Shown here: one piece after another, positions 1 to 64,000 of the stretch
How positions within the stretch are numbered: position 1 is the first letter of the stretch
Layout of the letters: every line of letters starts with the position of its first letter
DNA from: Candidatus Methanomethylophilaceae archaeon
GTDB lineage: Archaea > Thermoplasmatota > Thermoplasmata > Methanomassiliicoccales > Methanomethylophilaceae
Length of the DNA: 64,000 nt
Assembly: GCA_944320485.1 (NCBI GenBank)
Contig: CALUHQ010000050.1
Coordinates: 1-64,000, forward strand
Direction: 5' to 3'
Made by a program: the position numbers and the translations under genes
Notes under the pieces: generated by a model
What the model saw: the letters and a program-made list of their open reading frames with translations, nothing else
What the model was told of the DNA's origin: nothing
The model's database searches: none

Positions 1-1076
1 AGACGCCTCACGACGTCCCCCACAGTCCCGGGCGTCATGGGGGTCCCCTTCCCGCGCCACTGGTTGATCAGCAGATGACCGTCGGAGTTGTCGCCCCACT
101 TCCTGATGAACTCCATCCTCTCGGGCAACCAGTCCACAATCGCATCTATCACGGGGGCGGGCATCTCGAGCCTGACCACCTTCCCCTCTGGGCCGTGGCC
201 CTTCCCGTGTACCGTCAGAAACCTGCCGTCGATGTCGGTCAGCTTGATCTTGGCTATCTCCGCACGGCGCAGACCCATCCCCGCCCCCAGATAGAGGATC
301 AGGCGGGTCCTGGCGGGGACGCCCTCGACAAGACTCTCCCACTGACCGCTGTCGATGAACTTGCGATTCGGTGCGAAGTCGTCGGTCTGGTTCCACAGCA
401 ACTTGAACCTGAGAGGATCCTTCCCTGTCAGATAACGGATGAAGCGTCTAAGGATCTCGATCTCACGCTTGCACGTCCTCTCGGAAACGGTCGAGTTCAT
501 CCTCAGCAGCAGGAACTCGTCGAATCCCATGTTCTCAACCAAGTAGTCGGGGCCGATCAGCTCCTCGAGACGGTTTATGGTGCGGATCAGGTTGGAGATG
601 TTGTCCATGACCGTCATCTCCTTGAGACCACGGCGCCTCATGTCGTCGGCGTACCGTCTGAGGGCGTCCTGATAGCGGTGCCCCTCGGTCCAGCGCTCGA
701 CCTTCGACGATTCGGACAGCTTGCGATCGAACACCAGCGCCCCCGTGCAGGGGTTGATGCCCGTGTTTGCGAGCACAAGCGTCCCGAGGTCGGCGAGGCT
801 GGCCCTCACATGCGGACGGAACGGGTCGTCTCCCGCTTCACGTCTGTACATGGCGCGGATGACGTCCACGGTCACGTCGCGGACATCCTCGATGCCGAAG
901 AGCCTCTTGGCGAGCTCGAACTTCGAGTGGGCGTGGATTACGCGACAGTAGATGGATTTGTCAGTGCTCCCCCTCTCCAGGAGGAGGACGATCATGTTGC
1001 GGTAGATCGGTTCTCCGAAGTATTCGGGTCCCCCGATGGCCTTAACTCTCTGTTCCGTGTTGCTTATTCCCGTCAT
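1..1076 (-). CDS. Tyrosine recombinase (integrase), C-terminus cut by window edge
   Basis: Read on the minus strand from ATG at 1076, this frame stays open to base 1, giving about 358 residues without a stop. Residues around 258-275 read GAGMGLRRAEIAKIKLTDID, the first catalytic-Arg box of the phage-integrase family (Arg near 270). A TVHGKGHGPEGK segment follows and fits the beta-hairpin catalytic Lys. The N-terminal half is helical, as expected of a core-binding SAM-like domain, with KEMTVMDNISNLIRTINRLEEL typical in style but split here by my reading. The H-x-x-R and Tyr boxes must lie left of the window. It is divergent from the RHH gene at 1294, with candidate operators between. A longer plus-strand open frame over the same bases is a shadow. 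Known role of the family: site-specific integration or excision. Which site is used cannot be seen. Confidence 0.9.
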   Translation of the reverse strand, partial: MTGISNTEQRVKAIGGPEYFGEPIYRNMIVLLLERGSTDKSIYCRVIHAHSKFELAKRLFGIEDVRDVTVDVIRAMYRREAGDDPFRPHVRASLADLGTLVLANTGINPCTGALVFDRKLSESSKVERWTEGHRYQDALRRYADDMRRRGLKEMTVMDNISNLIRTINRLEELIGPDYLVENMGFDEFLLLRMNSTVSERTCKREIEILRRFIRYLTGKDPLRFKLLWNQTDDFAPNRKFIDSGQWESLVEGVPARTRLILYLGAGMGLRRAEIAKIKLTDIDGRFLTVHGKGHGPEGKVVRLEMPAPVIDAIVDWLPERMEFIRKWGDNSDGHLLINQWRGKGTPMTPGTVGDVVRR

Positions 1077-1181
1077 TGGATCACCGTAGTCTCAATGGCC
1101 GGCCCGACTTGTGATTGGAGTCCGTGTCGGGCCGTTACTCCGGTGCATCCCAGCATCCTTCTCAGTCGTCATATCTGTCCA

Positions 1182-1280
1182 CTTAGTATAAAAACACTTT
1201 CGTTCAGGTGTCTTTTTACACTTAAAAGGGTGCATGAAAATATGAAGATAGGGCAATTTTACACTTAAATAGGTGTAAAA
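1182..1280. promoter_or_regulatory. Divergent promoter with three ACACTT-n-AGGTGT operator-like sites
   Basis: Three related sites lie between the integrase and the RHH gene: ACACTT..AGGTGT at 1194-1211, ACACTTAAAAGGGTG at 1218-1232, and a perfect inverted repeat TTTTACAC-n8-GTGTAAAA at 1257-1280. TTAAATA at 1265-1271 sits about 25 nt before the ATG at 1294, so that gene is probably leaderless and its TATA box lies inside the palindrome. RHH proteins usually bind short inverted or tandem repeats, so autoregulation is a reasonable inference. A TATA-like AGTATAAAAA at 1185-1194 may also serve. Confidence 0.6.
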
Positions 1281-1293
1281 CATTCCTAAGACT

Positions 1294-1599
1294 ATGAACA
1301 AAGCGAGAACCTACTATCTTTCCAGCAGGATCGTCGAGCGGGCTCAGCCACTGCTGGACTCGGGCAGGTTCGACACTCTGTCGGAGGTCTGCCGCTATGC
1401 GGTCAGGAGCTTCCAGGAATGGCTGGACGGCCAGGAGGGGACGCTCGAGGTACCGCATCTCCGCAGGACGGGGGACTACAAGCGGAGCCTCCCCCTCAGC
1501 GAGTGGGTGATGCAGCGCATCATGGACCATGACATACTCGGCGAGTCCGAGATAGTCGACTACGCCTTGGATTTCTATCTCAGAAGGAACGGATTGTAA
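1294..1599 (+). CDS. Tandem ribbon-helix-helix DNA-binding protein
   Basis: A 101-residue protein made of two RHH-like units. The first is a beta strand near ARTYYLSSRIVERAQPLL followed by two helices to about residue 45. The second begins near KRSLPLSEWVMQRIM (residues 68-82) and ends EIVDYALDFYLRR. The start is ATG with no ribosome site, fitting leaderless expression from the TATA at 1265. It faces away from the integrase across three palindromic sites, so it probably controls its own promoter and perhaps the integrase. Two similar double-RHH proteins lie at 33605 and 33997. The RHH call rests on pattern only; the operator link is inferred from position. Confidence 0.7.
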   Translation: MNKARTYYLSSRIVERAQPLLDSGRFDTLSEVCRYAVRSFQEWLDGQEGTLEVPHLRRTGDYKRSLPLSEWVMQRIMDHDILGESEIVDYALDFYLRRNGL

Positions 1600-1617
1600 A
1601 GAGTTTGGGAAGGGGTT

Positions 1618-1959
1618 TCATCCGAGGGTCCTGCGTCTGGCCTCTAGCCTGCGGACCATCCTCCTGCCCTCGGGATCGTCGACGAGGTATCCCACGGCCT
1701 CTGCGAGGTACCCGATCGCCTCCGGGTCGGACACCGCACGGTGCAGGTCCATGAGACCGTATCCGCGGACCCCGCGGGTTTCGAGGAATGCCTTGACGTC
1801 CCTTGCAAGCTCCACCCCTTCGGGATCCGAGCGCGGACTCAGGGTAAGGGCTAGGCTGGCGACCGAGACCGCGGTACCCATGACCGTCAGGGCCAGACCG
1901 ACGGCGTCGCGGATGTCGCGCTTCTCCATCTTGGTCAGTGATCCGTCCTTCCTCGGCAT
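1618..1959 (-). CDS. Small protein with one membrane segment, unknown function
   Basis: A 113-residue protein. A charged N-terminus (MPRKDGSLTKMEKRDIRD) is followed by a hydrophobic stretch at about residues 19-42 (VGLALTVMGTAVSVASLAL) and a charged helical C-terminus ending in EARRRTLG. It overlaps the upstream minus gene (1935-2303) by 25 bp, so the two are probably translated from one message. I do not recognise the family. The C-terminal EAIGYLAEAVGYLVDDPEG is internally repetitive. Confidence is in the gene, not a function. Confidence 0.6.
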   Translation of the reverse strand: MPRKDGSLTKMEKRDIRDAVGLALTVMGTAVSVASLALTLSPRSDPEGVELARDVKAFLETRGVRGYGLMDLHRAVSDPEAIGYLAEAVGYLVDDPEGRRMVRRLEARRRTLG

Positions 1960-2303
1960 CGGACCACTCTCTCCCTTGGCTTCCCGCGCCCCCTGCCGTC
2001 GAGCTTCCTGCCCATCCGGAGGTCCATGTAGATCTGGGGGAGGCGGAAGTGACTGGCGTGGATGTACACTGTGCCCTCCTCTCTCCCGTCCGGATGGTAT
2101 AGCTCCCTCCTCCTGGTCCCGTCCCTGCGGTAGGCGGCGCGGTTGGACGCCTCGACGGTATGGTTGGAGACCCTGTACCTGACCCCGCGTATAGTGAAGT
2201 AGTAGGAGTCCTGAGTCTTCGAGTAGCGGATGTTGTGCGCGTCGCAGAAATCACGGATCTCGGCCAGACGGCGCTGTTTCTCGGATTCGCTCATGTAGAC
2301 CAT
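1935..2303 (-). CDS. Basic small protein, unknown function
   Basis: A 122-residue protein that is strongly basic, especially after residue 45 (AAYRRDGTRRRELYHPDGRE). ATG at 2303 is preceded by GGAGGAC at a good distance, which decides this start over the internal Met4. The N-terminus SESEKQRRLAEIRDFCDAHN predicts a helix. The middle (DSYYFTIRGVRYRVSNHTVE) reads as beta strands and resembles a small phage-type fold in which a sequence is matched to a display of basic residues, but no family is named. It overlaps the next gene downstream by 25 bp, implying coupling. Confidence 0.6.
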   Translation of the reverse strand: MVYMSESEKQRRLAEIRDFCDAHNIRYSKTQDSYYFTIRGVRYRVSNHTVEASNRAAYRRDGTRRRELYHPDGREEGTVYIHASHFRLPQIYMDLRMGRKLDGRGRGKPRERVVRCRGRTDH

Positions 2304-2500
2304 GAGATCGTCCTCCGAACTCCACGTAGTCCTCGCTGACGGTGCAGACTATCATGAGGACACCCCCATGAGATAGTTGAGAACAAATGTCGGCATCGAC
2401 GTCGGAACCGCCGAGGTCCGTTGGGCGAACAAAGTTTCCGTCGAACTGACAATTGCATCATCGCAGAGGAGGTTCAAATAATCACTCGAGAACTCGGAGG

Positions 2501-3367
2501 TCATCTCTTGCCCCTCCAAATGGAATGCCTCCATACACCAACCCCATTTCTCATACGCTTGGATTTGGACTCCTGTTTGTTGGTTGCAGAATGTTTTTTA
2601 TCCTTGCAGGATGATGAGTTATTGTCAAGGGTGAAGTTGCGGGTCTGCTGCGTGCAAGTCCCGCCACCCTCAGACAAGTTTATACAACGTTCACGAATGG
2701 CATCGAAATATATCGTCGTCCCTGTTCCATCTGGTAGCAGTGCGTGACCTAAACTGGAAACGATTGCATCCGCAAGCTGGATGATACGAAAATCACATGA
2801 ATCCCGTTCTGTGACGATCGTGTGGTGAGTGCTCAACGATACGTAATCTTTGAAATTCAGATAGTTATTTTTGTCCACCAATACAACTATTCTTTGTGAA
2901 TGGTCGATTTTCTGAATCATCTGGATGAGACGTTCAACTTTACTGTAGAATACGCTGTAGGCAGTCTTGTGAGGTCTATACTCCTTATATTTGGGAAGAC
3001 AGAGACCCAATATCGACTCTCTACCAAGAGCATTCATAAGCAGAAAACACTCCTTTGGATTGTTCACTCTCAATTTGTTGAATCTGCTTTCTCCATCAAA
3101 CTGAGTAACAGAACCCAGAATAGACTCTAAATCGACATCTCCGACAGTTGTAGCAGCAACCAATGTGAAATAGTCACTGGCACCACGACCTACGAAAGGT
3201 GTTCCAGAATCGTCAATAGACCAAACAGAGCAACCTCTGTCTATGATTGGGACGTCTGTGATCCTCATGCCATACGGTTCGTTAACCAAGGGCGATTTGG
3301 GAGATCTGTGCCAATCACTGGGCGGTGTCATAAACTTATCCGAATTTGCATCATTTCTGGTTTTCAT
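2501..3367 (-). CDS. DUF3800-like protein
   Basis: A 288-residue protein. CSVWSIDDSGTPF near residue 50 matches the start of DUF3800 proteins (hydrophobic strand then I-D-[ED]-S-G). IVVLVDKNN near 165 and DFRIIQLADAIVSSLGHAL near 195-215 match the later strand and the IQLADxxx motif. DUF3800 is predicted to have an RNase H-like fold and is common in mobile and defence islands; no activity is established from sequence. The gene is visibly more AT-rich than its neighbours, suggesting later acquisition. Even so, its ATG overlaps the stop of the 3364-4332 gene (TGATG), so it is expressed with it. The C-terminus is lysine-rich. Confidence 0.75.
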   Translation of the reverse strand: MKTRNDANSDKFMTPPSDWHRSPKSPLVNEPYGMRITDVPIIDRGCSVWSIDDSGTPFVGRGASDYFTLVAATTVGDVDLESILGSVTQFDGESRFNKLRVNNPKECFLLMNALGRESILGLCLPKYKEYRPHKTAYSVFYSKVERLIQMIQKIDHSQRIVVLVDKNNYLNFKDYVSLSTHHTIVTERDSCDFRIIQLADAIVSSLGHALLPDGTGTTIYFDAIRERCINLSEGGGTCTQQTRNFTLDNNSSSCKDKKHSATNKQESKSKRMRNGVGVWRHSIWRGKR

Positions 3368-4332
3368 CTAGCCTTTGTCCCCCTGTTGCTTCTATTCGAA
3401 GGGGATCCTGACTTTCTCTCCAACGCCCTGAGACGCTTGAGGACGTCCAGCCTCCTCGCTTCCAGCCTCGAGTCGAAGTCGATGGGCTCGCCATCGAAGA
3501 AATCGATGACCTCCCCGACGCCCTTCTTGGTGGACAACAGCGCCATGTTCTCCGCGAAGAACTCCTCCCTGGACCCGTACTGGTCCCTGAACTCGTACGG
3601 GTCGAAGTCGTAGGCGAGATCGACGATGTCCCAAGCCAGCCTCTCTGTGACTGAGCCGGAACGGGTCGATTTGGAGACTGGCTTGGTCTCCGCCCTGATC
3701 CTCCTCTCGTTCGGCCCCTCGGGACCCGAGCGGGCCTCGAACTCCCAATCGGGGTTCCCCGACTGCTCTTCGAGGAACTTCCTCACAGAGGATTCGTACT
3801 CTGGACCGACCCTCATGGCGTGGATCGTGTCGTCCTTCCTCGTGGTGTGTCCGTAGGGTGTGAAGGGCATGAAGACCGATTTCGATCCGCGCTTCCTGGC
3901 GTAGATGACCCAATCCGAAGTGCGGTACCCGTCCCTGCCGGGGTGGAGCTCGTTCCATCTGCGGTACTCCTGCGCGGTTATGTTCCCGACGAACTGGTCG
4001 TGATCGAGGAAAAGGCCCTCCGCCTTCTTCATGACGAACGTCGCGGGGTCGGAACCCATGCTCGACCCAGATCCCTTCTCCTCTGCGATCCTCTCACTGT
4101 CCATGGAACCTGACGTGTTGTCCCTCGCCCTCTCGACGAAGACGGCCCAGCCCTTACCGTCCATGAATGCGGGGTGCTCCAAGGCAGTCAGCTCGTAGGC
4201 GCCCTCCCTACCGCGGATGTATGCGACGTGGTGGCCGTCCTGATAGAGGTCCCATCTGATGCCCGACCTGGTCGAGCGGGAGCCCGGTCTGCAGGCCCCC
4301 TTCCTCTTCAAAGCGTTTGTTTTTGACTTCAT
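3364..4332 (-). CDS. Two-module tailed protein with S-x-S-x-R-S linkers
   Basis: A 322-residue protein. A basic N-terminus contains GSRSTRSG (about residues 17-24). A first folded module covers roughly 25-210 and includes HHVAYIRGREGAYELTAL and VIYARKRGS. A second linker SKSTRSGS (about 221-228) leads to a module LAWDIVDLAYDFDPYEFRD ending in LEARRLDVLKRLRALE, then a basic tail to GTKAR. The second module is clearly shared with the protein at 5962-6807 (WYRDFDTYDFKDAYDSWEDA, LEARRMDLIGRLRRLE). The linker motif is the same as that bordering tails in the cluster downstream. Function unknown. The start follows GGAGGTTACGATA. Confidence 0.75.
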   Translation of the reverse strand: MKSKTNALKRKGACRPGSRSTRSGIRWDLYQDGHHVAYIRGREGAYELTALEHPAFMDGKGWAVFVERARDNTSGSMDSERIAEEKGSGSSMGSDPATFVMKKAEGLFLDHDQFVGNITAQEYRRWNELHPGRDGYRTSDWVIYARKRGSKSVFMPFTPYGHTTRKDDTIHAMRVGPEYESSVRKFLEEQSGNPDWEFEARSGPEGPNERRIRAETKPVSKSTRSGSVTERLAWDIVDLAYDFDPYEFRDQYGSREEFFAENMALLSTKKGVGEVIDFFDGEPIDFDSRLEARRLDVLKRLRALERKSGSPSNRSNRGTKAR

Positions 4333-4352
4333 TATCGTAACCTCCTGAAGAC

Positions 4353-4370
4353 GGGACCCGTGGGGGTCCC
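4353..4370. terminator. Hairpin GGGACCC-n4-GGGTCCC in the 4333-4450 gap
   Basis: A perfect 7-bp stem with loop GTGG lies between the 4451-5140 gene and the start of 3364-4332, both on the minus strand. It could be a terminator or an intercistronic RNA element. Similar perfect hairpins separate cistrons near 50.3 and 55.8 kb. No long T-run follows on the minus strand, so termination is uncertain. Confidence 0.4.
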
Positions 4371-4450
4371 TGTTTGGTGCGTTCTGATGCTGTGCGAATT
4401 GCGGCGTTCGGTCGGCCGCGGATGATGTCAGAAAAACCGCCGTCGCGGGA

Positions 4451-5140
4451 TCATCCCCTGCGCCCGTTCCTCCTCACGGAGTAGTTCAGCGCGTACCCCT
4501 TGGGACGGTCCGACCAGCGTTCGGCGGGAAGCCATTCGAACTGGTCCACGAACTGCCCCCATCCGAAGTCGGGGTTGGATCTCGGCCCTCTCTCCCAAAG
4601 GAAATACTTCGCCGGGATCGAGAAGTAGACGCGGCAGTAGTGGTCGCCCTGTCTGGCGTCGACCATGTACCAGTAGTTCCGCCACGGGTCGCGCTCCACG
4701 AAGTTGGCATCCCCAAGGGCCTCGTACCAGTCGCCGTAGTAGTGGAACCCTCTGAGGTGGAGGGGCAGAAGCTCCGGGGCCTCCGGAGGCCTCCTGCGGA
4801 CCCTGTGTCCCGAGGTCTTCCTCTCGGGGGTCTTCGGGGACTCTCTGCGGGCGTCCACCCCGTAGATGTCCGATCTCCCGGGGTTGACAAACCACGAGGC
4901 CGCCTCCTCCGGGGTGATCAGGGACGAATGGACCCTCTTGGATACCTGTCTGGCATCCATCTCCCTCGCCCTGGGGCTGCGCTTCGCGTTGCGCTCGAGG
5001 AGCGCGTCGAAGGGGACATATCCGTCCTCGTCCACGGGGATGCGGACGGACTTCCCGTTGCGGCGTCTCACCGTGCGGAACATAGTCTGCCCTTTCGGTG
5101 CTTTCTCGGCTTTGTGGACCGATTTCACATCCTTGATCAT
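4451..5140 (-). CDS. Protein with shared 'RIPVDEDG...GVD' N-terminal module
   Basis: A 229-residue protein. Residues about 20-100 (NGKSVRIPVDEDGYVPFDAL, then ITPEEAASWFVNPGRSDIYG and VDARRES) align with residues 20-90 of the putative metalloprotease at 17372-18514. The S/R-D-[IM]-x-G-[VI]-D core also appears in the 14997-16109 protein. After a basic linker (TPERKTSGHRVRRRPPE) comes a Trp/Tyr-rich C-terminal domain of about 110 residues (FHYYGDWYEALGD, FLWERGPRSNPDFGWGQF). Function unknown. The repeated module suggests a common targeting or assembly role. Promoter TATA at 5172-5182; the ATG lies about 32 nt downstream, so the leader is very short. Confidence 0.75.
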   Translation of the reverse strand: MIKDVKSVHKAEKAPKGQTMFRTVRRRNGKSVRIPVDEDGYVPFDALLERNAKRSPRAREMDARQVSKRVHSSLITPEEAASWFVNPGRSDIYGVDARRESPKTPERKTSGHRVRRRPPEAPELLPLHLRGFHYYGDWYEALGDANFVERDPWRNYWYMVDARQGDHYCRVYFSIPAKYFLWERGPRSNPDFGWGQFVDQFEWLPAERWSDRPKGYALNYSVRRNGRRG

Positions 5141-5164
5141 CTACTACCACCAATGTTTCCTTCA

Positions 5165-5185
5165 TAGGGATGGTATAAATAGGCC
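5165..5185 (-). promoter_or_regulatory. TATA box for the 4451-5140 gene
   Basis: On the minus strand CTATTTATACC lies at about 5172-5182, some 32 nt before the ATG at 5140, the right spacing for an archaeal promoter with a very short leader. This one lacks the GTTTTCGA spacer found at the promoters of the 22-58 kb units. Confidence 0.5.
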
Positions 5186-5273
5186 GAATCCGATTCCAAA
5201 GATAGGACGACCGGCAAGTTTTGCCGTGTGGCAAGAACCCCGGCGCCCATCTTCTGATTTCCAGATTCGGAGA

Positions 5274-5576
5274 TCATCTGACGTTCCCCCTGTTCAGTGC
5301 GCGGTACCTGCTCCCCTTGGGCATGTCCCTTGGGGCATACCTGTTGGGGACGGGTCCGCCATCCGAGAACAGCGGCCTGTAGTCATCCACCCCGTCACGG
5401 GCGATGGCCCATCCGTAGTCCTCGGTGTAGACCACGGAGTAATCTGCGGAGTTCGACCACATCAGGAGGCTGTTCACGCCTCTGGGGGCGAGGAAAACGA
5501 CCATCTTCCTTGCTGCCTCCTTGGCATCCTTCGCCTGAACGGGGGCGGACATGGCGCCCGTGAAGTAGTCCGGCAT
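5274..5576 (-). CDS. Small cluster protein with xxA-K-D-A-x-x-A-A module
   Basis: A 100-residue protein starting at ATG 5576 (MPDYFTGAMSAPVQAKDAKE). The start is chosen because GGGGGCCAGGCG ATG is the same coupling junction used between other cluster genes. The opening (a strand ending in QAKDAKEAARKMV) resembles the N-terminus of 11763-12512 and the two halves of 8420-9043. The next part (SVVYTEDYGWAIARDGVDDY) reads as beta structure. It has no long basic tail and ends NRGNVR. The first 100 bp overlap the upstream gene, whose usual stop at this junction is missing. Function unknown. Confidence 0.65.
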   Translation of the reverse strand: MPDYFTGAMSAPVQAKDAKEAARKMVVFLAPRGVNSLLMWSNSADYSVVYTEDYGWAIARDGVDDYRPLFSDGGPVPNRYAPRDMPKGSRYRALNRGNVR

Positions 5577-5965
5577 CGCCTGGCCCCCTTGGAGGATCTC
5601 GTCTTGGCCCCAGGTCTCGCCCTGACGGAGCGGGACCTGGTGCGAGCGGGCGTGGCACGCCTGATGACGACGCCGTATAACTGCCTCGGCATACCTCCGC
5701 GGGGCACTGTACCCATGACCTCCACGTTGATGTAAAAGTCGATGGCGGCCCTTATGACGTCGTCCTCGGACAGGTCCCCGATGGCCACGAGCCCCTTGAG
5801 GATCCTGGATGGAGGGGCACGGATGCCGCCTCCGATCATGACGAAGGGGGACACGGCATCCATGTACGCCAGGAAGGTCTCGTAGACATCGAAGTCCTTG
5901 GACAATTCGCGCCTGAGCTGGGGGAAGGAACACTCCTTCCCCTCGTAGCGGTACATGTCGCTCAT
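5474..5965 (-). CDS. Tailed protein with lost junction stop (read-through C-terminus)
   Basis: A 163-residue open frame. Residues 1-90 form a small domain (LRRELSKDFDVYETFLAYMD, then PFVMIGGGIRAPPSRILKGL) that resembles 10818-11252, 13987-14463 and 58935-59231. The tail TRSRSVRARPGAKTRSSKGA carries the S-x-S-V-R motif. In sister genes the frame stops right after KGARR by a TGA overlapping the next ATG; here the bases are ATGC, so TGA became TGC and translation runs on 33 codons into the next gene. The ancestral protein was probably about 129 residues. Function unknown. Confidence 0.65.
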   Translation of the reverse strand: MSDMYRYEGKECSFPQLRRELSKDFDVYETFLAYMDAVSPFVMIGGGIRAPPSRILKGLVAIGDLSEDDVIRAAIDFYINVEVMGTVPRGGMPRQLYGVVIRRATPARTRSRSVRARPGAKTRSSKGARRCRTTSRAPCPPPFRRRMPRRQQGRWSFSSPPEA

Positions 5966-6807
5966 CGCCTGGCCCCCTTGGAGGATCCCTTCCTGACCTT
6001 GGACCCAGACCCGGCGGGGTTCGACCTGCGGCTTGTGGGGAGCCTCGGCTTCGACCCGCGTTTCGCCCTGGTCGATGCGGAGCCTCCCTCGAGCCTCCTG
6101 AGACGCCCGATCAGGTCCATCCTCCTGGCCTCGAGTGAATCATCATAGTCTATGTCGTCGACCTCCTCGAGGAACCCGATAACAGCGCTGACGTAGCCCG
6201 GATCGGAGAGACCCGCTAGTGTCTTCCGATAGGCATCCTCCCAGGAGTCGTAGGCGTCCTTGAAATCGTAGGTGTCGAAGTCGCGGTACCAGTTGGTCAG
6301 GTCCACCGCCAGCTTGGACATGTCCGAACGGGCGGATCCCGACCTTGTCTGCTTCGAACCGACGAGTTCGGCGTACCTCTGCCTCAGCCTCCTCTCGCAC
6401 TCCCTCGCAACGCCCTCGGGGTAGTCGGAACGGCGGTAGTCCTCGTCGTACCCCCAGACGATCGACCCGTCGCGCAGGATGATGATGGGTACGGCGTTGT
6501 CCCCCTCGGGAGAAGCCAGCTCGATGTGCGCCACGGCATCGTCGAAATCGAGGACGGGGCCGTCGAAGATACCCATGACCGCCCACTTCCCGTTGGGGGA
6601 GACCCACTGGAAGTCGGGGTATCCGACGAACCAGTTGTCCCCCCTGAAACGCAGCTTGGTCCTGCACTCGGGACAGTCCGAACGGTACTCGTTGAGACCG
6701 GGACTGCCCGCGACGTACTTGGAGAACTCGCCCTGCACCTTAGAGCCGCACTTGGGACACCTGGCGATGTCTCCGACGAAGCCGAGGTCGATGATCTTGG
6801 AGGTCAT
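5962..6807 (-). CDS. Zinc-ribbon protein with second shared module and basic tail
   Basis: A 281-residue protein. The N-terminus has two Cys pairs (CPKC near 17-20 and CPEC near 45-48), a zinc ribbon. A domain with QWVSPNGKWAVMGIFDG and ILRDGSIVWGYDED follows; this ribbon plus domain is paralogous to 13394-13990. TRSGSARSDM (about 156-165) then links to a helical module (NWYRDFDTYDFKDAYD to LEARRMDLIGRLRRLE) shared with 3364-4332. GSASTRAKRG starts the basic tail, which ends SSKGARR. The stop overlaps the next ATG. It looks like a mosaic of cassettes separated by the S-x-S-x-R motif. Function unknown. Confidence 0.8.
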   Translation of the reverse strand: MTSKIIDLGFVGDIARCPKCGSKVQGEFSKYVAGSPGLNEYRSDCPECRTKLRFRGDNWFVGYPDFQWVSPNGKWAVMGIFDGPVLDFDDAVAHIELASPEGDNAVPIIILRDGSIVWGYDEDYRRSDYPEGVARECERRLRQRYAELVGSKQTRSGSARSDMSKLAVDLTNWYRDFDTYDFKDAYDSWEDAYRKTLAGLSDPGYVSAVIGFLEEVDDIDYDDSLEARRMDLIGRLRRLEGGSASTRAKRGSKPRLPTSRRSNPAGSGSKVRKGSSKGARR

Positions 6808-7547
6808 CTCCTCGCCCCCTTGGTGGATTTCGCCTTGGACTTGGGCTTCGAGGACCTGCCTCTGACGGATGCCGATCCCCCGTCCCTTCCGATGACGGCC
6901 AGTATCTCCCTGTCGTAGGCGTTCTCGGGCTCGTCCGGGAGGTTTCCGTCGGCGAAGTCCGACAGGAACCCGGGATCCATGTCGGCGGCTCTCCTAAGAT
7001 TGTCGAACCAACCGTCCCACATGAATTCCTTCGAGGGGTCGCATCTCCAATTGGACCCTGTCAGGGCGTCCACGTAGGCCGCCATGTCGGGGCGGGGGCG
7101 CCCCTCGAACGTGACGATGGCCACACCCTCCCTGCCGCCGGGGGTGAGCTTCATGCCCGCGATCTCGGCGGGGGGCATCCTGTCCTCCCTGGTCTCCCAT
7201 TCGGAGACCGCGCGGGCCACGGACGCGGGGTCGTCCCCGACGAAGTAGAGCCCGTCGGCCTCGGCCACGGAGAAGTTCTCCCGGAGGAAGGGGAGGAGGC
7301 CGCCCGCCTCCTCCACCTCGGAGTCGTCGAACCCGCTCTCGGACACGAAGTCGTTGCCCTTGGTCAGGACCCACGTGCCTGACATGGAGGGGATGGTGTC
7401 GTAGGCCACCTTCCCCCTGCCGTCCACCACGGTAACGTTCCAGTCGGCGGGGAAGCCGAACCTCCTCGATCTGGGGCTGGCGCTGCGGATTCTCGGGGAC
7501 CGGGGCTTGGAAGCCCTCGGTTTGATCCCCATCTTGGTCTGGGCCAT
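6804..7547 (-). CDS. Tailed protein, paralogue of the 16647-17375 protein
   Basis: A 247-residue protein from ATG 7547, placed right after the TGAC junction of the upstream gene; upstream in-frame codons are a shadow of that gene. The N-terminus is basic (MGIKPRASKPRSPRIRSAS). The core shows VTVVDGRGKVAYD and later REDRMPPAEIAGMKLTPGG, matching VTVIDRRGRVVVR and RGRMPPTKVG in 16647-17375. GGSASVRGRSS marks the start of the C-terminal tail, which ends STKGARR. Its stop overlaps the next start as ATGA, with GGGGGCGAGGAG providing the ribosome site for the next gene. Function unknown. Confidence 0.8.
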   Translation of the reverse strand: MAQTKMGIKPRASKPRSPRIRSASPRSRRFGFPADWNVTVVDGRGKVAYDTIPSMSGTWVLTKGNDFVSESGFDDSEVEEAGGLLPFLRENFSVAEADGLYFVGDDPASVARAVSEWETREDRMPPAEIAGMKLTPGGREGVAIVTFEGRPRPDMAAYVDALTGSNWRCDPSKEFMWDGWFDNLRRAADMDPGFLSDFADGNLPDEPENAYDREILAVIGRDGGSASVRGRSSKPKSKAKSTKGARR

Positions 7548-7548
7548 G

Positions 7549-8334
7549 TCAGCGCCTCCCTTTGGTCTTGCCCTTGGACTTGGGCTTCGACCTGACGGAC
7601 TTCGATGCCGTCCCCTTACTGGGCGACCCGCATCTGGATCTCCTAGACTGGCTGACGAGGTTCGGCTCCCTCCCGTAGGTCTCCCTGACGTAGTGGGTGA
7701 GCGCTTCCCTCGCTTCGGACTCGACATAGTCCTCATCCCCGATGTAGCCGCCGACGCCGTCGACATAGTCGCCGTAGTCGTGGGAACCGTATCCACGGTC
7801 GATGATGACCTCGTCGGGCTGGGATTCGTCGTCGGTGTGGTCGTCGTAGACGGCATACCTGTAGGTCTCGCCTTCGGCCCATGCCCTGTACTCGCGGGCC
7901 TCGGCGTCGATCAACGCCTGCGCCTTAGCCCTCGAGGTTGAGTTGTCGTAGCTGTACTCCTTCACAATCTGGTCGTGTCCGGCGATGATGAATCCGCCGT
8001 CAACATAGGAGACCAAGGCGCCGTACTTCTTGACGTACTCACCGACATCGTGCTCGCGTTCGGTCCAGACCTCCTCGAGCATCCTGTCGACATCGAATCT
8101 CGCGTTGCAGAACTCCTCGAGGTCTTCGGGACCGATGGCGCCGTTGACGCTGTAGTTGCGGGTGTCGCATATCACCAGAGTCCCGAACTGGTCCCACATC
8201 TGGAACGGGTTCTCGACATCGCTGTCATAGCTGACGACAGCGCGGACCGTCTTGGATGCCACTTTCCTCTTCTTGGGGGTCTTTCTGGGCGACCCCCTCG
8301 CCTTAACGGGTTTGGACAGCGCATGACGTGTCAT
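7549..8334 (-). CDS. Phage-type protein with 'NPxxxWDxxGT' core and tails at both ends
   Basis: A 261-residue protein. The start is ATG 8334 after AAAGGAGGTGGCCGC, a strong ribosome site. A basic N-terminus (SKPVKARGSPRKTPKKRKV) precedes a core with ENPFQMWDQFGTLVICDTRN and later GGFIIAGHDQIVKEYS and EYRAWAEGETYRYAVYDD. These resemble a common uncharacterised phage and plasmid protein in which NPxxWDNLGTM is followed by a strand and a Y-x-x-G-x-x-Y-x-Y segment. Acidic TDDESQPDEV follows. The tail begins near GTASKSVRSKP and ends KTKGRR. Function unknown. The start overlaps the stop of the 30-residue gene at 8331-8423. Confidence 0.8.
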   Translation of the reverse strand: MTRHALSKPVKARGSPRKTPKKRKVASKTVRAVVSYDSDVENPFQMWDQFGTLVICDTRNYSVNGAIGPEDLEEFCNARFDVDRMLEEVWTEREHDVGEYVKKYGALVSYVDGGFIIAGHDQIVKEYSYDNSTSRAKAQALIDAEAREYRAWAEGETYRYAVYDDHTDDESQPDEVIIDRGYGSHDYGDYVDGVGGYIGDEDYVESEAREALTHYVRETYGREPNLVSQSRRSRCGSPSKGTASKSVRSKPKSKGKTKGRR

Positions 8335-8423
8335 GCGGCCACCTCCTTTGCGTGCCACCCGATGCCGTGGCACTGGCATGATCCGAAACAGAAAGCGATA
8401 AGGGATGTGAGGGGGCGCGTCAT
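8331..8423 (-). CDS. 30-residue Cys/His-rich small gene filling the 8335-8419 gap
   Basis: This short frame starts at ATG 8423, which overlaps the TGA of 8420-9043 as ATGA. It ends at TGA 8331-8333, which overlaps the ATG of 7549-8334 in the same way. The upstream junction GGGGGCGAGGAGATGAC is the ribosome site used elsewhere in the cluster. The product MTRPLTSLIAFCFGSCQCHG... has three Cys and two His within residues 12-24, so metal binding is possible. Perfect double overlap argues it is translated. It could instead be a leader that only couples its neighbours. Confidence 0.55.
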   Translation of the reverse strand: MTRPLTSLIAFCFGSCQCHGIGWHAKEVAA

Positions 8424-9043
8424 CTCCTCGCCCCCTTGGTCTTCGGCTTGGCCTTGGGCTTGGTGCTGTTGGACACGAACCTGCCCTTGGAGTCGCGCTT
8501 CCTGGATCCAGAGGTCCTGGGCTTGGCGGGAGCCTTCCCGATCCTCCTCCCCTTGGATCCCACGGACTTCGACGCGGACCCCGCCTTGGCGGACCTCTTT
8601 CCGGAGATGCGCGAACGTAGGCTCCAGCTATCGTCGTCCTCGTCATCATCATAGTCGTCATCATCGTCGTAGGAGTGCAGGCCGGTGATGACAAGCTCCT
8701 CCCTTCCGCCGTCGAACGGGAACCTCGAGGGCGCCCAATCGTTCAGGGCGTCCCGGACCTCGTCCTCCGCCTCGTCCTCGGAATCGGCGTACACGACCAT
8801 CCCGTAGAGGGAGATCCTGACGTCCCCCGTCATGAGGGGGACGCCGCGGGAGTTCTCCGACCCGGGGACGATCCTGGCGCCCGTCATCGAGGCATTGGTG
8901 GATTCGGCATCGAGGGGGACGTAGTCGTCGAAGAGCTCCGACTCGGCGATCTCGTAGACGACGTCGTCGGCCTCGTCCTCGTTCCTCGCCCTGACCTTGG
9001 CGCCGTGGATGATGAAGCTCGCATCTGCGATCCATTCAGCCAT
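8420..9043 (-). CDS. Internally duplicated protein with poly-Asp stretch and basic tail
   Basis: A 207-residue protein. Two similar units are visible: SFIIHGAKVRARNEDEADDV (about 9-28) and ISLYGMVVYADSEDEAEDEV (about 76-95), each a strand-helix with the pattern V-x-A-x-x-E-D-E-A. A run of Asp (YDDDDDYDDDEDDDS, about 124-138) is followed directly by a long basic tail of about 65 residues with GSASKSVGSKGRR, KRDSKGRFVS and a terminal TKGARR. The abrupt acid-to-base switch suggests self-association or binding to nucleic acid plus a basic partner. Function unknown. R-D-S-K-G-R-F is a short motif often seen in phage structural proteins. Confidence 0.8.
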   Translation of the reverse strand: MAEWIADASFIIHGAKVRARNEDEADDVVYEIAESELFDDYVPLDAESTNASMTGARIVPGSENSRGVPLMTGDVRISLYGMVVYADSEDEAEDEVRDALNDWAPSRFPFDGGREELVITGLHSYDDDDDYDDDEDDDSWSLRSRISGKRSAKAGSASKSVGSKGRRIGKAPAKPRTSGSRKRDSKGRFVSNSTKPKAKPKTKGARR

Positions 9044-9044
9044 G

Positions 9045-9380
9045 TCAGCGCCTCCCTTTGGTCTTGGCGGGTTCCCCGTACCACTCCTCTATCTGAAGCC
9101 ATGCGATCCTGCCGTCCCTAAGATCCACGCGTCCTGTGTTGCCCATCAGCATGAGGACGGAGTTGACGGCGTTGCACTCCCTCTGGTTCTGGGGGGCGTA
9201 TCTGAAGCTGTAACCCGCCCTGTCGTCCCTGAAGATGATCCTGCGTCCAGACCAGAGGGTTATCCCCCCGTCCTCGTCGCGGACGATGGCGAAGTCGCCC
9301 GATTTCCTCTTGACTCTGGGAATGAGGCTGGCATCCGAGAACAGGTTGGTTATCTCGGATGTGGGATGGGAGATTATCAT
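9045..9380 (-). CDS. Small cluster protein ending AKTKGRR
   Basis: A 111-residue protein, mostly predicted beta structure: SGDFAIVRDEDGGITLWSGR and VDLRDGRIAWLQIEEWYGE. The repeated D-G-x-I-x-L/W pattern recalls the DGSIxW strands of 5962-6807 and 13394-13990, though over a short span. The basic tail is reduced to AKTKGRR. Start ATG 9380 overlaps the stop of 9377-9976 as ATGA; the stop sits in GGGAGGCGCTGACATG, which starts the next gene. Function unknown. Confidence 0.7.
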   Translation of the reverse strand: MIISHPTSEITNLFSDASLIPRVKRKSGDFAIVRDEDGGITLWSGRRIIFRDDRAGYSFRYAPQNQRECNAVNSVLMLMGNTGRVDLRDGRIAWLQIEEWYGEPAKTKGRR

Positions 9381-9976
9381 CTCCTCGCCCCCTTGGACTT
9401 GGCCTTGGGCTTCGTGGTCTTCGGTTTAGCCTTGGTCCTGGTGGACTTGGAGGCGGGCTTGCCAGCCGTCTTCCCCTTGGTCTTCCCTCCGGACGACGCC
9501 CTCTTGGACGGGGACGACGTCAGGGGTATCCTCTCGATGCCGTAGTAGCCGAGGGATTCGGGGTCGTTCTCCTCGATCAGATAGTCGATCTCGTTATCGA
9601 CCACGTCCTCGAAGAACCAAGACGAGAACTGGTTGTACCTCAGCCAATCCTCGAACGGGTAGGCCTCGTCGACGAACCACAGTTCGAGGTCCCTGAGTCC
9701 GACCACCCTTCCGTCGGGCAGCCTGTACTTCGAATTCCACTTCGATCCGGAGATGTACCTGACGCCGAACTGGTCCAGAAGGTAGCCGGGATCCTCGATG
9801 ATGCGCTCGATCTCGGAGTTGTACTCGTTACGGTACCACTCGCCGCGGTAGAGCTCGTCCCTCGAGATCCTGTTGACGAAGTCGTCTGATGCCCTGAGCT
9901 TGGTGAAGATGGCGAACTCGTCCTCGTGGGGGATTACCTCCCCGTCGGGGAACTGCCATGCGTACTTCGACGGCAT
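9377..9976 (-). CDS. Tailed acidic protein
   Basis: A 199-residue protein. Residues 1-145 are acidic and aromatic (HEDEFAIFTKLRASDDFVNR, EYNSEIERIIEDPGYLLDQF, FSSWFFEDVVDNEIDYLIEE). The last 50 residues are a basic tail with SKSTRTKAKPKTTKPKAKSK and terminal GARR. Residue 72 onward (FGVRYISGSKWNSKYRLPDG) may be a beta hairpin. The strong charge split is typical of the cluster. Start ATG 9976 follows TGAC with an upstream GGGGGAGGCGC ribosome site inside the previous gene. Function unknown. Confidence 0.75.
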   Translation of the reverse strand: MPSKYAWQFPDGEVIPHEDEFAIFTKLRASDDFVNRISRDELYRGEWYRNEYNSEIERIIEDPGYLLDQFGVRYISGSKWNSKYRLPDGRVVGLRDLELWFVDEAYPFEDWLRYNQFSSWFFEDVVDNEIDYLIEENDPESLGYYGIERIPLTSSPSKRASSGGKTKGKTAGKPASKSTRTKAKPKTTKPKAKSKGARR

Positions 9977-9977
9977 G

Positions 9978-10304
9978 TCAGCGCCTCCCCCTGGTCTTGG
10001 GTCTCTTGTCCGCGGGCCTCTTGGCAGGGGCCTTGGCGGCCGTCGCGGACGTGATGCCCATCGCCTCGGCGAATCCCTCGGGATCGGCCTGCGCCATCCT
10101 CTTGTAGAATGCGTGGGCCTCGTCGAAGTAGGCCTCCTTGTTGTAGGCGTAGAGGACCCCCGCGGCGGTGTTCCTGACGTTGAAGTCCGCCTCGAACATG
10201 TCCAGCAACGGGTTGGCCTTCCCGGAGCTGAGCAGGTAGTCGATGGCCTCGTCCGTGTTCAGTGTGACGGATCCGACCTTCCACTGCTTGGTGCGTGCGG
10301 GCAT
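9978..10304 (-). CDS. Small tailed protein, unknown
   Basis: A 108-residue protein from ATG 10304, placed by the GGGGGAGGTGCTGAC ribosome site and stop of the upstream gene. It opens KQWKVGSVTLNTDEAIDYLL and is then largely helical (NTAAGVLYAYNKEAYFDEAH). The short tail KAPAKRPADKRPKTRGRR lacks a clear S-x-S-x-R motif but keeps the Lys/Pro/Ala composition and the RGRR end. Function unknown. Confidence 0.7.
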   Translation of the reverse strand: MPARTKQWKVGSVTLNTDEAIDYLLSSGKANPLLDMFEADFNVRNTAAGVLYAYNKEAYFDEAHAFYKRMAQADPEGFAEAMGITSATAAKAPAKRPADKRPKTRGRR

Positions 10305-10305
10305 G

Positions 10306-10821
10306 TCAGCACCTCCCCCTGGTCTGGGTTTTGGGCTTCGCCTTCGGCTTGGACTTGGCGACAGCCTTCCCCTTGGTCTTCGATCTGGTGGAGTTCGAGG
10401 ATGTCCTGCCCTTGGACGACTGTCTGGCGCGCTCGACGGGTGTCGGGGGGCGCCTGGGTCTGGGCTTGTTGTTCCTGAAATACTCCCTCCTCTCGCCGAA
10501 CTGACGGTCGAAGAGCCCTTTGATGTCCTCATCCGTGACGGGGGTGATGCCGATGGGCTCGAGATAGATCACGTCGCCGTCCCCATCGGAGAGCACCTGA
10601 TAGAACCACTCGCGGGCGCATCTCGCGAAGTCGTCCTCCGACCACTCGCGGAAGACCCTCGAGGGTCTGTAGGAGTTACGCATGATGTGGGGCTCCTCAA
10701 CGTAGTCGTCGATGTAGTCCGCGTAGGCGTTCTCGTATTCGGTGGAGGATGTAGCCATGTAGACCTCCTCTGCATCGCCGAGCCTCCTGTCGCCGTTCCT
10801 GTCGTAGTAGGCGTACATCAT
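10306..10821 (-). CDS. Tailed protein with EF-like acidic opening
   Basis: A 171-residue protein. The N-terminus MMYAYYDRNGDRRLGDAEEV resembles a calcium-type D-x-N-G-D loop, but a single loop is weak evidence. TEYENAYADYIDDYVEEP and EWSEDDFARCAREWFYQVLS suggest helices. GDGDVIYLEPIGITPVTDED follows. The stretch PTPVERARQSSKGRT recurs as LTPVERARTGGG in 11257-11766, so even linkers are shared. The tail has SSNSTRSKTKGK and ends RGRC. Its stop lies in GGTGCTGACATG. Function unknown. Confidence 0.75.
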   Translation of the reverse strand: MMYAYYDRNGDRRLGDAEEVYMATSSTEYENAYADYIDDYVEEPHIMRNSYRPSRVFREWSEDDFARCAREWFYQVLSDGDGDVIYLEPIGITPVTDEDIKGLFDRQFGERREYFRNNKPRPRRPPTPVERARQSSKGRTSSNSTRSKTKGKAVAKSKPKAKPKTQTRGRC

Positions 10822-11252
10822 CCTTTCACCCCCCTGCGGGATGCGGATGTCGCCTTGGGCTTCCCCTTCGGGGCCGCTTTCTTGGCCTTGGCCTTGGCCT
10901 TCACCTTGCCGGTGACCGCCCTCCCCTTGTCGCGGACTCCTGCCATGGCGGAACGGACGGACTCTGAGTCGTCGTAATCGGGAAGCTCCTTGAAACCGAG
11001 GTCTTCCAGCGTGGGGTAGATGCCGCCGCGGTCCTCAAGGATCTCGTAGATGCAGTCCTCGTGGCAGGATTCGAAGTCCCCCATGGCCTCAAGGATCTCG
11101 GTCGGTGTGATCTCGAAGTCCTCGACCCTGAGCGGGCTGAAGTTGTCGTCCAGCCAGTTGCTGAACTCGCCGGCCGTGAACTCCCTCTCCACGTACTCGA
11201 AAAGATCGTCGCCGTCGATGACCCCGCCGTACGGCGTTCTGTATCTCGTCAC
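10818..11252 (-). CDS. Tailed protein of the 5474/13987/58935 domain family
   Basis: A 144-residue protein starting at GTG 11252 behind GGAGGTGATCCC. Residues 1-75 (TPYGGVIDGDDLFEYVEREF, then EFSNWLDDNFSPLRVEDFEI, and ILEAMG) follow the pattern of 13987-14463 and 58935-59231: P-[DY]-G opening, acidic helix, strand, then I-L-x-x-x-D. The tail starts at SESVRSAMAGVRDKGR, nearly the same as in 13987 and 14465. It ends SASRRGVKG rather than KGRR. Related domains occur in uncharacterised phage proteins; function unknown. Confidence 0.7.
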   Translation of the reverse strand: MTRYRTPYGGVIDGDDLFEYVEREFTAGEFSNWLDDNFSPLRVEDFEITPTEILEAMGDFESCHEDCIYEILEDRGGIYPTLEDLGFKELPDYDDSESVRSAMAGVRDKGRAVTGKVKAKAKAKKAAPKGKPKATSASRRGVKG

Positions 11253-11256
11253 GGGA

Positions 11257-11766
11257 TCACCTCCTCCCCGACCCGGCGCGTGCAGGTGATTTCCCCCTGA
11301 CGGCCTTCGACTTCGGCTTGGACTTGGCCTTAGTCTTGGAGACGGACCTTATGGAAGCGGACCTTCCGCCGCCGGTCCTTGCGCGCTCGACGGGTGTGAG
11401 GGGCCTCCCCCCGGGACGTGTCCCCGTCCCCTTCGAGAACGAGGCGTAGTTGGAGTCGGTCAGGCACCTTGCGTCCTCGCGCGCGACTTCGCCGTTCATG
11501 TAGGCGTCCATGCCCATGTCCGCGAGGACGAAGAATGCGTACAGCCAGTAATCATCGAGGGGGGCGCCGACGGCGTCGTAGCCGTTCTCCATAAGGATCC
11601 CGACCGCGTCGCCGAGGGTGTTCTCCATGATCTCGGCCACCTGACCCTTGGTCGCTCCGGCGGAGACCGCCTGCTGGAACCTCTCGGTGAACTCGTCGAT
11701 GTTGTACGTGATGAGGATCCTCCCAACCACGGAGAGGTAGGGTGAGCTCGTGTCCAGTTCGGTCAT
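11257..11766 (-). CDS. Tailed helical protein
   Basis: A 169-residue protein from ATG 11766 (MTELDTSSPYLSVVGRIL), the ATGA junction of the upstream gene. Residues 18-110 are helical: FTERFQQAVSAGATKGQVAE, IMENTLGDAVGILMENGYDA and FFVLADMGMDAYMNGEVARE. The order (helix, T-K-G, acidic helix, N-x-x-D-A-V) parallels 14465-14992 (GRTKGETRGAVMEEIENIVN), so a distant relation is possible. The tail begins GRSASIRSVSKTKAK and ends RAGSGRR, with LTPVERART shared with 10306-10821. Function unknown. Confidence 0.7.
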   Translation of the reverse strand: MTELDTSSPYLSVVGRILITYNIDEFTERFQQAVSAGATKGQVAEIMENTLGDAVGILMENGYDAVGAPLDDYWLYAFFVLADMGMDAYMNGEVAREDARCLTDSNYASFSKGTGTRPGGRPLTPVERARTGGGRSASIRSVSKTKAKSKPKSKAVRGKSPARAGSGRR

Positions 11767-12512
11767 CTCCTCACCCCCTTGGAGGGTCTGACCTTGCCCT
11801 TGGGCTTGGATTTCGGAGCTGCCTTGGACCTGCGGGAGTCCGAGGATGTCTTCGCGGGGGCCTTCCTGGGCTTGGCCTTCGGAACGGTCTTGGGCTTGGC
11901 CTTCGGCTTGGAGCGCACGGACCTCGATTCGGGAACACCGCACTCTTCGTAGATCTCGTCGGCATCGGTCCCGTCCTCGAGCATCGAGACGATGTCGTAG
12001 AACCCGTCCCCTCCGCCAGGATAGATGCGCTTCCCGACCTTCGCGTGGTGGGCCTCGGAGACGAACCTGACGAAGTCCTTCCATGTCCCGTCCTCGTCGT
12101 ATCCGAACCAGCCGCCGTCGATCTCTCCCGAGTCGTCGTATATGGCGTAGTACACCGCGCCGACCAAGGCGAAATCCTCGTCGGAGAACTCCGTGGACTC
12201 ATCGGCCATGAGGAATGTGCCGTCGTCCATCTCGTAGATCCCCGTCCAGGGTTCTTTCCAGAGCGTCCCGGCCCTCGGGGTCTGCTTGGGGAAGACGTTC
12301 TTCCCTCCCGAGGTCCATCCGTTCCTACCGTCGGTCCATCCGTCGTGGGAGAGCTCCCATGTCTGGCCGTTGGGTCCCGTCACGGTCCCCTCGGGGATCA
12401 TCAGCTCCCTCCCCAGCCTGTCCGCGGCCTTGCGCCTGGCATCGTCCGCGTCCTTGGCTGTGAAGGCCTCCTCGGCACCGTCGTAGCCGTAGGTGAGTGT
12501 GTACCTCGGCAT
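11763..12512 (-). CDS. Tailed protein with AKDADDARRKAADRL module
   Basis: A 249-residue protein from ATG 12512. Residues 1-33 (PRYTLTYGYDGAEEAFTAKD then ADDARRKAADRLGR) match the strand-helix unit of 5274-5576 and 8420-9043. A Gly/Trp-rich middle follows (GQTWELSHDGWTDGRNGWTS). A domain with GIYEMDDGTFLMADEST and GGWFGYDEDGTWKDF comes next. ESRSVRSKPKAKPK marks the tail, which contains RKAPAKTSSDSRRSK and ends SKGVRR. The stop overlaps the next start (ATGA). Function unknown. Confidence 0.75.
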   Translation of the reverse strand: MPRYTLTYGYDGAEEAFTAKDADDARRKAADRLGRELMIPEGTVTGPNGQTWELSHDGWTDGRNGWTSGGKNVFPKQTPRAGTLWKEPWTGIYEMDDGTFLMADESTEFSDEDFALVGAVYYAIYDDSGEIDGGWFGYDEDGTWKDFVRFVSEAHHAKVGKRIYPGGGDGFYDIVSMLEDGTDADEIYEECGVPESRSVRSKPKAKPKTVPKAKPRKAPAKTSSDSRRSKAAPKSKPKGKVRPSKGVRR

Positions 12513-12514
12513 GG

Positions 12515-12952
12515 TCAGCGCCTCCTCTTGGAAGGGGATGTCTTCGGTTTGGCCGCCTTGGGCTTCACCGCTTTCCTCTGACACGTGGTCCTTGAGTTCG
12601 GCCTCCTGGCGGACCCTCCCCTGACGGAACGGGACCCCCTGGGAGATCTGTCGACACGGCGTATGATGAAGGCCGTGGTTGCGATCCAGTATCCCCTGTC
12701 GACGTAGGTACACTGATCCACCCAACTGTCGTCACCGAAGACGCGGTTGAACTCGTCCTCCGTGGCGAACGGATAGTGGGAGCCTTTGGACAGCCTGTAG
12801 TCCAGTACCATTTCCAGAGCATCGGACTCGCTGCGTGCCTTGACACGGTACTTCTCAGGGTTGTAGATGTTGGAGGCGATCTCGACGTCGAACGCGGTGT
12901 CGCTGTACCCGTCGTTCAGGTAGATGGTGTCGCCACGGCGTGTGACTGCCAT
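12515..12952 (-). CDS. Tailed protein, A-x-S-E-S-D-A-L-type module
   Basis: A 145-residue protein from ATG 12952 after GGAGGTGCTGAC. The N-terminal domain includes VTRRGDTIYLNDGYSDTAF and YRVKARSESDALEMVLDYRL, the latter matching the V-x-A-x-x-x-D-A strand-helix of neighbouring genes. The middle has VDQCTYVDRGYWIATTAFII. SPRGSRSVRGGSARR opens the basic tail, which ends SPSKRRR. Function unknown. Confidence 0.7.
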   Translation of the reverse strand: MAVTRRGDTIYLNDGYSDTAFDVEIASNIYNPEKYRVKARSESDALEMVLDYRLSKGSHYPFATEDEFNRVFGDDSWVDQCTYVDRGYWIATTAFIIRRVDRSPRGSRSVRGGSARRPNSRTTCQRKAVKPKAAKPKTSPSKRRR

Positions 12953-12953
12953 G

Positions 12954-13397
12954 TCAGCACCTCCCCTTCTTGGTCGAGTTCTTGGGCTTGGCTGACCTCG
13001 CGGACTTCGACATGGGTGCGATCTTGGATTTGGACTTGCAGGTTGCGGGTACCCTCTTCTTAGAGGTCGAACCCGACCTCGATCTGGTGGAGGCGGATCC
13101 ATGCTCTGCAATGTACGCCCTGACGATCCTCTCGGCATCCTCTCCGACCGAACCGTCATAGTCCATCGATAGCTTGCCCTCGTAGGCAAGGGAATAGGCA
13201 ATCGGCTCGTACACCTCCAAGCTGTTGAGGACATCCCAAACCACATCGGTGATGTAGCCCTCAACCTTTGAAGCGGCGAGACTGACATTCTGAGACGTTC
13301 TGACTGCCTCGGCAACGATCTCCTCGAAGGTCTCCTCATCCGACTGGATGACACTGGCCACGATGTTGCTCTCGGCGATGTCCGAGTAGTCGGTCAT
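12954..13397 (-). CDS. Tailed helical protein
   Basis: A 147-residue protein. Residues 1-98 are helical and acidic (SNIVASVIQSDEETFEEIVA, VSLAASKVEGYITDVVWDVL). EHGSASTRSRSGSTSKKR opens a Lys/Ser tail ending STKKGRC. DNA ahead of the next gene reads GGGGAGGTGCTGACATG, so the C-terminal codons double as its ribosome site. Function unknown; helical content could mean a small packing or DNA-binding protein. Confidence 0.7.
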   Translation of the reverse strand: MTDYSDIAESNIVASVIQSDEETFEEIVAEAVRTSQNVSLAASKVEGYITDVVWDVLNSLEVYEPIAYSLAYEGKLSMDYDGSVGEDAERIVRAYIAEHGSASTRSRSGSTSKKRVPATCKSKSKIAPMSKSARSAKPKNSTKKGRC

Positions 13398-13990
13398 CTC
13401 CTCACCCCCTTGGTCTTCGGCTTGGTAGACTTGGACTTCGATGCAGACTTGGACCTGCAGGAGTTCGAAGAGGTCTTCGCGGGTGCCTTCTTCGCCGGGG
13501 GCTTCCTACTCCTGCCAGCACCGGGGTTCATGGCGGAGTAGATCGAGCCCAGCCACTCGCGGCACTTCTTCTGGACGTCCACCGGGTAGTAGTCGTTCGC
13601 TTCGGGATCGTAATTGTCCCATGCGATGGAGCCGTCGGCCAACAGATACACTCCGATGACGTTGTCGTCGTCGGGGTTCAGCAGCTCTAGGGCGCCCACT
13701 GCATCAGGGAAGAATATCTTCCCTGCGTCAGGGGTGTATCCGATGATGGCCCACTGACCGTCCGAGGAGACCCACTGGATTGGCGACGTCTGGCGTGTGC
13801 GGATGTTCTCTATATCAATGTTCTCGGTCCAACTGTAGAGGGTACCGCATCTGCGGCATTTGCACTCCATGCGCTGCCTCCCAGGAGTGCCCACGACGTA
13901 CGCCACGGAATTGCCCGAGAGCTGCCTATCGCATTCGGGGCAATCGACGTACCCTTCGGGGAAGTACCCGAGATCCTTGGCGCGGGTCAT
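13394..13990 (-). CDS. Zinc-ribbon tailed protein, paralogue of 5962-6807
   Basis: A 198-residue protein. Four Cys pairs or parts are seen near the start (DCPECDR, then ECKCRRCGTLYSW), a zinc ribbon. The following domain has IQWVSSDGQWAIIGYTPDAG, DAVGALELLNPDDDN and LLADGSIAWDNYD, each with a counterpart in 5962-6807. It lacks the second helical module of that paralogue. The tail KKAPAKTSSNSCRSKSASKS ends TKGVRR. A 45-bp stretch coding part of the tail is identical to one in 13987-14463. Function unknown. Confidence 0.75.
   Translation of the reverse strand: MTRAKDLGYFPEGYVDCPECDRQLSGNSVAYVVGTPGRQRMECKCRRCGTLYSWTENIDIENIRTRQTSPIQWVSSDGQWAIIGYTPDAGKIFFPDAVGALELLNPDDDNVIGVYLLADGSIAWDNYDPEANDYYPVDVQKKCREWLGSIYSAMNPGAGRSRKPPAKKAPAKTSSNSCRSKSASKSKSTKPKTKGVRR
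13448..13492. repeat. 45-bp tail-coding direct repeat, copy 1
   Basis: These 45 bases are identical to 14041-14085. Both encode, on the minus strand, the KKAPAKTSSNSCRSK part of a C-terminal tail. A near-identical third copy lies at about 14527-14570 and a more diverged one near 11823-11867. Such blocks could let homologous recombination swap the N-terminal domains. Confidence 0.75.
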
Positions 13991-14463
13991 CTCCTCGCCC
14001 CCTTGGTCTTCGGCTTGGTGGACTTCGATTTGGGTGCGGTCTTGGACCTGCAGGAGTTCGAAGAGGTCTTCGCGGGTGCCTTCTTGGGCTTGGCCTTGGA
14101 GACGGCCTGCTTGGTCTTGGCGGCCCCTCTCTTGGCGACATCCTTGCCCTTGTTGTAGGCCCCGGCCATAGCGGAGCGGACGGAATCGGAGTCGTAGTCG
14201 TCCTCATCATCGTCAACCTCCTCGAATCCAAGCGACTCGGGGTCTCTGGCGTAGTAGTCAAGAGACTCGGAGTATCCCATTCTGAATGCTACGGGATCGA
14301 CTGCCCTCAGTGCAAGTCCCGTCTCGTAGGCGTGTCCGGCGATGACGACATCGCCGTAGCTCTCGTTCAGGTCGTTCTCGTAGTCCTCCTCGGAATAATA
14401 CTCGTAGATGACATCGGAATCGACATCGTCGAACTCCTTGCCGTCGGGTGCTATCCATGCCAT
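13987..14463 (-). CDS. Tailed protein of the 5474/10818/58935 domain family
   Basis: A 158-residue protein from ATG 14463 after GAGGTGCTGAC. Residues 1-72 (AWIAPDGKEFDDVDSDVIYE, then EEDYENDLNESYGDVVIAGH, and VDPVAFRMGYSESLDYY) align with 58935-59231 along most of its length. Comparable domains are frequent in uncharacterised phage proteins. An acidic linker (EEVDDDEDDYDSDSVRSAMA) holds the S-V-R-S motif and leads to a long tail AYNKGKDVAKRGAAKTKQAV ending TKGARR. Tail and domain are joined as if by cassette exchange. Function unknown. Confidence 0.75.
   Translation of the reverse strand: MAWIAPDGKEFDDVDSDVIYEYYSEEDYENDLNESYGDVVIAGHAYETGLALRAVDPVAFRMGYSESLDYYARDPESLGFEEVDDDEDDYDSDSVRSAMAGAYNKGKDVAKRGAAKTKQAVSKAKPKKAPAKTSSNSCRSKTAPKSKSTKPKTKGARR
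14041..14085. repeat. 45-bp tail-coding direct repeat, copy 2
   Basis: Identical in sequence and orientation to 13448-13492, 593 bp away in the neighbouring gene. The identity extends through synonymous positions, which argues for recent duplication or gene conversion and not only protein-level selection. Confidence 0.75.
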
Positions 14464-14464
14464 G

Positions 14465-14992
14465 TCAGCACCTCCTCTTCGAGGCGGGCGCCTTCGACCT
14501 GGTCGATTTGGACTTCGGTGCGGACTTGGACCTGCAGGAGTTCGAAGATGTCTTCGCAGGAGCCTTCTTGGGCTTGGCCTTGGAGACCGCCTGCTTCGTC
14601 TTGGCCGCCCCGTTCTTGGCTGCGGCCTTGCCCTTGTTGTAGGCACCGGACATCGCGGAGCGGACGGACTCGGATCCGAACTCGTCATCATCGAGGATTC
14701 TGTCGGCGATAGTGTAGTAGTCGATGTCCATAATCTCGGGGTCGGTCAGCAGGAGCTGGGTGGCGAAGCCTCCCCAGACTCCCTCGACGGCGTCGTAGCA
14801 GTCGGCGTACATCCCATTGACGATGTTCTCGATCTCCTCCATGACCGCCCCGCGGGTCTCGCCTTTGGTCCTGCCGTCGGCGATGCACTCGTCGATCACC
14901 TCTCTGACCATGTTGTACAGGCCCTGATCGTTGTCGAACCAGAGGGCCACGGACCATGTCGCGTAGTTCTTCCAACCGTTACATTCGGCCAC
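14465..14992 (-). CDS. Phage-type 'GWKNYATW' protein with basic tail
   Basis: A 175-residue protein starting at GTG 14992 behind AGGAGGTGATTCC. NGWKNYATWSVALWFDNDQG (residues 5-24) is a signature of a widespread small phage and plasmid family with a W-x-N-Y-x-T-W motif (I think DUF7249). The rest of the domain is helical (LYNMVREVIDECIADGRTKG, AVMEEIENIVNGMYADCYDA). GSESVRSAMSGAYNKGK opens a tail almost identical to that of 13987-14463 and ends PASKRRC. The role of the family is not established. Confidence 0.75.
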   Translation of the reverse strand: MAECNGWKNYATWSVALWFDNDQGLYNMVREVIDECIADGRTKGETRGAVMEEIENIVNGMYADCYDAVEGVWGGFATQLLLTDPEIMDIDYYTIADRILDDDEFGSESVRSAMSGAYNKGKAAAKNGAAKTKQAVSKAKPKKAPAKTSSNSCRSKSAPKSKSTRSKAPASKRRC

Positions 14993-14996
14993 GGAA

Positions 14997-16109
14997 TCAC
15001 CTCCTGCCGGACCTGCAGGATGCGCTGCCCGTGCCGTAGTCGGCGACGAGCCTCATTCCGTCGACGAAGTTTCTGATGTAGTCTGCGGACCTGTCGTGGG
15101 TGCCGCCCTGCCAGAATCCCCTGACGGGGTCGTAGTCCCTTCCGATGATGGTCCCCTTGACTCCGGACTTGGTGGCGAGGACGTTGAAGCATCCGGTCAT
15201 CGGATCGTAGTAGACCTTCCTGATCCTGTGGCCGTTGCAGGTCTCCCTCGTGTAGGGTCCCTCGTATCTGGGAGTGCCCCTGACGGAGGTCATCATGGCG
15301 GCGTTATCGTAGTTGCCCCACTTGTCGCCGACATAGGTGCGTCCCTGCTCGGTGACGACCCACCTGGATCCCCCTGCGGAGCCGATCATCTCCCTGCCGA
15401 CCTTGGCGGGGGTCTTCTTTGTGGCCGTCTGGGTGGACTTCCTCTTCTGGGTGGCCTTCTTCTTCACGGTTCCGGGCGAGGTGCCGACCTTGACGTTGGA
15501 ACGGGTCCCCTTGGGGGCGTCCACGCCGACCATGTCGGTCCTTCCCCTGTTCGCCATGTAGTCGTCGAACATCTCCTCGGTGGGGTTCCTGGGGTAGACC
15601 ACATCCGCCTTGACCTTGGAGTCCAGAGTGCGGGCGCGGGTGCTCTTGCCCTCATCCGCCTCGGCGATGGCCTTCTTGACCTGCGCGGGGGTCAGCCTCT
15701 CGCCGTCCTTGTAGTAGGCTTTCGACCTGGCGTCGTAGAGGATGACTCCGTGCGCCTTGCCGTCCGCGATCCTCTGACCGACGAGCTGGCGGCGGGCCTC
15801 GTTCATCTCCTTCTTGGCGTTCTTGTTCTTCTTCTTCTCGGCGGCGATGTCCTTGTCGAGGTCGTCCAGGACCTGCTTGTTCTCGCGCATCCTGGTCTCG
15901 CTCTGGGGTGTGGCGTATCCGGACCTTCCGGCCATGGCGGGGTTGGCGGCTTCGCTGAACATGACGACGCCGTGTCCCGTTCCTCCACGGTAGTTCGACG
16001 CCTTCTTGTTGTACTTGGCCGTACTGTTCTGGATCCTTGTCTTCTGCCTGTTCTTGTTCTGAATCGCTTTGAGCTGGTCGAGCTCAGTGTCGTAATTCCT
16101 GCTGGGCAT
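14997..16109 (-). CDS. Large basic protein with coiled coil and GVD module
   Basis: A 370-residue, very basic protein. Residues 1-110 are charged and helical, with a likely coiled coil at RENKQVLDDLDKDIAAEKKK. LTPAQVKKAIAEADEGKSTR comes next. EMFDDYMANRGRTDMVGVDA (about 192-211) carries the R/S-D-[IM]-x-G-V-D motif shared with 4451-5140 and 17372-18514. A Lys/Thr-rich linker (KKKATQKRKSTQTATKKTPA) leads to a C-terminal domain with RWVVTEQGRTYVGDKWGNYD and ends GSASCRSGRR, so here the motif is at the very C-terminus. It is the first gene of the tailed cluster. Function unknown; a nucleic-acid-condensing or core protein is one option. Confidence 0.75.
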   Translation of the reverse strand: MPSRNYDTELDQLKAIQNKNRQKTRIQNSTAKYNKKASNYRGGTGHGVVMFSEAANPAMAGRSGYATPQSETRMRENKQVLDDLDKDIAAEKKKNKNAKKEMNEARRQLVGQRIADGKAHGVILYDARSKAYYKDGERLTPAQVKKAIAEADEGKSTRARTLDSKVKADVVYPRNPTEEMFDDYMANRGRTDMVGVDAPKGTRSNVKVGTSPGTVKKKATQKRKSTQTATKKTPAKVGREMIGSAGGSRWVVTEQGRTYVGDKWGNYDNAAMMTSVRGTPRYEGPYTRETCNGHRIRKVYYDPMTGCFNVLATKSGVKGTIIGRDYDPVRGFWQGGTHDRSADYIRNFVDGMRLVADYGTGSASCRSGRR

Positions 16110-16125
16110 TTCATCACGTTTCCCA

Positions 16126-16188
16126 GCCGCCCTGTTTCTGTCTCGGCGTTATTCACGGCCTGCCGATCACCAAGCGGGGCTTGTCCCG
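16126..16188. repeat. Imperfect direct repeat, copy 1, upstream of the tailed cluster
   Basis: About 63 bp just before the start of 14997-16109 resembles 16476-16542: GCCGCnCTGTTTC, then CGGCGTTATnCACGGCnTGC, then GATCA and a terminal GTCCCG are shared. The two lie 350 bp apart in the same orientation. They may be duplicated leader sequence or a binding region. The 16110-16646 stretch otherwise has no gene I can support; a CCCCTC-TTTC-GGAGGGG-like hairpin near 16202-16219 is also present. Confidence 0.45.
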
Positions 16189-16475
16189 TCTCCCCCTCTT
16201 TCGGAGGGGTCCGTGGGATCCTCGTAAGTCGGCGGTGGCATCACGGGCACGCCCCTGTCCCGCTCATGTCATGGCTCCGCCGATCTGTTTGTGAAATGTG
16301 GTTAGGAAGATGTTCCGCAGAACGGAGGCATCGAGAATGGGGTCGGAACGTCAACGGACGCTCCGCTGGATCCTGAATACAGTGTGATTCCAGAACGGAA
16401 TCCGCCACATCCTCTCGCAGTGCTCACGCTCATGATCTCAGGCCCCCGTCCCTTCGGACGTCAAGGTCCCTTCGC

Positions 16476-16542
16476 GCCGCACTGTTTCATTCCCGGCGTT
16501 ATACACGGCGTGCCGGATCAAGGATGTCTCGGATTCGTCCCG
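16476..16542. repeat. Imperfect direct repeat, copy 2
   Basis: Second copy of the repeat described at 16126-16188. It lies within a weak minus-strand frame (16438-16683) that begins at the junction following the RGRC end of 16647-17375; I do not call that frame a gene. Confidence 0.45.
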
Positions 16543-16646
16543 ATTCGCCATACGGCGTGCCCGGGGTTGGGCACCGCCCGCCCGAAGGGACGGACTTTGG
16601 GTCGGAACCACGTATCCGATAGGTGGATTCCGTACGATCCCACGGT

Positions 16647-17375
16647 TCACTGTATGACCATGACCGTTGATAAGTCCTTGCATCGCCCTCGGATCCTCCT
16701 GAGACGCATCCCAAGGTCCTCGAGATACGCCGCCAGACTGTCCTTCTCCTCCCTCTCAGACCATCCGAGGACGTCCGCCGAGGCGTCGGAGAGGGCGTCG
16801 GGCTCCGCGGCGCCGATGTCGCGGACGGTCAGCACCGTCTGGTTCATCGTGGATATGTCGTAGTTACGCAGATTCTCGCGGTAGTCGCGGTACGCGACGT
16901 ACTCCGAGGCGATCGTCCAGTGCTCCCCCTCCTCGGCGGATGCCGTCGCGACGGCGACCTTGGCGTCCTGACTCAGCGGAAGCGGGCACCTCCCCACCTT
17001 CGTGGGGGGCATCCTCCCCCTGCGTGTTGCCCAGACATGGTACGCAGAACGGAGATCGTCCTCGTCGTCGACCGAGGGCTCCCCGTCGGTCAGACGCACG
17101 ACGAAGCCCTCGGGGACGTGTATGGCCGCGTACCCCGTGCTGTGGAGGTAGGAGATGCGCTCCCAATCGTTCTCGATGTCGCGGAACACATGGCCGTCGA
17201 ACCCGTTGGCGTCCAGCTCCGTCTCCGGGAGGTACCCAGACTCGATGGACATGGGCCTGACGACGACGCGCCCGCGGCGGTCGATGACTGTCACCTCGGG
17301 ATCTGTGAAGCCCCACTGCACCCTTCCCGTCATCCTGACGGGTGTCCTGTCGCCCTTCGGGGACATGAACCTCAT
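16647..17375 (-). CDS. Paralogue of 6804-7547 with extended C-terminus
   Basis: A 242-residue protein. PEVTVIDRRGRVVVRPMSIE (about 26-45) and WATRRGRMPPTKVGRCPLPL align with 6804-7547, as does the general order of acidic and aromatic segments. There is no Lys/Ser tail. The end is LRRIRGRC followed by ten further residues, and the bases after RGR are GATGC, so the usual TGA of the junction is again TGC, as at 5576. Start ATG 17375 overlaps the stop of the metalloprotease gene. Function unknown. Confidence 0.75.
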   Translation of the reverse strand: MRFMSPKGDRTPVRMTGRVQWGFTDPEVTVIDRRGRVVVRPMSIESGYLPETELDANGFDGHVFRDIENDWERISYLHSTGYAAIHVPEGFVVRLTDGEPSVDDEDDLRSAYHVWATRRGRMPPTKVGRCPLPLSQDAKVAVATASAEEGEHWTIASEYVAYRDYRENLRNYDISTMNQTVLTVRDIGAAEPDALSDASADVLGWSEREEKDSLAAYLEDLGMRLRRIRGRCKDLSTVMVIQ

Positions 17376-18514
17376 TTCGACCCCTTCCCCTTGGCGGACC
17401 TCGTCTGGCCCTTAGACTTCGGCTTGGCGCCCGACGACTGTCTGGGTGCGGCGGAACCCGACCTCCCCGACGCGGATGCGGGCTTGGAGGGTGCGGACTT
17501 CGGTTTGGTCGATTTGGACGGCGCCTTCTTCGTCGACGCCTTGGCGTTCATCTTCTGGACCTCCTCGACGCAGTCCTTGGCGGGTTCCTTCGCGAGGATC
17601 GTGGCGTAGGCTATGTCGAGCTTGTTGAACTTCTTCTGAACGGCTTTGACCGCGTCGGCGCCCTTGAGGGTGCAGTCCCCTCCGCCGCACATCTGCGACA
17701 GTCTGGCCTTGTCCCTCTCGTACGCCGTACGTCCACCCGCGTAGTCCCAATACCCCGAGGGGTCCCGATCGATGTGGGTGCGGACTGCCGCCTCGACTGT
17801 GGTGGCGGTCTCCTCGGCGTCGTGGATCATCCTCTTGGTCTCCTCGCTCATGTGGGAGTAGCGTCTCATATCGAGCGTGCCGTCCCTCTTCTGCGGGAAT
17901 GCGGAGGACGTCACCCTGCCCGGCTTCCTCGTGGTGCGGAGATGGTGTACCATCTCGTGGGTTATGTGGTCCGCCGAGGCACCCTTCTCGAGCGTGATCG
18001 TCGGCACGTCGCCCATTCCCGCGCTCCTCTCGTAGAACCCGACCACGTCCCCGGCCTCCCCGTAGGGGATGGTGCGGATGACGAACGAGGGAGGGCGGGT
18101 CATGCGGTCGAGCTCGTCAATCGTGAACGAGTCGGCGATGACCCGCCTTATGCGCCTCTGCTCCTCGGGATCGTCGGTGACCACGGCGAAGCGCCTCTGC
18201 ACCGCGCGCATCCTCTTGTCCTTGATCCCCGTGACGTCGTAGACGTCCGATTTCCTGGTGTCTATGCCGCGGATGTCGCAACTGGACGGGTCCGCCCACC
18301 ATCTCACCACATCCCTGGGTCTCAGCCTGCCCGAGTAGACGATCTTGGAGTCCCTGACCCTGTCCGTGTTGCTGTTCCCGCACTGCTGGTAGCGTCTCAC
18401 CAGAGCCTCCACGGGCACGAACCCGTCGTCGTCGACGGGTATCCTGTGGCGTTTCCCCATCCAGTATACCGTCTCCGTCGGGTAGCTGTCGATCGATGTC
18501 GCCTTCCTTGCCAT
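17372..18514 (-). CDS. Putative zinc metalloprotease (HEMVH) with GVD module and basic tail
   Basis: A 380-residue protein. Residues 22-90 (KRHRIPVDDDGFVPVEALVR, VVRWWADPSSCDIRGIDTRK) are the module shared with 4451-5140. A middle domain contains PTITLEKGASADHITHEMVH with HEMVH at about 186-190, a zincin-type H-E-x-x-H. The helix DAEETATTVEAAVRTHID about 45 residues later could give the third ligand (a gluzincin-like pattern), not proven. The C-terminal 90 residues are a Lys/Ser/Pro/Ala tail with SASGRSGSA, like the tailed proteins. One idea is that it cuts the S-x-S-x-R borders of the cluster proteins; this is inference only. H-E-x-x-H alone occurs by chance, so the enzyme call is moderate. 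Confidence 0.6.
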   Translation of the reverse strand: MARKATSIDSYPTETVYWMGKRHRIPVDDDGFVPVEALVRRYQQCGNSNTDRVRDSKIVYSGRLRPRDVVRWWADPSSCDIRGIDTRKSDVYDVTGIKDKRMRAVQRRFAVVTDDPEEQRRIRRVIADSFTIDELDRMTRPPSFVIRTIPYGEAGDVVGFYERSAGMGDVPTITLEKGASADHITHEMVHHLRTTRKPGRVTSSAFPQKRDGTLDMRRYSHMSEETKRMIHDAEETATTVEAAVRTHIDRDPSGYWDYAGGRTAYERDKARLSQMCGGGDCTLKGADAVKAVQKKFNKLDIAYATILAKEPAKDCVEEVQKMNAKASTKKAPSKSTKPKSAPSKPASASGRSGSAAPRQSSGAKPKSKGQTRSAKGKGSK

Positions 18515-20209
18515 TCACTCATCATCTCCGTTCTCTGTAGTTTCGCCCTCCATGCGGGGGCTTCCGTCCCCGTGTGCGTCCCCCTCATCCGGATCCGCAT
18601 TGGCGGGGTCCCCTCCCCCCTCGGGAGGGGTCAACCGTCCGCCAACCGGTTGGGGGTCAAAAGTCGGAAAAATCGTTCCTACCCCCCTGTTCCGCGGTTC
18701 TCTAGGATTATAGATATATGGCGCGTCGGAGAGGGGGGTCGACTCGTCGTCGATTTTTCTGCTGGCTCTCCTCTGAAAAGTCGAGTTCTCAGTTTCTGAG
18801 AGCGCATCGTTTCCAGCCTGTTCCTTTATAAACTCGGAGTCCCCGGAGGGGACTTCCGATACCGTTTTAGGCTTACCGTAAACATCGTCAGGATAGGTGC
18901 CGTGCCTGCCCTTCGGAACGGGGTTGACGGCTCCGACGTCGGCGCCCGACGGGTCGGTGCCGCCCGTCTCCATCAGGAACTTGGAGTACCATGTCTTGCA
19001 GGTCGACTCCGGCACCTTCATGATGTATGCGATCTGCTTCCACTTGAGGCCGATGCGCCTCATGCGGTCAATCTGCTGCACCCTCTCGCGGCGGGCGTCC
19101 TCCTCCGGATCGCTGGCACTTCTACCGCCGACGCCGTCCATCTCGTCGAAGAAAGACTGCATGACGGTCGCCATCTTGTAGGACGGCACGTCAGAACAGC
19201 GTTCCATGAACTTGTCGAAGTCGAACGGGTTGTCCTTGTCGATGCTGACGCCGAAATCCGCGTTCGCCAAATGGTCATAGCCATATTGGCCGATCTCAAG
19301 GTCCTCCTTCGCCGTCGTCCAAGGCGTCGACGTCACGCGGAACCACACCGGCGGAGCGTCCGCCCCGAGCTTGAGCTGCGTGAACTCCCTCGGGTCGACG
19401 TCGACGATCCCGTGGGTCCTCATGTACTGCAAGGCCTGACCCTTGTTCTTCCTCCAACGGGCGTTGACATACCCAGCCGGGTCCGAATCCAAAAAATTCC
19501 TCGCCCTGGGGGGCAAATTGTTGATGGACGGCGTCAGGAGCCAGATGCAGGTATTGTATTTCCTCGTCGTCCCGTAGAATTTAATGAAGGCGATCGACGT
19601 GTCCTGCTGGTACTCGTCGGCGAGCAAAAAGTTCTGGGCCTCATCGAGGATTAACAAAAACATGACGCCCTCCCTGCCGTACCTCTTCATCATCTTCGTC
19701 TGGATGCGGAACATCTGCTCCATCGAGGTGATGTGGAAAACGTTCGGAGGGGTCTCCATCACGAACTGGTCCTCCTCGTCGCCGTCGTAGGAGACCCTTT
19801 TGATGAAGATGATGTTCGTCATGAGGATGACGCGACCCATACTGGGGAACGCCCCCTCGACCATCGGTTCGGCGTAGGCGATTGCATGGTGGGTCTTACC
19901 GCCGCCGCGGAAACCGTCGGTGACATGGTTCGTCCCGGGACGGAAGAGGTCGGACATCATCTTGTCCGTGTCTATGTCGGTGGCGATCCAGTCCCTGTTC
20001 TGATCCCTCTCGGGCGGGGTCCAGACATACTCCTCCTCGGATTCCTCCGCATCGTCCCAGACATCGTCGTCGACTTCGTCTCCGAACTCCTCGGTTCCGT
20101 CGTACCCAGACATGTCGTCGACGACGTCCCCGGTGGGATCGTCGACGTAGATGTCGCCGACGTGCCTGCCGATGTGGTCGAGATGCCTGTCCCAAGCGTC
20201 GCCAGCCAT
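18515..20209 (-). CDS. P-loop ATPase with C-terminal helix-turn-helix (packaging/Zot-like)
   Basis: A 564-residue protein from ATG 20209. After an acidic N-terminus (WDDAEESEEEYVW), HVTDGFRGGGKTHHAIAYAE holds a Walker A (G-F-R-G-G-G-K-T, about 99-106). MFLLILDEAQNFLLADEYQQ holds a Walker B ending D-E (about 185-190). The layout resembles Zot-like and FtsK/HerA-type translocation ATPases of membrane-containing viruses and filamentous phages; which of these is unclear. Near 410-445, MRRIGLKWKQIAYIMKVPES is a helix-turn-helix, unusual for a packaging motor. The long C-terminus is acidic and Pro/Gly-rich. It is followed by two acidic proteins and preceded in transcription by a two-TM protein, fitting an assembly or DNA-transfer module. 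Confidence 0.75.
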   Translation of the reverse strand: MAGDAWDRHLDHIGRHVGDIYVDDPTGDVVDDMSGYDGTEEFGDEVDDDVWDDAEESEEEYVWTPPERDQNRDWIATDIDTDKMMSDLFRPGTNHVTDGFRGGGKTHHAIAYAEPMVEGAFPSMGRVILMTNIIFIKRVSYDGDEEDQFVMETPPNVFHITSMEQMFRIQTKMMKRYGREGVMFLLILDEAQNFLLADEYQQDTSIAFIKFYGTTRKYNTCIWLLTPSINNLPPRARNFLDSDPAGYVNARWRKNKGQALQYMRTHGIVDVDPREFTQLKLGADAPPVWFRVTSTPWTTAKEDLEIGQYGYDHLANADFGVSIDKDNPFDFDKFMERCSDVPSYKMATVMQSFFDEMDGVGGRSASDPEEDARRERVQQIDRMRRIGLKWKQIAYIMKVPESTCKTWYSKFLMETGGTDPSGADVGAVNPVPKGRHGTYPDDVYGKPKTVSEVPSGDSEFIKEQAGNDALSETENSTFQRRASRKIDDESTPLSDAPYIYNPREPRNRGVGTIFPTFDPQPVGGRLTPPEGGGDPANADPDEGDAHGDGSPRMEGETTENGDDE

Positions 20210-20211
20210 GG

Positions 20212-20589
20212 TCAGGACCTCCTCTTGTAGTCCTCGAGGGGACTGACCACCAGGTCGGCGTCCATCTGGCTGTTCTGATCCAGCTCCTCCCATCCGCCGA
20301 CGATGTGGCACTCCCTCATGATGCGCTCGTACATCATGAGGTAGAGGCGGAACGCCTTCGCCGAGATGTACTGGTGCTCGTCGTCGTCCTCGTCGGGCAG
20401 GGGGAACATCTCCGTCACCTCCTGGTACTTCGGATGGTTCGCGAGGAAGTCGTCCTTCATCAGCGGGGACAGGAAGGTCTCGAATGCGCGGAGATACGTC
20501 GCGTTGTAGTCGTGCTCGTTGTAGTAGCGGCGGAGATCGTTGTAGGCCGCCTCCGCGACCTGCGTAACGGGGATGAAGAGGGACGTCAT
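20212..20589 (-). CDS. Small acidic protein of the ATPase operon
   Basis: A 125-residue protein from ATG 20589, which overlaps the stop of 20586-21866. It is helical (QVAEAAYNDLRRYYNEHDYN, AFRLYLMMYERIMRECHIVG) with an acidic loop LPDEDDDEHQY. The neighbouring order and overlap suggest that it works with the ATPase. I do not recognise a family. Confidence 0.65.
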   Translation of the reverse strand: MTSLFIPVTQVAEAAYNDLRRYYNEHDYNATYLRAFETFLSPLMKDDFLANHPKYQEVTEMFPLPDEDDDEHQYISAKAFRLYLMMYERIMRECHIVGGWEELDQNSQMDADLVVSPLEDYKRRS

Positions 20590-21866
20590 TCGGATCCCTC
20601 CTCCCTCTCCTTGGCGATCAGGATGATGTCCCCGTCGTCGTCCTCGTCGACGTCGAAGTGCGAGAAGCGGTTCAGCTCCCCGCGGTAGGTCCTGCCGAAC
20701 CATCTTGCGAACGCCTCCGGATGGGACGGCGGCATGAACGGAACCAGGACCTTGTCCACCGCGTCCATGGCGTCGAACGCCGTGGAGGCCTTGGGGCCTA
20801 TCCTCTCGATCCTTCCGTACTTGGAATCGAGGAAGAACCTCTGCTCGTCCGGGGTGCCGGGGCCGATGCGAAGCCTCTCGGCGGGCGGAACAGCTTTCAG
20901 AGCCTCGTCCGCGTCGGAGGCCACAGGTCCGATGGAACCGCGCTCCTCCTCCGCCACTGTCTGGGTCGGTCCGTAGTCAACGTCGGTTCCCTCGTCCCCA
21001 GACATGTCGTCGTCATCGTCGCCGAAGTCGCGGACCTCTTCGCCGTCGTCATCATCCCCGTCGTCGATCATGAAGTCCAATCCGACGTGGTCCGGGACCA
21101 CGAGGAGAACCGACGGATCCATCGGGGATGCGTCCCCCTCGCCACCGTCGCCCTCGGGTTCCTCGACCCTGTTCATGCGGCGGACCTCCTTCTCCAACTG
21201 TTCGCGGTACTCGGCTTCGATGCGCTCGGCGGAGTCGTCCTCGGGGTACTCGGACATCATCCTCTCGTACTCGTTGGCCGCCGTGATCATCTCAGCCATC
21301 CTCGACAGGGAACGCTCCTCGTCGGTCAGGCCGTCCATCAGGTGGCCCTCCCTCATGTCGCGGATGCTGGCGTAGGAGTTGGTCATGCCCTTGGACGCGC
21401 GTTCCTTGAAGACGCGGCGCATCAGGTCAGCGGAGACGCCGGAGTCCATCATGGCCTGTCCGTACTCGTAGGCCCCGTGCATCGCCCCGAACGCCTTGAC
21501 CTCGGTCTTCCACCTCTCGATGGTGTGGACGGTGGAGGCGGCGCGGTAGATGCTCTTGGCCTTGCGGACGTCCTGCAATTCCTGATAGTTCTCCACGGAG
21601 GGCTTGTCCTGGGAGACCACATGGGGTCTGCGGGACAGGAGCCTGCGGATGCGTTTGTACTGGTCGCCGTAACAGGATGCGATCTGCCTCTCGTAGTCGC
21701 GGATGGCGATCTCGAGCATCATGTCCAGCACGTACAGCGCGGACTTCACGTCCAGATAGGTGTCGCCGTAGGTGGCGAGCTCGACCGTGTTTGTGTCGGG
21801 CTGCTCGGGGATGACTCCGGACAGTATGGAGCCCGCCTGCTGGGGGTTGGCCAGGTCGACGGTCAT
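20586..21866 (-). CDS. Acidic helical protein of the ATPase operon
   Basis: A 426-residue protein from ATG 21866. Residues 40-235 are helical (DVKSALYVLDMMLEIAIRDY, RMAEMITAANEYERMMSEYP, EAEYREQLEKEVRRMNRVEE). A strongly acidic centre follows (DDGDDDDGEEVRDFGDDDDD, about 280-300). The C-terminus has KYGRIERIGPKASTAFDAMD and ends in an acidic strand region. The acidic centre could contact the basic tailed proteins; that is speculation. The start overlaps the stop of the membrane protein gene. No family recognised. Confidence 0.7.
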   Translation of the reverse strand: MTVDLANPQQAGSILSGVIPEQPDTNTVELATYGDTYLDVKSALYVLDMMLEIAIRDYERQIASCYGDQYKRIRRLLSRRPHVVSQDKPSVENYQELQDVRKAKSIYRAASTVHTIERWKTEVKAFGAMHGAYEYGQAMMDSGVSADLMRRVFKERASKGMTNSYASIRDMREGHLMDGLTDEERSLSRMAEMITAANEYERMMSEYPEDDSAERIEAEYREQLEKEVRRMNRVEEPEGDGGEGDASPMDPSVLLVVPDHVGLDFMIDDGDDDDGEEVRDFGDDDDDMSGDEGTDVDYGPTQTVAEEERGSIGPVASDADEALKAVPPAERLRIGPGTPDEQRFFLDSKYGRIERIGPKASTAFDAMDAVDKVLVPFMPPSHPEAFARWFGRTYRGELNRFSHFDVDEDDDGDIILIAKEREEGSE

Positions 21867-22804
21867 TCGCCGTCCTCCTCCGCCATGTTCCTCCTGCGCC
21901 TCTCGCCGTTCCTTGCCTTGGTCTCGCCGTCGACCTCTCCGACCCTGTTGGCCCTCTCGACGTCCTCGAGCGTGGTGCCGTTGCGCCTGTCCAGATCCCC
22001 CGTGATGCGGTCCATGACGACCTGATCCGGAGTCATCGAGGAGATGGACTGGACGATCTTCACCGCGCCCAGGACGCGGGCCATCCTCAGATCGGCGGCG
22101 GCGTTGGCGTTCTCGATCTTCAACCTCTGATAGTTCTGGACGTACTCGTCGGCGATGCGCCCCTCCACGTAGAAATCGTAGATGTCGTACGTGTTCAGCG
22201 GGGACGGATCGAAGTGCAGGGCGAGCGCCTTGAACTTTATGTGCCATCTCCCGATGTGTCCCTTCTCCACCGTGATGGTCTTGATCTCCATCGCGGCGGT
22301 GTCGACGCAGTGCGCCGACTGCTTGATGAACTTGCCCTGGAACTCGATGTAGCGGGTGCGGCTCAGCTCGACGGAGAAATCCGCGGGGTTGTCGACGTTG
22401 AAAAGCATTCTCTTGATGACGTAACGCATCTGCTGGGGCTGCCAGCAAAGCTGGTTTTCGTCGTTGTAGTAGTACGCGATCGGTTTGATTATCTGCTCGA
22501 GCTTGAAGATGTTGTGCGCCGAGACGTACATCGTCAGGCACTCCTCCTTGAGGTAGCCGTAGAAGTACGCCCCGAAGAAACCCATCAGGCAGATGTCCTG
22601 ATCCAGATTGTATGGGTCGATGTACGCCCAATCAGGATTTATGTAGGGCATCAGCAGGACCGCGAACACGAAGATGATGAGCATCCACGTGAACGGATCG
22701 TTGAACTGCACTACCATCAAAGATTTCCTTCTCGCCCAAGCCCCCACGAACAGTCCCAGCAGCGTCGATACGACGGCGAGGACTGTGTAGATCACGGAGT
22801 CCAT
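21863..22804 (-). CDS. Two-TM membrane protein, first gene of the ATPase operon
   Basis: A 313-residue protein with hydrophobic segments at about 5-24 (IYTVLAVVSTLLGLFVGAWA) and 39-56 (TWMLIIFVFAVLLMPYI). A cytosol-or-lumen domain of about 230 residues follows, with CLTMYVSAHNIFKLEQIIKP and FYVEGRIADEYVQNYQRLKI. The C-terminus is charged (NGERRRRNMAEEDGE). ATG 22804 follows GGAGGAGGGTCCTC. Its position before the ATPase suggests a membrane platform for the motor. No family recognised. Two tandem promoters lie upstream at 22915-22950 and 23050-23087. Confidence 0.75.
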   Translation of the reverse strand: MDSVIYTVLAVVSTLLGLFVGAWARRKSLMVVQFNDPFTWMLIIFVFAVLLMPYINPDWAYIDPYNLDQDICLMGFFGAYFYGYLKEECLTMYVSAHNIFKLEQIIKPIAYYYNDENQLCWQPQQMRYVIKRMLFNVDNPADFSVELSRTRYIEFQGKFIKQSAHCVDTAAMEIKTITVEKGHIGRWHIKFKALALHFDPSPLNTYDIYDFYVEGRIADEYVQNYQRLKIENANAAADLRMARVLGAVKIVQSISSMTPDQVVMDRITGDLDRRNGTTLEDVERANRVGEVDGETKARNGERRRRNMAEEDGE

Positions 22805-22914
22805 GAGGACCCTCCTCCGCTTCCATTCATCTCAGAACCACCTGTTGCGCCAGACATGCGCCTCTGGACTCCGATTCAGGGTGGATGTTCTTGAATGGGG
22901 CAAAGAGGAGGGAT

Positions 22915-22950
22915 GTAGCATCGCTACGAATCGAAAACGGTTATAAGCGA
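22915..22950 (-). promoter_or_regulatory. Promoter proximal to the ATPase operon (TATA + GTTTTCGA type)
   Basis: On the minus strand GCTTATAACC (22940-22949) is followed by GTTTTCGATTCGTAGCGATG. The expected start lies near 22917, giving a leader of about 110 nt to ATG 22804. The TATA plus GTTTTCGA plus TATC/GATG-like block recurs at eight other sites in this window. Confidence 0.6.
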
Positions 22951-23049
22951 GGGAAGAGAAATCCGATGTGCCAAGTCGACGGGTCAAAGCCCCGCTACAT
23001 CTTAGTAAACGAAACCGCTCGAGAACAAAATCGCAACGACCTCCGAGAT

Positions 23050-23087
23050 GTCGCTGATTGATACTCGAAAACACACCGCTTATAAGC
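23050..23087 (-). promoter_or_regulatory. Distal promoter of the same type
   Basis: GCTTATAAGC at 23079-23088 is followed on the minus strand by GGTGTGTTTTCGAGTATCAA. It would produce a transcript starting near 23055 with a 250-nt leader that passes the proximal promoter. The 22805-23504 interval has no supported gene. It holds these two promoters, a TATA-like GTTAAATATC near 23302 and the hairpin at 23447. Confidence 0.5.
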
Positions 23088-23446
23088 CTCTGTGCCACTG
23101 GACAGAGTGCAACCAAGGAGAGCGGGTTGCGGACCGCCCGGCCGCCAAAGTTCCGAAAGTCTGTCAGCGTGCCATCTTGACCCATTTCATCAAAACGGGC
23201 GGTCCTTCCCTCTGGGATTTCAGTCTGTTCGATTCTTTTGGTCGATCTGCAACGTCTGGCTTGACCGTGCGATTTCACCGAAATACGCTGCACAGAAAAG
23301 CGTTAAATATCGCTCAGACGACTAGTTCGCAAGGATAAATCCGGAGCAATGGACAGGCGGAGACCATCCACTGGGGTCCTAGCACGCATCGGACAGGGAT
23401 ATGGATGCTGGAATGTGTTCCGGGTCCCCCGAGGCCGATGGAGAGG

Positions 23447-23482
23447 GTCGGACGTTTCACCGTCCGACTTTCTCTTGCTTTC
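23447..23482. terminator. Hairpin GTCGGACG-n6-CGTCCGAC with T-rich 3' side
   Basis: A perfect 8-bp stem with a 6-nt loop is followed on the plus strand by TTTCTCTTGCTTT. It lies just past the end of the minus gene 23505-23882, so it may serve that gene, or end an unknown plus-strand transcript starting near 23325. Confidence 0.5.
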
Positions 23483-23504
23483 CCGATTCCACGTTTTCCT
23501 TGGA

Positions 23505-23882
23505 TCACCATCCGAGCAGCAGCGTCACCGTCGCCAGTACCAGACACACGGCCACATGCAGCGGCCTGCGCGTCCAGGAGCACCAGTAACCCGCGACGAT
23601 GAACACCGTGGCGATCGTCGCCGGCATGACCTCGCCGTACCACTCGATCCCCGTGGACTCGGATCCGCAGGCAACCACAGACACAGCCGTGTCCTGTACG
23701 AACACGACGAGAAGCGTCAGGGCGATGACGGCGGCCAACGGCATCCACCTGCGATGCCAAGCTAGCTGGTAGCCCATGAGAACGAAGTACGCCAGAATGA
23801 CTGACCATTTTGCTTCGTCGGGTGCCAACAAGAGGAGCGCCAATGCGGCTGTCGCGAGGAGGATCGCAGCGTAGCGTCTCAT
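23505..23882 (-). CDS. Small four-TM membrane protein
   Basis: A 125-residue, almost entirely hydrophobic protein with about four membrane helices (AAILLATAALALLLLA; VILAYFVLMGYQLAW; LAAVIALTLLVVFVQ; TIATVFIVAGYWCSW, LHVAVCLVLATVTLLLGW). The C-terminal half is paralogous to 28138-28455: both end in [WK]-R-x-L-H/F-x-x-V-C-L-x-L-A-x-x-T-x-x-L-G-W. A promoter of the shared type is at 23925-23966. It might be a particle membrane protein or a host-membrane modifier; unknown. Confidence 0.7.
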   Translation of the reverse strand: MRRYAAILLATAALALLLLAPDEAKWSVILAYFVLMGYQLAWHRRWMPLAAVIALTLLVVFVQDTAVSVVACGSESTGIEWYGEVMPATIATVFIVAGYWCSWTRRPLHVAVCLVLATVTLLLGW

Positions 23883-23924
23883 GGGCCACCGTATGGGAAG
23901 TGGAAGACGGCGGTTTTGAACCGC

Positions 23925-23966
23925 AGAGGCGACGAGCGATACTCGAAAACATCAGCCTTTTAAACC
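23925..23966 (-). promoter_or_regulatory. Promoter of 23505-23882, shared type
   Basis: On the minus strand GGTTTAAAAGG (23956-23966) is followed by GATGTTTTCGAGTATCGCTC. The likely start near 23932 leaves a leader of about 50 nt. Confidence 0.6.
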
Positions 23967-24137
23967 AAGTCCCCGACTTTCGTATCGGTTCCCACGGATG
24001 GGTGGGGACGGGGGGCGGGCGCGGACACTACCTCTTGGGGTCGCTTCCACCGGAACCACCGGATACTCACATCATGGTCCGCCCCCCATACCAGGGCCTG
24101 TACATCTGCTCCCCTCGGGTCCCCATCCAACACAACC

Positions 24138-24674
24138 ATGAATCCATTGGTCGACGAATACAGGACGGGGGCTCTCGCCAGAACACTGCTGCTTCTCCAC
24201 GGTCCAGCCCGCAGGCGGACCCTGTGCTCCATGATGTACCTCGCCGACGCCGACCACTACGAGCTGTACGAGCTTGAGATCTCCTGGACCCCCTGCATAA
24301 TGACCGAGGACGGCCCCGAACCCCTCGGATTCGAGGACGTCATCGCGATCAGACAACTCGGGATCAGGAGAGACGGGGACATCCTGTCGGCAGACAGCGG
24401 GTCCTACAGCCCAGCGGTCCTGATCGGGAGGGATGGGGACACCATGTGGGCTGACCGTAGGTTCCTCAACCCGGAGGCCTTCGGCGACAGCGAGATGCGG
24501 GTCATCTTCAGGGTCGCGGACCTCGCCAAGGAGCTGGGGGAGGACGGGTTCACGGACTTCGTCATGGGCGACACGCCCATCAGGATCGCCGAGACGGGCA
24601 AGCGGATCGACCTCGACACCGTGTTCTACCGCGACGATGACAGGTCCGTGAGAGAATACGACGAAGACCGATGA
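24138..24674 (+). CDS. Protein with Panacea-like N-terminal pattern
   Basis: A 178-residue protein. Codon choice with G/C in third positions is strong in this frame. ALARTLLLLHGPARRRTLCS followed by MMYLADADHYELYELEI (about 12-48) recalls Panacea/SocA-type proteins, where an N-terminal helix pair precedes L-L-Y-x-A-D. The rest (GPEPLGFEDVIAIRQLGIRR and DGDTMWADRRFLNPEAFGDS) does not match what I know of that family, so the link is weak. An anti-toxin or adaptor role would follow only if it holds. Start ATG 24138; the upstream 255 bp hold the minus promoter and no other gene. Confidence 0.6.
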   Translation: MNPLVDEYRTGALARTLLLLHGPARRRTLCSMMYLADADHYELYELEISWTPCIMTEDGPEPLGFEDVIAIRQLGIRRDGDILSADSGSYSPAVLIGRDGDTMWADRRFLNPEAFGDSEMRVIFRVADLAKELGEDGFTDFVMGDTPIRIAETGKRIDLDTVFYRDDDRSVREYDEDR

Positions 24675-24697
24675 CAGACTGGTTCCCATAATGTATG

Positions 24698-24726
24698 CCG
24701 GCGTCCGGAACCGATCCGAACGCCGG
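24698..24726. terminator. Bidirectional hairpin between convergent genes
   Basis: CCGGCGT at 24698-24704 pairs with ACGCCGG at 24720-24726, and the inner CCGGA/TCCG bases extend the stem. It lies between the ends of 24138-24674 (+) and 24756-25103 (-). Confidence 0.5.
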
Positions 24727-24755
24727 AGTGGGTTTGACAATATCTGAACCGGGAC

Positions 24756-25103
24756 TCAATCGATGATCCTGAAACCGTCCTCGGGCGCGTCCTCCCTAGG
24801 CTTCACGGCGCCCAACTGTTTGCCGAGCCAGACATAGATGTTCTTCGCGGCGGCCTCCGAGAGGGCGAACCTCCCCACGATGTCCCTCTGGTACGTCAGG
24901 CCGTCCTCGGTGCAGGCGACACGGTCGCCGAGCCTGTTCGCATCGTCGAGCATGTACACCTCCTCAGTGAGGGGCTTGGGGCACTCCTGGTAGATGTTCA
25001 GGATGAAATCCCCCGTGCTTCCGCGCCCGCCGTAGAGGCCGTCGGCGTGGATCACGGGCATGTTCTCGGGCTGTCTGTATTCGAAGCGGATCTTCCTACC
25101 CAT
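24756..25103 (-). CDS. Small protein with DUF3467-like pattern
   Basis: A 115-residue protein. MPVIHADGLYGGRGSTGDFI near the start, then EDGLTYQRDIVGRFALSEAA and KNIYVWLGKQLGAVKPRE, follow the DUF3467 order: a strand with A-D/N at the start, a middle strand region, then a final helix with A-K-x-[IL] and L. It could be a small adaptor; DUF3467 has no assigned role. Promoter of the shared type at 25140-25180. Confidence 0.6.
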   Translation of the reverse strand: MGRKIRFEYRQPENMPVIHADGLYGGRGSTGDFILNIYQECPKPLTEEVYMLDDANRLGDRVACTEDGLTYQRDIVGRFALSEAAAKNIYVWLGKQLGAVKPREDAPEDGFRIID

Positions 25104-25139
25104 GTCTGGGTGAACATTCCAGGGGGACTAGGAACGCGG

Positions 25140-25180
25140 TCGTGCGTAGTAATACTGCAAACCGACGCCGTTTATAAACA
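25140..25180. promoter_or_regulatory. Shared-type promoter between 24756-25103 (-) and 25231-25446 (+)
   Basis: TTTATAAA at 25171-25178 is palindromic. Leftward it is followed by CGGCGTCGGTTTGCAGTATT (the shared spacer) and a leader of about 45 nt. Rightward it is about 25 nt before ATG 25198 and so may drive the plus gene as well. Confidence 0.55.
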
Positions 25181-25230
25181 ATTAAAGGGAGTAGCAAATG
25201 TCTGGCAGCCTGCCGGACAGAGGCGAAACC

Positions 25231-25446
25231 ATGATGGACAAGATTACTCTCGAGAAAGCGAAGACGATCGCGAACAAGAAGGGCCTGAAACCTGGCAGGG
25301 TCAAGGGGCTGACCACGCTGCAGTTCACCAAAGGCACCTCGTCCAAGGTCGAGGTCATCACATGGGACGAGTTCGAGAAGGGACTCGCCGCGAAGAAACT
25401 GGCCGTCTACGAGGCGAACGGCTGGATGAAGCTCATGAGGGCCTGA
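25231..25446 (+). CDS. Small basic protein, unknown
   Basis: A 71-residue protein MMDKITLEKAKTIANKKGLK... with KPGRVKGLTTLQFTKGTSSK and VEVITWDEFEKGLAAKKLAV. A helix, a strand pair and a final helix are expected. ATG 25198 is an alternative start in the same frame (behind GGGAG); I chose 25231 since the extra 11 residues look like leader and GAGGCG precedes it. Similar short W-x-x-F-E-x-x-L proteins occur in mobile elements, with no role known. Confidence 0.6.
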   Translation: MMDKITLEKAKTIANKKGLKPGRVKGLTTLQFTKGTSSKVEVITWDEFEKGLAAKKLAVYEANGWMKLMRA

Positions 25447-25616
25447 ACCGACTTACCCGTCCGAGGGGACGGGGATCCCCTACTAAACATCGTCCAAAGG
25501 CGAAGGATCGATCCGCGGTCGACACGTCTGGTCACGGACTAATCCTCGATTTGAAGACCCTTGAATACCATCCCATCGATGGCATTCCAAGGAGTGAGAT
25601 TCCGGGTTCGTCCCGG

Positions 25617-25709
25617 TCATGACGGTATGATGTAAACTGATACATCACCGTCATCGGTGACTTCTGTCACAACAAGGTACCCGCCTTCGGATTCGACAGC
25701 ACAGTACAT
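25617..25709 (-). CDS. 30-residue small open frame with strong ribosome site
   Basis: Minus-strand ATG 25709 is preceded by GAGGAGGTGAGAA. The product MYCAVESEGGYLVVTEVTDD... is a single acidic beta-type peptide and ends at TGA 25617-25619. This is the only coding signal I see in the 25447-25854 stretch, which otherwise holds a GGGGATCCCC palindrome near 25477-25486. Its small size leaves doubt. Confidence 0.4.
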   Translation of the reverse strand: MYCAVESEGGYLVVTEVTDDGDVSVYIIPS

Positions 25710-25854
25710 TTCTCACCTCCTCGCCACTGGGGGATTCTGGACTCTGAAACCTTCGGCCCCCCGTGGTGCTTCCTTGGTTTTTCACTCCAAAATCATCATT
25801 TTACAAACCACAGGATTCGTGAATCAGATATACTGCGAAACACATGAACCATCA

Positions 25855-26937
25855 ATGGAACACGAGGGCCCGTTCTACAAATCGGAAAGACTCGACATAC
25901 GTTACTCTGGGGAAAGATTCAGCAACATGTCGATGCCGTTGAACATGCTGGGTGATCTGACCATCATCAACGACATGATTCTGGAACTCGCATCGGAGAT
26001 TTACAAAAAGGAGCATGGGGCTCGCAGGGTACCCAAACATTTCAAGGAGAACCATGAGCTCACTCTCAGTTCCATAACCAAAGGTTCGACGGTTCTAGGG
26101 ATCACAATGAGCGAGCGTCTGGCCCAGCAGAGGTTCGAACCAACCGACGAGATGGCCAGTGTCGAGAGTGCGATCTCCGAGATTGTGAACTATATCGGAA
26201 CAGGAAGCTCGGACTACGAATCCATCATAATACCCCGTCTGAAATCGTTGGGTTCGATGCTCAAGGACGAGGAAGATATGACGTTCAGATACATGGGGAA
26301 AACCGCATCATACAATCAGAACGTCAGAAAGAACCTCTTGGGTGAGAAGAGCGGCTATCAGACGTACGATACTTTGTACGGAAAGGTGACCGAGGTAGAT
26401 ACCGAGAAAAGAAGCTTCAAGGTCTCGACTGTTCCCGAAAATGGCAAGAGAATCGACTTCAATCTCAAGAACATCCAAGACACGAGTCAGAAAGCCGAAT
26501 TCGGAAATCTGTTGCAGAAAAACGTCATGATAACAGGTTCTTTCATGGTCAAAGGCAACAGCATGGAGAACGAATCAGTCGATTCAATTCTCATCCTTGA
26601 CGATCTGGATGTGGACTACAGACTCCGTGAGCTTCTTGATCTCAAACCCGGTTGGGGCGAAAGAGGCGATGAACCGCCGTTGAACCACGACGGGGTCGAA
26701 TCGCTGATCTCCAAGTATGACGAGTTCGGATCCGATCTCAGACTTCCACGTATATATCCCACCCCAAACGGAAACCTTCAATTCGAGTGGGACTCAGAGG
26801 GTCTGATGGAGATGGAACTTGACCTGTCCACTCTGAAAGGCACCATTTTCATCGAGGATGACGAGTTCACCGTCAACTTGGATTCCGGAGAAGGCTGGAT
26901 CGAACTCATCGGGAAGGTCGGGACCGATGTTGAATGA
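25855..26937 (+). CDS. Accessory protein, first of an overlapping pair
   Basis: A 360-residue protein from ATG 25855. The N-terminal domain is a helical/strand mix (MPLNMLGDLTIINDMILELA; NHELTLSSITKGSTVLGITM). GKVTEVDTEKRSFKVSTVPE suggests an OB-like strand set. The C-terminus DLRLPRIYPTPNGNLQFEWD is a pattern I have seen in proteins that precede a small partner in bacteria and archaea (P-T-P-x-G-x-[IL]-x-x-E-W). The base composition is less GC-rich than the cluster. It overlaps 26927-27295 by 11 bp. Two-gene mobile defence or toxin-antitoxin modules have this look, but no activity is visible. Confidence 0.65.
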   Translation: MEHEGPFYKSERLDIRYSGERFSNMSMPLNMLGDLTIINDMILELASEIYKKEHGARRVPKHFKENHELTLSSITKGSTVLGITMSERLAQQRFEPTDEMASVESAISEIVNYIGTGSSDYESIIIPRLKSLGSMLKDEEDMTFRYMGKTASYNQNVRKNLLGEKSGYQTYDTLYGKVTEVDTEKRSFKVSTVPENGKRIDFNLKNIQDTSQKAEFGNLLQKNVMITGSFMVKGNSMENESVDSILILDDLDVDYRLRELLDLKPGWGERGDEPPLNHDGVESLISKYDEFGSDLRLPRIYPTPNGNLQFEWDSEGLMEMELDLSTLKGTIFIEDDEFTVNLDSGEGWIELIGKVGTDVE

Positions 26938-27295
26938 TGACAGCATCCTCCTGCTGAGGGTCGTCAACCCCGCCTGGGTTCAAGCCGATGAGGTTACCTC
27001 CCAGGTCTTCGTTCCGTACGATGGGAATCCGATCTCGGTTTTCGACGGCAGCATGATCTCTCCGGAAGAGGCATTCGAAAGATTCTCCGAGAATCATGAT
27101 GCTTATGGCGTCATCGGAATCTCCGTAGGTGAGGCCAAATCATTAGGTGTGGAAGTCATCGAGGATCGCACCCCTTACCCCGAACACATCTCGCTGAAAT
27201 TCCCAGAACTGAGCAGGAATGCCCAGAAGAAGCTGTCCCGCAAGCTCAGGGACGTCGCCATGTCGCGTGGATGGCTTCACAAAGGATTGATCTGA
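26927..27295 (+). CDS. Partner of the 25855 protein
   Basis: A 122-residue protein MLNDDSILLLRVVNPAWVQA... with DEVTSQVFVPYDGNPISVFD and AYGVIGISVGEAKSLGVEVI. The order (R-x-V-x-P-x-W, then T-S-x-x-F, then a S-V-x-x-G segment) matches small proteins I recall next to genes like 25855. It overlaps that gene by 11 bp, so co-translation is likely. Function unknown. Confidence 0.65.
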   Translation: MLNDDSILLLRVVNPAWVQADEVTSQVFVPYDGNPISVFDGSMISPEEAFERFSENHDAYGVIGISVGEAKSLGVEVIEDRTPYPEHISLKFPELSRNAQKKLSRKLRDVAMSRGWLHKGLI

Positions 27296-27464
27296 GAAAC
27301 CGATTAGACATTCGACATCACGCAGTCGCAGGAACAACCAAGCCATCAGCAGAATGTAGCGTTCGTGAGGTATGTTTCGTCCATCCGCTAAAGAGATGTT
27401 AGCCCAGACATACGGATAATCGCCGGGCGGGACCCGGCTAAATAGTTTCCATCGGTTCGGCGCG

Positions 27465-27821
27465 TCAGAGGCGGATGCCTTCCTTCCCGTCGAACTCGAT
27501 GTAGATCCTGTCGAGGAACCCGTCGGCGGTGAGGCCGTCGGGGATCTCCACGGTCACGGTCTGGCTCCACTCGCCCTTCGGGGCGGTCCACTCGGACACG
27601 CCCATCAGGGCCGTGGAAAGCTGCTCGTTGTCGCACCACATCGTGACGGTAGCGGCATCGTCGAGGTTGGCCGTGACTGTGAAGGTCACCGTCCCAAGGA
27701 CCTCTACGGCATCGTCGGCCTCGATGGTGTACTCGACCCTGGACTCGTGGTCCAGATAGATCACGCCCACCACGACCACGGCGATGACCGCTATGACCAC
27801 AATCGCAATCTTCCCGTTCAA
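27465..27821 (-). CDS. Membrane-anchored small Ig-like protein
   Basis: A 118-residue protein. A hydrophobic N-terminus (KIAIVVIAVIAVVVVGVIYL, 4-23) acts as anchor or signal. VEYTIEADDAVEVLGTVTFT and WSQTVTVEIPDGLTADGFLD form an Ig-type beta domain of about 90 residues. It is last in the operon headed by the beta-helix adhesin. Probably extracellular; partner unknown. Confidence 0.65.
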   Translation of the reverse strand: MNGKIAIVVIAVIAVVVVGVIYLDHESRVEYTIEADDAVEVLGTVTFTVTANLDDAATVTMWCDNEQLSTALMGVSEWTAPKGEWSQTVTVEIPDGLTADGFLDRIYIEFDGKEGIRL

Positions 27822-27831
27822 TTAATGCACC

Positions 27832-28134
27832 TCACAACGAAGACCCCAGCTCGTTCAGGATGTATCCGCTCAGAATCAGGAAAGGTATGGCCAACACGAT
27901 CAGCATTATCACGCAGACGCGAGTGAGATCAGCGCGACCGATTACCAGACTGACGATACCGCCTAGAACAAGCAATACTAGGGTAATTTCCGGATAGAAC
28001 AGAAATCCCGCGATGGAAGCGCACACGATAGCCCCTATGAGTCTTCCCGTGAAGAGGAATACCAAGGTTAGAATCGCGGGTATCGCAACCAACACCAGCA
28101 TCGCAGATCCAAGTATGGCTAGCATCTCTAGCAA
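27832..28134 (-). CDS. Small three-TM membrane protein
   Basis: A 100-residue hydrophobic protein with about three helices (LGSAMLVLVAIPAILTLVFL; LFYPEITLVLLVLGGIVSLV; VCVIMLIVLAIPFLILSGYI). The start is assigned to codon 28134, next to the stop of 28138-28455. No family recognised. Confidence 0.6.
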   Translation of the reverse strand: MLEMLAILGSAMLVLVAIPAILTLVFLFTGRLIGAIVCASIAGFLFYPEITLVLLVLGGIVSLVIGRADLTRVCVIMLIVLAIPFLILSGYILNELGSSL

Positions 28135-28137
28135 TTC

Positions 28138-28455
28138 TTACCACCCCAGACAGATGGTCCCCGCCGCCAGCGCCAGACAGACCAGCACATGGAACAGCGC
28201 CCTCTTCCAGGCGTAGATGTAGCCCACGAAGAGGGACGCCGCCAGGATGACGGCGGGTCCGATGTCGACGAACCTGTCCCACCCTCTGAGGATCGTGTCC
28301 TCAACGAGGGGGGACAGCGCGGTGTCGCAGAACACCGCGACCGCGATCGCCCCTACGAGGGATGCCGCCATGAGAAGCGGTATGTGGTTCCAAGCGCAGA
28401 TGTAGCTCATCGCGAAGAGGGCTATCAGCGCGATGGAAGCGACCGCGACATCCAT
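28138..28455 (-). CDS. Small three-TM membrane protein, paralogue of 23505-23882
   Basis: A 105-residue protein with hydrophobic segments VASIALIALFAMSYICAW, LLMAASLVGAIAVAVFC and AVILAASLFVGYIYAW, and a C-terminal ALFHVLVCLALAAGTICLGW that matches the end of 23505-23882. It follows the adhesin gene after 9 bp. Two linked copies in separate operons suggest a function tied to surface proteins; unknown. Confidence 0.65.
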   Translation of the reverse strand: MDVAVASIALIALFAMSYICAWNHIPLLMAASLVGAIAVAVFCDTALSPLVEDTILRGWDRFVDIGPAVILAASLFVGYIYAWKRALFHVLVCLALAAGTICLGW

Positions 28456-28464
28456 CGTTCCACC

Positions 28465-31400
28465 TCAGAGGAACCTCGTGACGAGGATGACGATCATGAC
28501 GATCATGACGATAGCGATCAGGACGTATCTCCAATCGATGTCCCACCCGTCGTCGGGCTCATCCACCTGAGCTTCCACGACTGTGATCGTGAAGTCGGTG
28601 GTCACAGGTTCTGTATTGCTGTCAAGACCGATGGTCAGGGTAATCTCGTAGATTCCGGTCTCCATGGGGGCCCCCTTCAGAATATGTCCATCAAAAGTCA
28701 ACCAGCCCTCGGCTCCATGGATTCCGGTGATCACGGCGTCGACAGGGTGGATTCCCAGCGGAATGGAATACGTCTCTCCGACGATCCACGTCATGTTGGG
28801 AACGAGCTCGATGGACAGCGGTTCATCCTCCTTCTCCTGGGGTTCGTCTCCGGTTATTTCACCGGTAACGGCACCGTTGTTGATGGTGTAAACCACTCCG
28901 TCATTGTCAATCGGAGCAGAGACCGTGCCGTACACGTTCATCTTCCCCTTTACGATCATTCCCGTGGTTCCGCTGATCTCGGAATCCTTTCCAACAGTGA
29001 ACGTCGAACCTTCGGAGACCGTCAGTTCGGATCCACCGAGGTCGAGATCCCCGACAGTCCTTCCGTTCCCATCGATGACCATGGCTCCGCTAACGACAGA
29101 ACCAGACATCACGACAGAACCCAGACTGAGTGTGAATGCATCCTCACCCGGAACGACATCCGTGAGGACGATGGAATCCATCATGTTGCTTCCGAAATAG
29201 ACCTTCCCTTCGACGGAACCATCACTGTGGATCTCGAGAGAACCGTTGACGGTCATCGTTTCGGTCTCAGGGATCAGAAGGGCGCCATTGAAGGTGACTG
29301 CCATACGACCGTTGACGACGAGGTCTCCTGCAACAGTGAACACGTTGTCGGCGGAAGCGGCATCCCAGAGGACGATGTCCGTGATGTCGGAGATGTCTAT
29401 GCCACCCTCGGAACCGATGGTGACATCCTCCATAGCGTTGAACAGGACCTTGTTAGTCCTAGAACAGTCGATGAAGGTGAACCCGTCGATCTCCAGGTCT
29501 GTGTTTCCATCGACGTCCGCGCTGAGCGGGCACGCATCGTTGCCGTTGAAATCGAAGGTCACATCGCTGATGATGATGGATCCAGTCTCGGGCATCTGGT
29601 TGACGTAGATACCGCGGTCGGCGACCGCGTCGGCGCCGTCGATGAGAATAGTGACACCGTATACGGACGCGGAACCCGCGAGTCCGGTCTCGAAGTTGAT
29701 CGCACCGCCGTTGGATGCGACGTCGGAGATGTCCAGCGTCACGCCACTCACGCTTCCAGAGCCGATTATACTGATCAGGTTCACGGTGCCTTCCGCGGAG
29801 ACGATGGTTCCGCTTCCCGTGATCGAACCGCCGGTGACATTGATGGCCAAGGTCGTGAGCGTCCCGTCCCCGACGGTGTCGGTGACGTTCAGTTCACCGG
29901 CGACCGTGATGGTGCCGAGAACCATGTCGTATCCGTTCAGGTCGATGGTCAGACCGGAGTCCGCGGGGATCGTCAGGGTCACGTCGGCTGTGTCGGGGAT
30001 GTTGGCCGTCAGGGTGAGGGTGTCGCCGTCTGCGGTGGCGAAGTCCCCTGCGATGTTGATCAGTACGAGGGCGTCCTCGACGGATGCGAAGGGGATGCCC
30101 GCGATGACCAGGGCGGGGGCATCGGTGTCTGCGACAACGATGTGGTATCCCACGTATTCGTAGCACGCCATACCCTCAGCGAGGAACGATGACACGTCGG
30201 ACGAGAATATTCCGCCCTCGACGACGACCTTCTGGCCGTCTACGGCGGGGCCGTCCCCGAGGTTGATGATCATGCCCCCTCCGACGGAATCGGACACTGT
30301 GAAGTTCTTGTTGTAGGAGTCGATGAGCTCGCTGTCCAGGTCCCCGAGGGCCGTGTGGCCAGCCAGATCGAGGGACACGTTGTCCTTGTTGACCAGGATG
30401 TATGCGTCGAGACTTACGTCATCCACGAGAACGACCTCGGCGCTGGCCGCGCTCCTGAGCGCGTCGTACAGGGAGGTCCAGTAGACGTTGCCGGTCCTCG
30501 CGACGGCGGCGGACACGTCATCCGTTATAGCATACACCCCGTCATCCACCAGGCAGAGCACATCGTCGGCGAGATAGGGCGCAGGGGTCCTGGCGAACGA
30601 CCCGCCGTTAACGACGATGGATGCCACCTCGGGATTCAGGGTCACCGTGCGGTTGTCCCCGGAGGTGTCTGTGCCCCCGACGTAGGTGTTGATGGCGGAG
30701 CCAGAGTTGAACTCGCCTCCTTCGATGATGATGCTCGGTGCGTTCTCCGCGGGGGACGCCACGGGAGCGTAGTTCCAGGCGTAGACCTGGGCGGCGAACG
30801 TTCCGTCGATGATGGTAATCTGGGATGCGGGAGAATCGGGTTCGGTCAGTCCCACGACGATTCCGGAGAACATCCCATCGCGGATGGTCATGGTTCCCCA
30901 GTTCTGTACGGAGTATGCGGACTGCTTGCTGTTGACGAAGCTTCCGTCGTGGATCTCCACGGTCCCTGTCTCCTCGTTCTTCAGCACGATGTCGAGCCCT
31001 GCGTCGAAGGTCCCCCCGTTGACGGTCAGGGTACCGAAGTTGTCGATCATCGAGGACATCTGGGAAGGCGCGGACTTGCTGACCGTTGCACCAGCGGAGA
31101 CGGTCATGGACCCGTTGTTCTGGATCACGTAGTAGGAGTTCCCGATGGCCTCGGCGGAGCGTGTGACGGTCCCGCCGTTCAGGTTCAGGGTACCGTCGTT
31201 GACGATGGCGGCCCTGCCGTTAGAGGTGTTGTCGATGATCCCTCCCCCGACTGAATCGGTGACGGTCAGAGAGGAACCCTCGGAGACGTGGATGGTGTCG
31301 AAGTCCCCTCCGTTGGCGATGGTGTTGCCGGCGAGGTCGATGGACATGTTGCCATCGACATTGATGGTCGAACCCACGGTCCAGTCGTTAGAGAGTGTGA

Positions 31401-32391
31401 AATCACCCGCTGTAACAGAGTAGACCCCGGTCCCCTCGGAGACGGTGCCCTCCATGACAAGCGCATCAACCGCGTCGGCGGACAGGGTGAAGACCAACAG
31501 GCCCTCGTTTCCGTCGACAGTCCCATTACGGTAAGCGACGGTGGCCCCGTTGGCCCCGGTGGAAACGGTGAGGTCGTAAGCCTGGGTGTAAGTCCTGGCT
31601 GTGCCGTCAGAGTTGGGACTGGATCCGATGACGATGTCAGCCATGGGGCTCTTTCCACCCTCTCCTGCGGTGATGTCGAACGTGCATCCGGAGATGGAGA
31701 CGGAATCGATGGTTGCCGCTGTCGAGGTGAGGATGTCCGTGGAGGTGTCATCGGTTTCATCCGTTCCCCCGCGCTGGGTGATCTTGATGGGGGAGTTGCC
31801 GCCGGAGACGCCTGCGAACGCTGTGTCCTCGATGACAATCACAGCGTTCTGGATTCCGCAGAGGTTGATGTCGAAGGCATAGTCCCCAGAGTACCATGTC
31901 TGCTCGCTGGTAGCGTTGTCATTGAACGAACACCCTGTGACGTTCAGGCTCTGGATGTTGGTAAGGTATACGCCCTTGGATGTGTAGCCCGATATGGAGA
32001 CGCCCTCCATGGTGAGATTCACTGGACGGACGTCGTCGTTCTGGTTCTGTCCGGTGACGGCCCTGGCCGTGGTGCCCTGGCCGTCCATGACGAGGTCTTT
32101 CAGAACCACTGTGTATGCTCCCTCGGAAGTCCCCTGGGCGTCGAGATTGATTGCCCCTCTTATCGTATGTCCCTGACCATCGATGATCAGGTCCTCCGTT
32201 ATCGTAGGAGTCGTCGTCAGTACGTAGTCCGCGTCGAGGGTGATAATTCCACCCTCGGCGAGGGCCAGAAAATCCTCCGCCGCGATGTCCTGGTATGTCG
32301 CACCCTCCGCGTCGATGCCGGGTACGGCCACGACGAGCAGGGTTGCAACCAATGCCAGCGACAGCACGGTCGTTTTTCCGATAATGTTCAT
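28465..32391 (-). CDS. 1308-residue secreted beta-helix adhesin-like protein, C-terminal anchor
   Basis: The start is ATG 32391 after CGGAGTTGAAAAC; a signal peptide follows (KTTVLSLALVATLLVVAVPG, cleavage likely near AEG). The body is long and repetitive with turns such as LIIDGQGHTIRG, LTVTDSVGGGIIDNTSNGRA and LTVNGGTFDAG, typical of right-handed beta-helix (Pectate-lyase or polymorphic-outer-membrane-like) adhesins of methanogens. Near the end SIELVPNMTWIVGETYSIPL and TGIYEITLTIGLDS look like a putative Ig (He_PIG) domain. DWRYVLIAIVMIVMIVILVT is the anchor. Three small membrane proteins follow in the operon. Role inferred: host or neighbour contact. Confidence 0.8.
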   Translation of the reverse strand: MNIIGKTTVLSLALVATLLVVAVPGIDAEGATYQDIAAEDFLALAEGGIITLDADYVLTTTPTITEDLIIDGQGHTIRGAINLDAQGTSEGAYTVVLKDLVMDGQGTTARAVTGQNQNDDVRPVNLTMEGVSISGYTSKGVYLTNIQSLNVTGCSFNDNATSEQTWYSGDYAFDINLCGIQNAVIVIEDTAFAGVSGGNSPIKITQRGGTDETDDTSTDILTSTAATIDSVSISGCTFDITAGEGGKSPMADIVIGSSPNSDGTARTYTQAYDLTVSTGANGATVAYRNGTVDGNEGLLVFTLSADAVDALVMEGTVSEGTGVYSVTAGDFTLSNDWTVGSTINVDGNMSIDLAGNTIANGGDFDTIHVSEGSSLTVTDSVGGGIIDNTSNGRAAIVNDGTLNLNGGTVTRSAEAIGNSYYVIQNNGSMTVSAGATVSKSAPSQMSSMIDNFGTLTVNGGTFDAGLDIVLKNEETGTVEIHDGSFVNSKQSAYSVQNWGTMTIRDGMFSGIVVGLTEPDSPASQITIIDGTFAAQVYAWNYAPVASPAENAPSIIIEGGEFNSGSAINTYVGGTDTSGDNRTVTLNPEVASIVVNGGSFARTPAPYLADDVLCLVDDGVYAITDDVSAAVARTGNVYWTSLYDALRSAASAEVVLVDDVSLDAYILVNKDNVSLDLAGHTALGDLDSELIDSYNKNFTVSDSVGGGMIINLGDGPAVDGQKVVVEGGIFSSDVSSFLAEGMACYEYVGYHIVVADTDAPALVIAGIPFASVEDALVLINIAGDFATADGDTLTLTANIPDTADVTLTIPADSGLTIDLNGYDMVLGTITVAGELNVTDTVGDGTLTTLAINVTGGSITGSGTIVSAEGTVNLISIIGSGSVSGVTLDISDVASNGGAINFETGLAGSASVYGVTILIDGADAVADRGIYVNQMPETGSIIISDVTFDFNGNDACPLSADVDGNTDLEIDGFTFIDCSRTNKVLFNAMEDVTIGSEGGIDISDITDIVLWDAASADNVFTVAGDLVVNGRMAVTFNGALLIPETETMTVNGSLEIHSDGSVEGKVYFGSNMMDSIVLTDVVPGEDAFTLSLGSVVMSGSVVSGAMVIDGNGRTVGDLDLGGSELTVSEGSTFTVGKDSEISGTTGMIVKGKMNVYGTVSAPIDNDGVVYTINNGAVTGEITGDEPQEKEDEPLSIELVPNMTWIVGETYSIPLGIHPVDAVITGIHGAEGWLTFDGHILKGAPMETGIYEITLTIGLDSNTEPVTTDFTITVVEAQVDEPDDGWDIDWRYVLIAIVMIVMIVILVTRFL

Positions 32392-32504
32392 GTTTTCAAC
32401 TCCGAACGCGGCCGGGGATCGGTTCGGAGAACGTCCCCGACCGCCAGTCCACTGTCCGTGGACGGTTCGCATTCGGGTAGATGGGTTTTGAACGGGGACC
32501 TGGG

Positions 32505-32546
32505 AAGCGATTGAGTAATGATGCAAACCGATAACGCTTATAAAGG
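32505..32546. promoter_or_regulatory. Shared-type promoter for the adhesin operon, possibly bidirectional
   Basis: Leftward: CTTTATAAGC (32537-32546) followed by GTTATCGGTTTGCATCATTA; start near 32515, leader about 125 nt. Rightward: CTTATAAAGG lies about 30-50 nt before GTG 32572 and ATG 32593 of the plus gene. Confidence 0.6.
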
Positions 32547-32592
32547 CGGTCACAAAAGGTTATCTTAGCCCGTGGGCTCCACCCTGCTGAAC

Positions 32593-33234
32593 ATGGATGT
32601 CGGCATGGCGTGTGCTATTATCTCGGCGATCATAGTGGTCGTCGTCCCGATCGGTCGGTTCGCTGGTATACAAGGGCTAGGCAAACTGATCTTCCTCGAC
32701 AGTCCGGTCGGCGCCCTGTCATTCGCGTTCTCGGCCTATCAGACGTTGGACAGCCTTCCGCTGGCCATGATATTCTCACTGGCGGCGGCAATAACCGTCG
32801 CCAGATACGTGTGGGAATGGCACAGCCTCCTCGCCCCGATAACCGTGGTCATGGTCTGGGTGGCTGTGATTCTCGGTGTCAATCTTCTGGATGTCGGAGA
32901 GTTCGTCGCATCCATCGAGTTCTACCCCGCTGTGAGGACACTGCTGATCACCGGAACCGTCCTCTCGATGATATTGGCCGCACTGTACGGCATCGGAGTC
33001 CTCTACGAGGGCGTGATCTCCCATCATCTGGAGCGCGGAAGACGCCGATCGAGGATGCCCGGCATCAAGCGTGTCGATTCCCACCAGCACATCATGTGCA
33101 TGAACATGGAGAACGTGAAAAGGAAAATTCCCGAGTCAGAGGCAGGGGCAACGCATCCGACAAGCCATGTCAGCATAATCAGCACGGTACCGTACTCCTC
33201 GCACCATACCTCCATCCATCCTTTGGTCAGATGA
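32593..33234 (+). CDS. Multi-TM membrane protein
   Basis: A 213-residue protein. Hydrophobic segments: MACAIISAIIVVVVPIG, LSFAFSAYQTLDSLPLAMIF, ITVVMVWVAVILGVNLL and LLITGTVLSMILAALYGIGV. The last 65 residues are polar and overlap, on the other strand, the end of 33024-33479 by 211 bp. GTG 32572 is an alternative, leaderless start seven codons earlier. No family recognised. The overlap makes the true C-terminus uncertain, but the frame has a single stop at 33232-33234. Confidence 0.6.
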   Translation: MDVGMACAIISAIIVVVVPIGRFAGIQGLGKLIFLDSPVGALSFAFSAYQTLDSLPLAMIFSLAAAITVARYVWEWHSLLAPITVVMVWVAVILGVNLLDVGEFVASIEFYPAVRTLLITGTVLSMILAALYGIGVLYEGVISHHLERGRRRSRMPGIKRVDSHQHIMCMNMENVKRKIPESEAGATHPTSHVSIISTVPYSSHHTSIHPLVR

Positions 33235-33479
33235 GGAATACGCCACGCATCGACACGGACATCCGTTGTGAGTTCAACAGTTCCCCGTACTCCGAGATGT
33301 GCCATGCCGCGAAGGATCCACAACTGGAACGCGATGGCCGGGACGCATATCGCCATCATGACCGGATCGGTTGTGGAAGAAAGGAACCCGATGACGTACA
33401 GCGAGATGCCGACCAACGTGTACCAGAACATTCTGGGAACATACCTCAGCGTAATGTCGCTGTGCGAAGAGAAAACCAT
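33024..33479 (-). CDS. Four-TM membrane protein
   Basis: A 151-residue protein from ATG 33479 (MVFSSHSDITLRYVPRMFWY). Helices: FWYTLVGISLYVIGFLS, VMMAICVPAIAFQLWIL, TVLIMLTWLVGCVAPA and IFLFTFSMFMHMMCWW. The upstream in-frame ATG near 33554 would lie inside the TATA box at about 33553-33558, so this start is preferred. Promoter of the shared type at 33520-33562. It is convergent with and overlaps 32593-33234. Unknown function. Confidence 0.6.
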   Translation of the reverse strand: MVFSSHSDITLRYVPRMFWYTLVGISLYVIGFLSSTTDPVMMAICVPAIAFQLWILRGMAHLGVRGTVELTTDVRVDAWRIPHLTKGWMEVWCEEYGTVLIMLTWLVGCVAPASDSGIFLFTFSMFMHMMCWWESTRLMPGILDRRLPRSR

Positions 33480-33519
33480 CTCAGACCCCGAGAGACATCG
33501 GACTGCGGGATTTAGCGAG

Positions 33520-33562
33520 GGATGCGACGTACCATCACTCGAAACCGAAACCACTTATAACT
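33520..33562. promoter_or_regulatory. Shared-type promoter between 33024-33479 (-) and 33605 (+)
   Basis: AGTTATAAGTG near 33551-33561 is followed leftward by GTTTCGGTTTCGAGTGATGG; leader about 50 nt. The same palindromic TTATAA is about 50 nt before ATG 33605 on the plus strand, so it may fire in both directions. Confidence 0.55.
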
Positions 33563-33604
33563 CGGACATAAGCATTAATCGATGGAGGGCGATGGAGCTT
33601 GAGC

Positions 33605-33979
33605 ATGAAGGCCATAAACTACGCCCACTTCCAAATCAGCATCCCCAGCAGGCTGGTGGCGGACGCGGAACGCATCGTCTTGGACAGGAAACTCCACCTC
33701 GACGTGGCCGATCTGATCTGCGACGGTTCAAGGAGGCTTCTAGATCTTCTTGAAGGGAAGGCGCCGAGCGAGAAGTGGTTCATGGTTCAGAAGTACCTGC
33801 CCAGATTCCACGAGAAGGTTCTGAGGATCACTGTACGGATGCCTCCCGGTTTGCTTGATGCCGTGGATGCCGTGGAGGGAATCGATAGAGACGCTGTGAT
33901 CATCGCCGCGCTGGCCCTGGCTCTGAGAGTTTATGACACCGACGCAGGAAGATTCTCGACACATCAAATAATATACTGA
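33605..33979 (+). CDS. Tandem ribbon-helix-helix-like protein
   Basis: A 124-residue protein from ATG 33605 (behind GATGGAGCTTGAGC; an upstream TTG is rejected). Two units: FQISIPSRLVADAERIVLDR (about 9-28) with VADLICDGSRRLLDLLEG, and LRITVRMPPGLLDAVDAVEG (about 73-92) with VIIAALALALRVY. Each gives a beta strand then two helices. It has the same two-unit design as 1294-1599 and 33997-34401 and stands just before the latter. Likely a transcription regulator of the element; target unknown. Confidence 0.65.
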   Translation: MKAINYAHFQISIPSRLVADAERIVLDRKLHLDVADLICDGSRRLLDLLEGKAPSEKWFMVQKYLPRFHEKVLRITVRMPPGLLDAVDAVEGIDRDAVIIAALALALRVYDTDAGRFSTHQIIY

Positions 33980-33996
33980 GCCAGCATCCAGCCAAT

Positions 33997-34401
33997 ATGA
34001 CCCTGCTCAAAACAATAATGGCGGTCGTACCCAAGACGGTCGCCGAGGATCTGGAATACTATGCGGACGAGTCGGGACTCTACACCGACGCCGGCGAGAT
34101 GGCCACGGAATCGGTCCGCCTCATGCTCATAGATGTCACAGCGGGATTCACTGACGAACTGGACAACATCTATGTTGAGTACATGGCGGTCCGCGAGAAC
34201 GGACTCGATTCTGCACGCATCACAATCAGAATGACCGAGAGCATGGCCGCCGATCTGGAGAGACTGATCCCGACTACAGGCTATGACCTCGACAAGTTCG
34301 CGGGCATGGCCCTGATGAGGAGGATCAACGAGGTTGCCATGTACTTCGATGACAGAAGCGAGAGATTCGGAACTGACAAAGAGCGAAACAATAAGTCCTG
34401 A
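33997..34401 (+). CDS. Tandem ribbon-helix-helix-like protein
   Basis: A 134-residue protein. Units: LLKTIMAVVPKTVAEDLEYY with AGEMATESVRLMLID, and ARITIRMTESMAADLERLIP with DKFAGMALMRRINEV. Start ATG 33997 has no ribosome site; AATAATATACTG about 25 nt upstream could drive a leaderless message, or it is read with 33605-33979. A later ATG at 34018 is possible. Probably a sister regulator; hetero-oligomer formation with the neighbour is a guess. Confidence 0.65.
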   Translation: MTLLKTIMAVVPKTVAEDLEYYADESGLYTDAGEMATESVRLMLIDVTAGFTDELDNIYVEYMAVRENGLDSARITIRMTESMAADLERLIPTTGYDLDKFAGMALMRRINEVAMYFDDRSERFGTDKERNNKS

Positions 34402-34514
34402 CGAAACCAATATCGCCGTGGCGGCGGGACTTGCAGAACATCCCATCCCTTCTCATCCCGCCGTCACCAATCCGAACTCATCAGATGCTCGAATGTCATG
34501 TGCAAAACACAAAA

Positions 34515-34802
34515 TCAATTCCCATCATCGATGAGATCACAACAAATTCTCAGATGTTTCGCTGTTTCAATCCCTTTGGGTGTCAGCCTGTACCATCTTC
34601 CCCGGGATCTCTCGACCTCGAAGGGTTCTATAATCCCTGCGTCCATCAGCAAGGTCACCTTGTCACGGATGATGTAATAGCTGTTGCTCAGGACAAGGAA
34701 GTCGCTCTCCCTGCGGTCCGACTCGGCCAGCATGACGATCATGCCTACGATGTGCCTCTCGGACAGCAGCTCGACGCCATTCATGGATGTGTGATATTCC
34801 AT
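34515..34802 (-). CDS. Winged-helix transcription regulator
   Basis: A 95-residue protein from ATG 34802 (MEYHTSMNGVELLSERHIVG). The order ERHIVGMIVMLAESDRRESD, SYYIIRDKVTLLMDAGIIEP, SRGRWYRLTPKGIETAKHL gives helix, recognition helix and wing, as in MarR/PadR-like or archaeal winged-helix proteins (L-T-P-K-G-x-E is typical). ATG is about 25 nt after a TATA-like ACATAAAAAC, hence leaderless. A repeated TGTGATnTnCCATGTG operator overlaps this promoter. It is divergent from the zinc-ribbon membrane gene at 34893. Confidence 0.75.
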   Translation of the reverse strand: MEYHTSMNGVELLSERHIVGMIVMLAESDRRESDFLVLSNSYYIIRDKVTLLMDAGIIEPFEVERSRGRWYRLTPKGIETAKHLRICCDLIDDGN

Positions 34803-34837
34803 GTGGAAAAATCCGTTTTTATGTGATGTGCCATGTG
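34790..34837. promoter_or_regulatory. Two direct TGTGATnTnCCATGTG operator-like sites
   Basis: TGTGATATTCCATGTG at 34790-34805 and TGTGATGTGCCATGTG at 34822-34837 are 16-bp direct repeats 32 bp apart (three helical turns). The first covers the start codon of the winged-helix gene, the second the region between the two divergent TATA boxes. Autorepression is the likely reading. Confidence 0.6.
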
Positions 34838-34892
34838 CATTTTGCCACATCTGATAAATAGCGCCTGGCACGATGCTCTTTTGAGGGAAAGC

Positions 34893-35633
34893 ATGGTGTT
34901 CTGCAACAAGTGTGGGAAAGATAACCCCGCCGAATCCGAGTTCTGCATCTTCTGCGGAGCCAAGATGGATCAGCCCGTTTCAATCGTAAGGATTTGCCAG
35001 AAGTGCGGATCCGAAAATCCAGATGAGGCGACATACTGCCTGAAATGCGGAAGCTCGTTGACCGTATATGGACCCGGAGAGGATGAGGTCATGTCAAAGC
35101 TGAGTCCTCTGGAACAGGCGACGACCAGGAACCTTACTAAGGAGAAGTGTCAGAGGTACCGTGCACCGGCGATTATTCTGAGCCTGATTTCGGGATTCAC
35201 TATACTGATAATGCTGTTTGCGGTTAATGTCGAACTTGTATACGGGCCAGGTGCAATGATAGAATTGAGTACAAATGAAACGCTGTACCATATTGTTTCA
35301 GAAATGGGTGCTCAATCTGTATTGTCGGAAAATATTTTGAGTATCCTCTTCTGGATGGCCGCATTGTTGGCTGTTGTTGGGTTGTTCATACCATTAGTAT
35401 CATTTTTCTCTGGTTTTATTGGTTTTTTCATGATGATGCTGATGACGAGCATTACCGTGGATGTGTCTATTCTAGATGTTAACGCGGAAGTACCCTTTGG
35501 ATTCCCCATAGCAGTCATGTTTATCGCAATGATCATCTCTGGGATTGCAGCAGGTTGTTCCAACTACTATGGTGTTCAATTTAGAACAGTAAAGGGGAAG
35601 GCGTGCATTCAAGAATACTGCCCGTTCTGCTGA
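34893..35633 (+). CDS. Zinc-ribbon multi-TM membrane protein
   Basis: A 246-residue protein from ATG 34893 after GAGGGAAAGC. Two zinc ribbons: VFCNKCGKDNPAESEFCIFC and ICQKCGSENPDEATYCLKCG (C-x-x-C pairs). Four hydrophobic helices follow (IILSLISGFTILIMLFAV; ILFWMAALLAVVGLFIPLV; FFSGFIGFFMMMLMTSI; IAVMFIAMIISGIAAGC). This zinc-ribbon plus membrane design is common in Thermoplasmata methanogens with no known role. The gene is more AT-rich than its surroundings and probably of separate origin. Confidence 0.75.
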   Translation: MVFCNKCGKDNPAESEFCIFCGAKMDQPVSIVRICQKCGSENPDEATYCLKCGSSLTVYGPGEDEVMSKLSPLEQATTRNLTKEKCQRYRAPAIILSLISGFTILIMLFAVNVELVYGPGAMIELSTNETLYHIVSEMGAQSVLSENILSILFWMAALLAVVGLFIPLVSFFSGFIGFFMMMLMTSITVDVSILDVNAEVPFGFPIAVMFIAMIISGIAAGCSNYYGVQFRTVKGKACIQEYCPFC

Positions 35634-35647
35634 TTCGAATGTAAATT

Positions 35648-35663
35648 GGGGGTTAAATCCCCC
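35648..35663. terminator. Hairpin GGGGG-TTAAAT-CCCCC between convergent genes
   Basis: A 5-bp perfect stem with loop TTAAAT lies between the ends of 34893-35633 (+) and 35673-37613 (-). It could end both transcripts. Confidence 0.5.
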
Positions 35664-35672
35664 ATAAACTGT

Positions 35673-37613
35673 TTATGGAAGGTTTATGAACCATCCAAGG
35701 TACTTGTCAAGGAGATCTGCAATCGCATTTGCAAACACAAATCCGATTAGTATCAGAACTCCTCCGATGATGATTATCAGCCAGTTTCCTCTCGAAGCAC
35801 CATAGAGGAGAATTCCTGCACCTAACAGTATGAGAATCAGACGGATGATCTCTCCGAGGTCATTCTCCACTATGGGTTCCGGCGGATCGGGAATATCTGG
35901 AACATCGGGATCGATGAACTCTATTCCAGTTGCGTCCAGATGTAGCTTCGAGACAGGTTCACCACTATAGTACATCGATGATATGCTGAGACGTGCTCCG
36001 TCATCCAGGAAAATGAGATCCGCCGTATCTGGATTGCTGACGTCGAACGTGTTCAATGGCTTTCCTTCATCGGACCATATCATCACGAATCCCGTCTGAT
36101 TCACGGTGTTGTCTCCGACTTCCAGATCATAGTCCTGCGAGAATAGAGGTGTGAATATCACATCCTTGTATTCTACAGTCGTAGCTTTCTGGTTGCCGTC
36201 GACGTCCGTGAAGGTGTAGTCTGTGATGACGATGTCACCCCTACAGAACAGAGACATCGAGTCCATGGTCATTGTGTAGCTGTCCTTCTTGATCTCCTCG
36301 CCGTGTGTGTCCCAATACTCGTAGAGCTGTTGCATCGCGAGCGTGGTTATCATCATCTTCTGTTCGGAGGTCAAACGGACATTCTCATAGGTATCCGGAA
36401 CAACAAGTGTCGTCAGGTAAGCGGATGCCTCTCCCGCAAGGTCATACATCTCCCAGACAGCGATGGCACTGCTGTTCACATCGATCAATGTGGAGTATGT
36501 AGTGTTCAGGAGCATCTGGTATCTGGCAAGGACATCCGTTATGTCTACAGTCTGACTGTTCTCATCCTCTTTGACGATAATCTTCAGATTGACCTTGTCG
36601 TATGCCGTATCCCCATCAATAGTGACATCACATGAGGGCTTGTACTTGTTGTTGACCGTGCTTGAGTCTGGATCGTACTGCTGTTGGTAGTTGTACGCAG
36701 TGATGACGCGAGTCGTATCGTTCACCATCACAACCATTCCTGCGGACACATCGGCTCCACGAACATCGTAAACCTGTGTGATGTTTCCACAATATGTCAC
36801 ACCGGATTCAAGTTCATAGACTCCAGGAATGAAATCTGGTCCGAGATCGGTCCATTCACCGCCTTTGACATATGCGTTGTTTCCGCCAATCCCTGCGGGA
36901 GTGAGGACTGCGTCATCGGAAGCATAGATCTCGCCACCTGCGATATAGACGAGATTCTTGCTGGAATCCGCATCGCGGACAACACCGCCGACACGGATGT
37001 TGAATGGTTCTCCGGCAGAAGCGGAGATAGTCATCGAGCTATCGAAGGTCAATGCGAGTTTCAGCTTCCCATCGCCATAAGTCTCGACATACTGGTTCCA
37101 CTCTGTTGTACGGTTCCCAATGTCTTCCCAATGTGCATTGACCTGGGATGCGGCATTGTATAACAGAGTGCCGATATTCACATAGATCTCAGACCTTTCC
37201 AACACTTCAGATGTGTCATATTCCTTGTTCACATCCCAGAGTCCCGCACAGGTAATCTCTGCCTGCCTTATCCAGTGCTCCTCGGTAAGAGGCCACATGT
37301 TGGAATACTGTGAGAGGGAGTTCACATAATATTGAACGCCTGCTGACAAAGAGGAAGCTAGTATTCTGGCTTCATCTGCCCTACTTTGAATTTCGGTACT
37401 GTCATCGGGATGAAGGATGCCGTGAAGTGCGTATCCTGCGGCACCACCAGCTATAAAAGCCAGAACTGTCGAGATGATGGCAATTGTCATCGGATCTACG
37501 AAAGCATCAGTCTCCTCCACGACATCCTCATCGTTCACCATCACGACGGTCCCCGCCATCATGACGATCATCACTGAGGCGACGGCCATCAGTTTCTTTC
37601 TGGTCGGGTTCAT
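35673..37613 (-). CDS. Surface protein with N- and C-terminal membrane segments
   Basis: A 646-residue protein. Signal or anchor at 8-27 (LMAVASVMIVMMAGTVVMV); a second hydrophobic segment with Gly-rich AFIAGGAAGYALHGI near 53-67. A helical stretch (ARILASSLSAGVQYYVNSLS) and then beta-rich domains follow. Two C-terminal helices are IIRLILILLGAGILLYGAS and LIIIIGGVLILIGFVFANAI. No InlB repeats, unlike the three genes before it. A Gly-rich hydrophobic segment after the signal followed by a helical region recalls fusion proteins, but that is only a thought. Last gene of a four-gene operon with ATGA overlap. Confidence 0.7.
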   Translation of the reverse strand: MNPTRKKLMAVASVMIVMMAGTVVMVNDEDVVEETDAFVDPMTIAIISTVLAFIAGGAAGYALHGILHPDDSTEIQSRADEARILASSLSAGVQYYVNSLSQYSNMWPLTEEHWIRQAEITCAGLWDVNKEYDTSEVLERSEIYVNIGTLLYNAASQVNAHWEDIGNRTTEWNQYVETYGDGKLKLALTFDSSMTISASAGEPFNIRVGGVVRDADSSKNLVYIAGGEIYASDDAVLTPAGIGGNNAYVKGGEWTDLGPDFIPGVYELESGVTYCGNITQVYDVRGADVSAGMVVMVNDTTRVITAYNYQQQYDPDSSTVNNKYKPSCDVTIDGDTAYDKVNLKIIVKEDENSQTVDITDVLARYQMLLNTTYSTLIDVNSSAIAVWEMYDLAGEASAYLTTLVVPDTYENVRLTSEQKMMITTLAMQQLYEYWDTHGEEIKKDSYTMTMDSMSLFCRGDIVITDYTFTDVDGNQKATTVEYKDVIFTPLFSQDYDLEVGDNTVNQTGFVMIWSDEGKPLNTFDVSNPDTADLIFLDDGARLSISSMYYSGEPVSKLHLDATGIEFIDPDVPDIPDPPEPIVENDLGEIIRLILILLGAGILLYGASRGNWLIIIIGGVLILIGFVFANAIADLLDKYLGWFINLP

Positions 37614-39877
37614 AGGAAGTTCCTCGCCAGCATTATCAGAGCAATCACAACGATGATGATGACCACAGCATAGAGCAGCCAGTCGCTACCTCCGCCATCG
37701 TCTTCTCCGTTACCGCCACCGCCCCCTCCTCTGTCCAGGTCGAAGGTCGTTTCGGCGTGTTCGCTCTCGTTCCCCTCGGAATCGTACACCCAGAGCTTGA
37801 CCTCATAGTGTCCGTCCTTCCAATCGTCGGTAGTCGTGATCGAGACCTCATCGAAGTCGGTCCCGTTTATCGTCCATTTGACAGACCTGTATCCCGTGGA
37901 ATCCTTGGCACTCAAAGCGAAATTCCCGTCCTCCAACGGGGTCTTGGTTATGACTGCCTTCAGCTCCTCGTCGGAGGTATCTCCCTCTGGAGTCTGGTCG
38001 ACCACGACGTGAATCTGCATCGACGTCTCGTGGCCTCCGGCCTCGGCTGTTATGGTGTAGTAAGCTGTCTTGGTGTAGGTATGCGTCAGGGTCTTTGCGG
38101 TAGTGTCCTCCGGATCGCTACCGTCGCCCCAGGTGATAGTGTTCACACCTGTTCCTACGGCTTCGTCACTGAGGGTCAGCTTTATGGTCCCGTTCCCGTA
38201 GTCCTCAGTCTCGAAGAATGGCACCCAGTGGGCAACCAGTACCATGTCCTTCGTGATCTGCTTTCCTCCCACTCCGAATACCCATGGCTGGGCGTCATCG
38301 CCCTGCGGATACCATCCAGCGAACATGTATCCAGATTTGGTGGGTTCCGTAACCGCGGTGATCGTACTTCCCGAAGGAGCCATCACGGTGGACGGGGTCG
38401 GGACACCGCCGTCGGCATTGAAGGAAATCTCGAACTCCCTGCTCTCCTCCTCGGACGAGCCGACCTCCCAGACGGCATAGAACATCTTGTCGGACGAGAC
38501 CTTGACGGACACGTCGACGTTGTGATTGACCGTCGCATCCTCCCCGGATGTATCGGACCATCCGACGAGCTTGTGTCCGTCCCTGGTAAAGCCATGTCCA
38601 GGCATCGCAACGGACATCCCGGATTCAACCACGGCTTTGAGCTGTATGTCGTCGCCTCCGTTAGCGTTGAATGTGACCGTTACCGCATCAGCAGCATCCT
38701 CGTCGATCCAGTATGCGTAAGCATAGATCGTCTGCTGTGATTCAGGTATCTTGTACCCATATCCAGGTGCGAATATCGTGTTCGGACTGCCAGACAGATA
38801 CCATCCACCCAGAACGTTACCCGGAGATTCGTATCCGGCCTGAACAGAACTTGGCATGTAATATATGCTGTCAGTTTGAACCGCTTCGGCGGTGATGCTG
38901 AACGAATCAAGTCCCTCAGCACCCCCTGCGACAAACACAATGGCCTTCGTCTGTGCGAGCCAATGTGCCTGGAAATCCTGTGTGGGTACCCCAGCGTGTG
39001 CCGTGTAGAGGGATTCGAGTGCGTATACGCTCGAATTGCCTCCGCCGTCCACTCCTGTCCACCCGTCGAGATTGTATCCAGACATCGATGCGACTGTTGG
39101 TCCCCTCAGTATCGTAGCAGTTCCCGCAGGTATGGTCTCAGCGGGAATCGACGATCCAGTACCTCCATTGAGATCATAGATAATGGTCGTAGGCCGATCC
39201 ATATCGGACATTACGGAGATGACGAACCATGCGGATTTGCTCCCAACGAATTGAGAGATGGAGACCTCCACATAGTACACTCCCGACTCTCTGGGTGCGA
39301 TACCTTCCGCCAGGAAGATCTTACCATCCTCGACATCGCCCCATGACCTCAAGGTGACGAAATCCTGGGTTTTCACCGGAAATACGTCAGCCATGTACTT
39401 GTCCTCCCAACCATCCTCGTCGTAGAGGGATACCTTGAAAGTCTCGCCGTAATCAAGCGATTCCAGTCCCTCGTCGGTAAGATGGGTTCCATTCCCACTC
39501 TGCCAAACGGCCTTGAGCGTGGTATTGCCTTCGGGGGTGAAATCCTCACCAGGCTTCCACGTCTTCTCTGGATTAGAGGCGTCCTGCCATCCTACAAGGT
39601 ATCCATCGCTCTTGGTGTACGATGCCGCAGGAAGCTGTACAGTGTTCCCTTTCTTGATCTTGTACGTGTCCGAAGCCCAGCTCGGCGACGTTCCGCCATT
39701 GGGATCCAGCGTGAGCTCCCAATAGGATGTGCCTGCCGTGGAGTAGCCGTCATCCCCGTAGATTCCCGTCCCCTCCGATTCGGTTTCGGCAGAGGACGGG
39801 AATGCGAAGGCCAGACATGACGCAGTGACTATGAACACCGCCACCAACGCCATGATCCGGCCAGCATTCTCTCTCAT
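37610..39877 (-). CDS. InlB-repeat surface protein with PKD-like domain
   Basis: A 755-residue protein with ATG 39877 after AAGGAGGTAAGAAC. Signal peptide RIMALVAVFIVTASCLAFAF. At least five Listeria-Bacteroides repeats, each with G-W and a closing Y/F-x-A-x-W: LVGWQDAS..LKAVWQS, LDGWTGV..FQAHWLA, LGGWYLSG..YAYW, LVGWSDTS..FYAVWEV, FAGWYPQG..LVAHWVP. Then VNTITWGDGSDPEDTTAKTL is a PKD-like domain. Anchor: LLYAVVIIIVVIALIMLA then RNFL. Probably extracellular, tethered to membrane. Confidence 0.8.
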   Translation of the reverse strand: MRENAGRIMALVAVFIVTASCLAFAFPSSAETESEGTGIYGDDGYSTAGTSYWELTLDPNGGTSPSWASDTYKIKKGNTVQLPAASYTKSDGYLVGWQDASNPEKTWKPGEDFTPEGNTTLKAVWQSGNGTHLTDEGLESLDYGETFKVSLYDEDGWEDKYMADVFPVKTQDFVTLRSWGDVEDGKIFLAEGIAPRESGVYYVEVSISQFVGSKSAWFVISVMSDMDRPTTIIYDLNGGTGSSIPAETIPAGTATILRGPTVASMSGYNLDGWTGVDGGGNSSVYALESLYTAHAGVPTQDFQAHWLAQTKAIVFVAGGAEGLDSFSITAEAVQTDSIYYMPSSVQAGYESPGNVLGGWYLSGSPNTIFAPGYGYKIPESQQTIYAYAYWIDEDAADAVTVTFNANGGDDIQLKAVVESGMSVAMPGHGFTRDGHKLVGWSDTSGEDATVNHNVDVSVKVSSDKMFYAVWEVGSSEEESREFEISFNADGGVPTPSTVMAPSGSTITAVTEPTKSGYMFAGWYPQGDDAQPWVFGVGGKQITKDMVLVAHWVPFFETEDYGNGTIKLTLSDEAVGTGVNTITWGDGSDPEDTTAKTLTHTYTKTAYYTITAEAGGHETSMQIHVVVDQTPEGDTSDEELKAVITKTPLEDGNFALSAKDSTGYRSVKWTINGTDFDEVSITTTDDWKDGHYEVKLWVYDSEGNESEHAETTFDLDRGGGGGGNGEDDGGGSDWLLYAVVIIIVVIALIMLARNFL

Positions 39878-39881
39878 GTTC

Positions 39882-42800
39882 TTACCTCCTTACCAAGATG
39901 ACGATGAATAGAATCAGACAGATGGCAACCAGTATCCAGATGACGGCATCGTTGCCGCCACCCGTATCGTCATCATCGTCGCCACCGTCCTGACCGCCGC
40001 CCGAACCGTCCGTCCAGGCAGCCATCAGTGTTATGTCCGATGTTATGGGCGTGTTCTCGAAGTCGAACTCCTTGCCATCAAGCATCCATCCGTCGAATGT
40101 GTACCCTTCGCGGACGGGATCCTCGGGCCTCTCGGCATGACCTCCCGAAGCTATGCTCTGGGATGTCACCGGGGTCCCGCCGTTCGAGTTGAAAACCACA
40201 TCGAAGGTATCGGTGGATTCACCGACCGCTCTCCATATAGCGAACAGGTCAAGATCCTCAGAGACGGGGATCAACTGACCAGGAGAACAATAGACGTTGT
40301 CCGATCCAGGATCGTTCGCCCAACCGATGAAGTTGTATCCATCACGTTTGGGTTCTGTATCCGGAATCTGGATCTCGACGCTGTCCTCCCCCTCCAGGAT
40401 CTGTCCCATCATATTGTCGGGCATCTCCGTGACACTTGTGTCGGAGACGTTCGGGAAGAACGTTACGGAGACCATACTTCCTCCTACGGACCATATCGCA
40501 TAGAGCGTGAAGTCGTTGGCACTGCTGACTGCCTGACTGGAATCATATCCTCCGTTCAGGGCTTTCTCGTCGGTGTCCCATCCGTTAAAGATGTAGACCG
40601 TACCGTCAGCACCGACACGGGTGGGTTCCTCCGACGGAAGGGTGAAGTGGGACCATCCCTCGGAGTCGGTGGGCTCCACCTTCGGATCGGGGACGCCTTC
40701 GATGACGTCCCCCTCCCCGCCGTTGCCGTCGAACGTCAGGGTGTGGGAATCCTTGCCGTCCCCCCACACCGCCATCAGGATGATCTCAGAGGTCTGTCCC
40801 GAGGTTCCATAGAACACGACAATGTCGCCTGGAGAATAGACGACATCATCCTCGCTGATGATGCCCGATCCGTTGACCGACCATCCCACGAACGTCCTAC
40901 CCGCCAGGGTGGGGATGTAGTCCTCGTCGCTGGGAATCGTGAACGTCCAGTATGTGGCCGCGGTCAACTCCTCCAACGGGGAGGGCTCGCCGTTGGGCCA
41001 TGTACCACCGTTGGCATCGAACTTCAAAACATAGGTGCATCTGTTGTCCCCCCACACGGCGTAGATGGTTTTGGAATCCGAGACATCAATCTTGGAACCA
41101 GCCTCATACTCCACATCATCGACGGTTCCCTCCCCGGGGGTGATCTTCTCTGAAGACCATCCCAGGAACAGATAGCCGAGGTAGACGGGCTGTTCGCTTC
41201 TCACGGTGAATTCATACGAATTGCCGTCCGAACCCCTGGAATCCGTGTATGTAGATTCGTAGGTGTCTGGCCACAGACCCTCGTTGGCATCGTAAGTGAG
41301 GCTGAACGTGTTGATGTTCTCTTCCCATATCGCATGGAGTGTAGTGACATCCTCGTAGACGGTTAACTCGGTCAATTGGTTTGATTGGTATCCGTACTGT
41401 GGGACGTTAGAACCTTCTACCGCCCATCCGAGGAACGTGTAGCCTGTCTGAACAGGCTTCATTGTAGTTATGGTGAACGTGTACGATGACGCTGTTCCGG
41501 TATTCACCGTCTCGTTCGGTGCGTCACCAATCCACGATCCACCGTTGGGATCGTAGATGATGGTGCGCGTATGGGTGGAAGTCTCTCCCAGGACGGTCAG
41601 AGTCTTGCTCTCGGAATAGCCGGAGCCGTCAACCGATGAAGCGATAAGCGTCACCGTACCGGGACTGAGCCCTATGATGACCGCATATCCCCCGGTGGAT
41701 GTTGTGTCTTGGGATGAGATCCTGGCCGATCCCGTCCCATCCATCAAAGAGAATCTGACGCCTCTGTCGTCGGCGGTCGACGGGTAGGATGTCGCCTCTA
41801 TAGTGATGCTTTGGCCGACAGAGACCACCGACGACCCTGTGATGTTGATGTCCGTAACGGGGAAGATGTTCTGAACCCATTGGGCGTACAGCGTCACACC
41901 ATCGCTTTCAGGGATCCAAGTCTCATCATCGAGAATATCGCTCCCAGATTTGGTTGTAGACCATCCGGCGAAAGTGTATCCGGCACGTTCCATCCCATCC
42001 TGCGGCAGGTAGACCGCATCACCCGCCTCCACTTCAACAGAGAGCGAAGGGGTTCCGCCATTGGCATCAAAGTTGACAGTGTAGCTCTCAGCGCTATTGT
42101 CAACCCAGTATCCTCCAAGGTAGAACTGTCCCGTCACCCTGTATCCCATCCCGGGTGCCAGGACGACATCCTCATTGCCACGGATCACCCATCCTCCGAA
42201 GTGGTATCCTTCGGGAATCTCAACATCCTCACCCGGGGTCTCCTTGAGCGTCAGTACATCGCCGTATGACGCGGACACACCCTCGACGCCCGGTGCGTTC
42301 AGCGGGTTGTAAACGATGGCATAGGAACTTGCAAGCCACTGAGCAGTGGCTGTAATGTTCTGCCTATCGATGTTCATGGTGTATTCCCCGTTGGCGGGGA
42401 ATGTGGCCTCTTGCCCATCGATGGAGATGCGCCATCCCAAAAGGGTGTGTCCATTGTAGGATACGTCATCGCCATCGTAGAGGGTGATTGTCGTTCCCAC
42501 CGGTCCGCTCTTGGACGGGAGGCTTGAACCCGATGCAGCGGATCCGCCGTTGAGATCGAACGACACGGTGCATTCCGTGTCCATAGCTGACGGTAAAACA
42601 ATCACAAACCAGAGTGTTGTTGGATTCGTGAACCATTTCATCGTCCATTCTACAAGGTATACCCCGGGTTGAGTTATGTTACCGTAAATCAAACAACTGT
42701 TATTAACGGATTCATTCCAACCCATCCAATCAGGCATATTTACTATCGTAACCTGTCCAGTTAGCCCCTCTTCGCTGTTCGCTATATCCCATAGGTTGAA

Positions 42801-43211
42801 TTCCAGATACTCTCCAGAGTCGGGATAATAGTCTGTCACATGCCTTCCACTGAGTTGACCCCATTCTGCATAGAATGAAGCATCACTGGTAACAGTGAAT
42901 TTGTATCCTGGGTCATAGGATGTTCCACTAGTTGACCCAAGATGCCAAGCCTTCAGGTAGTACCCATCACGTGTGAACATAGTGACGGGAAGTTCGATCG
43001 ACTGATCCTCATGAACCGTGTATGTCCTTGAGGAATCGCCGTCGGCGGTTCCTGAATTACCATAGAATGTTATCGTATGAGTCTCAGTCGTGTCGTATGT
43101 AGCATCAGACTGGTCGCCACCGATGTTGACGACCGCCATCGAACCCAGGATGAGGACGATGGCGAATATCGTCATCAATATATTGCAACTGTGTCCGCAT
43201 CTTTCCATCAT
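39882..43211 (-). CDS. InlB-repeat surface protein with bacterial-Ig (BIG2) domain
   Basis: A 1109-residue protein with ATG 43211 after GGGAGGTCAGAT. Signal/anchor: ILMTIFAIVLILGSMAVVNI. About ten InlB-type repeats are spread along the protein; the middle ITGSSVVSVGQSITIEATSY with TVTLIASSVDGSGYSESKTL is a BIG2-type Ig domain. The closing part FDGWMLDGKEFDFENTPITS is the usual last repeat. Anchor: VIWILVAICLILFIVILV then RR. Its stop is 4 bp before the next ATG in sequence; the start overlaps the stop of 43208-47344. Family role in bacteria: protein-protein or host binding. Confidence 0.8.
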   Translation of the reverse strand: MMERCGHSCNILMTIFAIVLILGSMAVVNIGGDQSDATYDTTETHTITFYGNSGTADGDSSRTYTVHEDQSIELPVTMFTRDGYYLKAWHLGSTSGTSYDPGYKFTVTSDASFYAEWGQLSGRHVTDYYPDSGEYLEFNLWDIANSEEGLTGQVTIVNMPDWMGWNESVNNSCLIYGNITQPGVYLVEWTMKWFTNPTTLWFVIVLPSAMDTECTVSFDLNGGSAASGSSLPSKSGPVGTTITLYDGDDVSYNGHTLLGWRISIDGQEATFPANGEYTMNIDRQNITATAQWLASSYAIVYNPLNAPGVEGVSASYGDVLTLKETPGEDVEIPEGYHFGGWVIRGNEDVVLAPGMGYRVTGQFYLGGYWVDNSAESYTVNFDANGGTPSLSVEVEAGDAVYLPQDGMERAGYTFAGWSTTKSGSDILDDETWIPESDGVTLYAQWVQNIFPVTDINITGSSVVSVGQSITIEATSYPSTADDRGVRFSLMDGTGSARISSQDTTSTGGYAVIIGLSPGTVTLIASSVDGSGYSESKTLTVLGETSTHTRTIIYDPNGGSWIGDAPNETVNTGTASSYTFTITTMKPVQTGYTFLGWAVEGSNVPQYGYQSNQLTELTVYEDVTTLHAIWEENINTFSLTYDANEGLWPDTYESTYTDSRGSDGNSYEFTVRSEQPVYLGYLFLGWSSEKITPGEGTVDDVEYEAGSKIDVSDSKTIYAVWGDNRCTYVLKFDANGGTWPNGEPSPLEELTAATYWTFTIPSDEDYIPTLAGRTFVGWSVNGSGIISEDDVVYSPGDIVVFYGTSGQTSEIILMAVWGDGKDSHTLTFDGNGGEGDVIEGVPDPKVEPTDSEGWSHFTLPSEEPTRVGADGTVYIFNGWDTDEKALNGGYDSSQAVSSANDFTLYAIWSVGGSMVSVTFFPNVSDTSVTEMPDNMMGQILEGEDSVEIQIPDTEPKRDGYNFIGWANDPGSDNVYCSPGQLIPVSEDLDLFAIWRAVGESTDTFDVVFNSNGGTPVTSQSIASGGHAERPEDPVREGYTFDGWMLDGKEFDFENTPITSDITLMAAWTDGSGGGQDGGDDDDDTGGGNDAVIWILVAICLILFIVILVRR

Positions 43212-46200
43212 ATCTGACCTCCCAGAACAAAGTAAGATACGACTGCCAGGATCGCTACGATGGCTGCAGGAACTAGTACGACAAAGGTACTGCTCGCGAC
43301 AGCGACGATGAAGAGAATCACAGCCAATACAGCCAGAACGATCCAGATGTACGACGTCCAGTCCTCCCCCTCATGCGAGGGATCGTCGGGACTCTGTCCG
43401 CCTGTGGAGATCCAGACGGCCTTGAGGGTCATGTCGCTGTTCACAGGGTTGGTGAAATCGTACTTGCTGCCGTCATCCGAGTACCATCCGCCGAAAGTGA
43501 ATCCGTCCCTGACGGGGGTCTCGGGCTCCGATACGGTACCTCCAGCGATGATCCACTGATCCTCGACATCGGTTCCTCCAGACGTGACGAACTCCACATG
43601 GTGCTCCCACACATCGGTCTCCATGACACGGATGGTGAACGTCGCCATGGTCGGACGGTAGTCGTCGCCATCAGTGACGGTGATGGTTAGCTCATAGGTG
43701 CCAGGTTCGAACGGGGTGCCACGGATTGTGTGCCCGTTCACGTTCAGCCAATCCGCGGCGGAACCGCGGATGGTCACCGAGAACACGTCGATGTTCGTGG
43801 TGACCTCGTAGGTATACTGCGTCCCGACATCGGTGCGGTCCGCAGGCTCGGATGTCAACTGGATGATAGTGTTGTCGATGAGGTGCCATACCGCGAACAG
43901 AGTCGCATCCCTGACTCCGGAGACGAAGATCTCGCCGGGCTGATACTCAACATCCCCTCCATAGGATGTAGACCAGCCAAGGAACTCGAATCCCTCCATC
44001 GTCGGGATCTCGGATGTTATCTGGAAGCTGTGGATCGTCCCATCGCCTATCTCGATGATGGTCTGAGGAGCGCCCGATGCGCCCTCGCCCACGTCGAACG
44101 ACAAGGTGAACACCGTGTCCTCGGACTGCCAGACAGCATAGAGGACGGTATCGGAGTCTATCACGGATATTACGTCACCCGGCTGGTACACAGCCTCAGA
44201 GGGGTCGTCCGCCGTCGCCCATCCCATGAACACGAAGCCATCCCTTACAGGCGGTTCGGAGGGTATCCCGAACTCGTAGCATCCGTCAGCGGAAGAACCG
44301 CTGACAGCATCGATCTCGGAACCGCCTTTGGTGTCGAAGGTCAGCGTGTACTCCACGAACCTGTCCTCCTCCATCCAGACAGCGTACAGTGTGGTGTTGA
44401 TCGCGTGGGATACGAACTCGTCTCCCCCGACGTACTCGACGGGGCCCCCGTCGTATGTCGCCCATCCTGTGAAGACATACCCCTCTCTGACCATGCCGTC
44501 GGACGACGGTATGATGAATTTGGCCTGTCCGTCCTGGGAAGGTCTGGTCATCTCCGACGGTGCGCCCGTCCCATCGCCAACGTCGAAATACAGATGGAAG
44601 TCGACGGATGCGGAATAGGGAAGCCACACGGCGTAGAGTGTGGTGCTGATCGATGTGGCGGTGTACCTCTGCCCAGGCTGGATCTCGGCGGAACCGCCCT
44701 CCGACACCGCCCATCCGAGGAAGAGGAAGCCGTCCAGCTCCGGAACTGTATCGGGTATCGTGAACTCGTAGGAGTCCAGAGAGTATCCTGTCAGGGGCGA
44801 CATCCCGCTGCCGTCTCCGGTGTCGAAGGACAGGGTGAACAGGGAGAACTCCTGCCACACGGCGTAGAGCGTGCTGTGCTGTACGGTAGCGACGAAGCTG
44901 TCGCCTGGATGGTATGTGACCGCACCCCCGTCGGAGGTGGACCACCCCAAGAACCCGAAGCCCTCCCTCTCTGGAATAGTGGACGGTATGGTGAACTCGT
45001 AAGTGTCCTTGACGGTCGTTCCCGTCTGATCCTGCGAGATCCATGTCCCGCCTCCGAGTTCGAAGGACAGTGTGAACGGCATAGGGAGCCTCTGCCATAC
45101 GGCGTAAAGATCCGTCACGGGTTTGAGCAACGTGATCTGTGAACCCGGCTGGTATGCGACGGTTGAGGAACCGTCCTCGACTGCCCATCCGAGGAAGAGG
45201 TGATACTCGTCCCACTCGGGCTGGACGGACGACACGGTGGCCGTATACGAGGATGAGACGGTCACGAAGGTGTCCACGTCCGGTCCGTCGATCCCCCCGT
45301 TCAGATCGTATCTGATTTCGAAGACGTTGCCCTCGATCTCCTGCCAGACAGCATAGAGAGTGGTCGTACCGGTCTGTTTGAACGTATAGGGCTCTCCGGG
45401 CATCACATTGGGAGTCTTGGACTCCGAACTGACATCGGACCATCCAAGGAAAATGTGGAACTCGTCCCATGTCGGTATGTCGCTGGAGATAGGAACGGAA
45501 TATGTGTCGTTGACGGTCTCATAGGTGTCACCCGTAGGGGCGCCATGTCCGCCGTTGGCATCGTAGGCCAAGGTGTAGTAGTGAATCTCCTGCCAGACGG
45601 CGAATATCTCGGTAGTGTCGACGTGGACGACGGTGAACTTATCGCCTGCGACCATTATGCCGTCGTCACTCGGTTGGGTATTCTGATTCGTGGACCAACC
45701 TACGAACCTGTACCCCTCACGGGTCGGTTCGGTTGACGAGATCGTGAACTCGTAGGTCGTCTGCGCCCCGGTGTTCGTGCCTGTGGCATCGCCGGGTCCG
45801 CCCTGACCCTCGTTAGGATTGTAATGAAGGGTGTAGTTGTTGATGGTGATCGTCCAGACATCGTAGAGATTGATCTCCTTAGTTCCCGCGTCAACGGAAA
45901 TCCTCTCTCCGGGCTCGTACATGGCGGATGTCGCACCAGACGTCTCAGACCATCCCAGGAAGGTATACCCGGAGCGATACGGGATCTCCTCGGAGACGTA
46001 GAACCAATCCGAACCTCCCTCGATGATCACTATGGAATCCTCGGTCGGACCCCCCGTTCCCAGCGTGACGTGGTAGTAAACGTTGGTCTCCAATCCCCAA
46101 ATCGCATAGTACGTGTACCCATCCCTGAGACTGGCATAGGCGCCCCCGTTGTACAGCGACCCGTTGCCGTCCTCGTCGGTGCACCATCCCATGAAGGCAT

Positions 46201-47344
46201 ATCCCGACCTCGAAGGTTCGCTGTTGGGGAGGTATCCGTAGCCGCTGGAACTGCCGGACACCTTGTAGATGTCGGACGGGCCACCGGAACCGCCTTTAGC
46301 ATCGAAGGAGATGTGGTTCACATAGAACGTCCTCTCGTCGTACTCGCCAGAGCCGTCGGTCGCACTCACACGGACGGTGAACGCCCCCGATCCGTTGCCT
46401 GTGGCGACGAACCTGCGCTCCGAATCGTTGGTGTACTCGTGGCTCTCCTCCATCGTCACGAGGTTGGAACCTTCGACGACGGACCATGAGAGCTCGGGGT
46501 TGTAGGCGTTGGTAGGGAACGCATCGGCGGTGATTATGAGGTCGTCACCGCTGGAGAACCCCTGATAGATGGCAATGGATGTCACGAGCCTCGCGGTGAC
46601 CGTCACCTCGAAGGTGGCGGAGGTGTTGCCGTCGGAGGACTCGCAGATGACGACGATCCTCCCAGGGTCGCTTCCCTGGATGACGCACGTGCCTCCTGTC
46701 GATGTGTCCGTGGTCCTGGTGATCTTCCCGTACTGCGAACCCGACTGGATGTCCCACTCCACATGACGGTCGTCAGCCGTCGTGGGAGATGTGGTGGCGG
46801 TTAGGGTGATCGTCCCGCCGGTCGTCACGCTGTCGGAGGATGACGAGGATCTTATGCTGATGCTCTGGACGAGACCCGCGTCGGGATCGACGGCACGGAT
46901 CACGAAGGACCTGTTCTCGTCAACCTCGTAGCTGCCACCAGACTGGACGTAATGGTAGCTGACCGTAATGGTACCCGCCTTGCTCACAGTCCCAGAGACT
47001 GAGGTGTCCCCAGACGTGCTGACGGACAGCCCGTACCCAGAAGTTACGGATCTGAAGTTGTATGTGTAGTTGCTCGATCCGTGGGACCAACTGTCAATGC
47101 ATCCAGTGATGCTGACCGATGCTCCCACACTGACGTAGACATCGCTCAGCACCGGCACGTTCGTACCGCTGATGTCGATGTCTATCGCATCGTAGGGGTC
47201 GGAACTACTGCCGCTGGGGTTCTCTCCCGTCCATGTGCCCGAGGCGTCCGACTCATCGGTCAGCGCGAAGCCGACCGACAGGGCGGATACGACGAACAGG
47301 AGGACAGCGACCATCGCAAAGAGCACCTTTCTGTGCTCATCCAC
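43208..47344 (-). CDS. 1378-residue InlB-repeat surface protein
   Basis: The start chosen is GTG 47344 after AAAGGGGGTATCTGTC, which gives a clean signal peptide (RKVLFAMVAVLLFVVSALSV, cleavage near ALTDESDA). TTG 47398 and ATG 47392 are in-frame alternatives. Residues about 180-290 are Ig-like (BIG2: TVTTGGTITLTATTSPTTAD). Eleven InlB-type repeats follow, for example FLGWSTSDGGAVTYHPGDSF..LYAVWQE. A He_PIG-like Ig domain (DWLNVNGHTIRGTPFEPGTY) comes after. The end has three hydrophobic stretches (WIVLAVLAVILFIVAVASST; FVVLVPAAIVAILAVVSYFV). First gene of the four-gene surface operon. Confidence 0.8.
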   Translation of the reverse strand: MDEHRKVLFAMVAVLLFVVSALSVGFALTDESDASGTWTGENPSGSSSDPYDAIDIDISGTNVPVLSDVYVSVGASVSITGCIDSWSHGSSNYTYNFRSVTSGYGLSVSTSGDTSVSGTVSKAGTITVSYHYVQSGGSYEVDENRSFVIRAVDPDAGLVQSISIRSSSSSDSVTTGGTITLTATTSPTTADDRHVEWDIQSGSQYGKITRTTDTSTGGTCVIQGSDPGRIVVICESSDGNTSATFEVTVTARLVTSIAIYQGFSSGDDLIITADAFPTNAYNPELSWSVVEGSNLVTMEESHEYTNDSERRFVATGNGSGAFTVRVSATDGSGEYDERTFYVNHISFDAKGGSGGPSDIYKVSGSSSGYGYLPNSEPSRSGYAFMGWCTDEDGNGSLYNGGAYASLRDGYTYYAIWGLETNVYYHVTLGTGGPTEDSIVIIEGGSDWFYVSEEIPYRSGYTFLGWSETSGATSAMYEPGERISVDAGTKEINLYDVWTITINNYTLHYNPNEGQGGPGDATGTNTGAQTTYEFTISSTEPTREGYRFVGWSTNQNTQPSDDGIMVAGDKFTVVHVDTTEIFAVWQEIHYYTLAYDANGGHGAPTGDTYETVNDTYSVPISSDIPTWDEFHIFLGWSDVSSESKTPNVMPGEPYTFKQTGTTTLYAVWQEIEGNVFEIRYDLNGGIDGPDVDTFVTVSSSYTATVSSVQPEWDEYHLFLGWAVEDGSSTVAYQPGSQITLLKPVTDLYAVWQRLPMPFTLSFELGGGTWISQDQTGTTVKDTYEFTIPSTIPEREGFGFLGWSTSDGGAVTYHPGDSFVATVQHSTLYAVWQEFSLFTLSFDTGDGSGMSPLTGYSLDSYEFTIPDTVPELDGFLFLGWAVSEGGSAEIQPGQRYTATSISTTLYAVWLPYSASVDFHLYFDVGDGTGAPSEMTRPSQDGQAKFIIPSSDGMVREGYVFTGWATYDGGPVEYVGGDEFVSHAINTTLYAVWMEEDRFVEYTLTFDTKGGSEIDAVSGSSADGCYEFGIPSEPPVRDGFVFMGWATADDPSEAVYQPGDVISVIDSDTVLYAVWQSEDTVFTLSFDVGEGASGAPQTIIEIGDGTIHSFQITSEIPTMEGFEFLGWSTSYGGDVEYQPGEIFVSGVRDATLFAVWHLIDNTIIQLTSEPADRTDVGTQYTYEVTTNIDVFSVTIRGSAADWLNVNGHTIRGTPFEPGTYELTITVTDGDDYRPTMATFTIRVMETDVWEHHVEFVTSGGTDVEDQWIIAGGTVSEPETPVRDGFTFGGWYSDDGSKYDFTNPVNSDMTLKAVWISTGGQSPDDPSHEGEDWTSYIWIVLAVLAVILFIVAVASSTFVVLVPAAIVAILAVVSYFVLGGQI

Positions 47345-47429
47345 GACAGATACCCCCTTTCCCCATCCCGACGATGCGGAATGCGTATTCATTCTCAATC
47401 TGGTGCATAATTACTCTCCTGCGCAGAAG

Positions 47430-47452
47430 CCGTCCAGACGCCGTCTGGACGG
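47430..47452. other. Perfect 10-bp-stem hairpin in the leader of the surface operon
   Basis: CCGTCCAGAC-GCC-GTCTGGACGG lies in the 47345-47504 leader. It is about 80 nt before the chosen GTG and about 55 nt after the predicted transcript start. A 10-bp perfect GC-rich stem is stable enough to affect translation or RNA life, or to be a protein-binding site. The 47453-47709 remainder holds the promoter and no gene. Confidence 0.6.
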
Positions 47453-47504
47453 TATGCGGACGATCGAGTGAGTGAAGGATTATGAACAGAGGAATGCCGA
47501 TGGA

Positions 47505-47542
47505 TGGAGTGATGCTACAAATCGAAAACACTTTTAAAGCGT
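47505..47542 (-). promoter_or_regulatory. Shared-type promoter of the surface operon
   Basis: GCTTTAAAAGTG (47530-47541) is followed on the minus strand by TTTTCGATTTGTAGCATCAC. Start near 47508. It is one of the clearest copies of the shared spacer. Confidence 0.65.
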
Positions 47543-47709
47543 TCAAAGCGGAACAGAACCCAGCAGAATGAGAGAACCGATCCGCATACATCCCCGGAAC
47601 AATTTCGTGACCGAACCTACGTGATTCGGAGAGATCTGACGAAAATCAAGAGAACAAAGGTGCGGAGGACCGCACTCTGACGGCCCTCCAAGACGTTTAG
47701 ATCGAGGTT

Positions 47710-48777
47710 TCAGAATGGGGCCCTGCCGTATACCATCGGGGCCCCCGTAACCGTACCCGAACCAATCGGGACCGTCGCGGAACCGTTGTATCCAGATCCG
47801 TCATAGATGACGTGTGTCCAGTTGCCGTCCCCGATATGATATGCGGAGCTCAGATGCCCCACATCGCTGTGCATGTTGTCGATAGCTGTCTCCACATAGG
47901 CGAAGCGTGTACCGTCGACATCGAAGACGGCGCTTCCGTCTGCTGACTCACCGTCAGCCAATGAGACTGCGGCCGACATGTGTCCCATGGTCGAGGACTC
48001 GAAGGCGACGAAACCCACGTCGAGACCCAGGCGGAGACCGAGGTTGACGAACAGCGTGGCGGTGTCCTCGCAGTCGCCGTATCCCGTGTAAAGGGTCTCC
48101 TCAGCCGACGCCCAGAACTCGGTCGTGCCATACTGCTCAGAATCCGACATGTACTGGATGATGTCTTGGACGAAGTACGCCAACACAGTAGCCCTCTGGA
48201 TGTTCGTGAGACCGTCCATGATGGGTTCCAGGTACTCAACGGCCTGATCGACGGCGGAGGAGTCGTCCAGCATGAACACCGGCATAGGATCGGCATAGGT
48301 GGCATGGCGGAGCCTGCCTTCATCCGTCACGGACGACCAGTAGTCCCCACTCCACATGTTGACCGAGAACACCATGTTCCTAGTCAGGCCCGAGACCGAA
48401 CCGTCCGAGGCGAACATCGGCATGCTCCAACCGTACTCGACGGACTTGGTGAAGCCCTCGCTGAACACCGCCTCGATAGATTCCACGGAATCGGTCGGGA
48501 AGGTCTCGATCATCCTGTCCGAGACCATCGTCCCGTCATCGAACCACCCGTAGAAGGACATCCCGTCCTCTGGGACGGCCCTGACGGTGAGCTCGGAGCC
48601 GTAGTCCGCGACGACCTCTACGTGTCCGAGGGAGATGTCGCTGGACTCCGGCGGGGTGACGTCGGTACCGGAAACGTCGATGCCCGATCCCCCCTCCTCA
48701 TCGAGATGGGATGCCACGGCGTAGACGCCGACGGCAACTAGGATGGTCGCGACGATGATCGCCAGCACTCTGTTCAC
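47710..48777 (-). CDS. Membrane-anchored transglutaminase-like protein
   Basis: A 355-residue protein starting at GTG 48777 behind GAGGTGATG. N-terminal anchor LAIIVATILVAVGVYAVA. An Ig-like or InlB-like unit (FYGWFDDGTMVSDRMIETFP) at about 75-95. Then FVQDIIQYMSDSEQY, TGYGDCEDTATLFVNLGLRL (Cys236) and TMGHMSAAVSL (His266) give the Cys-His core of transglutaminase-like enzymes; an Asp in FAYVETAIDNMHS may complete it. A paralogue lies at 54165-55748. These enzymes may crosslink or cut surface proteins. Last gene of the DGR operon. Confidence 0.75.
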   Translation of the reverse strand: MNRVLAIIVATILVAVGVYAVASHLDEEGGSGIDVSGTDVTPPESSDISLGHVEVVADYGSELTVRAVPEDGMSFYGWFDDGTMVSDRMIETFPTDSVESIEAVFSEGFTKSVEYGWSMPMFASDGSVSGLTRNMVFSVNMWSGDYWSSVTDEGRLRHATYADPMPVFMLDDSSAVDQAVEYLEPIMDGLTNIQRATVLAYFVQDIIQYMSDSEQYGTTEFWASAEETLYTGYGDCEDTATLFVNLGLRLGLDVGFVAFESSTMGHMSAAVSLADGESADGSAVFDVDGTRFAYVETAIDNMHSDVGHLSSAYHIGDGNWTHVIYDGSGYNGSATVPIGSGTVTGAPMVYGRAPF

Positions 48778-48788
48778 GTCCCATCACC

Positions 48789-50300
48789 TCAGAGCATGAT
48801 GTACGTCACAACCGCCGCCATGGCGCAGATAACCGCCAAGGCAACGAGAACATAGCTCACGGGTCTGACAGCGAACACTACCGCGAAAATCACTGCGAGA
48901 GCTCCGAAGAGGATCGGCAACCACCAGAGGTCGTTCCCATCATCGTCGCTAGGCTCATCTGGCTGTTCTGGGGCGGGCGGATCTGTCTCATAGGAAGAAC
49001 CTGTGGATGCGTCGTACATGATGTAGACCACGTTCTCCCCACTGGTGTTGTAGGCGCTGACCGTTATCAGGTAATCGGCCATGGCATCGTAGGTGTGTTC
49101 GGAACTGTAAGTGTTGGTGGAGGTGTCTCTCGTGGGAACATCGCTGATCTCGGATCCGTCACCCCAATCGAACCTGATGCCCTGGGCGTCCCCTATCAGG
49201 GCCGACACGTTGATGCTCAGGTTGTTCTCCGGGTCGGGCGTGACCGTGACGTCCTCCATGCTGGGGATCGACAGGTAGCTCATACCCGCCCACACACGGA
49301 GGGTGACAATCTTCGAGTCCGACACCTCTGTACCGTCGGCGGATGTGCCTGTGGCCGTGACGGAGAAGCTGTACTCCTTGTAATAGGGCCTGACGGGACG
49401 CTCGCCGAAATCGACTGCATCAGGGTCGAAGGTGACTGTGCCGTCGCCCTTGGAGGCGACGAGGCCGCTGACCGCGGGCACGACCTGGCCGATCTGGACA
49501 CCTGTCACGGAGACGAAATCCGCATCGTCGTAGTTGGTCGTCACGGTGTACGTGTTCCTGTCGACATCCTCGCATCCGACATAGGTCTCGATGACGTCGG
49601 GGGACGTTATCACGAGGTCCTGGCCGAACCCCACCGTGACGTGGACGGTGGCCGTCTCGTCTGCGAGGGAACTGCCCTCTGCGGTGGCGGAGTTGGTGGC
49701 GGTGATGTCGAAGCTCAGGCTGAACCCCTCGATGTCCTCGGGGATGTCCTGGGTGATCACGACGCGGTTGGTCTCCTGATCCCATCCGATGTAGTCGTTC
49801 TCGGGGATGTCGCAGACGACAGTGGTCTCGGTGCCTGCTGTGGCCTGGGAGATCGTCGGTGCGTACACCACCGTCCCTGCGGTCTGCCCGCCGATGACGC
49901 CTCTGCTGACGCTGCTCTCGTAGTATCCGTCTATCGTGACATGTCCGTATATCTTGAACTCGATGTTCTGTGACGCGGACTGAGTCAGATCAGAATCCAC
50001 GGTGGACGTCCATACAGCAGTGACGACGGCATGGAGGTCTCCGGAAGTGTCGATGCTGCTGAAAGATGCTCTCATGGTGCCTGTCTCCGCATCCCATACG
50101 ACACCCTCGGACCCTGAGACGGTGATCTCCGAATCCAGATTTGTCGTCGGCACGTAGATGCACGTCTGACCCGTCCTCATCTCTAGTGTGTAGATCTCGG
50201 AGTCATCAGCATCGACGCCCTGGCCGAGGACCACGAGTCCTGAGAACATGACAACCCCAATGACCAACGCGACCAAGGCCTTGTTCATACTCTCGTTCAT
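48789..50300 (-). CDS. Surface protein with Ig-like/PKD domains, multi-TM end
   Basis: A 503-residue protein with ATG 50300 after GGAGGAATAAG. Signal: LVALVIGVVMFSGLVVLGQG. Beta-rich body with IEFKIYGHVTIDGYYESSVS and IRFDWGDGSEISDVPTRDTS, the second a PKD-like domain (x-W/F-D-W-G-D-G). The end has LWWLPILFGALAVIFAVVFA and VLVALAVICAMAAVVTYIML. Paralogous in order and PKD motif to 55834-57510 (VVIEWGDGYRTIPMSNSASS), so the operon has two transglutaminase-like and two of these proteins. Confidence 0.75.
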   Translation of the reverse strand: MNESMNKALVALVIGVVMFSGLVVLGQGVDADDSEIYTLEMRTGQTCIYVPTTNLDSEITVSGSEGVVWDAETGTMRASFSSIDTSGDLHAVVTAVWTSTVDSDLTQSASQNIEFKIYGHVTIDGYYESSVSRGVIGGQTAGTVVYAPTISQATAGTETTVVCDIPENDYIGWDQETNRVVITQDIPEDIEGFSLSFDITATNSATAEGSSLADETATVHVTVGFGQDLVITSPDVIETYVGCEDVDRNTYTVTTNYDDADFVSVTGVQIGQVVPAVSGLVASKGDGTVTFDPDAVDFGERPVRPYYKEYSFSVTATGTSADGTEVSDSKIVTLRVWAGMSYLSIPSMEDVTVTPDPENNLSINVSALIGDAQGIRFDWGDGSEISDVPTRDTSTNTYSSEHTYDAMADYLITVSAYNTSGENVVYIMYDASTGSSYETDPPAPEQPDEPSDDDGNDLWWLPILFGALAVIFAVVFAVRPVSYVLVALAVICAMAAVVTYIML

Positions 50301-50321
50301 CTTATTCCTCCCGTCCTGGAA

Positions 50322-50340
50322 GGGGTCCCTGTGGGACCCC
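50322..50340. other. Intercistronic hairpin GGGGTCCC-TGT-GGGACCCC
   Basis: A perfect 8-bp stem lies between the end of the DGR target gene and the start of 48789-50300. On the minus strand it precedes the ribosome site of the next gene. It may act as a terminator, processing site or stability element. Confidence 0.5.
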
Positions 50341-50350
50341 GTTTAGGACG

Positions 50351-52678
50351 TCAGAGAACGCGCCTGAGCACGACCCCCGCAACGATTACAATCGCGATCG
50401 CCACAACAGCGTAGACCAGTATTCCGGGTCCGTCGTCCTCGTTTCCAGAGTCGTCGGTTCCGTCTGTGGTGTCAACGGTGTATGTGGAGACGGCATAGTC
50501 GCCGTCAGCATTGGTTACAGTCAAGGTGACGGTGTAGACCCCGGGTTCGGTGTACTCGTTGTAGGCGAGGACATCATCGGAGGTGTTCCCGTCGCCGAAG
50601 TCCCAATGGACCTGGTACCTTCCGTCACTGTCGGTTGCATCGAAGTAGTACAGCGAGCTGGTTCCAAGAACAGCGGTGATCTGGGCGTTGGCCGTGGGCA
50701 CCGAGGTGAACACCAGAGGGGGAACCCCCTTGGCGTACAGTGTCGTGTCCTCGTCAAGCGCCTGGGATGCGTCGTACTCGTTCACGAATCCCGAGTCATA
50801 GAACCACCCCTCGAAGACTCCCTCCACCATCAGCGGGGTGAACACGATACCCGAAGATCCTCCGGGGACCGTCAGTGTCGCGTAGTTCTGGCCTTCCACG
50901 ATGTAGGTGATGGTGATCATGGGCATCTGCCATGCGGAGTATGCCGTGACGTTGCCGCTCGGCGTGTACTGTGCCCCGACTGCATAAAAGACGCCGTCGA
51001 TGTACCATCCGGTATGGGTGTATCCGTTCACCGTACCCATACTGGGCAGAGTGTATGGGGTACCGTCAGGCTGTGCCCCAGAGGATGTCGCCAACTGATC
51101 CGAGGACTGACCGTAGTCGGTCAGCGCGCTGTGGTCGAATGTAATGGTGGAGTTATGTCTCCATACAGACGACACGGTCATGTTCTCCGTCGGCGTTACG
51201 GTATAGTTCACGGCCTGCTGTGATCCGTTCACCATCCATCCGATGTGGGTGAACTCCCCGACCGTTCCCAGGTTGGGGAGCTGGTAGCTCTCATCGGTCG
51301 GAACGAGAACGCTCGTGGCAAGGCCACTCGCGCTACCACCTGCGCCAGTAAGGGCACTGTGGTCAAAGGTTACAGTGTTGCCCGACGCCGGATCGGCGTC
51401 GAAAACAAAGGCCAGGCGCCCCCCAATGCTCGCGGTCGAGGTCGACAACGAACCGTAGGCGTACACACAGGACAACCCGTCGTCCAAGTCGTCGTACGAG
51501 CTACCGCCGACAAAGAGAACGCGGTTACTACTTGAACTGGTCCATATATAGTCATATAGTCCAGACGATGTCGATCCTCCGCTAGCTGTCGGCATACCCC
51601 AGAGTTCAGGGTGTGACGTACACGGTGATGATCCGTAACCAGAGCTGGGAAGAGATTGAGCGATGTAGGTCACATAGGTTCCCGAGGTGGCATCTGTAGG
51701 AGATGCGGACTGGTCGATGTAGTATCCGCTTCTTCCGTTGATGACGATTCCGTCCACAAAGTCGTATACGGATCCCCAGGCGTTCTCGATGAACACCTTG
51801 ACGGAGTCTGTTCCGTAAGTGGAGTTGGAGCTCGTTCCCTTGGTTCCAGCATAGGGTCCGGACTGGTCGAGCTCTCCGGTGGTGGTGTAGTAGGGGGTTC
51901 CGTCGTAGTAGCAGTCACCAAGTCCGGCGACTCCCTGTGAATCCCAGGATCCCATCACCGCTAGGGCGCAATATTTGTAGAGCTCCCACTGGTAAAAGTT
52001 CCACACCATTGCGTAGCCGTTCTGTCCCTCGCCATCGGTGTTGACAGTCTGATTGTTGGCGTAGTCACGGAAGGTAGCCCTGGTGGCACTGACCAACGGG
52101 TTTGAATCCGTGGTCGACATCAAAATCGTGGATCCGCCGACTGAAGCGGTGGATGCCTCATAGACTCCGATTCCGATGTATTCATAGACATGTCCGTTGA
52201 TTGTGTGTGCGTATGCCTCTCCGCCCGAATCGGGGTCGTTAGAGAGGACTAGACTGGTCCCGCTGGTCTTCCAGTAGACAGTCGGTAAGCACCACATTAC
52301 GTTGTAGTCCTCTCCGGCGATGCTGGTTCCATCGACCAGTTTCGTTAGGTCATCCGGATCCAGATGGCCTATCATCCTGTTGTTCTGTGCAGGATCGAAT
52401 GCCGCATAAAAGCTGTTGAACGGCCCGTAACCGTCCTCGTTGAATCCCCAGGAACCAGAGTTAGACCCGTTCAGGCTAGTCCACGTTCCCGTGGTCGAAC
52501 TGACGCCAATAGGTGATGTCCCCGATACGGTTCCTGTCGTCGAGATTGTGTAGGTGTAGATGTCGCCAGGTGCCGCGTCGGAGTCGTCATCAATCGCGAC
52601 AGGGGTGAACAACACAACGAGAGACAGAAGAACCGCGAAGGCTGCCATCATCCTACGACGGCTTTCTTTACTGTTCAT
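50351..52678 (-). CDS. DGR target: membrane-anchored protein with internal variable lectin-like domain
   Basis: A 775-residue protein. Signal/anchor MMAAFAVLLSLVVLFTPVAI. Residues about 40-430 resemble C-type-lectin/FGE-fold DGR targets: NGYAMVWNFYQWELYKYCAL, FIENAWGSVYDFVDGIVING, and a final RVLFVGG..DGLS..IGGRLAFV. The variable repeat covers residues about 385-425 (51404-51524) and closes the domain. After it come three InlB-like units (FTHIGWMVNGS, YTHTGWYIDGV, FEGWFYDSG), a PKD domain (YQVHWDFGDGNTSDDVLAYN) and an anchor (ILVYAVVAIAIVIVAGVVL). The variable face is thus displayed on a tethered stalk. ATG overlaps the RT stop. Probably the receptor-binding protein of the element. Confidence 0.9.
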   Translation of the reverse strand: MNSKESRRRMMAAFAVLLSLVVLFTPVAIDDDSDAAPGDIYTYTISTTGTVSGTSPIGVSSTTGTWTSLNGSNSGSWGFNEDGYGPFNSFYAAFDPAQNNRMIGHLDPDDLTKLVDGTSIAGEDYNVMWCLPTVYWKTSGTSLVLSNDPDSGGEAYAHTINGHVYEYIGIGVYEASTASVGGSTILMSTTDSNPLVSATRATFRDYANNQTVNTDGEGQNGYAMVWNFYQWELYKYCALAVMGSWDSQGVAGLGDCYYDGTPYYTTTGELDQSGPYAGTKGTSSNSTYGTDSVKVFIENAWGSVYDFVDGIVINGRSGYYIDQSASPTDATSGTYVTYIAQSLPSSGYGSSPCTSHPELWGMPTASGGSTSSGLYDYIWTSSSSNRVLFVGGSSYDDLDDGLSCVYAYGSLSTSTASIGGRLAFVFDADPASGNTVTFDHSALTGAGGSASGLATSVLVPTDESYQLPNLGTVGEFTHIGWMVNGSQQAVNYTVTPTENMTVSSVWRHNSTITFDHSALTDYGQSSDQLATSSGAQPDGTPYTLPSMGTVNGYTHTGWYIDGVFYAVGAQYTPSGNVTAYSAWQMPMITITYIVEGQNYATLTVPGGSSGIVFTPLMVEGVFEGWFYDSGFVNEYDASQALDEDTTLYAKGVPPLVFTSVPTANAQITAVLGTSSLYYFDATDSDGRYQVHWDFGDGNTSDDVLAYNEYTEPGVYTVTLTVTNADGDYAVSTYTVDTTDGTDDSGNEDDGPGILVYAVVAIAIVIVAGVVLRRVL
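51383..51401. other. Hairpin just past the variable repeat (retrohoming-type)
   Basis: CGACGCCG-GAT-CGGCGTCG is a perfect 8-bp stem with 3-nt loop, 2 bp past the coding-strand 3' end of the variable repeat. The template repeat has no such hairpin. In the Bordetella phage DGR a hairpin or cruciform at the same place promotes target recognition; the present role is inferred from position. Confidence 0.75.
51404..51524 (-). repeat. DGR variable repeat (VR), 121 bp
   Basis: It aligns without gaps to 53905-54025. It differs at 18 positions, all A in the coding-strand template (10 A-to-G, 5 A-to-T, 3 A-to-C). Fifteen residues differ, including all ten template Asn codons (e.g. N to S, Y, D, G, T). 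A GGGGGGCGCC block near its coding 3' end is the likely initiation-of-mutagenic-homing core. Confidence 0.97.
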
Positions 52679-53760
52679 GCATATACCTCGTAATTATCGA
52701 ACATGAACGCACGGAGTGAACGACATCCGACGATCCAACGGTCGTGATCCTCTATTGCCCACACCACGGGTCTGATGACCTTACAATACAGGTTGTAGGA
52801 ATCGCACCACTTGAGAACGCCATAATATGATGCGACCACTCCGCGATCATGCTTGTCGGGGGACTGCCCCGACTCCAGCTTCTTCATGATACTGGCCATC
52901 TCGCGCTTGATCCTGTACTTCGTCTTCTTCCTGACGAGAACATGGGTCTTGTAGATCCTGTATCCGAGAAAATCCACACCCTCAGTTCTAAGGTCTACGA
53001 TCTGCCAGTTCGGTTTGACGGAATAATCGAGCATTTCGAGCTGAGCGCTAAGCTCGATGAAGATCTTGTTCAGCCACTGCTTTGAATTGCCGAAAATGAA
53101 GTAATTGTCGGCATAACGGATGTAGCAGTGACAGTGAAGGACCTCCTTCATGTAATGATCGAGACGGTTGAGCATCAGGTTCAGGAACAGAGGCGATAGT
53201 CTGTTCCCGATGGCAATCCCGTCTCTGGGGTAGTCGTCAATGACCCTGTCGGAGTAGTTAAGAGTCCACTCATCCGCTATGTAGTCCCTTAGCGTGTCCT
53301 TCAGGATCTCTGTATTCGTAGATTCGTAGCATTTCTTAATGTCGGCGCTCAGACAGTAGATGATCTTCTCATGCTGGACATATTCCCAGGCCTGTGCCAG
53401 AGCTGAATGCGTACCGTGATTTACACGAGATGCATAACTCTGGTCGATCATCTTAGGATCCAGCTTACGTTCCAGGACCTGAGCGACACATTGATTGGCG
53501 ATTCTGTATGGATAGAGATCCTGATCCGCGATCTCGCGGACCTTTCCATGTTCGAGTCTGATGAAGAACGTATACTCGGAAGCTCTGAGGCTTTCAGTCT
53601 CGAAGAGCCACAGAAGTTCGTCCATATTCTTCTCATAATCGATCTCGAACCTGGAGACCTCTGCCTTGTCCCTCCTTGCCTGACAGGCCTTCTTGGCACC
53701 CAGTGCAAGGTTCTCGGGACTCAGAATCTCTTTCTTGACGTTCTTGATCTTCTTAGGCAT
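52675..53760 (-). CDS. DGR reverse transcriptase
   Basis: A 361-residue protein from ATG 53760 (MPKKIKNVKKEILSPENLAL); the frame is open upstream through the template repeat but that part is not RT-like. Motif A: CLSADIKKCYESTN with Asp140. Motif B: DGIAIGNRLSPLFLNLMLN (about 180-198), close to DGR RTs. Motif C: IRYADNYFIF (216-219 YADN) where Asn replaces the second Asp. Thumb: VDFLGYRIYK. Size is normal for DGR RTs (300-400). It copies the template RNA with errors at A and supplies cDNA for replacement of the variable repeat. The order template-RT-target is unusual. Stop overlaps the target ATG. Confidence 0.92.
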   Translation of the reverse strand: MPKKIKNVKKEILSPENLALGAKKACQARRDKAEVSRFEIDYEKNMDELLWLFETESLRASEYTFFIRLEHGKVREIADQDLYPYRIANQCVAQVLERKLDPKMIDQSYASRVNHGTHSALAQAWEYVQHEKIIYCLSADIKKCYESTNTEILKDTLRDYIADEWTLNYSDRVIDDYPRDGIAIGNRLSPLFLNLMLNRLDHYMKEVLHCHCYIRYADNYFIFGNSKQWLNKIFIELSAQLEMLDYSVKPNWQIVDLRTEGVDFLGYRIYKTHVLVRKKTKYRIKREMASIMKKLESGQSPDKHDRGVVASYYGVLKWCDSYNLYCKVIRPVVWAIEDHDRWIVGCRSLRAFMFDNYEVYA

Positions 53761-53904
53761 ACCATAGCCTTTGTTCTCTATCCGGACGTTCCACGATGGT
53801 ACTAGCCCAGATTGGGTCTTTTCTTGTATTTCGTCTCCAAGAGACGGGGCCCGAATCACAGGGATTGATGATGTATGAATCATCGCACTGGCGATGATAC
53901 TGAG

Positions 53905-54025
53905 AACAATTGTCAGGCGCCCCCCAATGTTCGTGTTCGAGTTCGACAACGAATTGTTGGCGTTCACATAGGACAATCCGTCGTTCAAGTCGTTGTTCGA
54001 GTTACCGCCGACATAGAGAACGCGG
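53905..54025 (-). repeat. DGR template repeat (TR), 121 bp
   Basis: Within the 53761-54164 gap between 54165-55748 and the RT. Coding strand is A-rich at variable sites (AAC/AAT codons if read as RVLYVGGNSNN..). About 30 adenines, 18 of which differ in the variable repeat; no difference at any C, G or T. It ends about 145 nt before the RT start. The remainder of the gap is a spacer open in the RT frame from 54165, which I treat as non-coding RNA. Confidence 0.97.
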
Positions 54026-54164
54026 AAAGCCCACGAGAGGGGACAGGTGTGAATGGGCCCATCCGTGGCCCCATCCATAGGGCCGTGGACAGTGAAGGGG
54101 CGATGCGTACCGCTGACGCTATCTTGTGCGTGCTGCTGGATAAGGTACGCATCGCAAAGGGTCA

Positions 54165-55748
54165 TCAGATGACCCTCCCGACTATGATTATGCCAAGGAT
54201 AATGGCCAACGCTCCTCCAACAATGTAGAGGACAGTGTGATCCTCTGATTCGCCGTTGGAATCTTCAGTGAAGGGAACATCCTCCGTCTCAACGGTCAAG
54301 GAGTCCCCTCCGTAGATCAGGTAGTGGTCGGAGCTCCCGTTCTCGACGGAAGCCTCCTCTACGATCAAGGTGACTGTCTGAACCGCGGTCTGTGTCGGTC
54401 CGACTGTCGATGTGGCAGTGAGAATCACCGTGTACGTCCCAGCCTTCGTAGCTGTTCCGCTGAGGGTCTGCATGGAATCGTCCCAAGTCAGGAAACCGCC
54501 GTTCTCGACCAGACCGTCGCCAGTGACGACGTACGTAGCGGGTAGCGTGGTCTCCGGGGTGTAGGCGAAGCCGTCGCCCACCCTCATGGGGACCGCGGGG
54601 GGATCGGAGTAGGAATCGCCGTAGACGATCCCGCCTGTCGATCTCTCGCCGTTCCCGATGCTGAGGGTGGACTCCGCGGTGAAGGTACCGTCGGAGTACA
54701 CGATGTGCGTCCATGTCCCATCGGTGATCAAATAGGAGTCACCGAGGATCCCGAACATCGGATGGTAGTTCTCGATGAGAGAGGGGTCCACGGCGGTCTC
54801 ACCGTAGGCGTATGTCACACCGTCCACGACGAAGGTCGCGACGTTCTCACCGGTCACGGCCTCGTCCTCCTCGAGGGCGACGGCGATGGACATGTGCCCG
54901 GTGCCGTCGGTCCCGTAGCGGTCCGAATCGAACGTGACGAACCCGCAGTCCACACCCATCGCGGATGCGATGGATACGAACAGGGTCGCGCCGTCCTCGC
55001 AGTCGCCATAGCCGAGGAACAACGATTCCATCGGCGTCGCCCAGAACTCCTCCTCGTCGTACAGGTTCCAGTCCGTCTCGTAATCTATCGCGTCCTGGAC
55101 GAATGCAAGGATGACCATCGACTTCTGAAGGTTGGTAAGACCCTCGGTGTAGGGCCGGAGCTGCTCCACGATGTCGGCGATGACGCCGTCATCGGTCAGC
55201 AGGGCCACGGGCGACGGGACCCTGACCTCCGAACCCCTCTGGATGTCAGATTCTAAAGAGTCGTACCAGTCGAAGGACGAGATCGAGACGTTCAGCCTCT
55301 CGGGTTCGTTCCCGAACGTGACGGAACCGTCTCCATTGAAGATTGGCATGTACCACTGGATCTCGATAGAGCGTGTCCCTCCCGAGTCGAAGTGCGCGGT
55401 GTAGTCCCTGTCCTCGTCGGCGGCGAACGTCATCGACGGGTTGTCGGTCACGAAGTTCCCTTCGCTGTCCGTCCAATAAAGGAACTGGAATCCCTCCCTG
55501 GCAACGGCACGGTAGGTAATCGTCGGGTTGTCGGGATCCGTGATGTCGTAGGACTCGGTCACGGGGATCAGGGAGCCCATGTCGATGTTGTCGACGAACG
55601 GACCGACCGAGATGGACCCGCCGTTGCCGGTGGTCCCATCGGGATCAGAACCGGTGTTCCCGTCCTCCGAGTCGAACATCCCGTAGGCGAGAACGGCGAT
55701 GACTGCCACCGCTATGACCGCAACCAACACGGTCTGAGGCTTGATCAT
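54165..55748 (-). CDS. Membrane-anchored transglutaminase-like protein
   Basis: A 527-residue protein from ATG 55748 after GGAGGTGATGAT. Anchor: VLVAVIAVAVIAVLAYGMF. An InlB-like FLYWTDSEGNFVTDNPSMTF unit. The enzyme core has FLGYGDCEDGATLFVSIASA (Cys250), GHMSIAVALEEDE (His285) and a possible Asp in TAVDPS (321). After it: a Pro/Gly spacer, an Ig-like domain (LSGTATKAGTYTVILTATST) and a C-terminal anchor (TVLYIVGGALAIILGIIIVG). Paralogue of 47710-48777 but with a second anchor. TGA overlaps the upstream edge of the template region. Confidence 0.75.
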   Translation of the reverse strand: MIKPQTVLVAVIAVAVIAVLAYGMFDSEDGNTGSDPDGTTGNGGSISVGPFVDNIDMGSLIPVTESYDITDPDNPTITYRAVAREGFQFLYWTDSEGNFVTDNPSMTFAADEDRDYTAHFDSGGTRSIEIQWYMPIFNGDGSVTFGNEPERLNVSISSFDWYDSLESDIQRGSEVRVPSPVALLTDDGVIADIVEQLRPYTEGLTNLQKSMVILAFVQDAIDYETDWNLYDEEEFWATPMESLFLGYGDCEDGATLFVSIASAMGVDCGFVTFDSDRYGTDGTGHMSIAVALEEDEAVTGENVATFVVDGVTYAYGETAVDPSLIENYHPMFGILGDSYLITDGTWTHIVYSDGTFTAESTLSIGNGERSTGGIVYGDSYSDPPAVPMRVGDGFAYTPETTLPATYVVTGDGLVENGGFLTWDDSMQTLSGTATKAGTYTVILTATSTVGPTQTAVQTVTLIVEEASVENGSSDHYLIYGGDSLTVETEDVPFTEDSNGESEDHTVLYIVGGALAIILGIIIVGRVI

Positions 55749-55790
55749 ATCATCACCTCCGAGTGATTGACATCGACCGACCGGGAAGGG

Positions 55791-55810
55791 AGGGTCGGGA
55801 ACCCGACCCT
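55791..55810. other. Intercistronic hairpin AGGGTCGGG-AA-CCCGACCCT
   Basis: A perfect 9-bp stem with a 2-nt loop lies between 55834-57510 and 54165-55748. Same style as the hairpins at 4353 and 50322. Confidence 0.55.
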
Positions 55811-55833
55811 GTTTCATCCGGTCGGATCGAAGA

Positions 55834-57510
55834 TCACTCCCCGTTTCCGAAAAGGTCTCCGATCGCGTCGCCGATGCCAGCGAAGTCGACATACACGAAC
55901 AGCAGGACGGCGAGGATCGCGCAGACGATGAGTCCAACGATCCAGACGGGGTTCTGAGGCATGATGTAGATGAATCCGATGACACAGAACACCGCGAGGG
56001 CTGCGAAGACGATGAAGAGCCATCCGTGCTCGTCGAAGAAGGACTGCTCTCCGTCGGCAGGCTGCTCGGGCTCGTCGGTTCCGGCTCCGGCCTGCTCCTC
56101 TCCGACGCTGTACATGACCTTGGAGGTTGTAGTTCCCTGGTCGTTGGTGGCGTAGACGGTGGCGAGGTAGGTTCCGGGTGCGGAGTAGGTGTGTGTACTG
56201 GAGTAGTTGGCGGAGGACGCAGAATTGGACATGGGGATTGTCCTGTAACCGTCTCCCCACTCGATCACGACAGAATCGGCTCCAGAGATGTATGTGGAGA
56301 GGAGAATCGTACTGGAATTGGTTCCGACAGGGGTAGCATCGATGGATGCGATGCTGGGGGTCGTGGTGAACTGGAAGGACTTGTAGACATGGACATAGAA
56401 ATCCATGGTAGCGGTGGAGGTCCCATCTCCCTCGCTTCCCTCGTTTTCAGTGATGGTTCCTGTCACAGAGACGGTGGCCTGGTAGGTCTTGCTGGTCTGA
56501 TCCTCATCGACGAGGCTTCCCATCGTAGCACCTGTAACCCCTGAGATGATTATATGATCAGCATTGCCAGAGTCCTGGGAGAGGATTGTGTCTGCCGAAG
56601 GTGTGAAGGTTACTACAGAATCCTGAGCGATTGTGTTATCATTGCTGTCATTGTCATAACTGACCTCAACATTGATTCCCTCGGCAAGCCAGGATGAAGA
56701 ATCCCCCTCATAGGTGTAGAAATGAGTCTGAGTGTTCTCGATCGCGATCTCATCATAGACATAAATCGTTGCAACGACCTGGGCGGTATCCTGGGTCGCA
56801 CTGTTGGTCAGAGTCATGGTGAGCGTGTAGGATCCAGCTTCAACATCGGCATCATCAAGTGTCTCGTTCGTGGAGACAGTGATGGTGTTGCTGGCCATTG
56901 TCACCTTGAAAGGAGTCCCGGAAACGCCAGTGGTTCCATCGGCCCCATTGACGAGAAGATTGATGTCTCCTGTACCAGTATAGTTGATTGTCAGAACCTG
57001 GGTATCAGCAGCCCATCCGTACAGTGCATGAGCAGTTATCGTAGGGCCTACAGACAATCCCTGTGTAATGACGAAATTGATCGTCTGTGTGGCGGTCTGA
57101 GTGATTGTGTTTCCATCATCGCTGGGATCGAGAGTCCAGGTAGCGGTCAGTGTACCAGTCCTTGTTGTTCCAGCACCAGTGGCGAATGTTCCTGAAAGCT
57201 GTCTCTCTTCTGAATCCCAAGCGATTCCATCCTGACCTGTCTCATCGGCTGCGTTTCCGGACCACACAATGTTGAGGGTACCTTCGGCATCATCGAGAGA
57301 TGTGGTTATGTTATCGTATACAAACTGCTGTCCGGTGGAGATGTCGAGGGTGAAGACCTGATCGACAGCGGTGCCGGACTGATTGAGACTGCTGTAGGAG
57401 GCAGCCTCGGATTCCTCCGTCGCGAATACAGCGGCGAAGGAACACAGGACAAGGGCCAGCACTGTGAAGATGGCGAGAGTCCTGTTCACGGCCGTTTTTG
57501 TTGCATTCAT
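55834..57510 (-). CDS. Surface protein with Ig-like/PKD domains, first gene of the DGR operon
   Basis: A 558-residue protein. ATG 57510 follows GAGGAG; a TTG three codons earlier is possible. Signal: LAIFTVLALVLCSFAAVFAT. Repeated beta domains (FVITQGLSVGPTITAHALYG; SYTLTMTLTNSATQDTAQVV), then PKD-like VVIEWGDGYRTIPM. End: LFIVFAALAVFCVIGFIYIM and VWIVGLIVCAILAVLLFVYV, then IGDLFGNGE. Paralogue of 48789-50300. Probably an abundant surface component since it is first in the operon. Confidence 0.75.
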   Translation of the reverse strand: MNATKTAVNRTLAIFTVLALVLCSFAAVFATEESEAASYSSLNQSGTAVDQVFTLDISTGQQFVYDNITTSLDDAEGTLNIVWSGNAADETGQDGIAWDSEERQLSGTFATGAGTTRTGTLTATWTLDPSDDGNTITQTATQTINFVITQGLSVGPTITAHALYGWAADTQVLTINYTGTGDINLLVNGADGTTGVSGTPFKVTMASNTITVSTNETLDDADVEAGSYTLTMTLTNSATQDTAQVVATIYVYDEIAIENTQTHFYTYEGDSSSWLAEGINVEVSYDNDSNDNTIAQDSVVTFTPSADTILSQDSGNADHIIISGVTGATMGSLVDEDQTSKTYQATVSVTGTITENEGSEGDGTSTATMDFYVHVYKSFQFTTTPSIASIDATPVGTNSSTILLSTYISGADSVVIEWGDGYRTIPMSNSASSANYSSTHTYSAPGTYLATVYATNDQGTTTSKVMYSVGEEQAGAGTDEPEQPADGEQSFFDEHGWLFIVFAALAVFCVIGFIYIMPQNPVWIVGLIVCAILAVLLFVYVDFAGIGDAIGDLFGNGE

Positions 57511-57584
57511 AAATTCCAACTCCTCACCTCGTTAGGTGGGCGAGTGGAATTTCGGATGAGTCGATTTAATCGGCAGAATACGGA

Positions 57585-57626
57585 TTGATGTAGTGATACT
57601 AAAAATCGAAAACACTCAAATACCGG
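57585..57626 (-). promoter_or_regulatory. Shared-type promoter of the DGR operon
   Basis: GGTATTTGAG (57615-57624) followed on the minus strand by TGTTTTCGATTTTTAGTATC. Start near 57593; leader about 80 nt. Drives 55834 through 47710, including the template repeat. Confidence 0.6.
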
Positions 57627-57650
57627 GAGTGTGCAGATAATATCGTGAAC

Positions 57651-57914
57651 ATGATTGTTGCACTGGATCTGCTCTTCAACGACTACCTAAACAACCCGGA
57701 TAACGAAGCGGAGATCAGAACCTTCCTTACCAAGTTTCTAGATTATCAGGATTGGTTCCTGTCGGGAATCGACATGTGCCCACTATGGGCTGTATTGCTT
57801 GCAATACCCCCTCTGCTGATGGGAATGCTGCTTTCCCGTCCGTTCGAGTACGACTTCGAGAGGGTCCAAAAGCCATTAGCGATCCCTCGCTGTACTTGTC
57901 CTGCAAGATTCTAA
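57651..57914 (+). CDS. Small one-TM protein, tentative
   Basis: An 87-residue frame from ATG 57651 (GTG 57645 possible). Acidic N-terminus (FNDYLNNPDNEAEIRTFLTK), then a hydrophobic segment CPLWAVLLAIPPLLMGMLL (about 43-61) and a polar end with CTCPARF. No ribosome site; a leaderless start from a TATA-like TCAAATACC about 35 nt upstream is possible. No family recognised and composition is not strongly coding, so moderate doubt. Confidence 0.45.
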   Translation: MIVALDLLFNDYLNNPDNEAEIRTFLTKFLDYQDWFLSGIDMCPLWAVLLAIPPLLMGMLLSRPFEYDFERVQKPLAIPRCTCPARF

Positions 57915-57920
57915 AGTGGT

Positions 57921-57931
57921 TCAAAAAAAAA
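57921..57931 (-). terminator. T-run terminator after 57945-58415
   Basis: On the minus strand a run of nine T follows the gene end by about 14 nt (CCTTTTTTTTTGAACC). Poly-T runs terminate archaeal transcription. It also covers the end of the tentative plus gene 57651-57914. Confidence 0.6.
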
Positions 57932-57944
57932 GGAGGGGTGAAGG

Positions 57945-58415
57945 TCAACTTTTCTTTCTCCGTCTGTTCACCTTCACCCCGTTCCTCCTCAGCCCGCGCC
58001 TCAGTCTGCGACCGAGTGATCCATCACTGCGCTGCCATGCGAACAGCTCCACCAGCTTGGTCCCGTTCCTCCTGTGTAGGTCACGCTTCCAGCGGATCGT
58101 ATCCGCATAGGTCTCCCCCGCTGTCTTCCCGTCCTCCGCATCGAAGTATACGGGAACGTTCCCTTGGCGATCGGTTCCGTAGTATTCGACATACACATCC
58201 GTTCCGTCGATATGGAAGTCCGGCCTATACTGCCTTCTGTGTTTCGGGGATCTGGTGTCCACGGGGTACGGTTCCTCGTAGGCATACTCTATCCCATGGG
58301 CATACATCCAGTCCGCCACATCCCTCTCGCCCTTCGACTTGTAAAGTCTGCCGTCCAGTCCCCTGAACAGATGTACTGGACGTCCGTTCGGATAATAATC
58401 TCCCTTCCATGGCAT
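57945..58415 (-). CDS. PD-(D/E)XK-like nuclease
   Basis: A 156-residue protein. YKSKGERDVADWMYAHGIEY (Glu30) and YAYEEPYP lead to RQYRPDFHIDGTDVYVEYYG (Asp66, Glu77), then DTIRWKRDLHRRNGTKLVEL. The order E..PD-n-[VI]-E-x-x-G is the restriction-endonuclease-like fold found in small nucleases and in the N-part of some UvrD-type helicases; the Lys of ExK is replaced by Tyr, as in some members where Lys sits elsewhere (Lys110 or Lys120). The tail RRLRRGLRRNGVKVNRRRKK is basic. Could resolve or trim DNA of the element. Promoter of the shared type at 58455-58492. Confidence 0.7.
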   Translation of the reverse strand: MPWKGDYYPNGRPVHLFRGLDGRLYKSKGERDVADWMYAHGIEYAYEEPYPVDTRSPKHRRQYRPDFHIDGTDVYVEYYGTDRQGNVPVYFDAEDGKTAGETYADTIRWKRDLHRRNGTKLVELFAWQRSDGSLGRRLRRGLRRNGVKVNRRRKKS

Positions 58416-58454
58416 GCGTCACGGAATGGATCGAGACATCGGCTTCCATCCAAT

Positions 58455-58492
58455 CTCCATCGATACTCTGAATAGAAAACGGTTAAAACCGG
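58455..58492 (-). promoter_or_regulatory. Shared-type promoter of the nuclease gene
   Basis: CGGTTTTAACC (58480-58490) followed on the minus strand by GTTTTCTATTCAGAGTATCG. Start near 58460; leader about 45 nt. In the 58416-58739 gap the only other feature I see is the stem at 58678-58712. Confidence 0.55.
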
Positions 58493-58677
58493 GTAGGGTC
58501 CCGACACAAAGGGTTAGCCGGGACCCCGGGAGTGAACCATACACCAGATGTAGGAAACGGCGCACGGAACGTCACCTCCATGGCGCGAGAACTTGATAAA
58601 ACCGATGCAAGGGCATCTGCAAGGCAAGGGGTTCCAAAAGGTGTTGGGACACGTCCGAGGGGACGGAATCGGTTTGA

Positions 58678-58712
58678 GAGGTGTGGCGGGGTTGTCAAAT
58701 CGCGCACACCTC
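58678..58712. terminator. Inverted repeat GAGGTGTG-n19-CACACCTC after the 58740 gene
   Basis: 8-bp stem with a 19-nt loop, 28 nt past the end of 58740-58934 on the minus strand. Possible terminator of the 59426-58740 operon; no T-run. Confidence 0.35.
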
Positions 58713-58739
58713 TATTATCCACCGAACGGGGCGGTGACC

Positions 58740-58934
58740 TCAGATTGTTGGGTCCATGCCGTAATATTCCTCGGCAAGGGCGATGGCCTGCTTGGCTGTG
58801 CGGAAGAACCGCCTGATCCTCCCGTCCCCCTCGTCGATGTACCATCCGTAGCCGTTTCCGTAGTTGACCACGGCGACGGTGAATCCGGGGGCATCGGTCT
58901 CGTACCTTCCGGCGGTGTGCTTCCAGACGGCCAT
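58740..58934 (-). CDS. 64-residue small protein
   Basis: MAVWKHTAGRYETDAPGFTV... has strands (FTVAVVNYGNGYGWYIDEGD) and a helix (FRTAKQAIALAEEYYGMDP). The strand-then-A-x-x-x-A-I-x-x-A-E layout is common in small phage proteins of unknown role. ATG 58934 comes directly after the stop of 58935-59231 (TGAATG). Confidence 0.65.
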   Translation of the reverse strand: MAVWKHTAGRYETDAPGFTVAVVNYGNGYGWYIDEGDGRIRRFFRTAKQAIALAEEYYGMDPTI

Positions 58935-59231
58935 TCAGGCCACCCCCTCGGGGTACCCCTCGTCTCCGGGGAAGATCTCCTCGATGCCGACCTCCTCCAT
59001 CAGCTCCTCGGTGTTGGATTCGATGGCCTCGCTGTACGCGCTGTCGTAGAGGTCGGGGTCGAGTTCCCTCAGAATCCTCGAGGCCGAGAAGGTCGACCCG
59101 CATATCGTGATGCTCCCGTCGATCCTGTCCACCTCGTTCTCGAAATCCTCCCTGGTGTAGTGCCTTGCGAGGACTTCGGGGAGGTCGAGCTCGTCCACGA
59201 CGGTCCCGTCGGGGCAGCGGTAGTACAGCAT
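58935..59231 (-). CDS. Untailed member of the 5474/10818/13987 domain family
   Basis: A 98-residue protein. LYYRCPDGTVVDELDLPEVL, TREDFENEVDRIDGSITICG and ILRELDPDLYDSAYSEAIES align along the N-terminal domain of 13987-14463. It has no Lys/Ser tail and ends EGYPEGVA. This gives a natural comparison: same fold, tailed in the cluster, untailed here. ATG 59231 is next to the stop of 59232-59426. Function unknown. Confidence 0.7.
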   Translation of the reverse strand: MLYYRCPDGTVVDELDLPEVLARHYTREDFENEVDRIDGSITICGSTFSASRILRELDPDLYDSAYSEAIESNTEELMEEVGIEEIFPGDEGYPEGVA

Positions 59232-59426
59232 TCAGTCCGCCTCCCTCTCGACGAAGTCGTCACACCTGGGGTAGGGAAGCCCGCACCCCCTGTGGTCGGG
59301 ATGGCAGCATGTGTTCCAGACGATCCCGTTGGCATCCCTGGACGACCTCACGTAGTGGCAGTCCAGACATGTCGCGTTCCTCTCTTCCTTTCCGTTCCTG
59401 ACTATAGCTGTCGCTTTCTGATCCAT
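59232..59426 (-). CDS. 64-residue Cys/His-rich (zinc-binding) protein
   Basis: Cys at 20, 23, 40, 41, 48 and 54 with His at 24, 42 and 45 (ATCLDCHYVRSSRD; WNTCCHPDHRGCGLPYPRCD), so probably a small treble-clef or zinc ribbon. ATG 59426 after AAAGGAGTGAACCGAA. Similar short Cys-rich proteins occur in phages and archaea; nucleic-acid binding is a guess. The 59427-59546 interval before the next gene has no feature I can support. Confidence 0.65.
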   Translation of the reverse strand: MDQKATAIVRNGKEERNATCLDCHYVRSSRDANGIVWNTCCHPDHRGCGLPYPRCDDFVEREAD

Positions 59427-59546
59427 TTCGGTTCACTCCTTTGAAGCAGTTTGCCACCCTGTCTCGCGTTCCTACTCGCGATCTACGGGCCGTGGAAGTC
59501 GTTTGACGGATCCGACGGCGGTTCCTACTCCGCCCCCGGGATCGTC

Positions 59547-59906
59547 TCAGATGCGCTCGCATTCGGGATACGCCTGCTCGATGAAGGCCACGGCATCCTC
59601 GATGCTCCCGAAGTCCCCCATGGGCTCGTCCCCCTCGGTGTAGAGGGCATAGACGCTTCCCCTGGGGCGGACCTCGTACTCGAAGACGTCCCCGTCGAAT
59701 GTGACGCAACGGTATCTGGGCCAGCCACCCTCGGGCGGCTGGATAGTCGGCAGGCGTCTGACCCTCACGCGGACGTAGTCGCCCTCGGAGAGCCCCATCG
59801 CCCTCGCCTCCTTGGTCATCCTTATCGAGAGGGAGTTCCCCCAGCGAACGACCTTCGCCTCGAACTCCAACTCGTTCTTCGCCTTTCTGGACCTGTCCTC
59901 CATCAT
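59547..59906 (-). CDS. AbrB/MazE-type protein with C-terminal extension
   Basis: A 119-residue protein. FEAKVVRWGNSLSIRMTKEA and LSEGDYVRVRVRRL (about 14-50) match the swapped-hairpin AbrB fold (K-V-x-x-W-G-N-S-L-x-I-R). The C-terminus (YRCVTFDGDVFEYEVRPRGS; MGDFGSIEDAVAFIEQAYPE) adds an acidic domain. AbrB-type proteins are transcription regulators or antitoxins. The palindrome at 60118-60145 lies over the promoter of its operon and is a candidate site. ATG 59906 overlaps the stop of 59903-60097. Confidence 0.75.
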   Translation of the reverse strand: MMEDRSRKAKNELEFEAKVVRWGNSLSIRMTKEARAMGLSEGDYVRVRVRRLPTIQPPEGGWPRYRCVTFDGDVFEYEVRPRGSVYALYTEGDEPMGDFGSIEDAVAFIEQAYPECERI

Positions 59907-60097
59907 CTGACCCCTTCGTCGTCGCCCGTGGATGCGAGCCTCCTGTTGAATGGCCCGTCCACGGACGCCATTGCGACATCGAAGACCGTCCCGCGCGCCA
60001 GCGGCGTCGGGATGGGCATCGACGACATGACCGGCAGGCTCATCACCGCGATGCGGCCTCCGATCTCTGCGGGTCCCATAGGATGTCCGTTATTCAT
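59903..60097 (-). CDS. 64-residue small protein, unknown
   Basis: MNNGHPMGPAEIGGRIAVMS... has few features: a Met/Pro-rich centre (VMSLPVMSSMPIPTPLARGT) and a polar end. ATG 60097 follows GGGGGAGAAG, a good ribosome site. First gene of a unit with the AbrB-like gene. No family recognised. Confidence 0.55.
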   Translation of the reverse strand: MNNGHPMGPAEIGGRIAVMSLPVMSSMPIPTPLARGTVFDVAMASVDGPFNRRLASTGDDEGVR

Positions 60098-60117
60098 CTT
60101 CTCTCCCCCGTGTTGTG

Positions 60118-60165
60118 TGTATCACACATATCACATGTGATACATTTCACGTAAAGTATAAGACG
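60118..60165 (-). promoter_or_regulatory. Promoter with TATCACA/TGTGATA palindrome
   Basis: TATCACATGTGATA is a perfect palindrome at 60129-60142, with another TATCACA half-site at 60120-60126. On the minus strand TTATACTTTA lies near 60154-60163, so the expected start falls on the palindrome. Likely a repressor site, perhaps of the AbrB-like protein encoded downstream. Confidence 0.6.
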
Positions 60166-60282
60166 ATTTTCTTTCAGAATGACAATAGAAAGGGATCGCG
60201 GAGCGCGCGTGCATCGCGCCCCGCGGGTGGTACACATAGGTGATCCTCAATACTCGGGTTCTCTAGATAAACCCTGCGGAGG

Positions 60283-60489
60283 TCACAGGGCGACAGCCGC
60301 CCAAGGGCACATGTCGCGGAGCGTGAACAGATCGCTGATGGATCCGCCGACGTCGGACGAACCGTCGCGGAACCTCACGCGGACGCCCTCGCCCTCGGTC
60401 ATGATGGAGACCACTTCTCCGACGGGGCGGGTGGTGTCTCCGATGGTCATGTCCGCCCCTCTGAACTCAATGGCGCGATTCTCAACCAT
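60283..60489 (-). CDS. 68-residue small protein
   Basis: MVENRAIEFRGADMTIGDTT... with VGEVVSIMTEGEGVRVRFRD is a small beta barrel-like protein; VRVRFRDGS suggests an SH3- or Tudor-like strand set. The end WAAVAL is hydrophobic. TTTATAAA near 60510-60517 is about 25 nt upstream of ATG 60489, so it is leaderless. No family recognised. Confidence 0.6.
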   Translation of the reverse strand: MVENRAIEFRGADMTIGDTTRPVGEVVSIMTEGEGVRVRFRDGSSDVGGSISDLFTLRDMCPWAAVAL

Positions 60490-60572
60490 GACTTTAAAAG
60501 GGATTTCGGTTGTTTATAAATATTATCATGAAAAGATGAGAGTTTCAGACATTTTGTCGAAATCCGACGGTC

Positions 60573-60728
60573 TCAGAAACGGCTGTCGGATCCGCCGCCG
60601 GATCCCCTCAGATTCTCGCGGACGATGCCCTGCCCCGTGTGCCTGGACTCGATCGGCTGCCCGCATGTGGGGCAGAATGAGAACGGGAAGAGATCCGAGA
60701 GCTCGCAGTTGCAGTAGGGGCACATCAT
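60573..60728 (-). CDS. 51-residue zinc-ribbon protein
   Basis: MMCPYCNCELSDLFPFSFCP TCGQ has Cys at CPYC and CPTC, the classic zinc ribbon, followed by PIESRHTGQGIVRE and a Gly/Ser end. Two Met codons allow a start at 60728 or 60725. TATA-like TCTTTAAGG lies about 28 nt upstream: leaderless. Single-ribbon proteins like this often bind nucleic acids or act as subunits; no specific role. The 60729-60975 stretch holds this promoter, a further TATA-like GTATATAAG near 60925 and no gene. Confidence 0.6.
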   Translation of the reverse strand: MMCPYCNCELSDLFPFSFCPTCGQPIESRHTGQGIVRENLRGSGGGSDSRF

Positions 60729-60975
60729 GTTGAGGATTAATCACTCAGAGCGCCTTAAAGACTTCCCGCCTACCCGGAAAAGGATCTCCACAAACATGCA
60801 ATAGCAGGGAGAATGGAAGGGGAAGAACCGACGGGGACGGAACGTCCCAGAAACAGGGACGCGGACCGCACATGGGGATGCTACGGGCCGTCCCCGTCGG
60901 GTATGGTACTTAATCGAGCGCCGTTCTTATATACTTTCTGCACTCGAAACAACGGTATCAGATTGTTATCAGTCC

Positions 60976-61584
60976 TCACTGGACCCTCCTGTTGCGCTTC
61001 ATCCCGACCTTGCTCCTGGGGGGCATCCCCGCCTTCGCGTTGTCGACGAGCCTGCTGTGCTCCTTCCTGCGCTGGAGGGAGGACGAGATGGAGTCCAGTA
61101 TTCCCGGACGGGGATCGTCCACCCCGCCATCCTCAACGTCCGCATCTGCCTGATCGGACTCCCCTCCGTCGGATGCGAGGGTGTCGCCCGCGTCTTCGAC
61201 GGTGGCCCTCGCCTCCTCGAGGGAGCGGATGGCGGGCTGCTTCACGGCATCGAGGACGATGTGCTCGCCGTAGTCGATGCTCATGACCAGCTTGGGATCC
61301 ATGTCGTCGTCCGAGAGCAGGACGTCCATGATCCCGACCTTGTTGTGGTACCCCTCCATCCCCTTGGACGCCTGATCTATGCAGAGGACGAAGATGCACC
61401 TCGTCTTCTTGGGATCCTGCGCCTTTGCGAGGACGGAGTAGACCATCCTGCGCTTCGACACGGACAGGAACATCTGCGTCATCCAGACGCCGTCGTCCAT
61501 CCTCACGAAGTCGGGCCATCCGGTGAAATCCCCCTCCTTGAAGGCGCTCACCAGAAGCTTGGAGGCTGTCAGGGAGACGGTCAT
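60976..61584 (-). CDS. Unknown protein with acidic C-terminal region
   Basis: A 202-residue protein from ATG 61584, which overlaps the TGA of 61581-61766 at the junction GGGGGCGAGGAGATGAC, the same one used in the tailed cluster. Beta-rich N-terminal domain (VWMTQMFLSVSKRRMVYSVL; CIFVLCIDQASKGMEGYHNK; VMSIDYGEHIVLDAVKQPA). An acidic region (GGESDQADADVEDGGVDDP) is followed by a basic end (RSKVGMKRNRRVQ). No family recognised. Confidence 0.7.
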   Translation of the reverse strand: MTVSLTASKLLVSAFKEGDFTGWPDFVRMDDGVWMTQMFLSVSKRRMVYSVLAKAQDPKKTRCIFVLCIDQASKGMEGYHNKVGIMDVLLSDDDMDPKLVMSIDYGEHIVLDAVKQPAIRSLEEARATVEDAGDTLASDGGESDQADADVEDGGVDDPRPGILDSISSSLQRRKEHSRLVDNAKAGMPPRSKVGMKRNRRVQ

Positions 61585-61766
61585 CTCCTCGCCCCCAACA
61601 GCCTGAGCTCTACCTCGATCAGGTCCAGCTCCTCCATCACCCTCTCGATGCCCGCGGCCTCCTCGCGGAGGTGTTCGACCATCCCGCGGGCGCAACCGAG
61701 CATCCCCTCACGCATTCCGATGATGTCCTCGATCGGCATGCGATCGGGCATCGCTATGTCATTCAT
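61581..61766 (-). CDS. 61-residue helical protein ending GARR
   Basis: MNDIAMPDRMPIEDIIGMRE... is helical with a heptad-like HLREEAAGIERVMEELDLIE. It ends LLGARR, the same terminal residues as the tailed proteins though there is no basic tail; the codons are also the ribosome site of the next gene, so the GARR end probably reflects the DNA junction. It starts at ATG 61766, overlapping the end of 61759-62457. Confidence 0.65.
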   Translation of the reverse strand: MNDIAMPDRMPIEDIIGMREGMLGCARGMVEHLREEAAGIERVMEELDLIEVELRLLGARR

Positions 61767-62457
61767 CCTCTTTCACCTCCGTGGAATGGGTTTCGGAAAC
61801 GGTTTGGACGGTCCTCCTTCCCGACCTCGCATCGTTGGAGGAGCGGTACAGGCGCCTGATGCGGTCCATCCTGGCCTCCCACCATCCGTCGAGGATTTCC
61901 AGGACGACCGAGGACGCCTCCTCGCGGTTGATGCGGCGGAGCCCTTCCTCCAGTCCGATGGTACGGTCGTAGTAGTAATGGGTCCTCAGAACGCCGTCCA
62001 CGGGGTCGATGCGTCTCAGGGCGAACCTGCGCTCGTCCCCGCGGATCCTCCTGGAGCTCAGGACCACGATGCCCCCGCAGTACCAGGCGGCATCGACGAA
62101 GACGGGTTCCTCCTCGGTGACGACGGGCTGGGGGTCCAGCCCCATCTCGCCGAGGTTCTTGGACATCCACTCGGACTTGAGGTCGGCCACGAACGGCATC
62201 GCCACGTCCAGATCCCTCGTGGAGAAGTAGGGCTTGACGCTGCGCATGTCGAACTTGGTGCGGTTGCCAGCGGATTCGGGCATGAAGCCCGTCCCGTCGA
62301 CGTTGCCCATGCGCCACCTCTGGTCGGACCCCCTGTACTGGAAGAGGACCTGCCCATGGAGGCCCCATGTGCTGGTGGTGATGTAGAACGTCATGTCGGT
62401 CGCCTCCCCCTCGTAGGGCTTGATGGATTCGAGGATGGAATCGAGGGCGGAGCTCAT
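61759..62457 (-). CDS. Unknown protein, WYL-free beta-rich
   Basis: A 232-residue protein from ATG 62457, overlapping the stop of 62454-62753. MTFYITTSTWGLHGQVLFQY and WYCGGIVVLSSRRIRGDERR are strands. FDMRSVKPYFSTRDLDVAMP and NREEASSVVLEILDGWWEAR suggest helices. The C-terminus is charged. No family recognised; the gene lies between small zinc and helical proteins that probably share one message. Confidence 0.65.
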   Translation of the reverse strand: MSSALDSILESIKPYEGEATDMTFYITTSTWGLHGQVLFQYRGSDQRWRMGNVDGTGFMPESAGNRTKFDMRSVKPYFSTRDLDVAMPFVADLKSEWMSKNLGEMGLDPQPVVTEEEPVFVDAAWYCGGIVVLSSRRIRGDERRFALRRIDPVDGVLRTHYYYDRTIGLEEGLRRINREEASSVVLEILDGWWEARMDRIRRLYRSSNDARSGRRTVQTVSETHSTEVKEDE

Positions 62458-62753
62458 TGGGAGTACACCTCCCCCGAGTTCCATGCCTGGATGGCCTCCA
62501 TGACTGAGTCGAAAGTGTTTGTGGTCGTCCCGCAGTTCTGGCACCAGACGAATATGCCCCCCGTGGCGAGCAGGTCGACGAGGGCCATGTCCTGACCGCA
62601 GCAGGGACAGACCCTGAGCCCATTGACCGTGGGGACGAAGAACCTGCATCTGGACCCGGCCTTGCCGAAGTCCTCCCAATCGATCTCCTCGCCCTCCATC
62701 TTCCTGCCGATGCACTCGGGGTCCCAGCAGTTGCGACAGTCCTCCGGGATCAT
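62454..62753 (-). CDS. Lar-like zinc protein
   Basis: A 99-residue protein. An N-terminal cluster (CRNCWDPECIGR) is followed by VCPCCGQDMALVDLLATGGI and FVWCQNCGTTTNTFDSVMEA with a terminal IQAWNSGEV. C-P-x-C-G..C-x-x-C-[GN]..E-A-I-x-x-W-N is the Lar restriction-alleviation-like pattern common in phages. In Rac prophage Lar modulates type I restriction; many relatives are untested, so the role here is open. ATG 62753 overlaps the next stop. Confidence 0.75.
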   Translation of the reverse strand: MIPEDCRNCWDPECIGRKMEGEEIDWEDFGKAGSRCRFFVPTVNGLRVCPCCGQDMALVDLLATGGIFVWCQNCGTTTNTFDSVMEAIQAWNSGEVYSQ

Positions 62754-63028
62754 GAAAACCTCTTGCCCACGGTCTCGTAGGCGTTGCAGATGCCGTCGTA
62801 GCTCAACTGCCTGAGCAGCCTCACCAGCAGGTCATCGGCCAGTATGTGCTTCTTGCCCTCTGGCGTGGGGTCGCACATAGCTATGCGTCTGAGAAGGACC
62901 TCGATCTCGTCGGGGAAGAGGTCGCGCGCCGGGGGATCGATGAGGTCCACGTCGGTGCAGTCCTCGGGAACACCCATCTCGGCCGCGAGGATGCCCCAGA
63001 CCTTGGATTCCGTCTGCGGGTCCATCAC
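62750..63028 (-). CDS. 92-residue acidic helical protein
   Basis: MMDPQTESKVWGILAAEMGV... has CTDVDLIDPPARDLFPDEIE and LADDLLVRLLRQLSYDGICN. Helical, with no motif I know. Overlaps neighbours on both sides by 4 bp, so it is translated in the same unit as the exonuclease. Confidence 0.65.
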   Translation of the reverse strand: MMDPQTESKVWGILAAEMGVPEDCTDVDLIDPPARDLFPDEIEVLLRRIAMCDPTPEGKKHILADDLLVRLLRQLSYDGICNAYETVGKRFS

Positions 63029-63600
63029 TCGTCACCCCCCGCGATTCCGGTCAGCCTGAGAGCGCACTCCATCGTGACGGCGGCGTCGCCAAGCGATGTG
63101 TGGGCGCGGTGCGCCTCGTCGAAGTCCACACAGCAGTATGCAGCGCAGTCGGCCAGCCTGTGCCTTCCGCCGTCTCCCACGGTGTTGTAGAACTGGTTGA
63201 AGACGTCGAACAGCACAGTCCTCGGGACATTGAAGCCGTTAGACTCCATCATGGGGAGATCGAAGCGGGTGTGGTTGTAACCCACGATTATCTCAGCCTC
63301 CGACAGGACCGACTCGACCTCGTCCCTGATCTGGGGGACGGACGGGGCGTCCCTGACGTCCCTAGGCGAGATGCGGTTGATCCTGTACGCCTCGGGCCAA
63401 ACAGTCTTCCTGTATGTGTGGATCAGGGAGTCGAACAGGGGGTTGCCGTCCAGATCGACGATGGACAGCGATATGATGCCATCCCTCTGGGGGTCCAGCC
63501 CCGTGGTCTCGGTGTCCAGACAGACGATCCTCTCGGGCGCCTCCTCGACGACCTGACGGAAGTATTCGTCGCGGATCATCCATTCGGGGTAGTAGGTCAT
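63025..63600 (-). CDS. DEDDh 3'-5' exonuclease (DnaQ-like)
   Basis: A 191-residue protein. Exo I: VCLDTETTGLDPQRDGIISL (Asp29, Glu31). Exo II: VGYNHTRFDLPMMES (Asp114). Exo III: AHTSLGDAAVTMECAL with His167 and Asp172, which makes it DEDDh. All four catalytic carboxylates and the His are present, so active enzyme is expected. Such stand-alone DnaQ-like proteins proofread, or degrade host DNA or RNA. ATG 63600 overlaps the stop of 63597-63920. Confidence 0.88.
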   Translation of the reverse strand: MTYYPEWMIRDEYFRQVVEEAPERIVCLDTETTGLDPQRDGIISLSIVDLDGNPLFDSLIHTYRKTVWPEAYRINRISPRDVRDAPSVPQIRDEVESVLSEAEIIVGYNHTRFDLPMMESNGFNVPRTVLFDVFNQFYNTVGDGGRHRLADCAAYCCVDFDEAHRAHTSLGDAAVTMECALRLTGIAGGDE

Positions 63601-63920
63601 GCCACCGCCTCCCCAGACCTATCGGCGTAGAGGCTGTCGAAGTCGATGACCTCCGAATCCATGACGGCGTCCCTCGGGGTCAGCCTGTGTGCGTAGCGGT
63701 AGCCGCGCCAAGGCTTCCCCCTGTATGTCCCGACCACGTCCCTCCACGAGCGGAAGATCCCGTCGGTGTACAGTGCGGAGGCGATGTTCGATGCGCCCTT
63801 CCAGAGGTCCAAGTCGATCCTCGCGGCGGAGACCCCCGGATGCTCGCGGACGTACCACTCGACCCTCTCGCAGCGGGTCTCGACCATCGTCGGGACCCCC
63901 TCCACGGTGATACGCCTCAC
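63597..63920 (-). CDS. Small winged-helix-like protein
   Basis: A 107-residue protein from GTG 63920 (overlaps the stop of the upstream gene as GTGA); Met12 is a possible start. VEWYVREHPGVSAARIDLDL and WKGASNIASALYTDGIFRSW read as helix-turn-helix and wing helix. The end is acidic (SEVIDFDSLYADRSGEAVA). Family unknown; DNA binding likely. Confidence 0.6.
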   Translation of the reverse strand: MRRITVEGVPTMVETRCERVEWYVREHPGVSAARIDLDLWKGASNIASALYTDGIFRSWRDVVGTYRGKPWRGYRYAHRLTPRDAVMDSEVIDFDSLYADRSGEAVA

Positions 63921-64000
63921 AGTACCAGCCCCGCGAAGAGGACGAGCATGACCACGATGGCGAACGCGAGGACGGCGATGGCCAGACTGTAGATCCTGTA
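63917..64000 (-). CDS. C-terminus of a membrane protein (cut by window edge)
   Basis: On the minus strand 27 codons remain: YRIYSLAIAVLAFAIVVMLV then LFAGLVL and a TGA that overlaps the GTG of the next gene. One hydrophobic helix. The start lies right of the window; nothing else can be said. Confidence 0.55.
   Translation of the reverse strand, partial: YRIYSLAIAVLAFAIVVMLVLFAGLVL

Follow-up and report, generated by a model that had tools for sequence, protein, structure and literature searches.

The window analysed here, a 64,000-nucleotide stretch of an 88-kb contig from a Candidatus Methanomethylophilaceae archaeon, very probably carries a functional diversity-generating retroelement (DGR) on a large integrative element of a methanogen of this family. 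In the mechanism suggested by comparative sequence analysis, the template would be an RNA containing the template repeat (TR) and the noncoding spacer that leads into the reverse transcriptase (RT) gene. The DGR RT would copy the TR RNA with misincorporation at template adenines, and the mutated cDNA would replace the variable repeat (VR) of the adjacent target gene, the homing site being marked by a GC-rich DNA hairpin that follows immediately downstream of the VR, within the coding sequence. The outcome would be surface-anchored C-type-lectin-like proteins varying mainly at ten Asn-templated residues, and these variants probably bind partners, hosts, viruses or particles. With distinctly less assurance, we lean towards the view that the window represents a lineage of gut-methanogen DGRs, kin to viral tail-protein DGRs, which would work with two departures: a YADN RT that also has a Cys at D+4 of motif A, and a retrohoming hairpin inside the ORF, by which the VR would no longer be tied to the C-terminal end of the target.

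The coordinates and counts of the TR/VR pair in the original prediction proved correct (Table 1): on the coding strand the two repeats align over 121 bp without gaps and differ at 18 positions, every one a template adenine. The 30 adenines of the TR carry all of these changes (A to G in ten cases, A to T in five and A to C in three) and its 91 C, G and T positions carry none, a distribution with a hypergeometric P of 6.8e-14. Codon position 1 or 2 is the site of 16 of the 18 changes, and codon comparison bears out the claim that all ten template Asn codons are altered in the VR. The homology can be extended by 3 bp (53902-54025 and 51401-51524), which adds one C-to-T difference. On the minus strand the cassette runs from the TR through the RT gene to the target gene with its VR, and the RT stop codon and the target start codon overlap at 52675-52678. 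The TR lies inside an ORF that is open through into the RT (52675-54165), and the same frame is open in two relatives, that is, in three species. Translation of the TR as a fusion to the RT was considered and rejected, because the region preceding the TR and the spacer lack third-codon-position bias and hence show no sign of protein selection on this ORF outside the TR; the spacer is probably part of the template RNA. An Rfam search with the template RNA gave no match. An 8-bp inverted repeat directly follows the TR in the window and is not conserved in the relatives.

Table 1. Features of the window that are discussed in the text
Feature	Coordinates	Strand	Basis or remark
Tyrosine-recombinase (integrase)	3..1076	-	Contig left end; phrog_1 integrase 3.6e-14; Pfam Phage_integrase below cut-off
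Zot-like ATPase	18515..20311	-	Part of the element backbone; conserved across related elements
Large secreted-looking proteins with InlB-repeat/PKD/transglutaminase domains, in a cluster	27465..57519	-	Home of the DGR
Target protein, 775 aa	50351..52678	-	Signal-like hydrophobic segment at the N terminus; VR-bearing ectodomain similar to DGR variable proteins; Listeria-Bacteroides repeats and a PKD domain; transmembrane segment at the C terminus
GC-rich hairpin CGACGCCG-ATC-CGGCGTCG	51383..51401	-	Directly 3' of VR, within target coding sequence; proposed retrohoming cis element
Variable repeat (VR), 121 bp	51404..51524	-	Mid-protein in target gene; in the Asn-rich frame of the TR
DGR reverse transcriptase, 361 aa	52675..53760	-	phrog_1423 2.3e-84; RVT_1; tree; structure match
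RT motif C, codons TAT GCC GAC AAT (YADN)	53104..53115	-	Sequence
TR-to-RT spacer	53761..53904	-	Interspecies conservation without third-codon-position bias
Template repeat (TR), 121 bp	53905..54025	-	Direct repeat; homology with VR continues to 53902

The identification of the cassette as a DGR stands on the A-specific repeats, the RT phylogeny, the structure matches of RT and target and the hairpin after the VR. The best match in a PDB sequence search with the RT was the BPP-1 DGR RT, which is also the best structure match (8ub7, TM 0.86 by target) of an AlphaFold2 model of the protein (pLDDT 90.9); retron RTs are weaker matches to this model. We computed an IQ-TREE tree of 72 RTs, which included four archaeal group II intron-type RTs and left out retron RTs. 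Here the window RT falls within a clade of eight Methanomethylophilaceae DGR RTs (100/100), distant from the group II intron-type RTs, and the sister group of this clade (91/97) comprises other RTs of the same family together with viral ones, namely that of vir215, a Methanomassiliicoccales virus, and those of additional viral contigs. The RT thus groups with DGR RTs, and an affinity to group II introns is contradicted by the tree. Its motif 4, IGNRLSP, begins with I/V/L-G as in DGRs, not with Q-G, and ends in SP rather than SQ; SQ is found in 90% of DGRs, with SP listed among the exceptions (PMC3521204). The bAvd accessory gene (PF22296) was found neither in the window's own genome nor in its relatives, the BPP-1 control being detected at 2.2e-37; PF05635, tried as an Avd surrogate, gave no match, and the control was likewise silent.

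The original prediction of an RT with motifs A, B and C between the two repeats holds as to the position of the gene, but motif C is YADN and not the canonical YxDD with both aspartates. An earlier survey of DGRs put the conservation of both these aspartates at 100% (PMC3521204), and the last position of the motif is D in 169 of the 173 RTs that we aligned. The exceptions are the YADN of the window and of two loci from other species (L025 and L026), and a YLDN in the second DGR RT (L037) of genome G100; as L037 lies on a long branch, it is unsure whether YxDN originated twice. All four YxDN RTs have a Cys at D+4 of motif A, as against 2 of the 169 others. We treat the absence of YxDD as a property of the enzyme, which is not used here to define membership in the DGRs.

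RT matches were recovered in 14 of the 147 genomes of the order, and A-specific TR/VR pairs in fifteen loci, the window included, so that the confinement of differences to adenines extends to related genomes; the same pipeline recovers the BPP-1 and vir215 pairs as positive controls. Two architectures are apparent. Type I, with the order TR-RT-target, comprises eight loci including the window, while type II, with the order target-TR-RT, comprises seven, in which the VR of complete targets ends 3-7 residues from the C terminus. In all bacterial and viral loci with a detected pair the VR and TR are upstream of the RT. By the tree, the eight family DGRs form one TR-RT-target clade, which is sister to virus-type VR-TR-RT DGRs. 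A search of IMG/VR with the window RT alone found no close relatives. The phylum-wide count of phrog_1423 matches was rejected as a measure of DGR number, because the inspected loci from outside the family encode QGxxxSP RTs of the group II intron type.

The GC-rich hairpin that characteristically follows the VR in DGRs is present, conserved and covarying in this clade. In the window its codons encode FDADPAS. A stem occurs at the same offset in all eight type I targeted VRs, with 7-8 of 8 pairs formed, and both the stem sequences and the encoded residues differ between loci, compensatory changes being seen in 4 of the 8 stem pairs. The paired fraction was reached in 0 of 500 shuffles and the covariation score in 1 of 500, and sampling of synonymous codons for the same residues gave stem P values of 0.012-0.038 per locus, which were not simply multiplied because the loci are related. 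Homologous domains that are not targeted form 5, 5 and 4 pairs only, these being two other copies in the target protein of locus L029, whose differences from the TR are not A-biased, and an RT-less homologue in genome G098. The coding hairpin is therefore a likely retrohoming cis element. A large survey by Roux et al. (PMC8144416) found VRs to be near-universally C-terminal and attributed this to the freedom of the homing cis elements from coding constraint. The present lineage offers natural counterexamples to this explanation, as the hairpin is kept while stem sequence, codons and protein vary, and the role of coding constraint is therefore testable by synonymous mutation.

In the target protein of the window the VR lies mid-protein, with 350 residues downstream of it. 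A model of the ectodomain (residues 1-470) has a moderate pLDDT of 77, and its best Foldseek match is TaqVP (5vf4; E 8.5e-9), at 14% identity and with low TM-scores of 0.39-0.48, followed by Mtd variants (7.6e-3 and weaker) and formylglycine-generating enzyme. These matches support a C-type-lectin-type variable domain, which is usual, not obligatory, for DGR targets. Because of the InlB and PKD domains, the hydrophobic N terminus and the C-terminal transmembrane segment, the last two called by eye, the target appears to be a secreted, membrane-anchored surface protein.

The claim that the DGR resides in an archaeal, Methanomassiliicoccales-like mobile element is supported on both counts. The same-genus relatives are Candidatus Methanomethylophilaceae of the order Methanomassiliicoccales, and the contig, which begins with an integrase gene and ends at its right with a fragment of a host purine-synthesis (GATase_5) gene, shares synteny with a 63-kb element of another genome of the genus (G100:C2, 78.8-141.7 kb). 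The designation as a mobile element rests on these two contig ends and on the synteny; the G100 element is flanked by a 33-bp direct repeat whose left copy overlaps the 3' end of a tRNA-Leu(GAG). No attachment-site repeat was found within the window's contig, the left end of the element lying beyond it, and a joined-flank search for the empty tRNA-Leu site recovered the tRNA side in most of the genus, the right flank being highly diverged. A related 144-kb element in G098 with the same kind of repeat has a target homologue (190284-192155) and no RT, and the DGR cassette is accordingly an optional cargo of this element family.

Chance, or ordinary duplication followed by drift, can be set aside as an origin of the TR/VR pattern: as the original prediction held, neither would confine changes to adenines (18 of 18; P about 7e-14), and the pattern recurs in the 14 related loci. 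A more pertinent concern is that the D-to-N change in motif C, shared by the window, L025 and L026, killed the RT, leaving an inactive relic whose VR is the frozen product of past homing. DGR decay does happen in these genomes, since the RT of L029 (genome G093) has an in-frame stop; 6 of the 28 TR/VR differences at that locus are at non-A sites, unlike in the window. We consider such a relic improbable, as YADN is common to three species whose RTs are under purifying selection (dN/dS about 0.15-0.24), the hairpin is retained, and the VRs have diverged after the species split in the manner of homing. The VRs of L025 and L026 differ at 13 of 30 A sites and 1 of 99 others, and those of the window and L025 at 13 of 26 A sites and 1 of 71 others. 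Where the TRs of the window and L025 have different bases at non-A positions, the VR of each agrees with the TR of its own locus (18 of 18; 17 of 17 in the comparison with L026), a pattern that repeated TR-to-VR copying since the species split would produce. Elsewhere, L030 and L031 have a 97% identical background, RT proteins identical over the compared stretch and identical TRs; between their VRs, 17 of 25 A sites are different and the 87 other sites are all the same. Homing has thus evidently continued in the YADN loci, and from this comparative pattern we infer that the YADN RT is catalytically active and that diversification is probably current. A conserved YADN RT in evidently homing loci questions the strictness of the need for YxDD, and could inform the understanding of DGR fidelity. 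It could be supposed instead that the YADN protein has a partner role without catalysis of its own and that another, canonical RT serves the TR in trans, for the relative G099 also carries a YMDD DGR RT (L020/L035). This is less probable still, as the sole RVT_1 match in the window's genome (assembly 88% complete) is the present gene, the other DGR RT of G100 has YLDN, and the RTs and TRs of the two types are far apart.

That the element might be a provirus, with the target a receptor-binding protein of its virion, is suggested by matches of the ectodomain to phrog_5302 'tail protein' and to the tail protein of a Methanomassiliicoccales virus (36% identity), and by the virus type of the sister DGRs. 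We find this about as improbable as the inactive relic: the target has a signal-like N terminus, InlB/PKD repeats and a C-terminal transmembrane segment, neighbouring genes encode similar surface-type proteins, and there are no capsid, terminase or tail genes among the scanned contig proteins, which are a subset of the genes. We therefore retain the reading of a functional DGR with a surface-anchored target, which suggests that gut methanogens themselves, besides their viruses with their tails, diversify membrane-anchored surface proteins. Counted against this reading were the YADN motif, the SP of motif 4, the absence of bAvd, the modest pLDDT and TM-scores of the ectodomain, the ATC loop in place of a GRNA tetraloop, and the non-conserved inverted repeat after the TR.

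Among known systems, the BPP-1 DGR (mtd/avd/TR/brt) shares with the window A-specific TR/VR differences, a homologous RT, an 8-bp GC-rich hairpin just after the VR, and a target, Mtd, that is among the structure matches of the present one. Its hairpin, which is needed for homing, is of similar shape, but has the phage GRNA tetraloop rather than a 3-nt loop. It further differs in its order, VR-avd-TR-RT, in possessing bAvd, in a C-terminal VR with the hairpin at the extreme 3' end of the gene rather than deep in the coding sequence, in an RT with YMDD and GxxxSQ rather than YADN and GxxxSP, and in a target that is a tail fibre. TaqVP of Thermus aquaticus, a DGR variable protein, resembles the ectodomain alone, the InlB/PKD/transmembrane body lying outside the match. 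The virus vir215 (NC_092586) has an RT 34% identical to that of the window, a tail protein with 36% identity to the target ectodomain and an A-only TR/VR pair (15 of 15), although its order is VR-TR-RT and its target is a tail protein of a Caudoviricetes virus. The TR-RT-target cassette was probably derived from, or co-descended with, such tail-protein DGRs of Methanomassiliicoccales viruses, a route on which the VR-TR-RT order would have changed and the variable domain would have been fused to a secreted, membrane-anchored body. As a genuine DGR the cassette is of a known kind, and a virus of this host order has already been deposited whose RT and tail protein come with a TR/VR pair. Three things are new as far as the literature examined goes, in which DGRs and Methanomassiliicoccales were mentioned only separately: the type I clade and its membrane-anchored target with a mid-protein VR, the in-frame hairpin, and the YADN RT. 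DGRs of DPANN archaea and of an ANME virus, which have CLec-fold targets (PMC4372165, PMC5006420), belong to other lineages and are set apart here by their published descriptions. Targets of the archaeal clade-5 DGRs are reported to be without recognizable transmembrane or other domains (PMC8144416), whereas the target described here combines InlB repeats, a PKD domain and a transmembrane segment.

The window DGR (diversity-generating retroelement) is surrounded by a dense cluster of surface-type proteins, and upstream of its template repeat (TR) an inverted repeat, shared by the related loci L025 and L026, straddles the point where the upstream gene ends and the TR-containing ORF begins.

Features in the window, further along its contig (L023) and in related genomes
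Feature	Location
Surface-type proteins (InlB-repeat, PKD, transglutaminase domains)	window 27465-57519
Inverted repeat AGGGTCATC/GATGACCCT	window 54158-54176
PAPS-reductase-like and radical-SAM-like proteins	L023:3517-4479 and L023:2241-3140
C-5 cytosine methyltransferase	L023:14975-16651 (contig 78975-80651)
L037, second DGR of G100	G100:C1:133500-152500
L029 target, >3000 aa	L029 10345-19501 (G093:C1)
Target homologue, related 144-kb element	G098:C5:190284-192155

In the L029 target the variable-type ectodomain occurs three times in tandem; only the first copy shows an A-biased match to the TR, and the L029 RT has an in-frame TGA. The type II locus L037 (target-TR-RT) encodes a very long-branched RT with YLDN as motif C and LGxxxSH as motif 4. 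No RT is present in the G098 assembly, though it has a target homologue, and the hairpin is absent 3' of the VR-like region of that homologue.

The PAPS-reductase-like and radical-SAM-like proteins adjoin each other on the element. An intein-like Hint/splicing region splits the methyltransferase.
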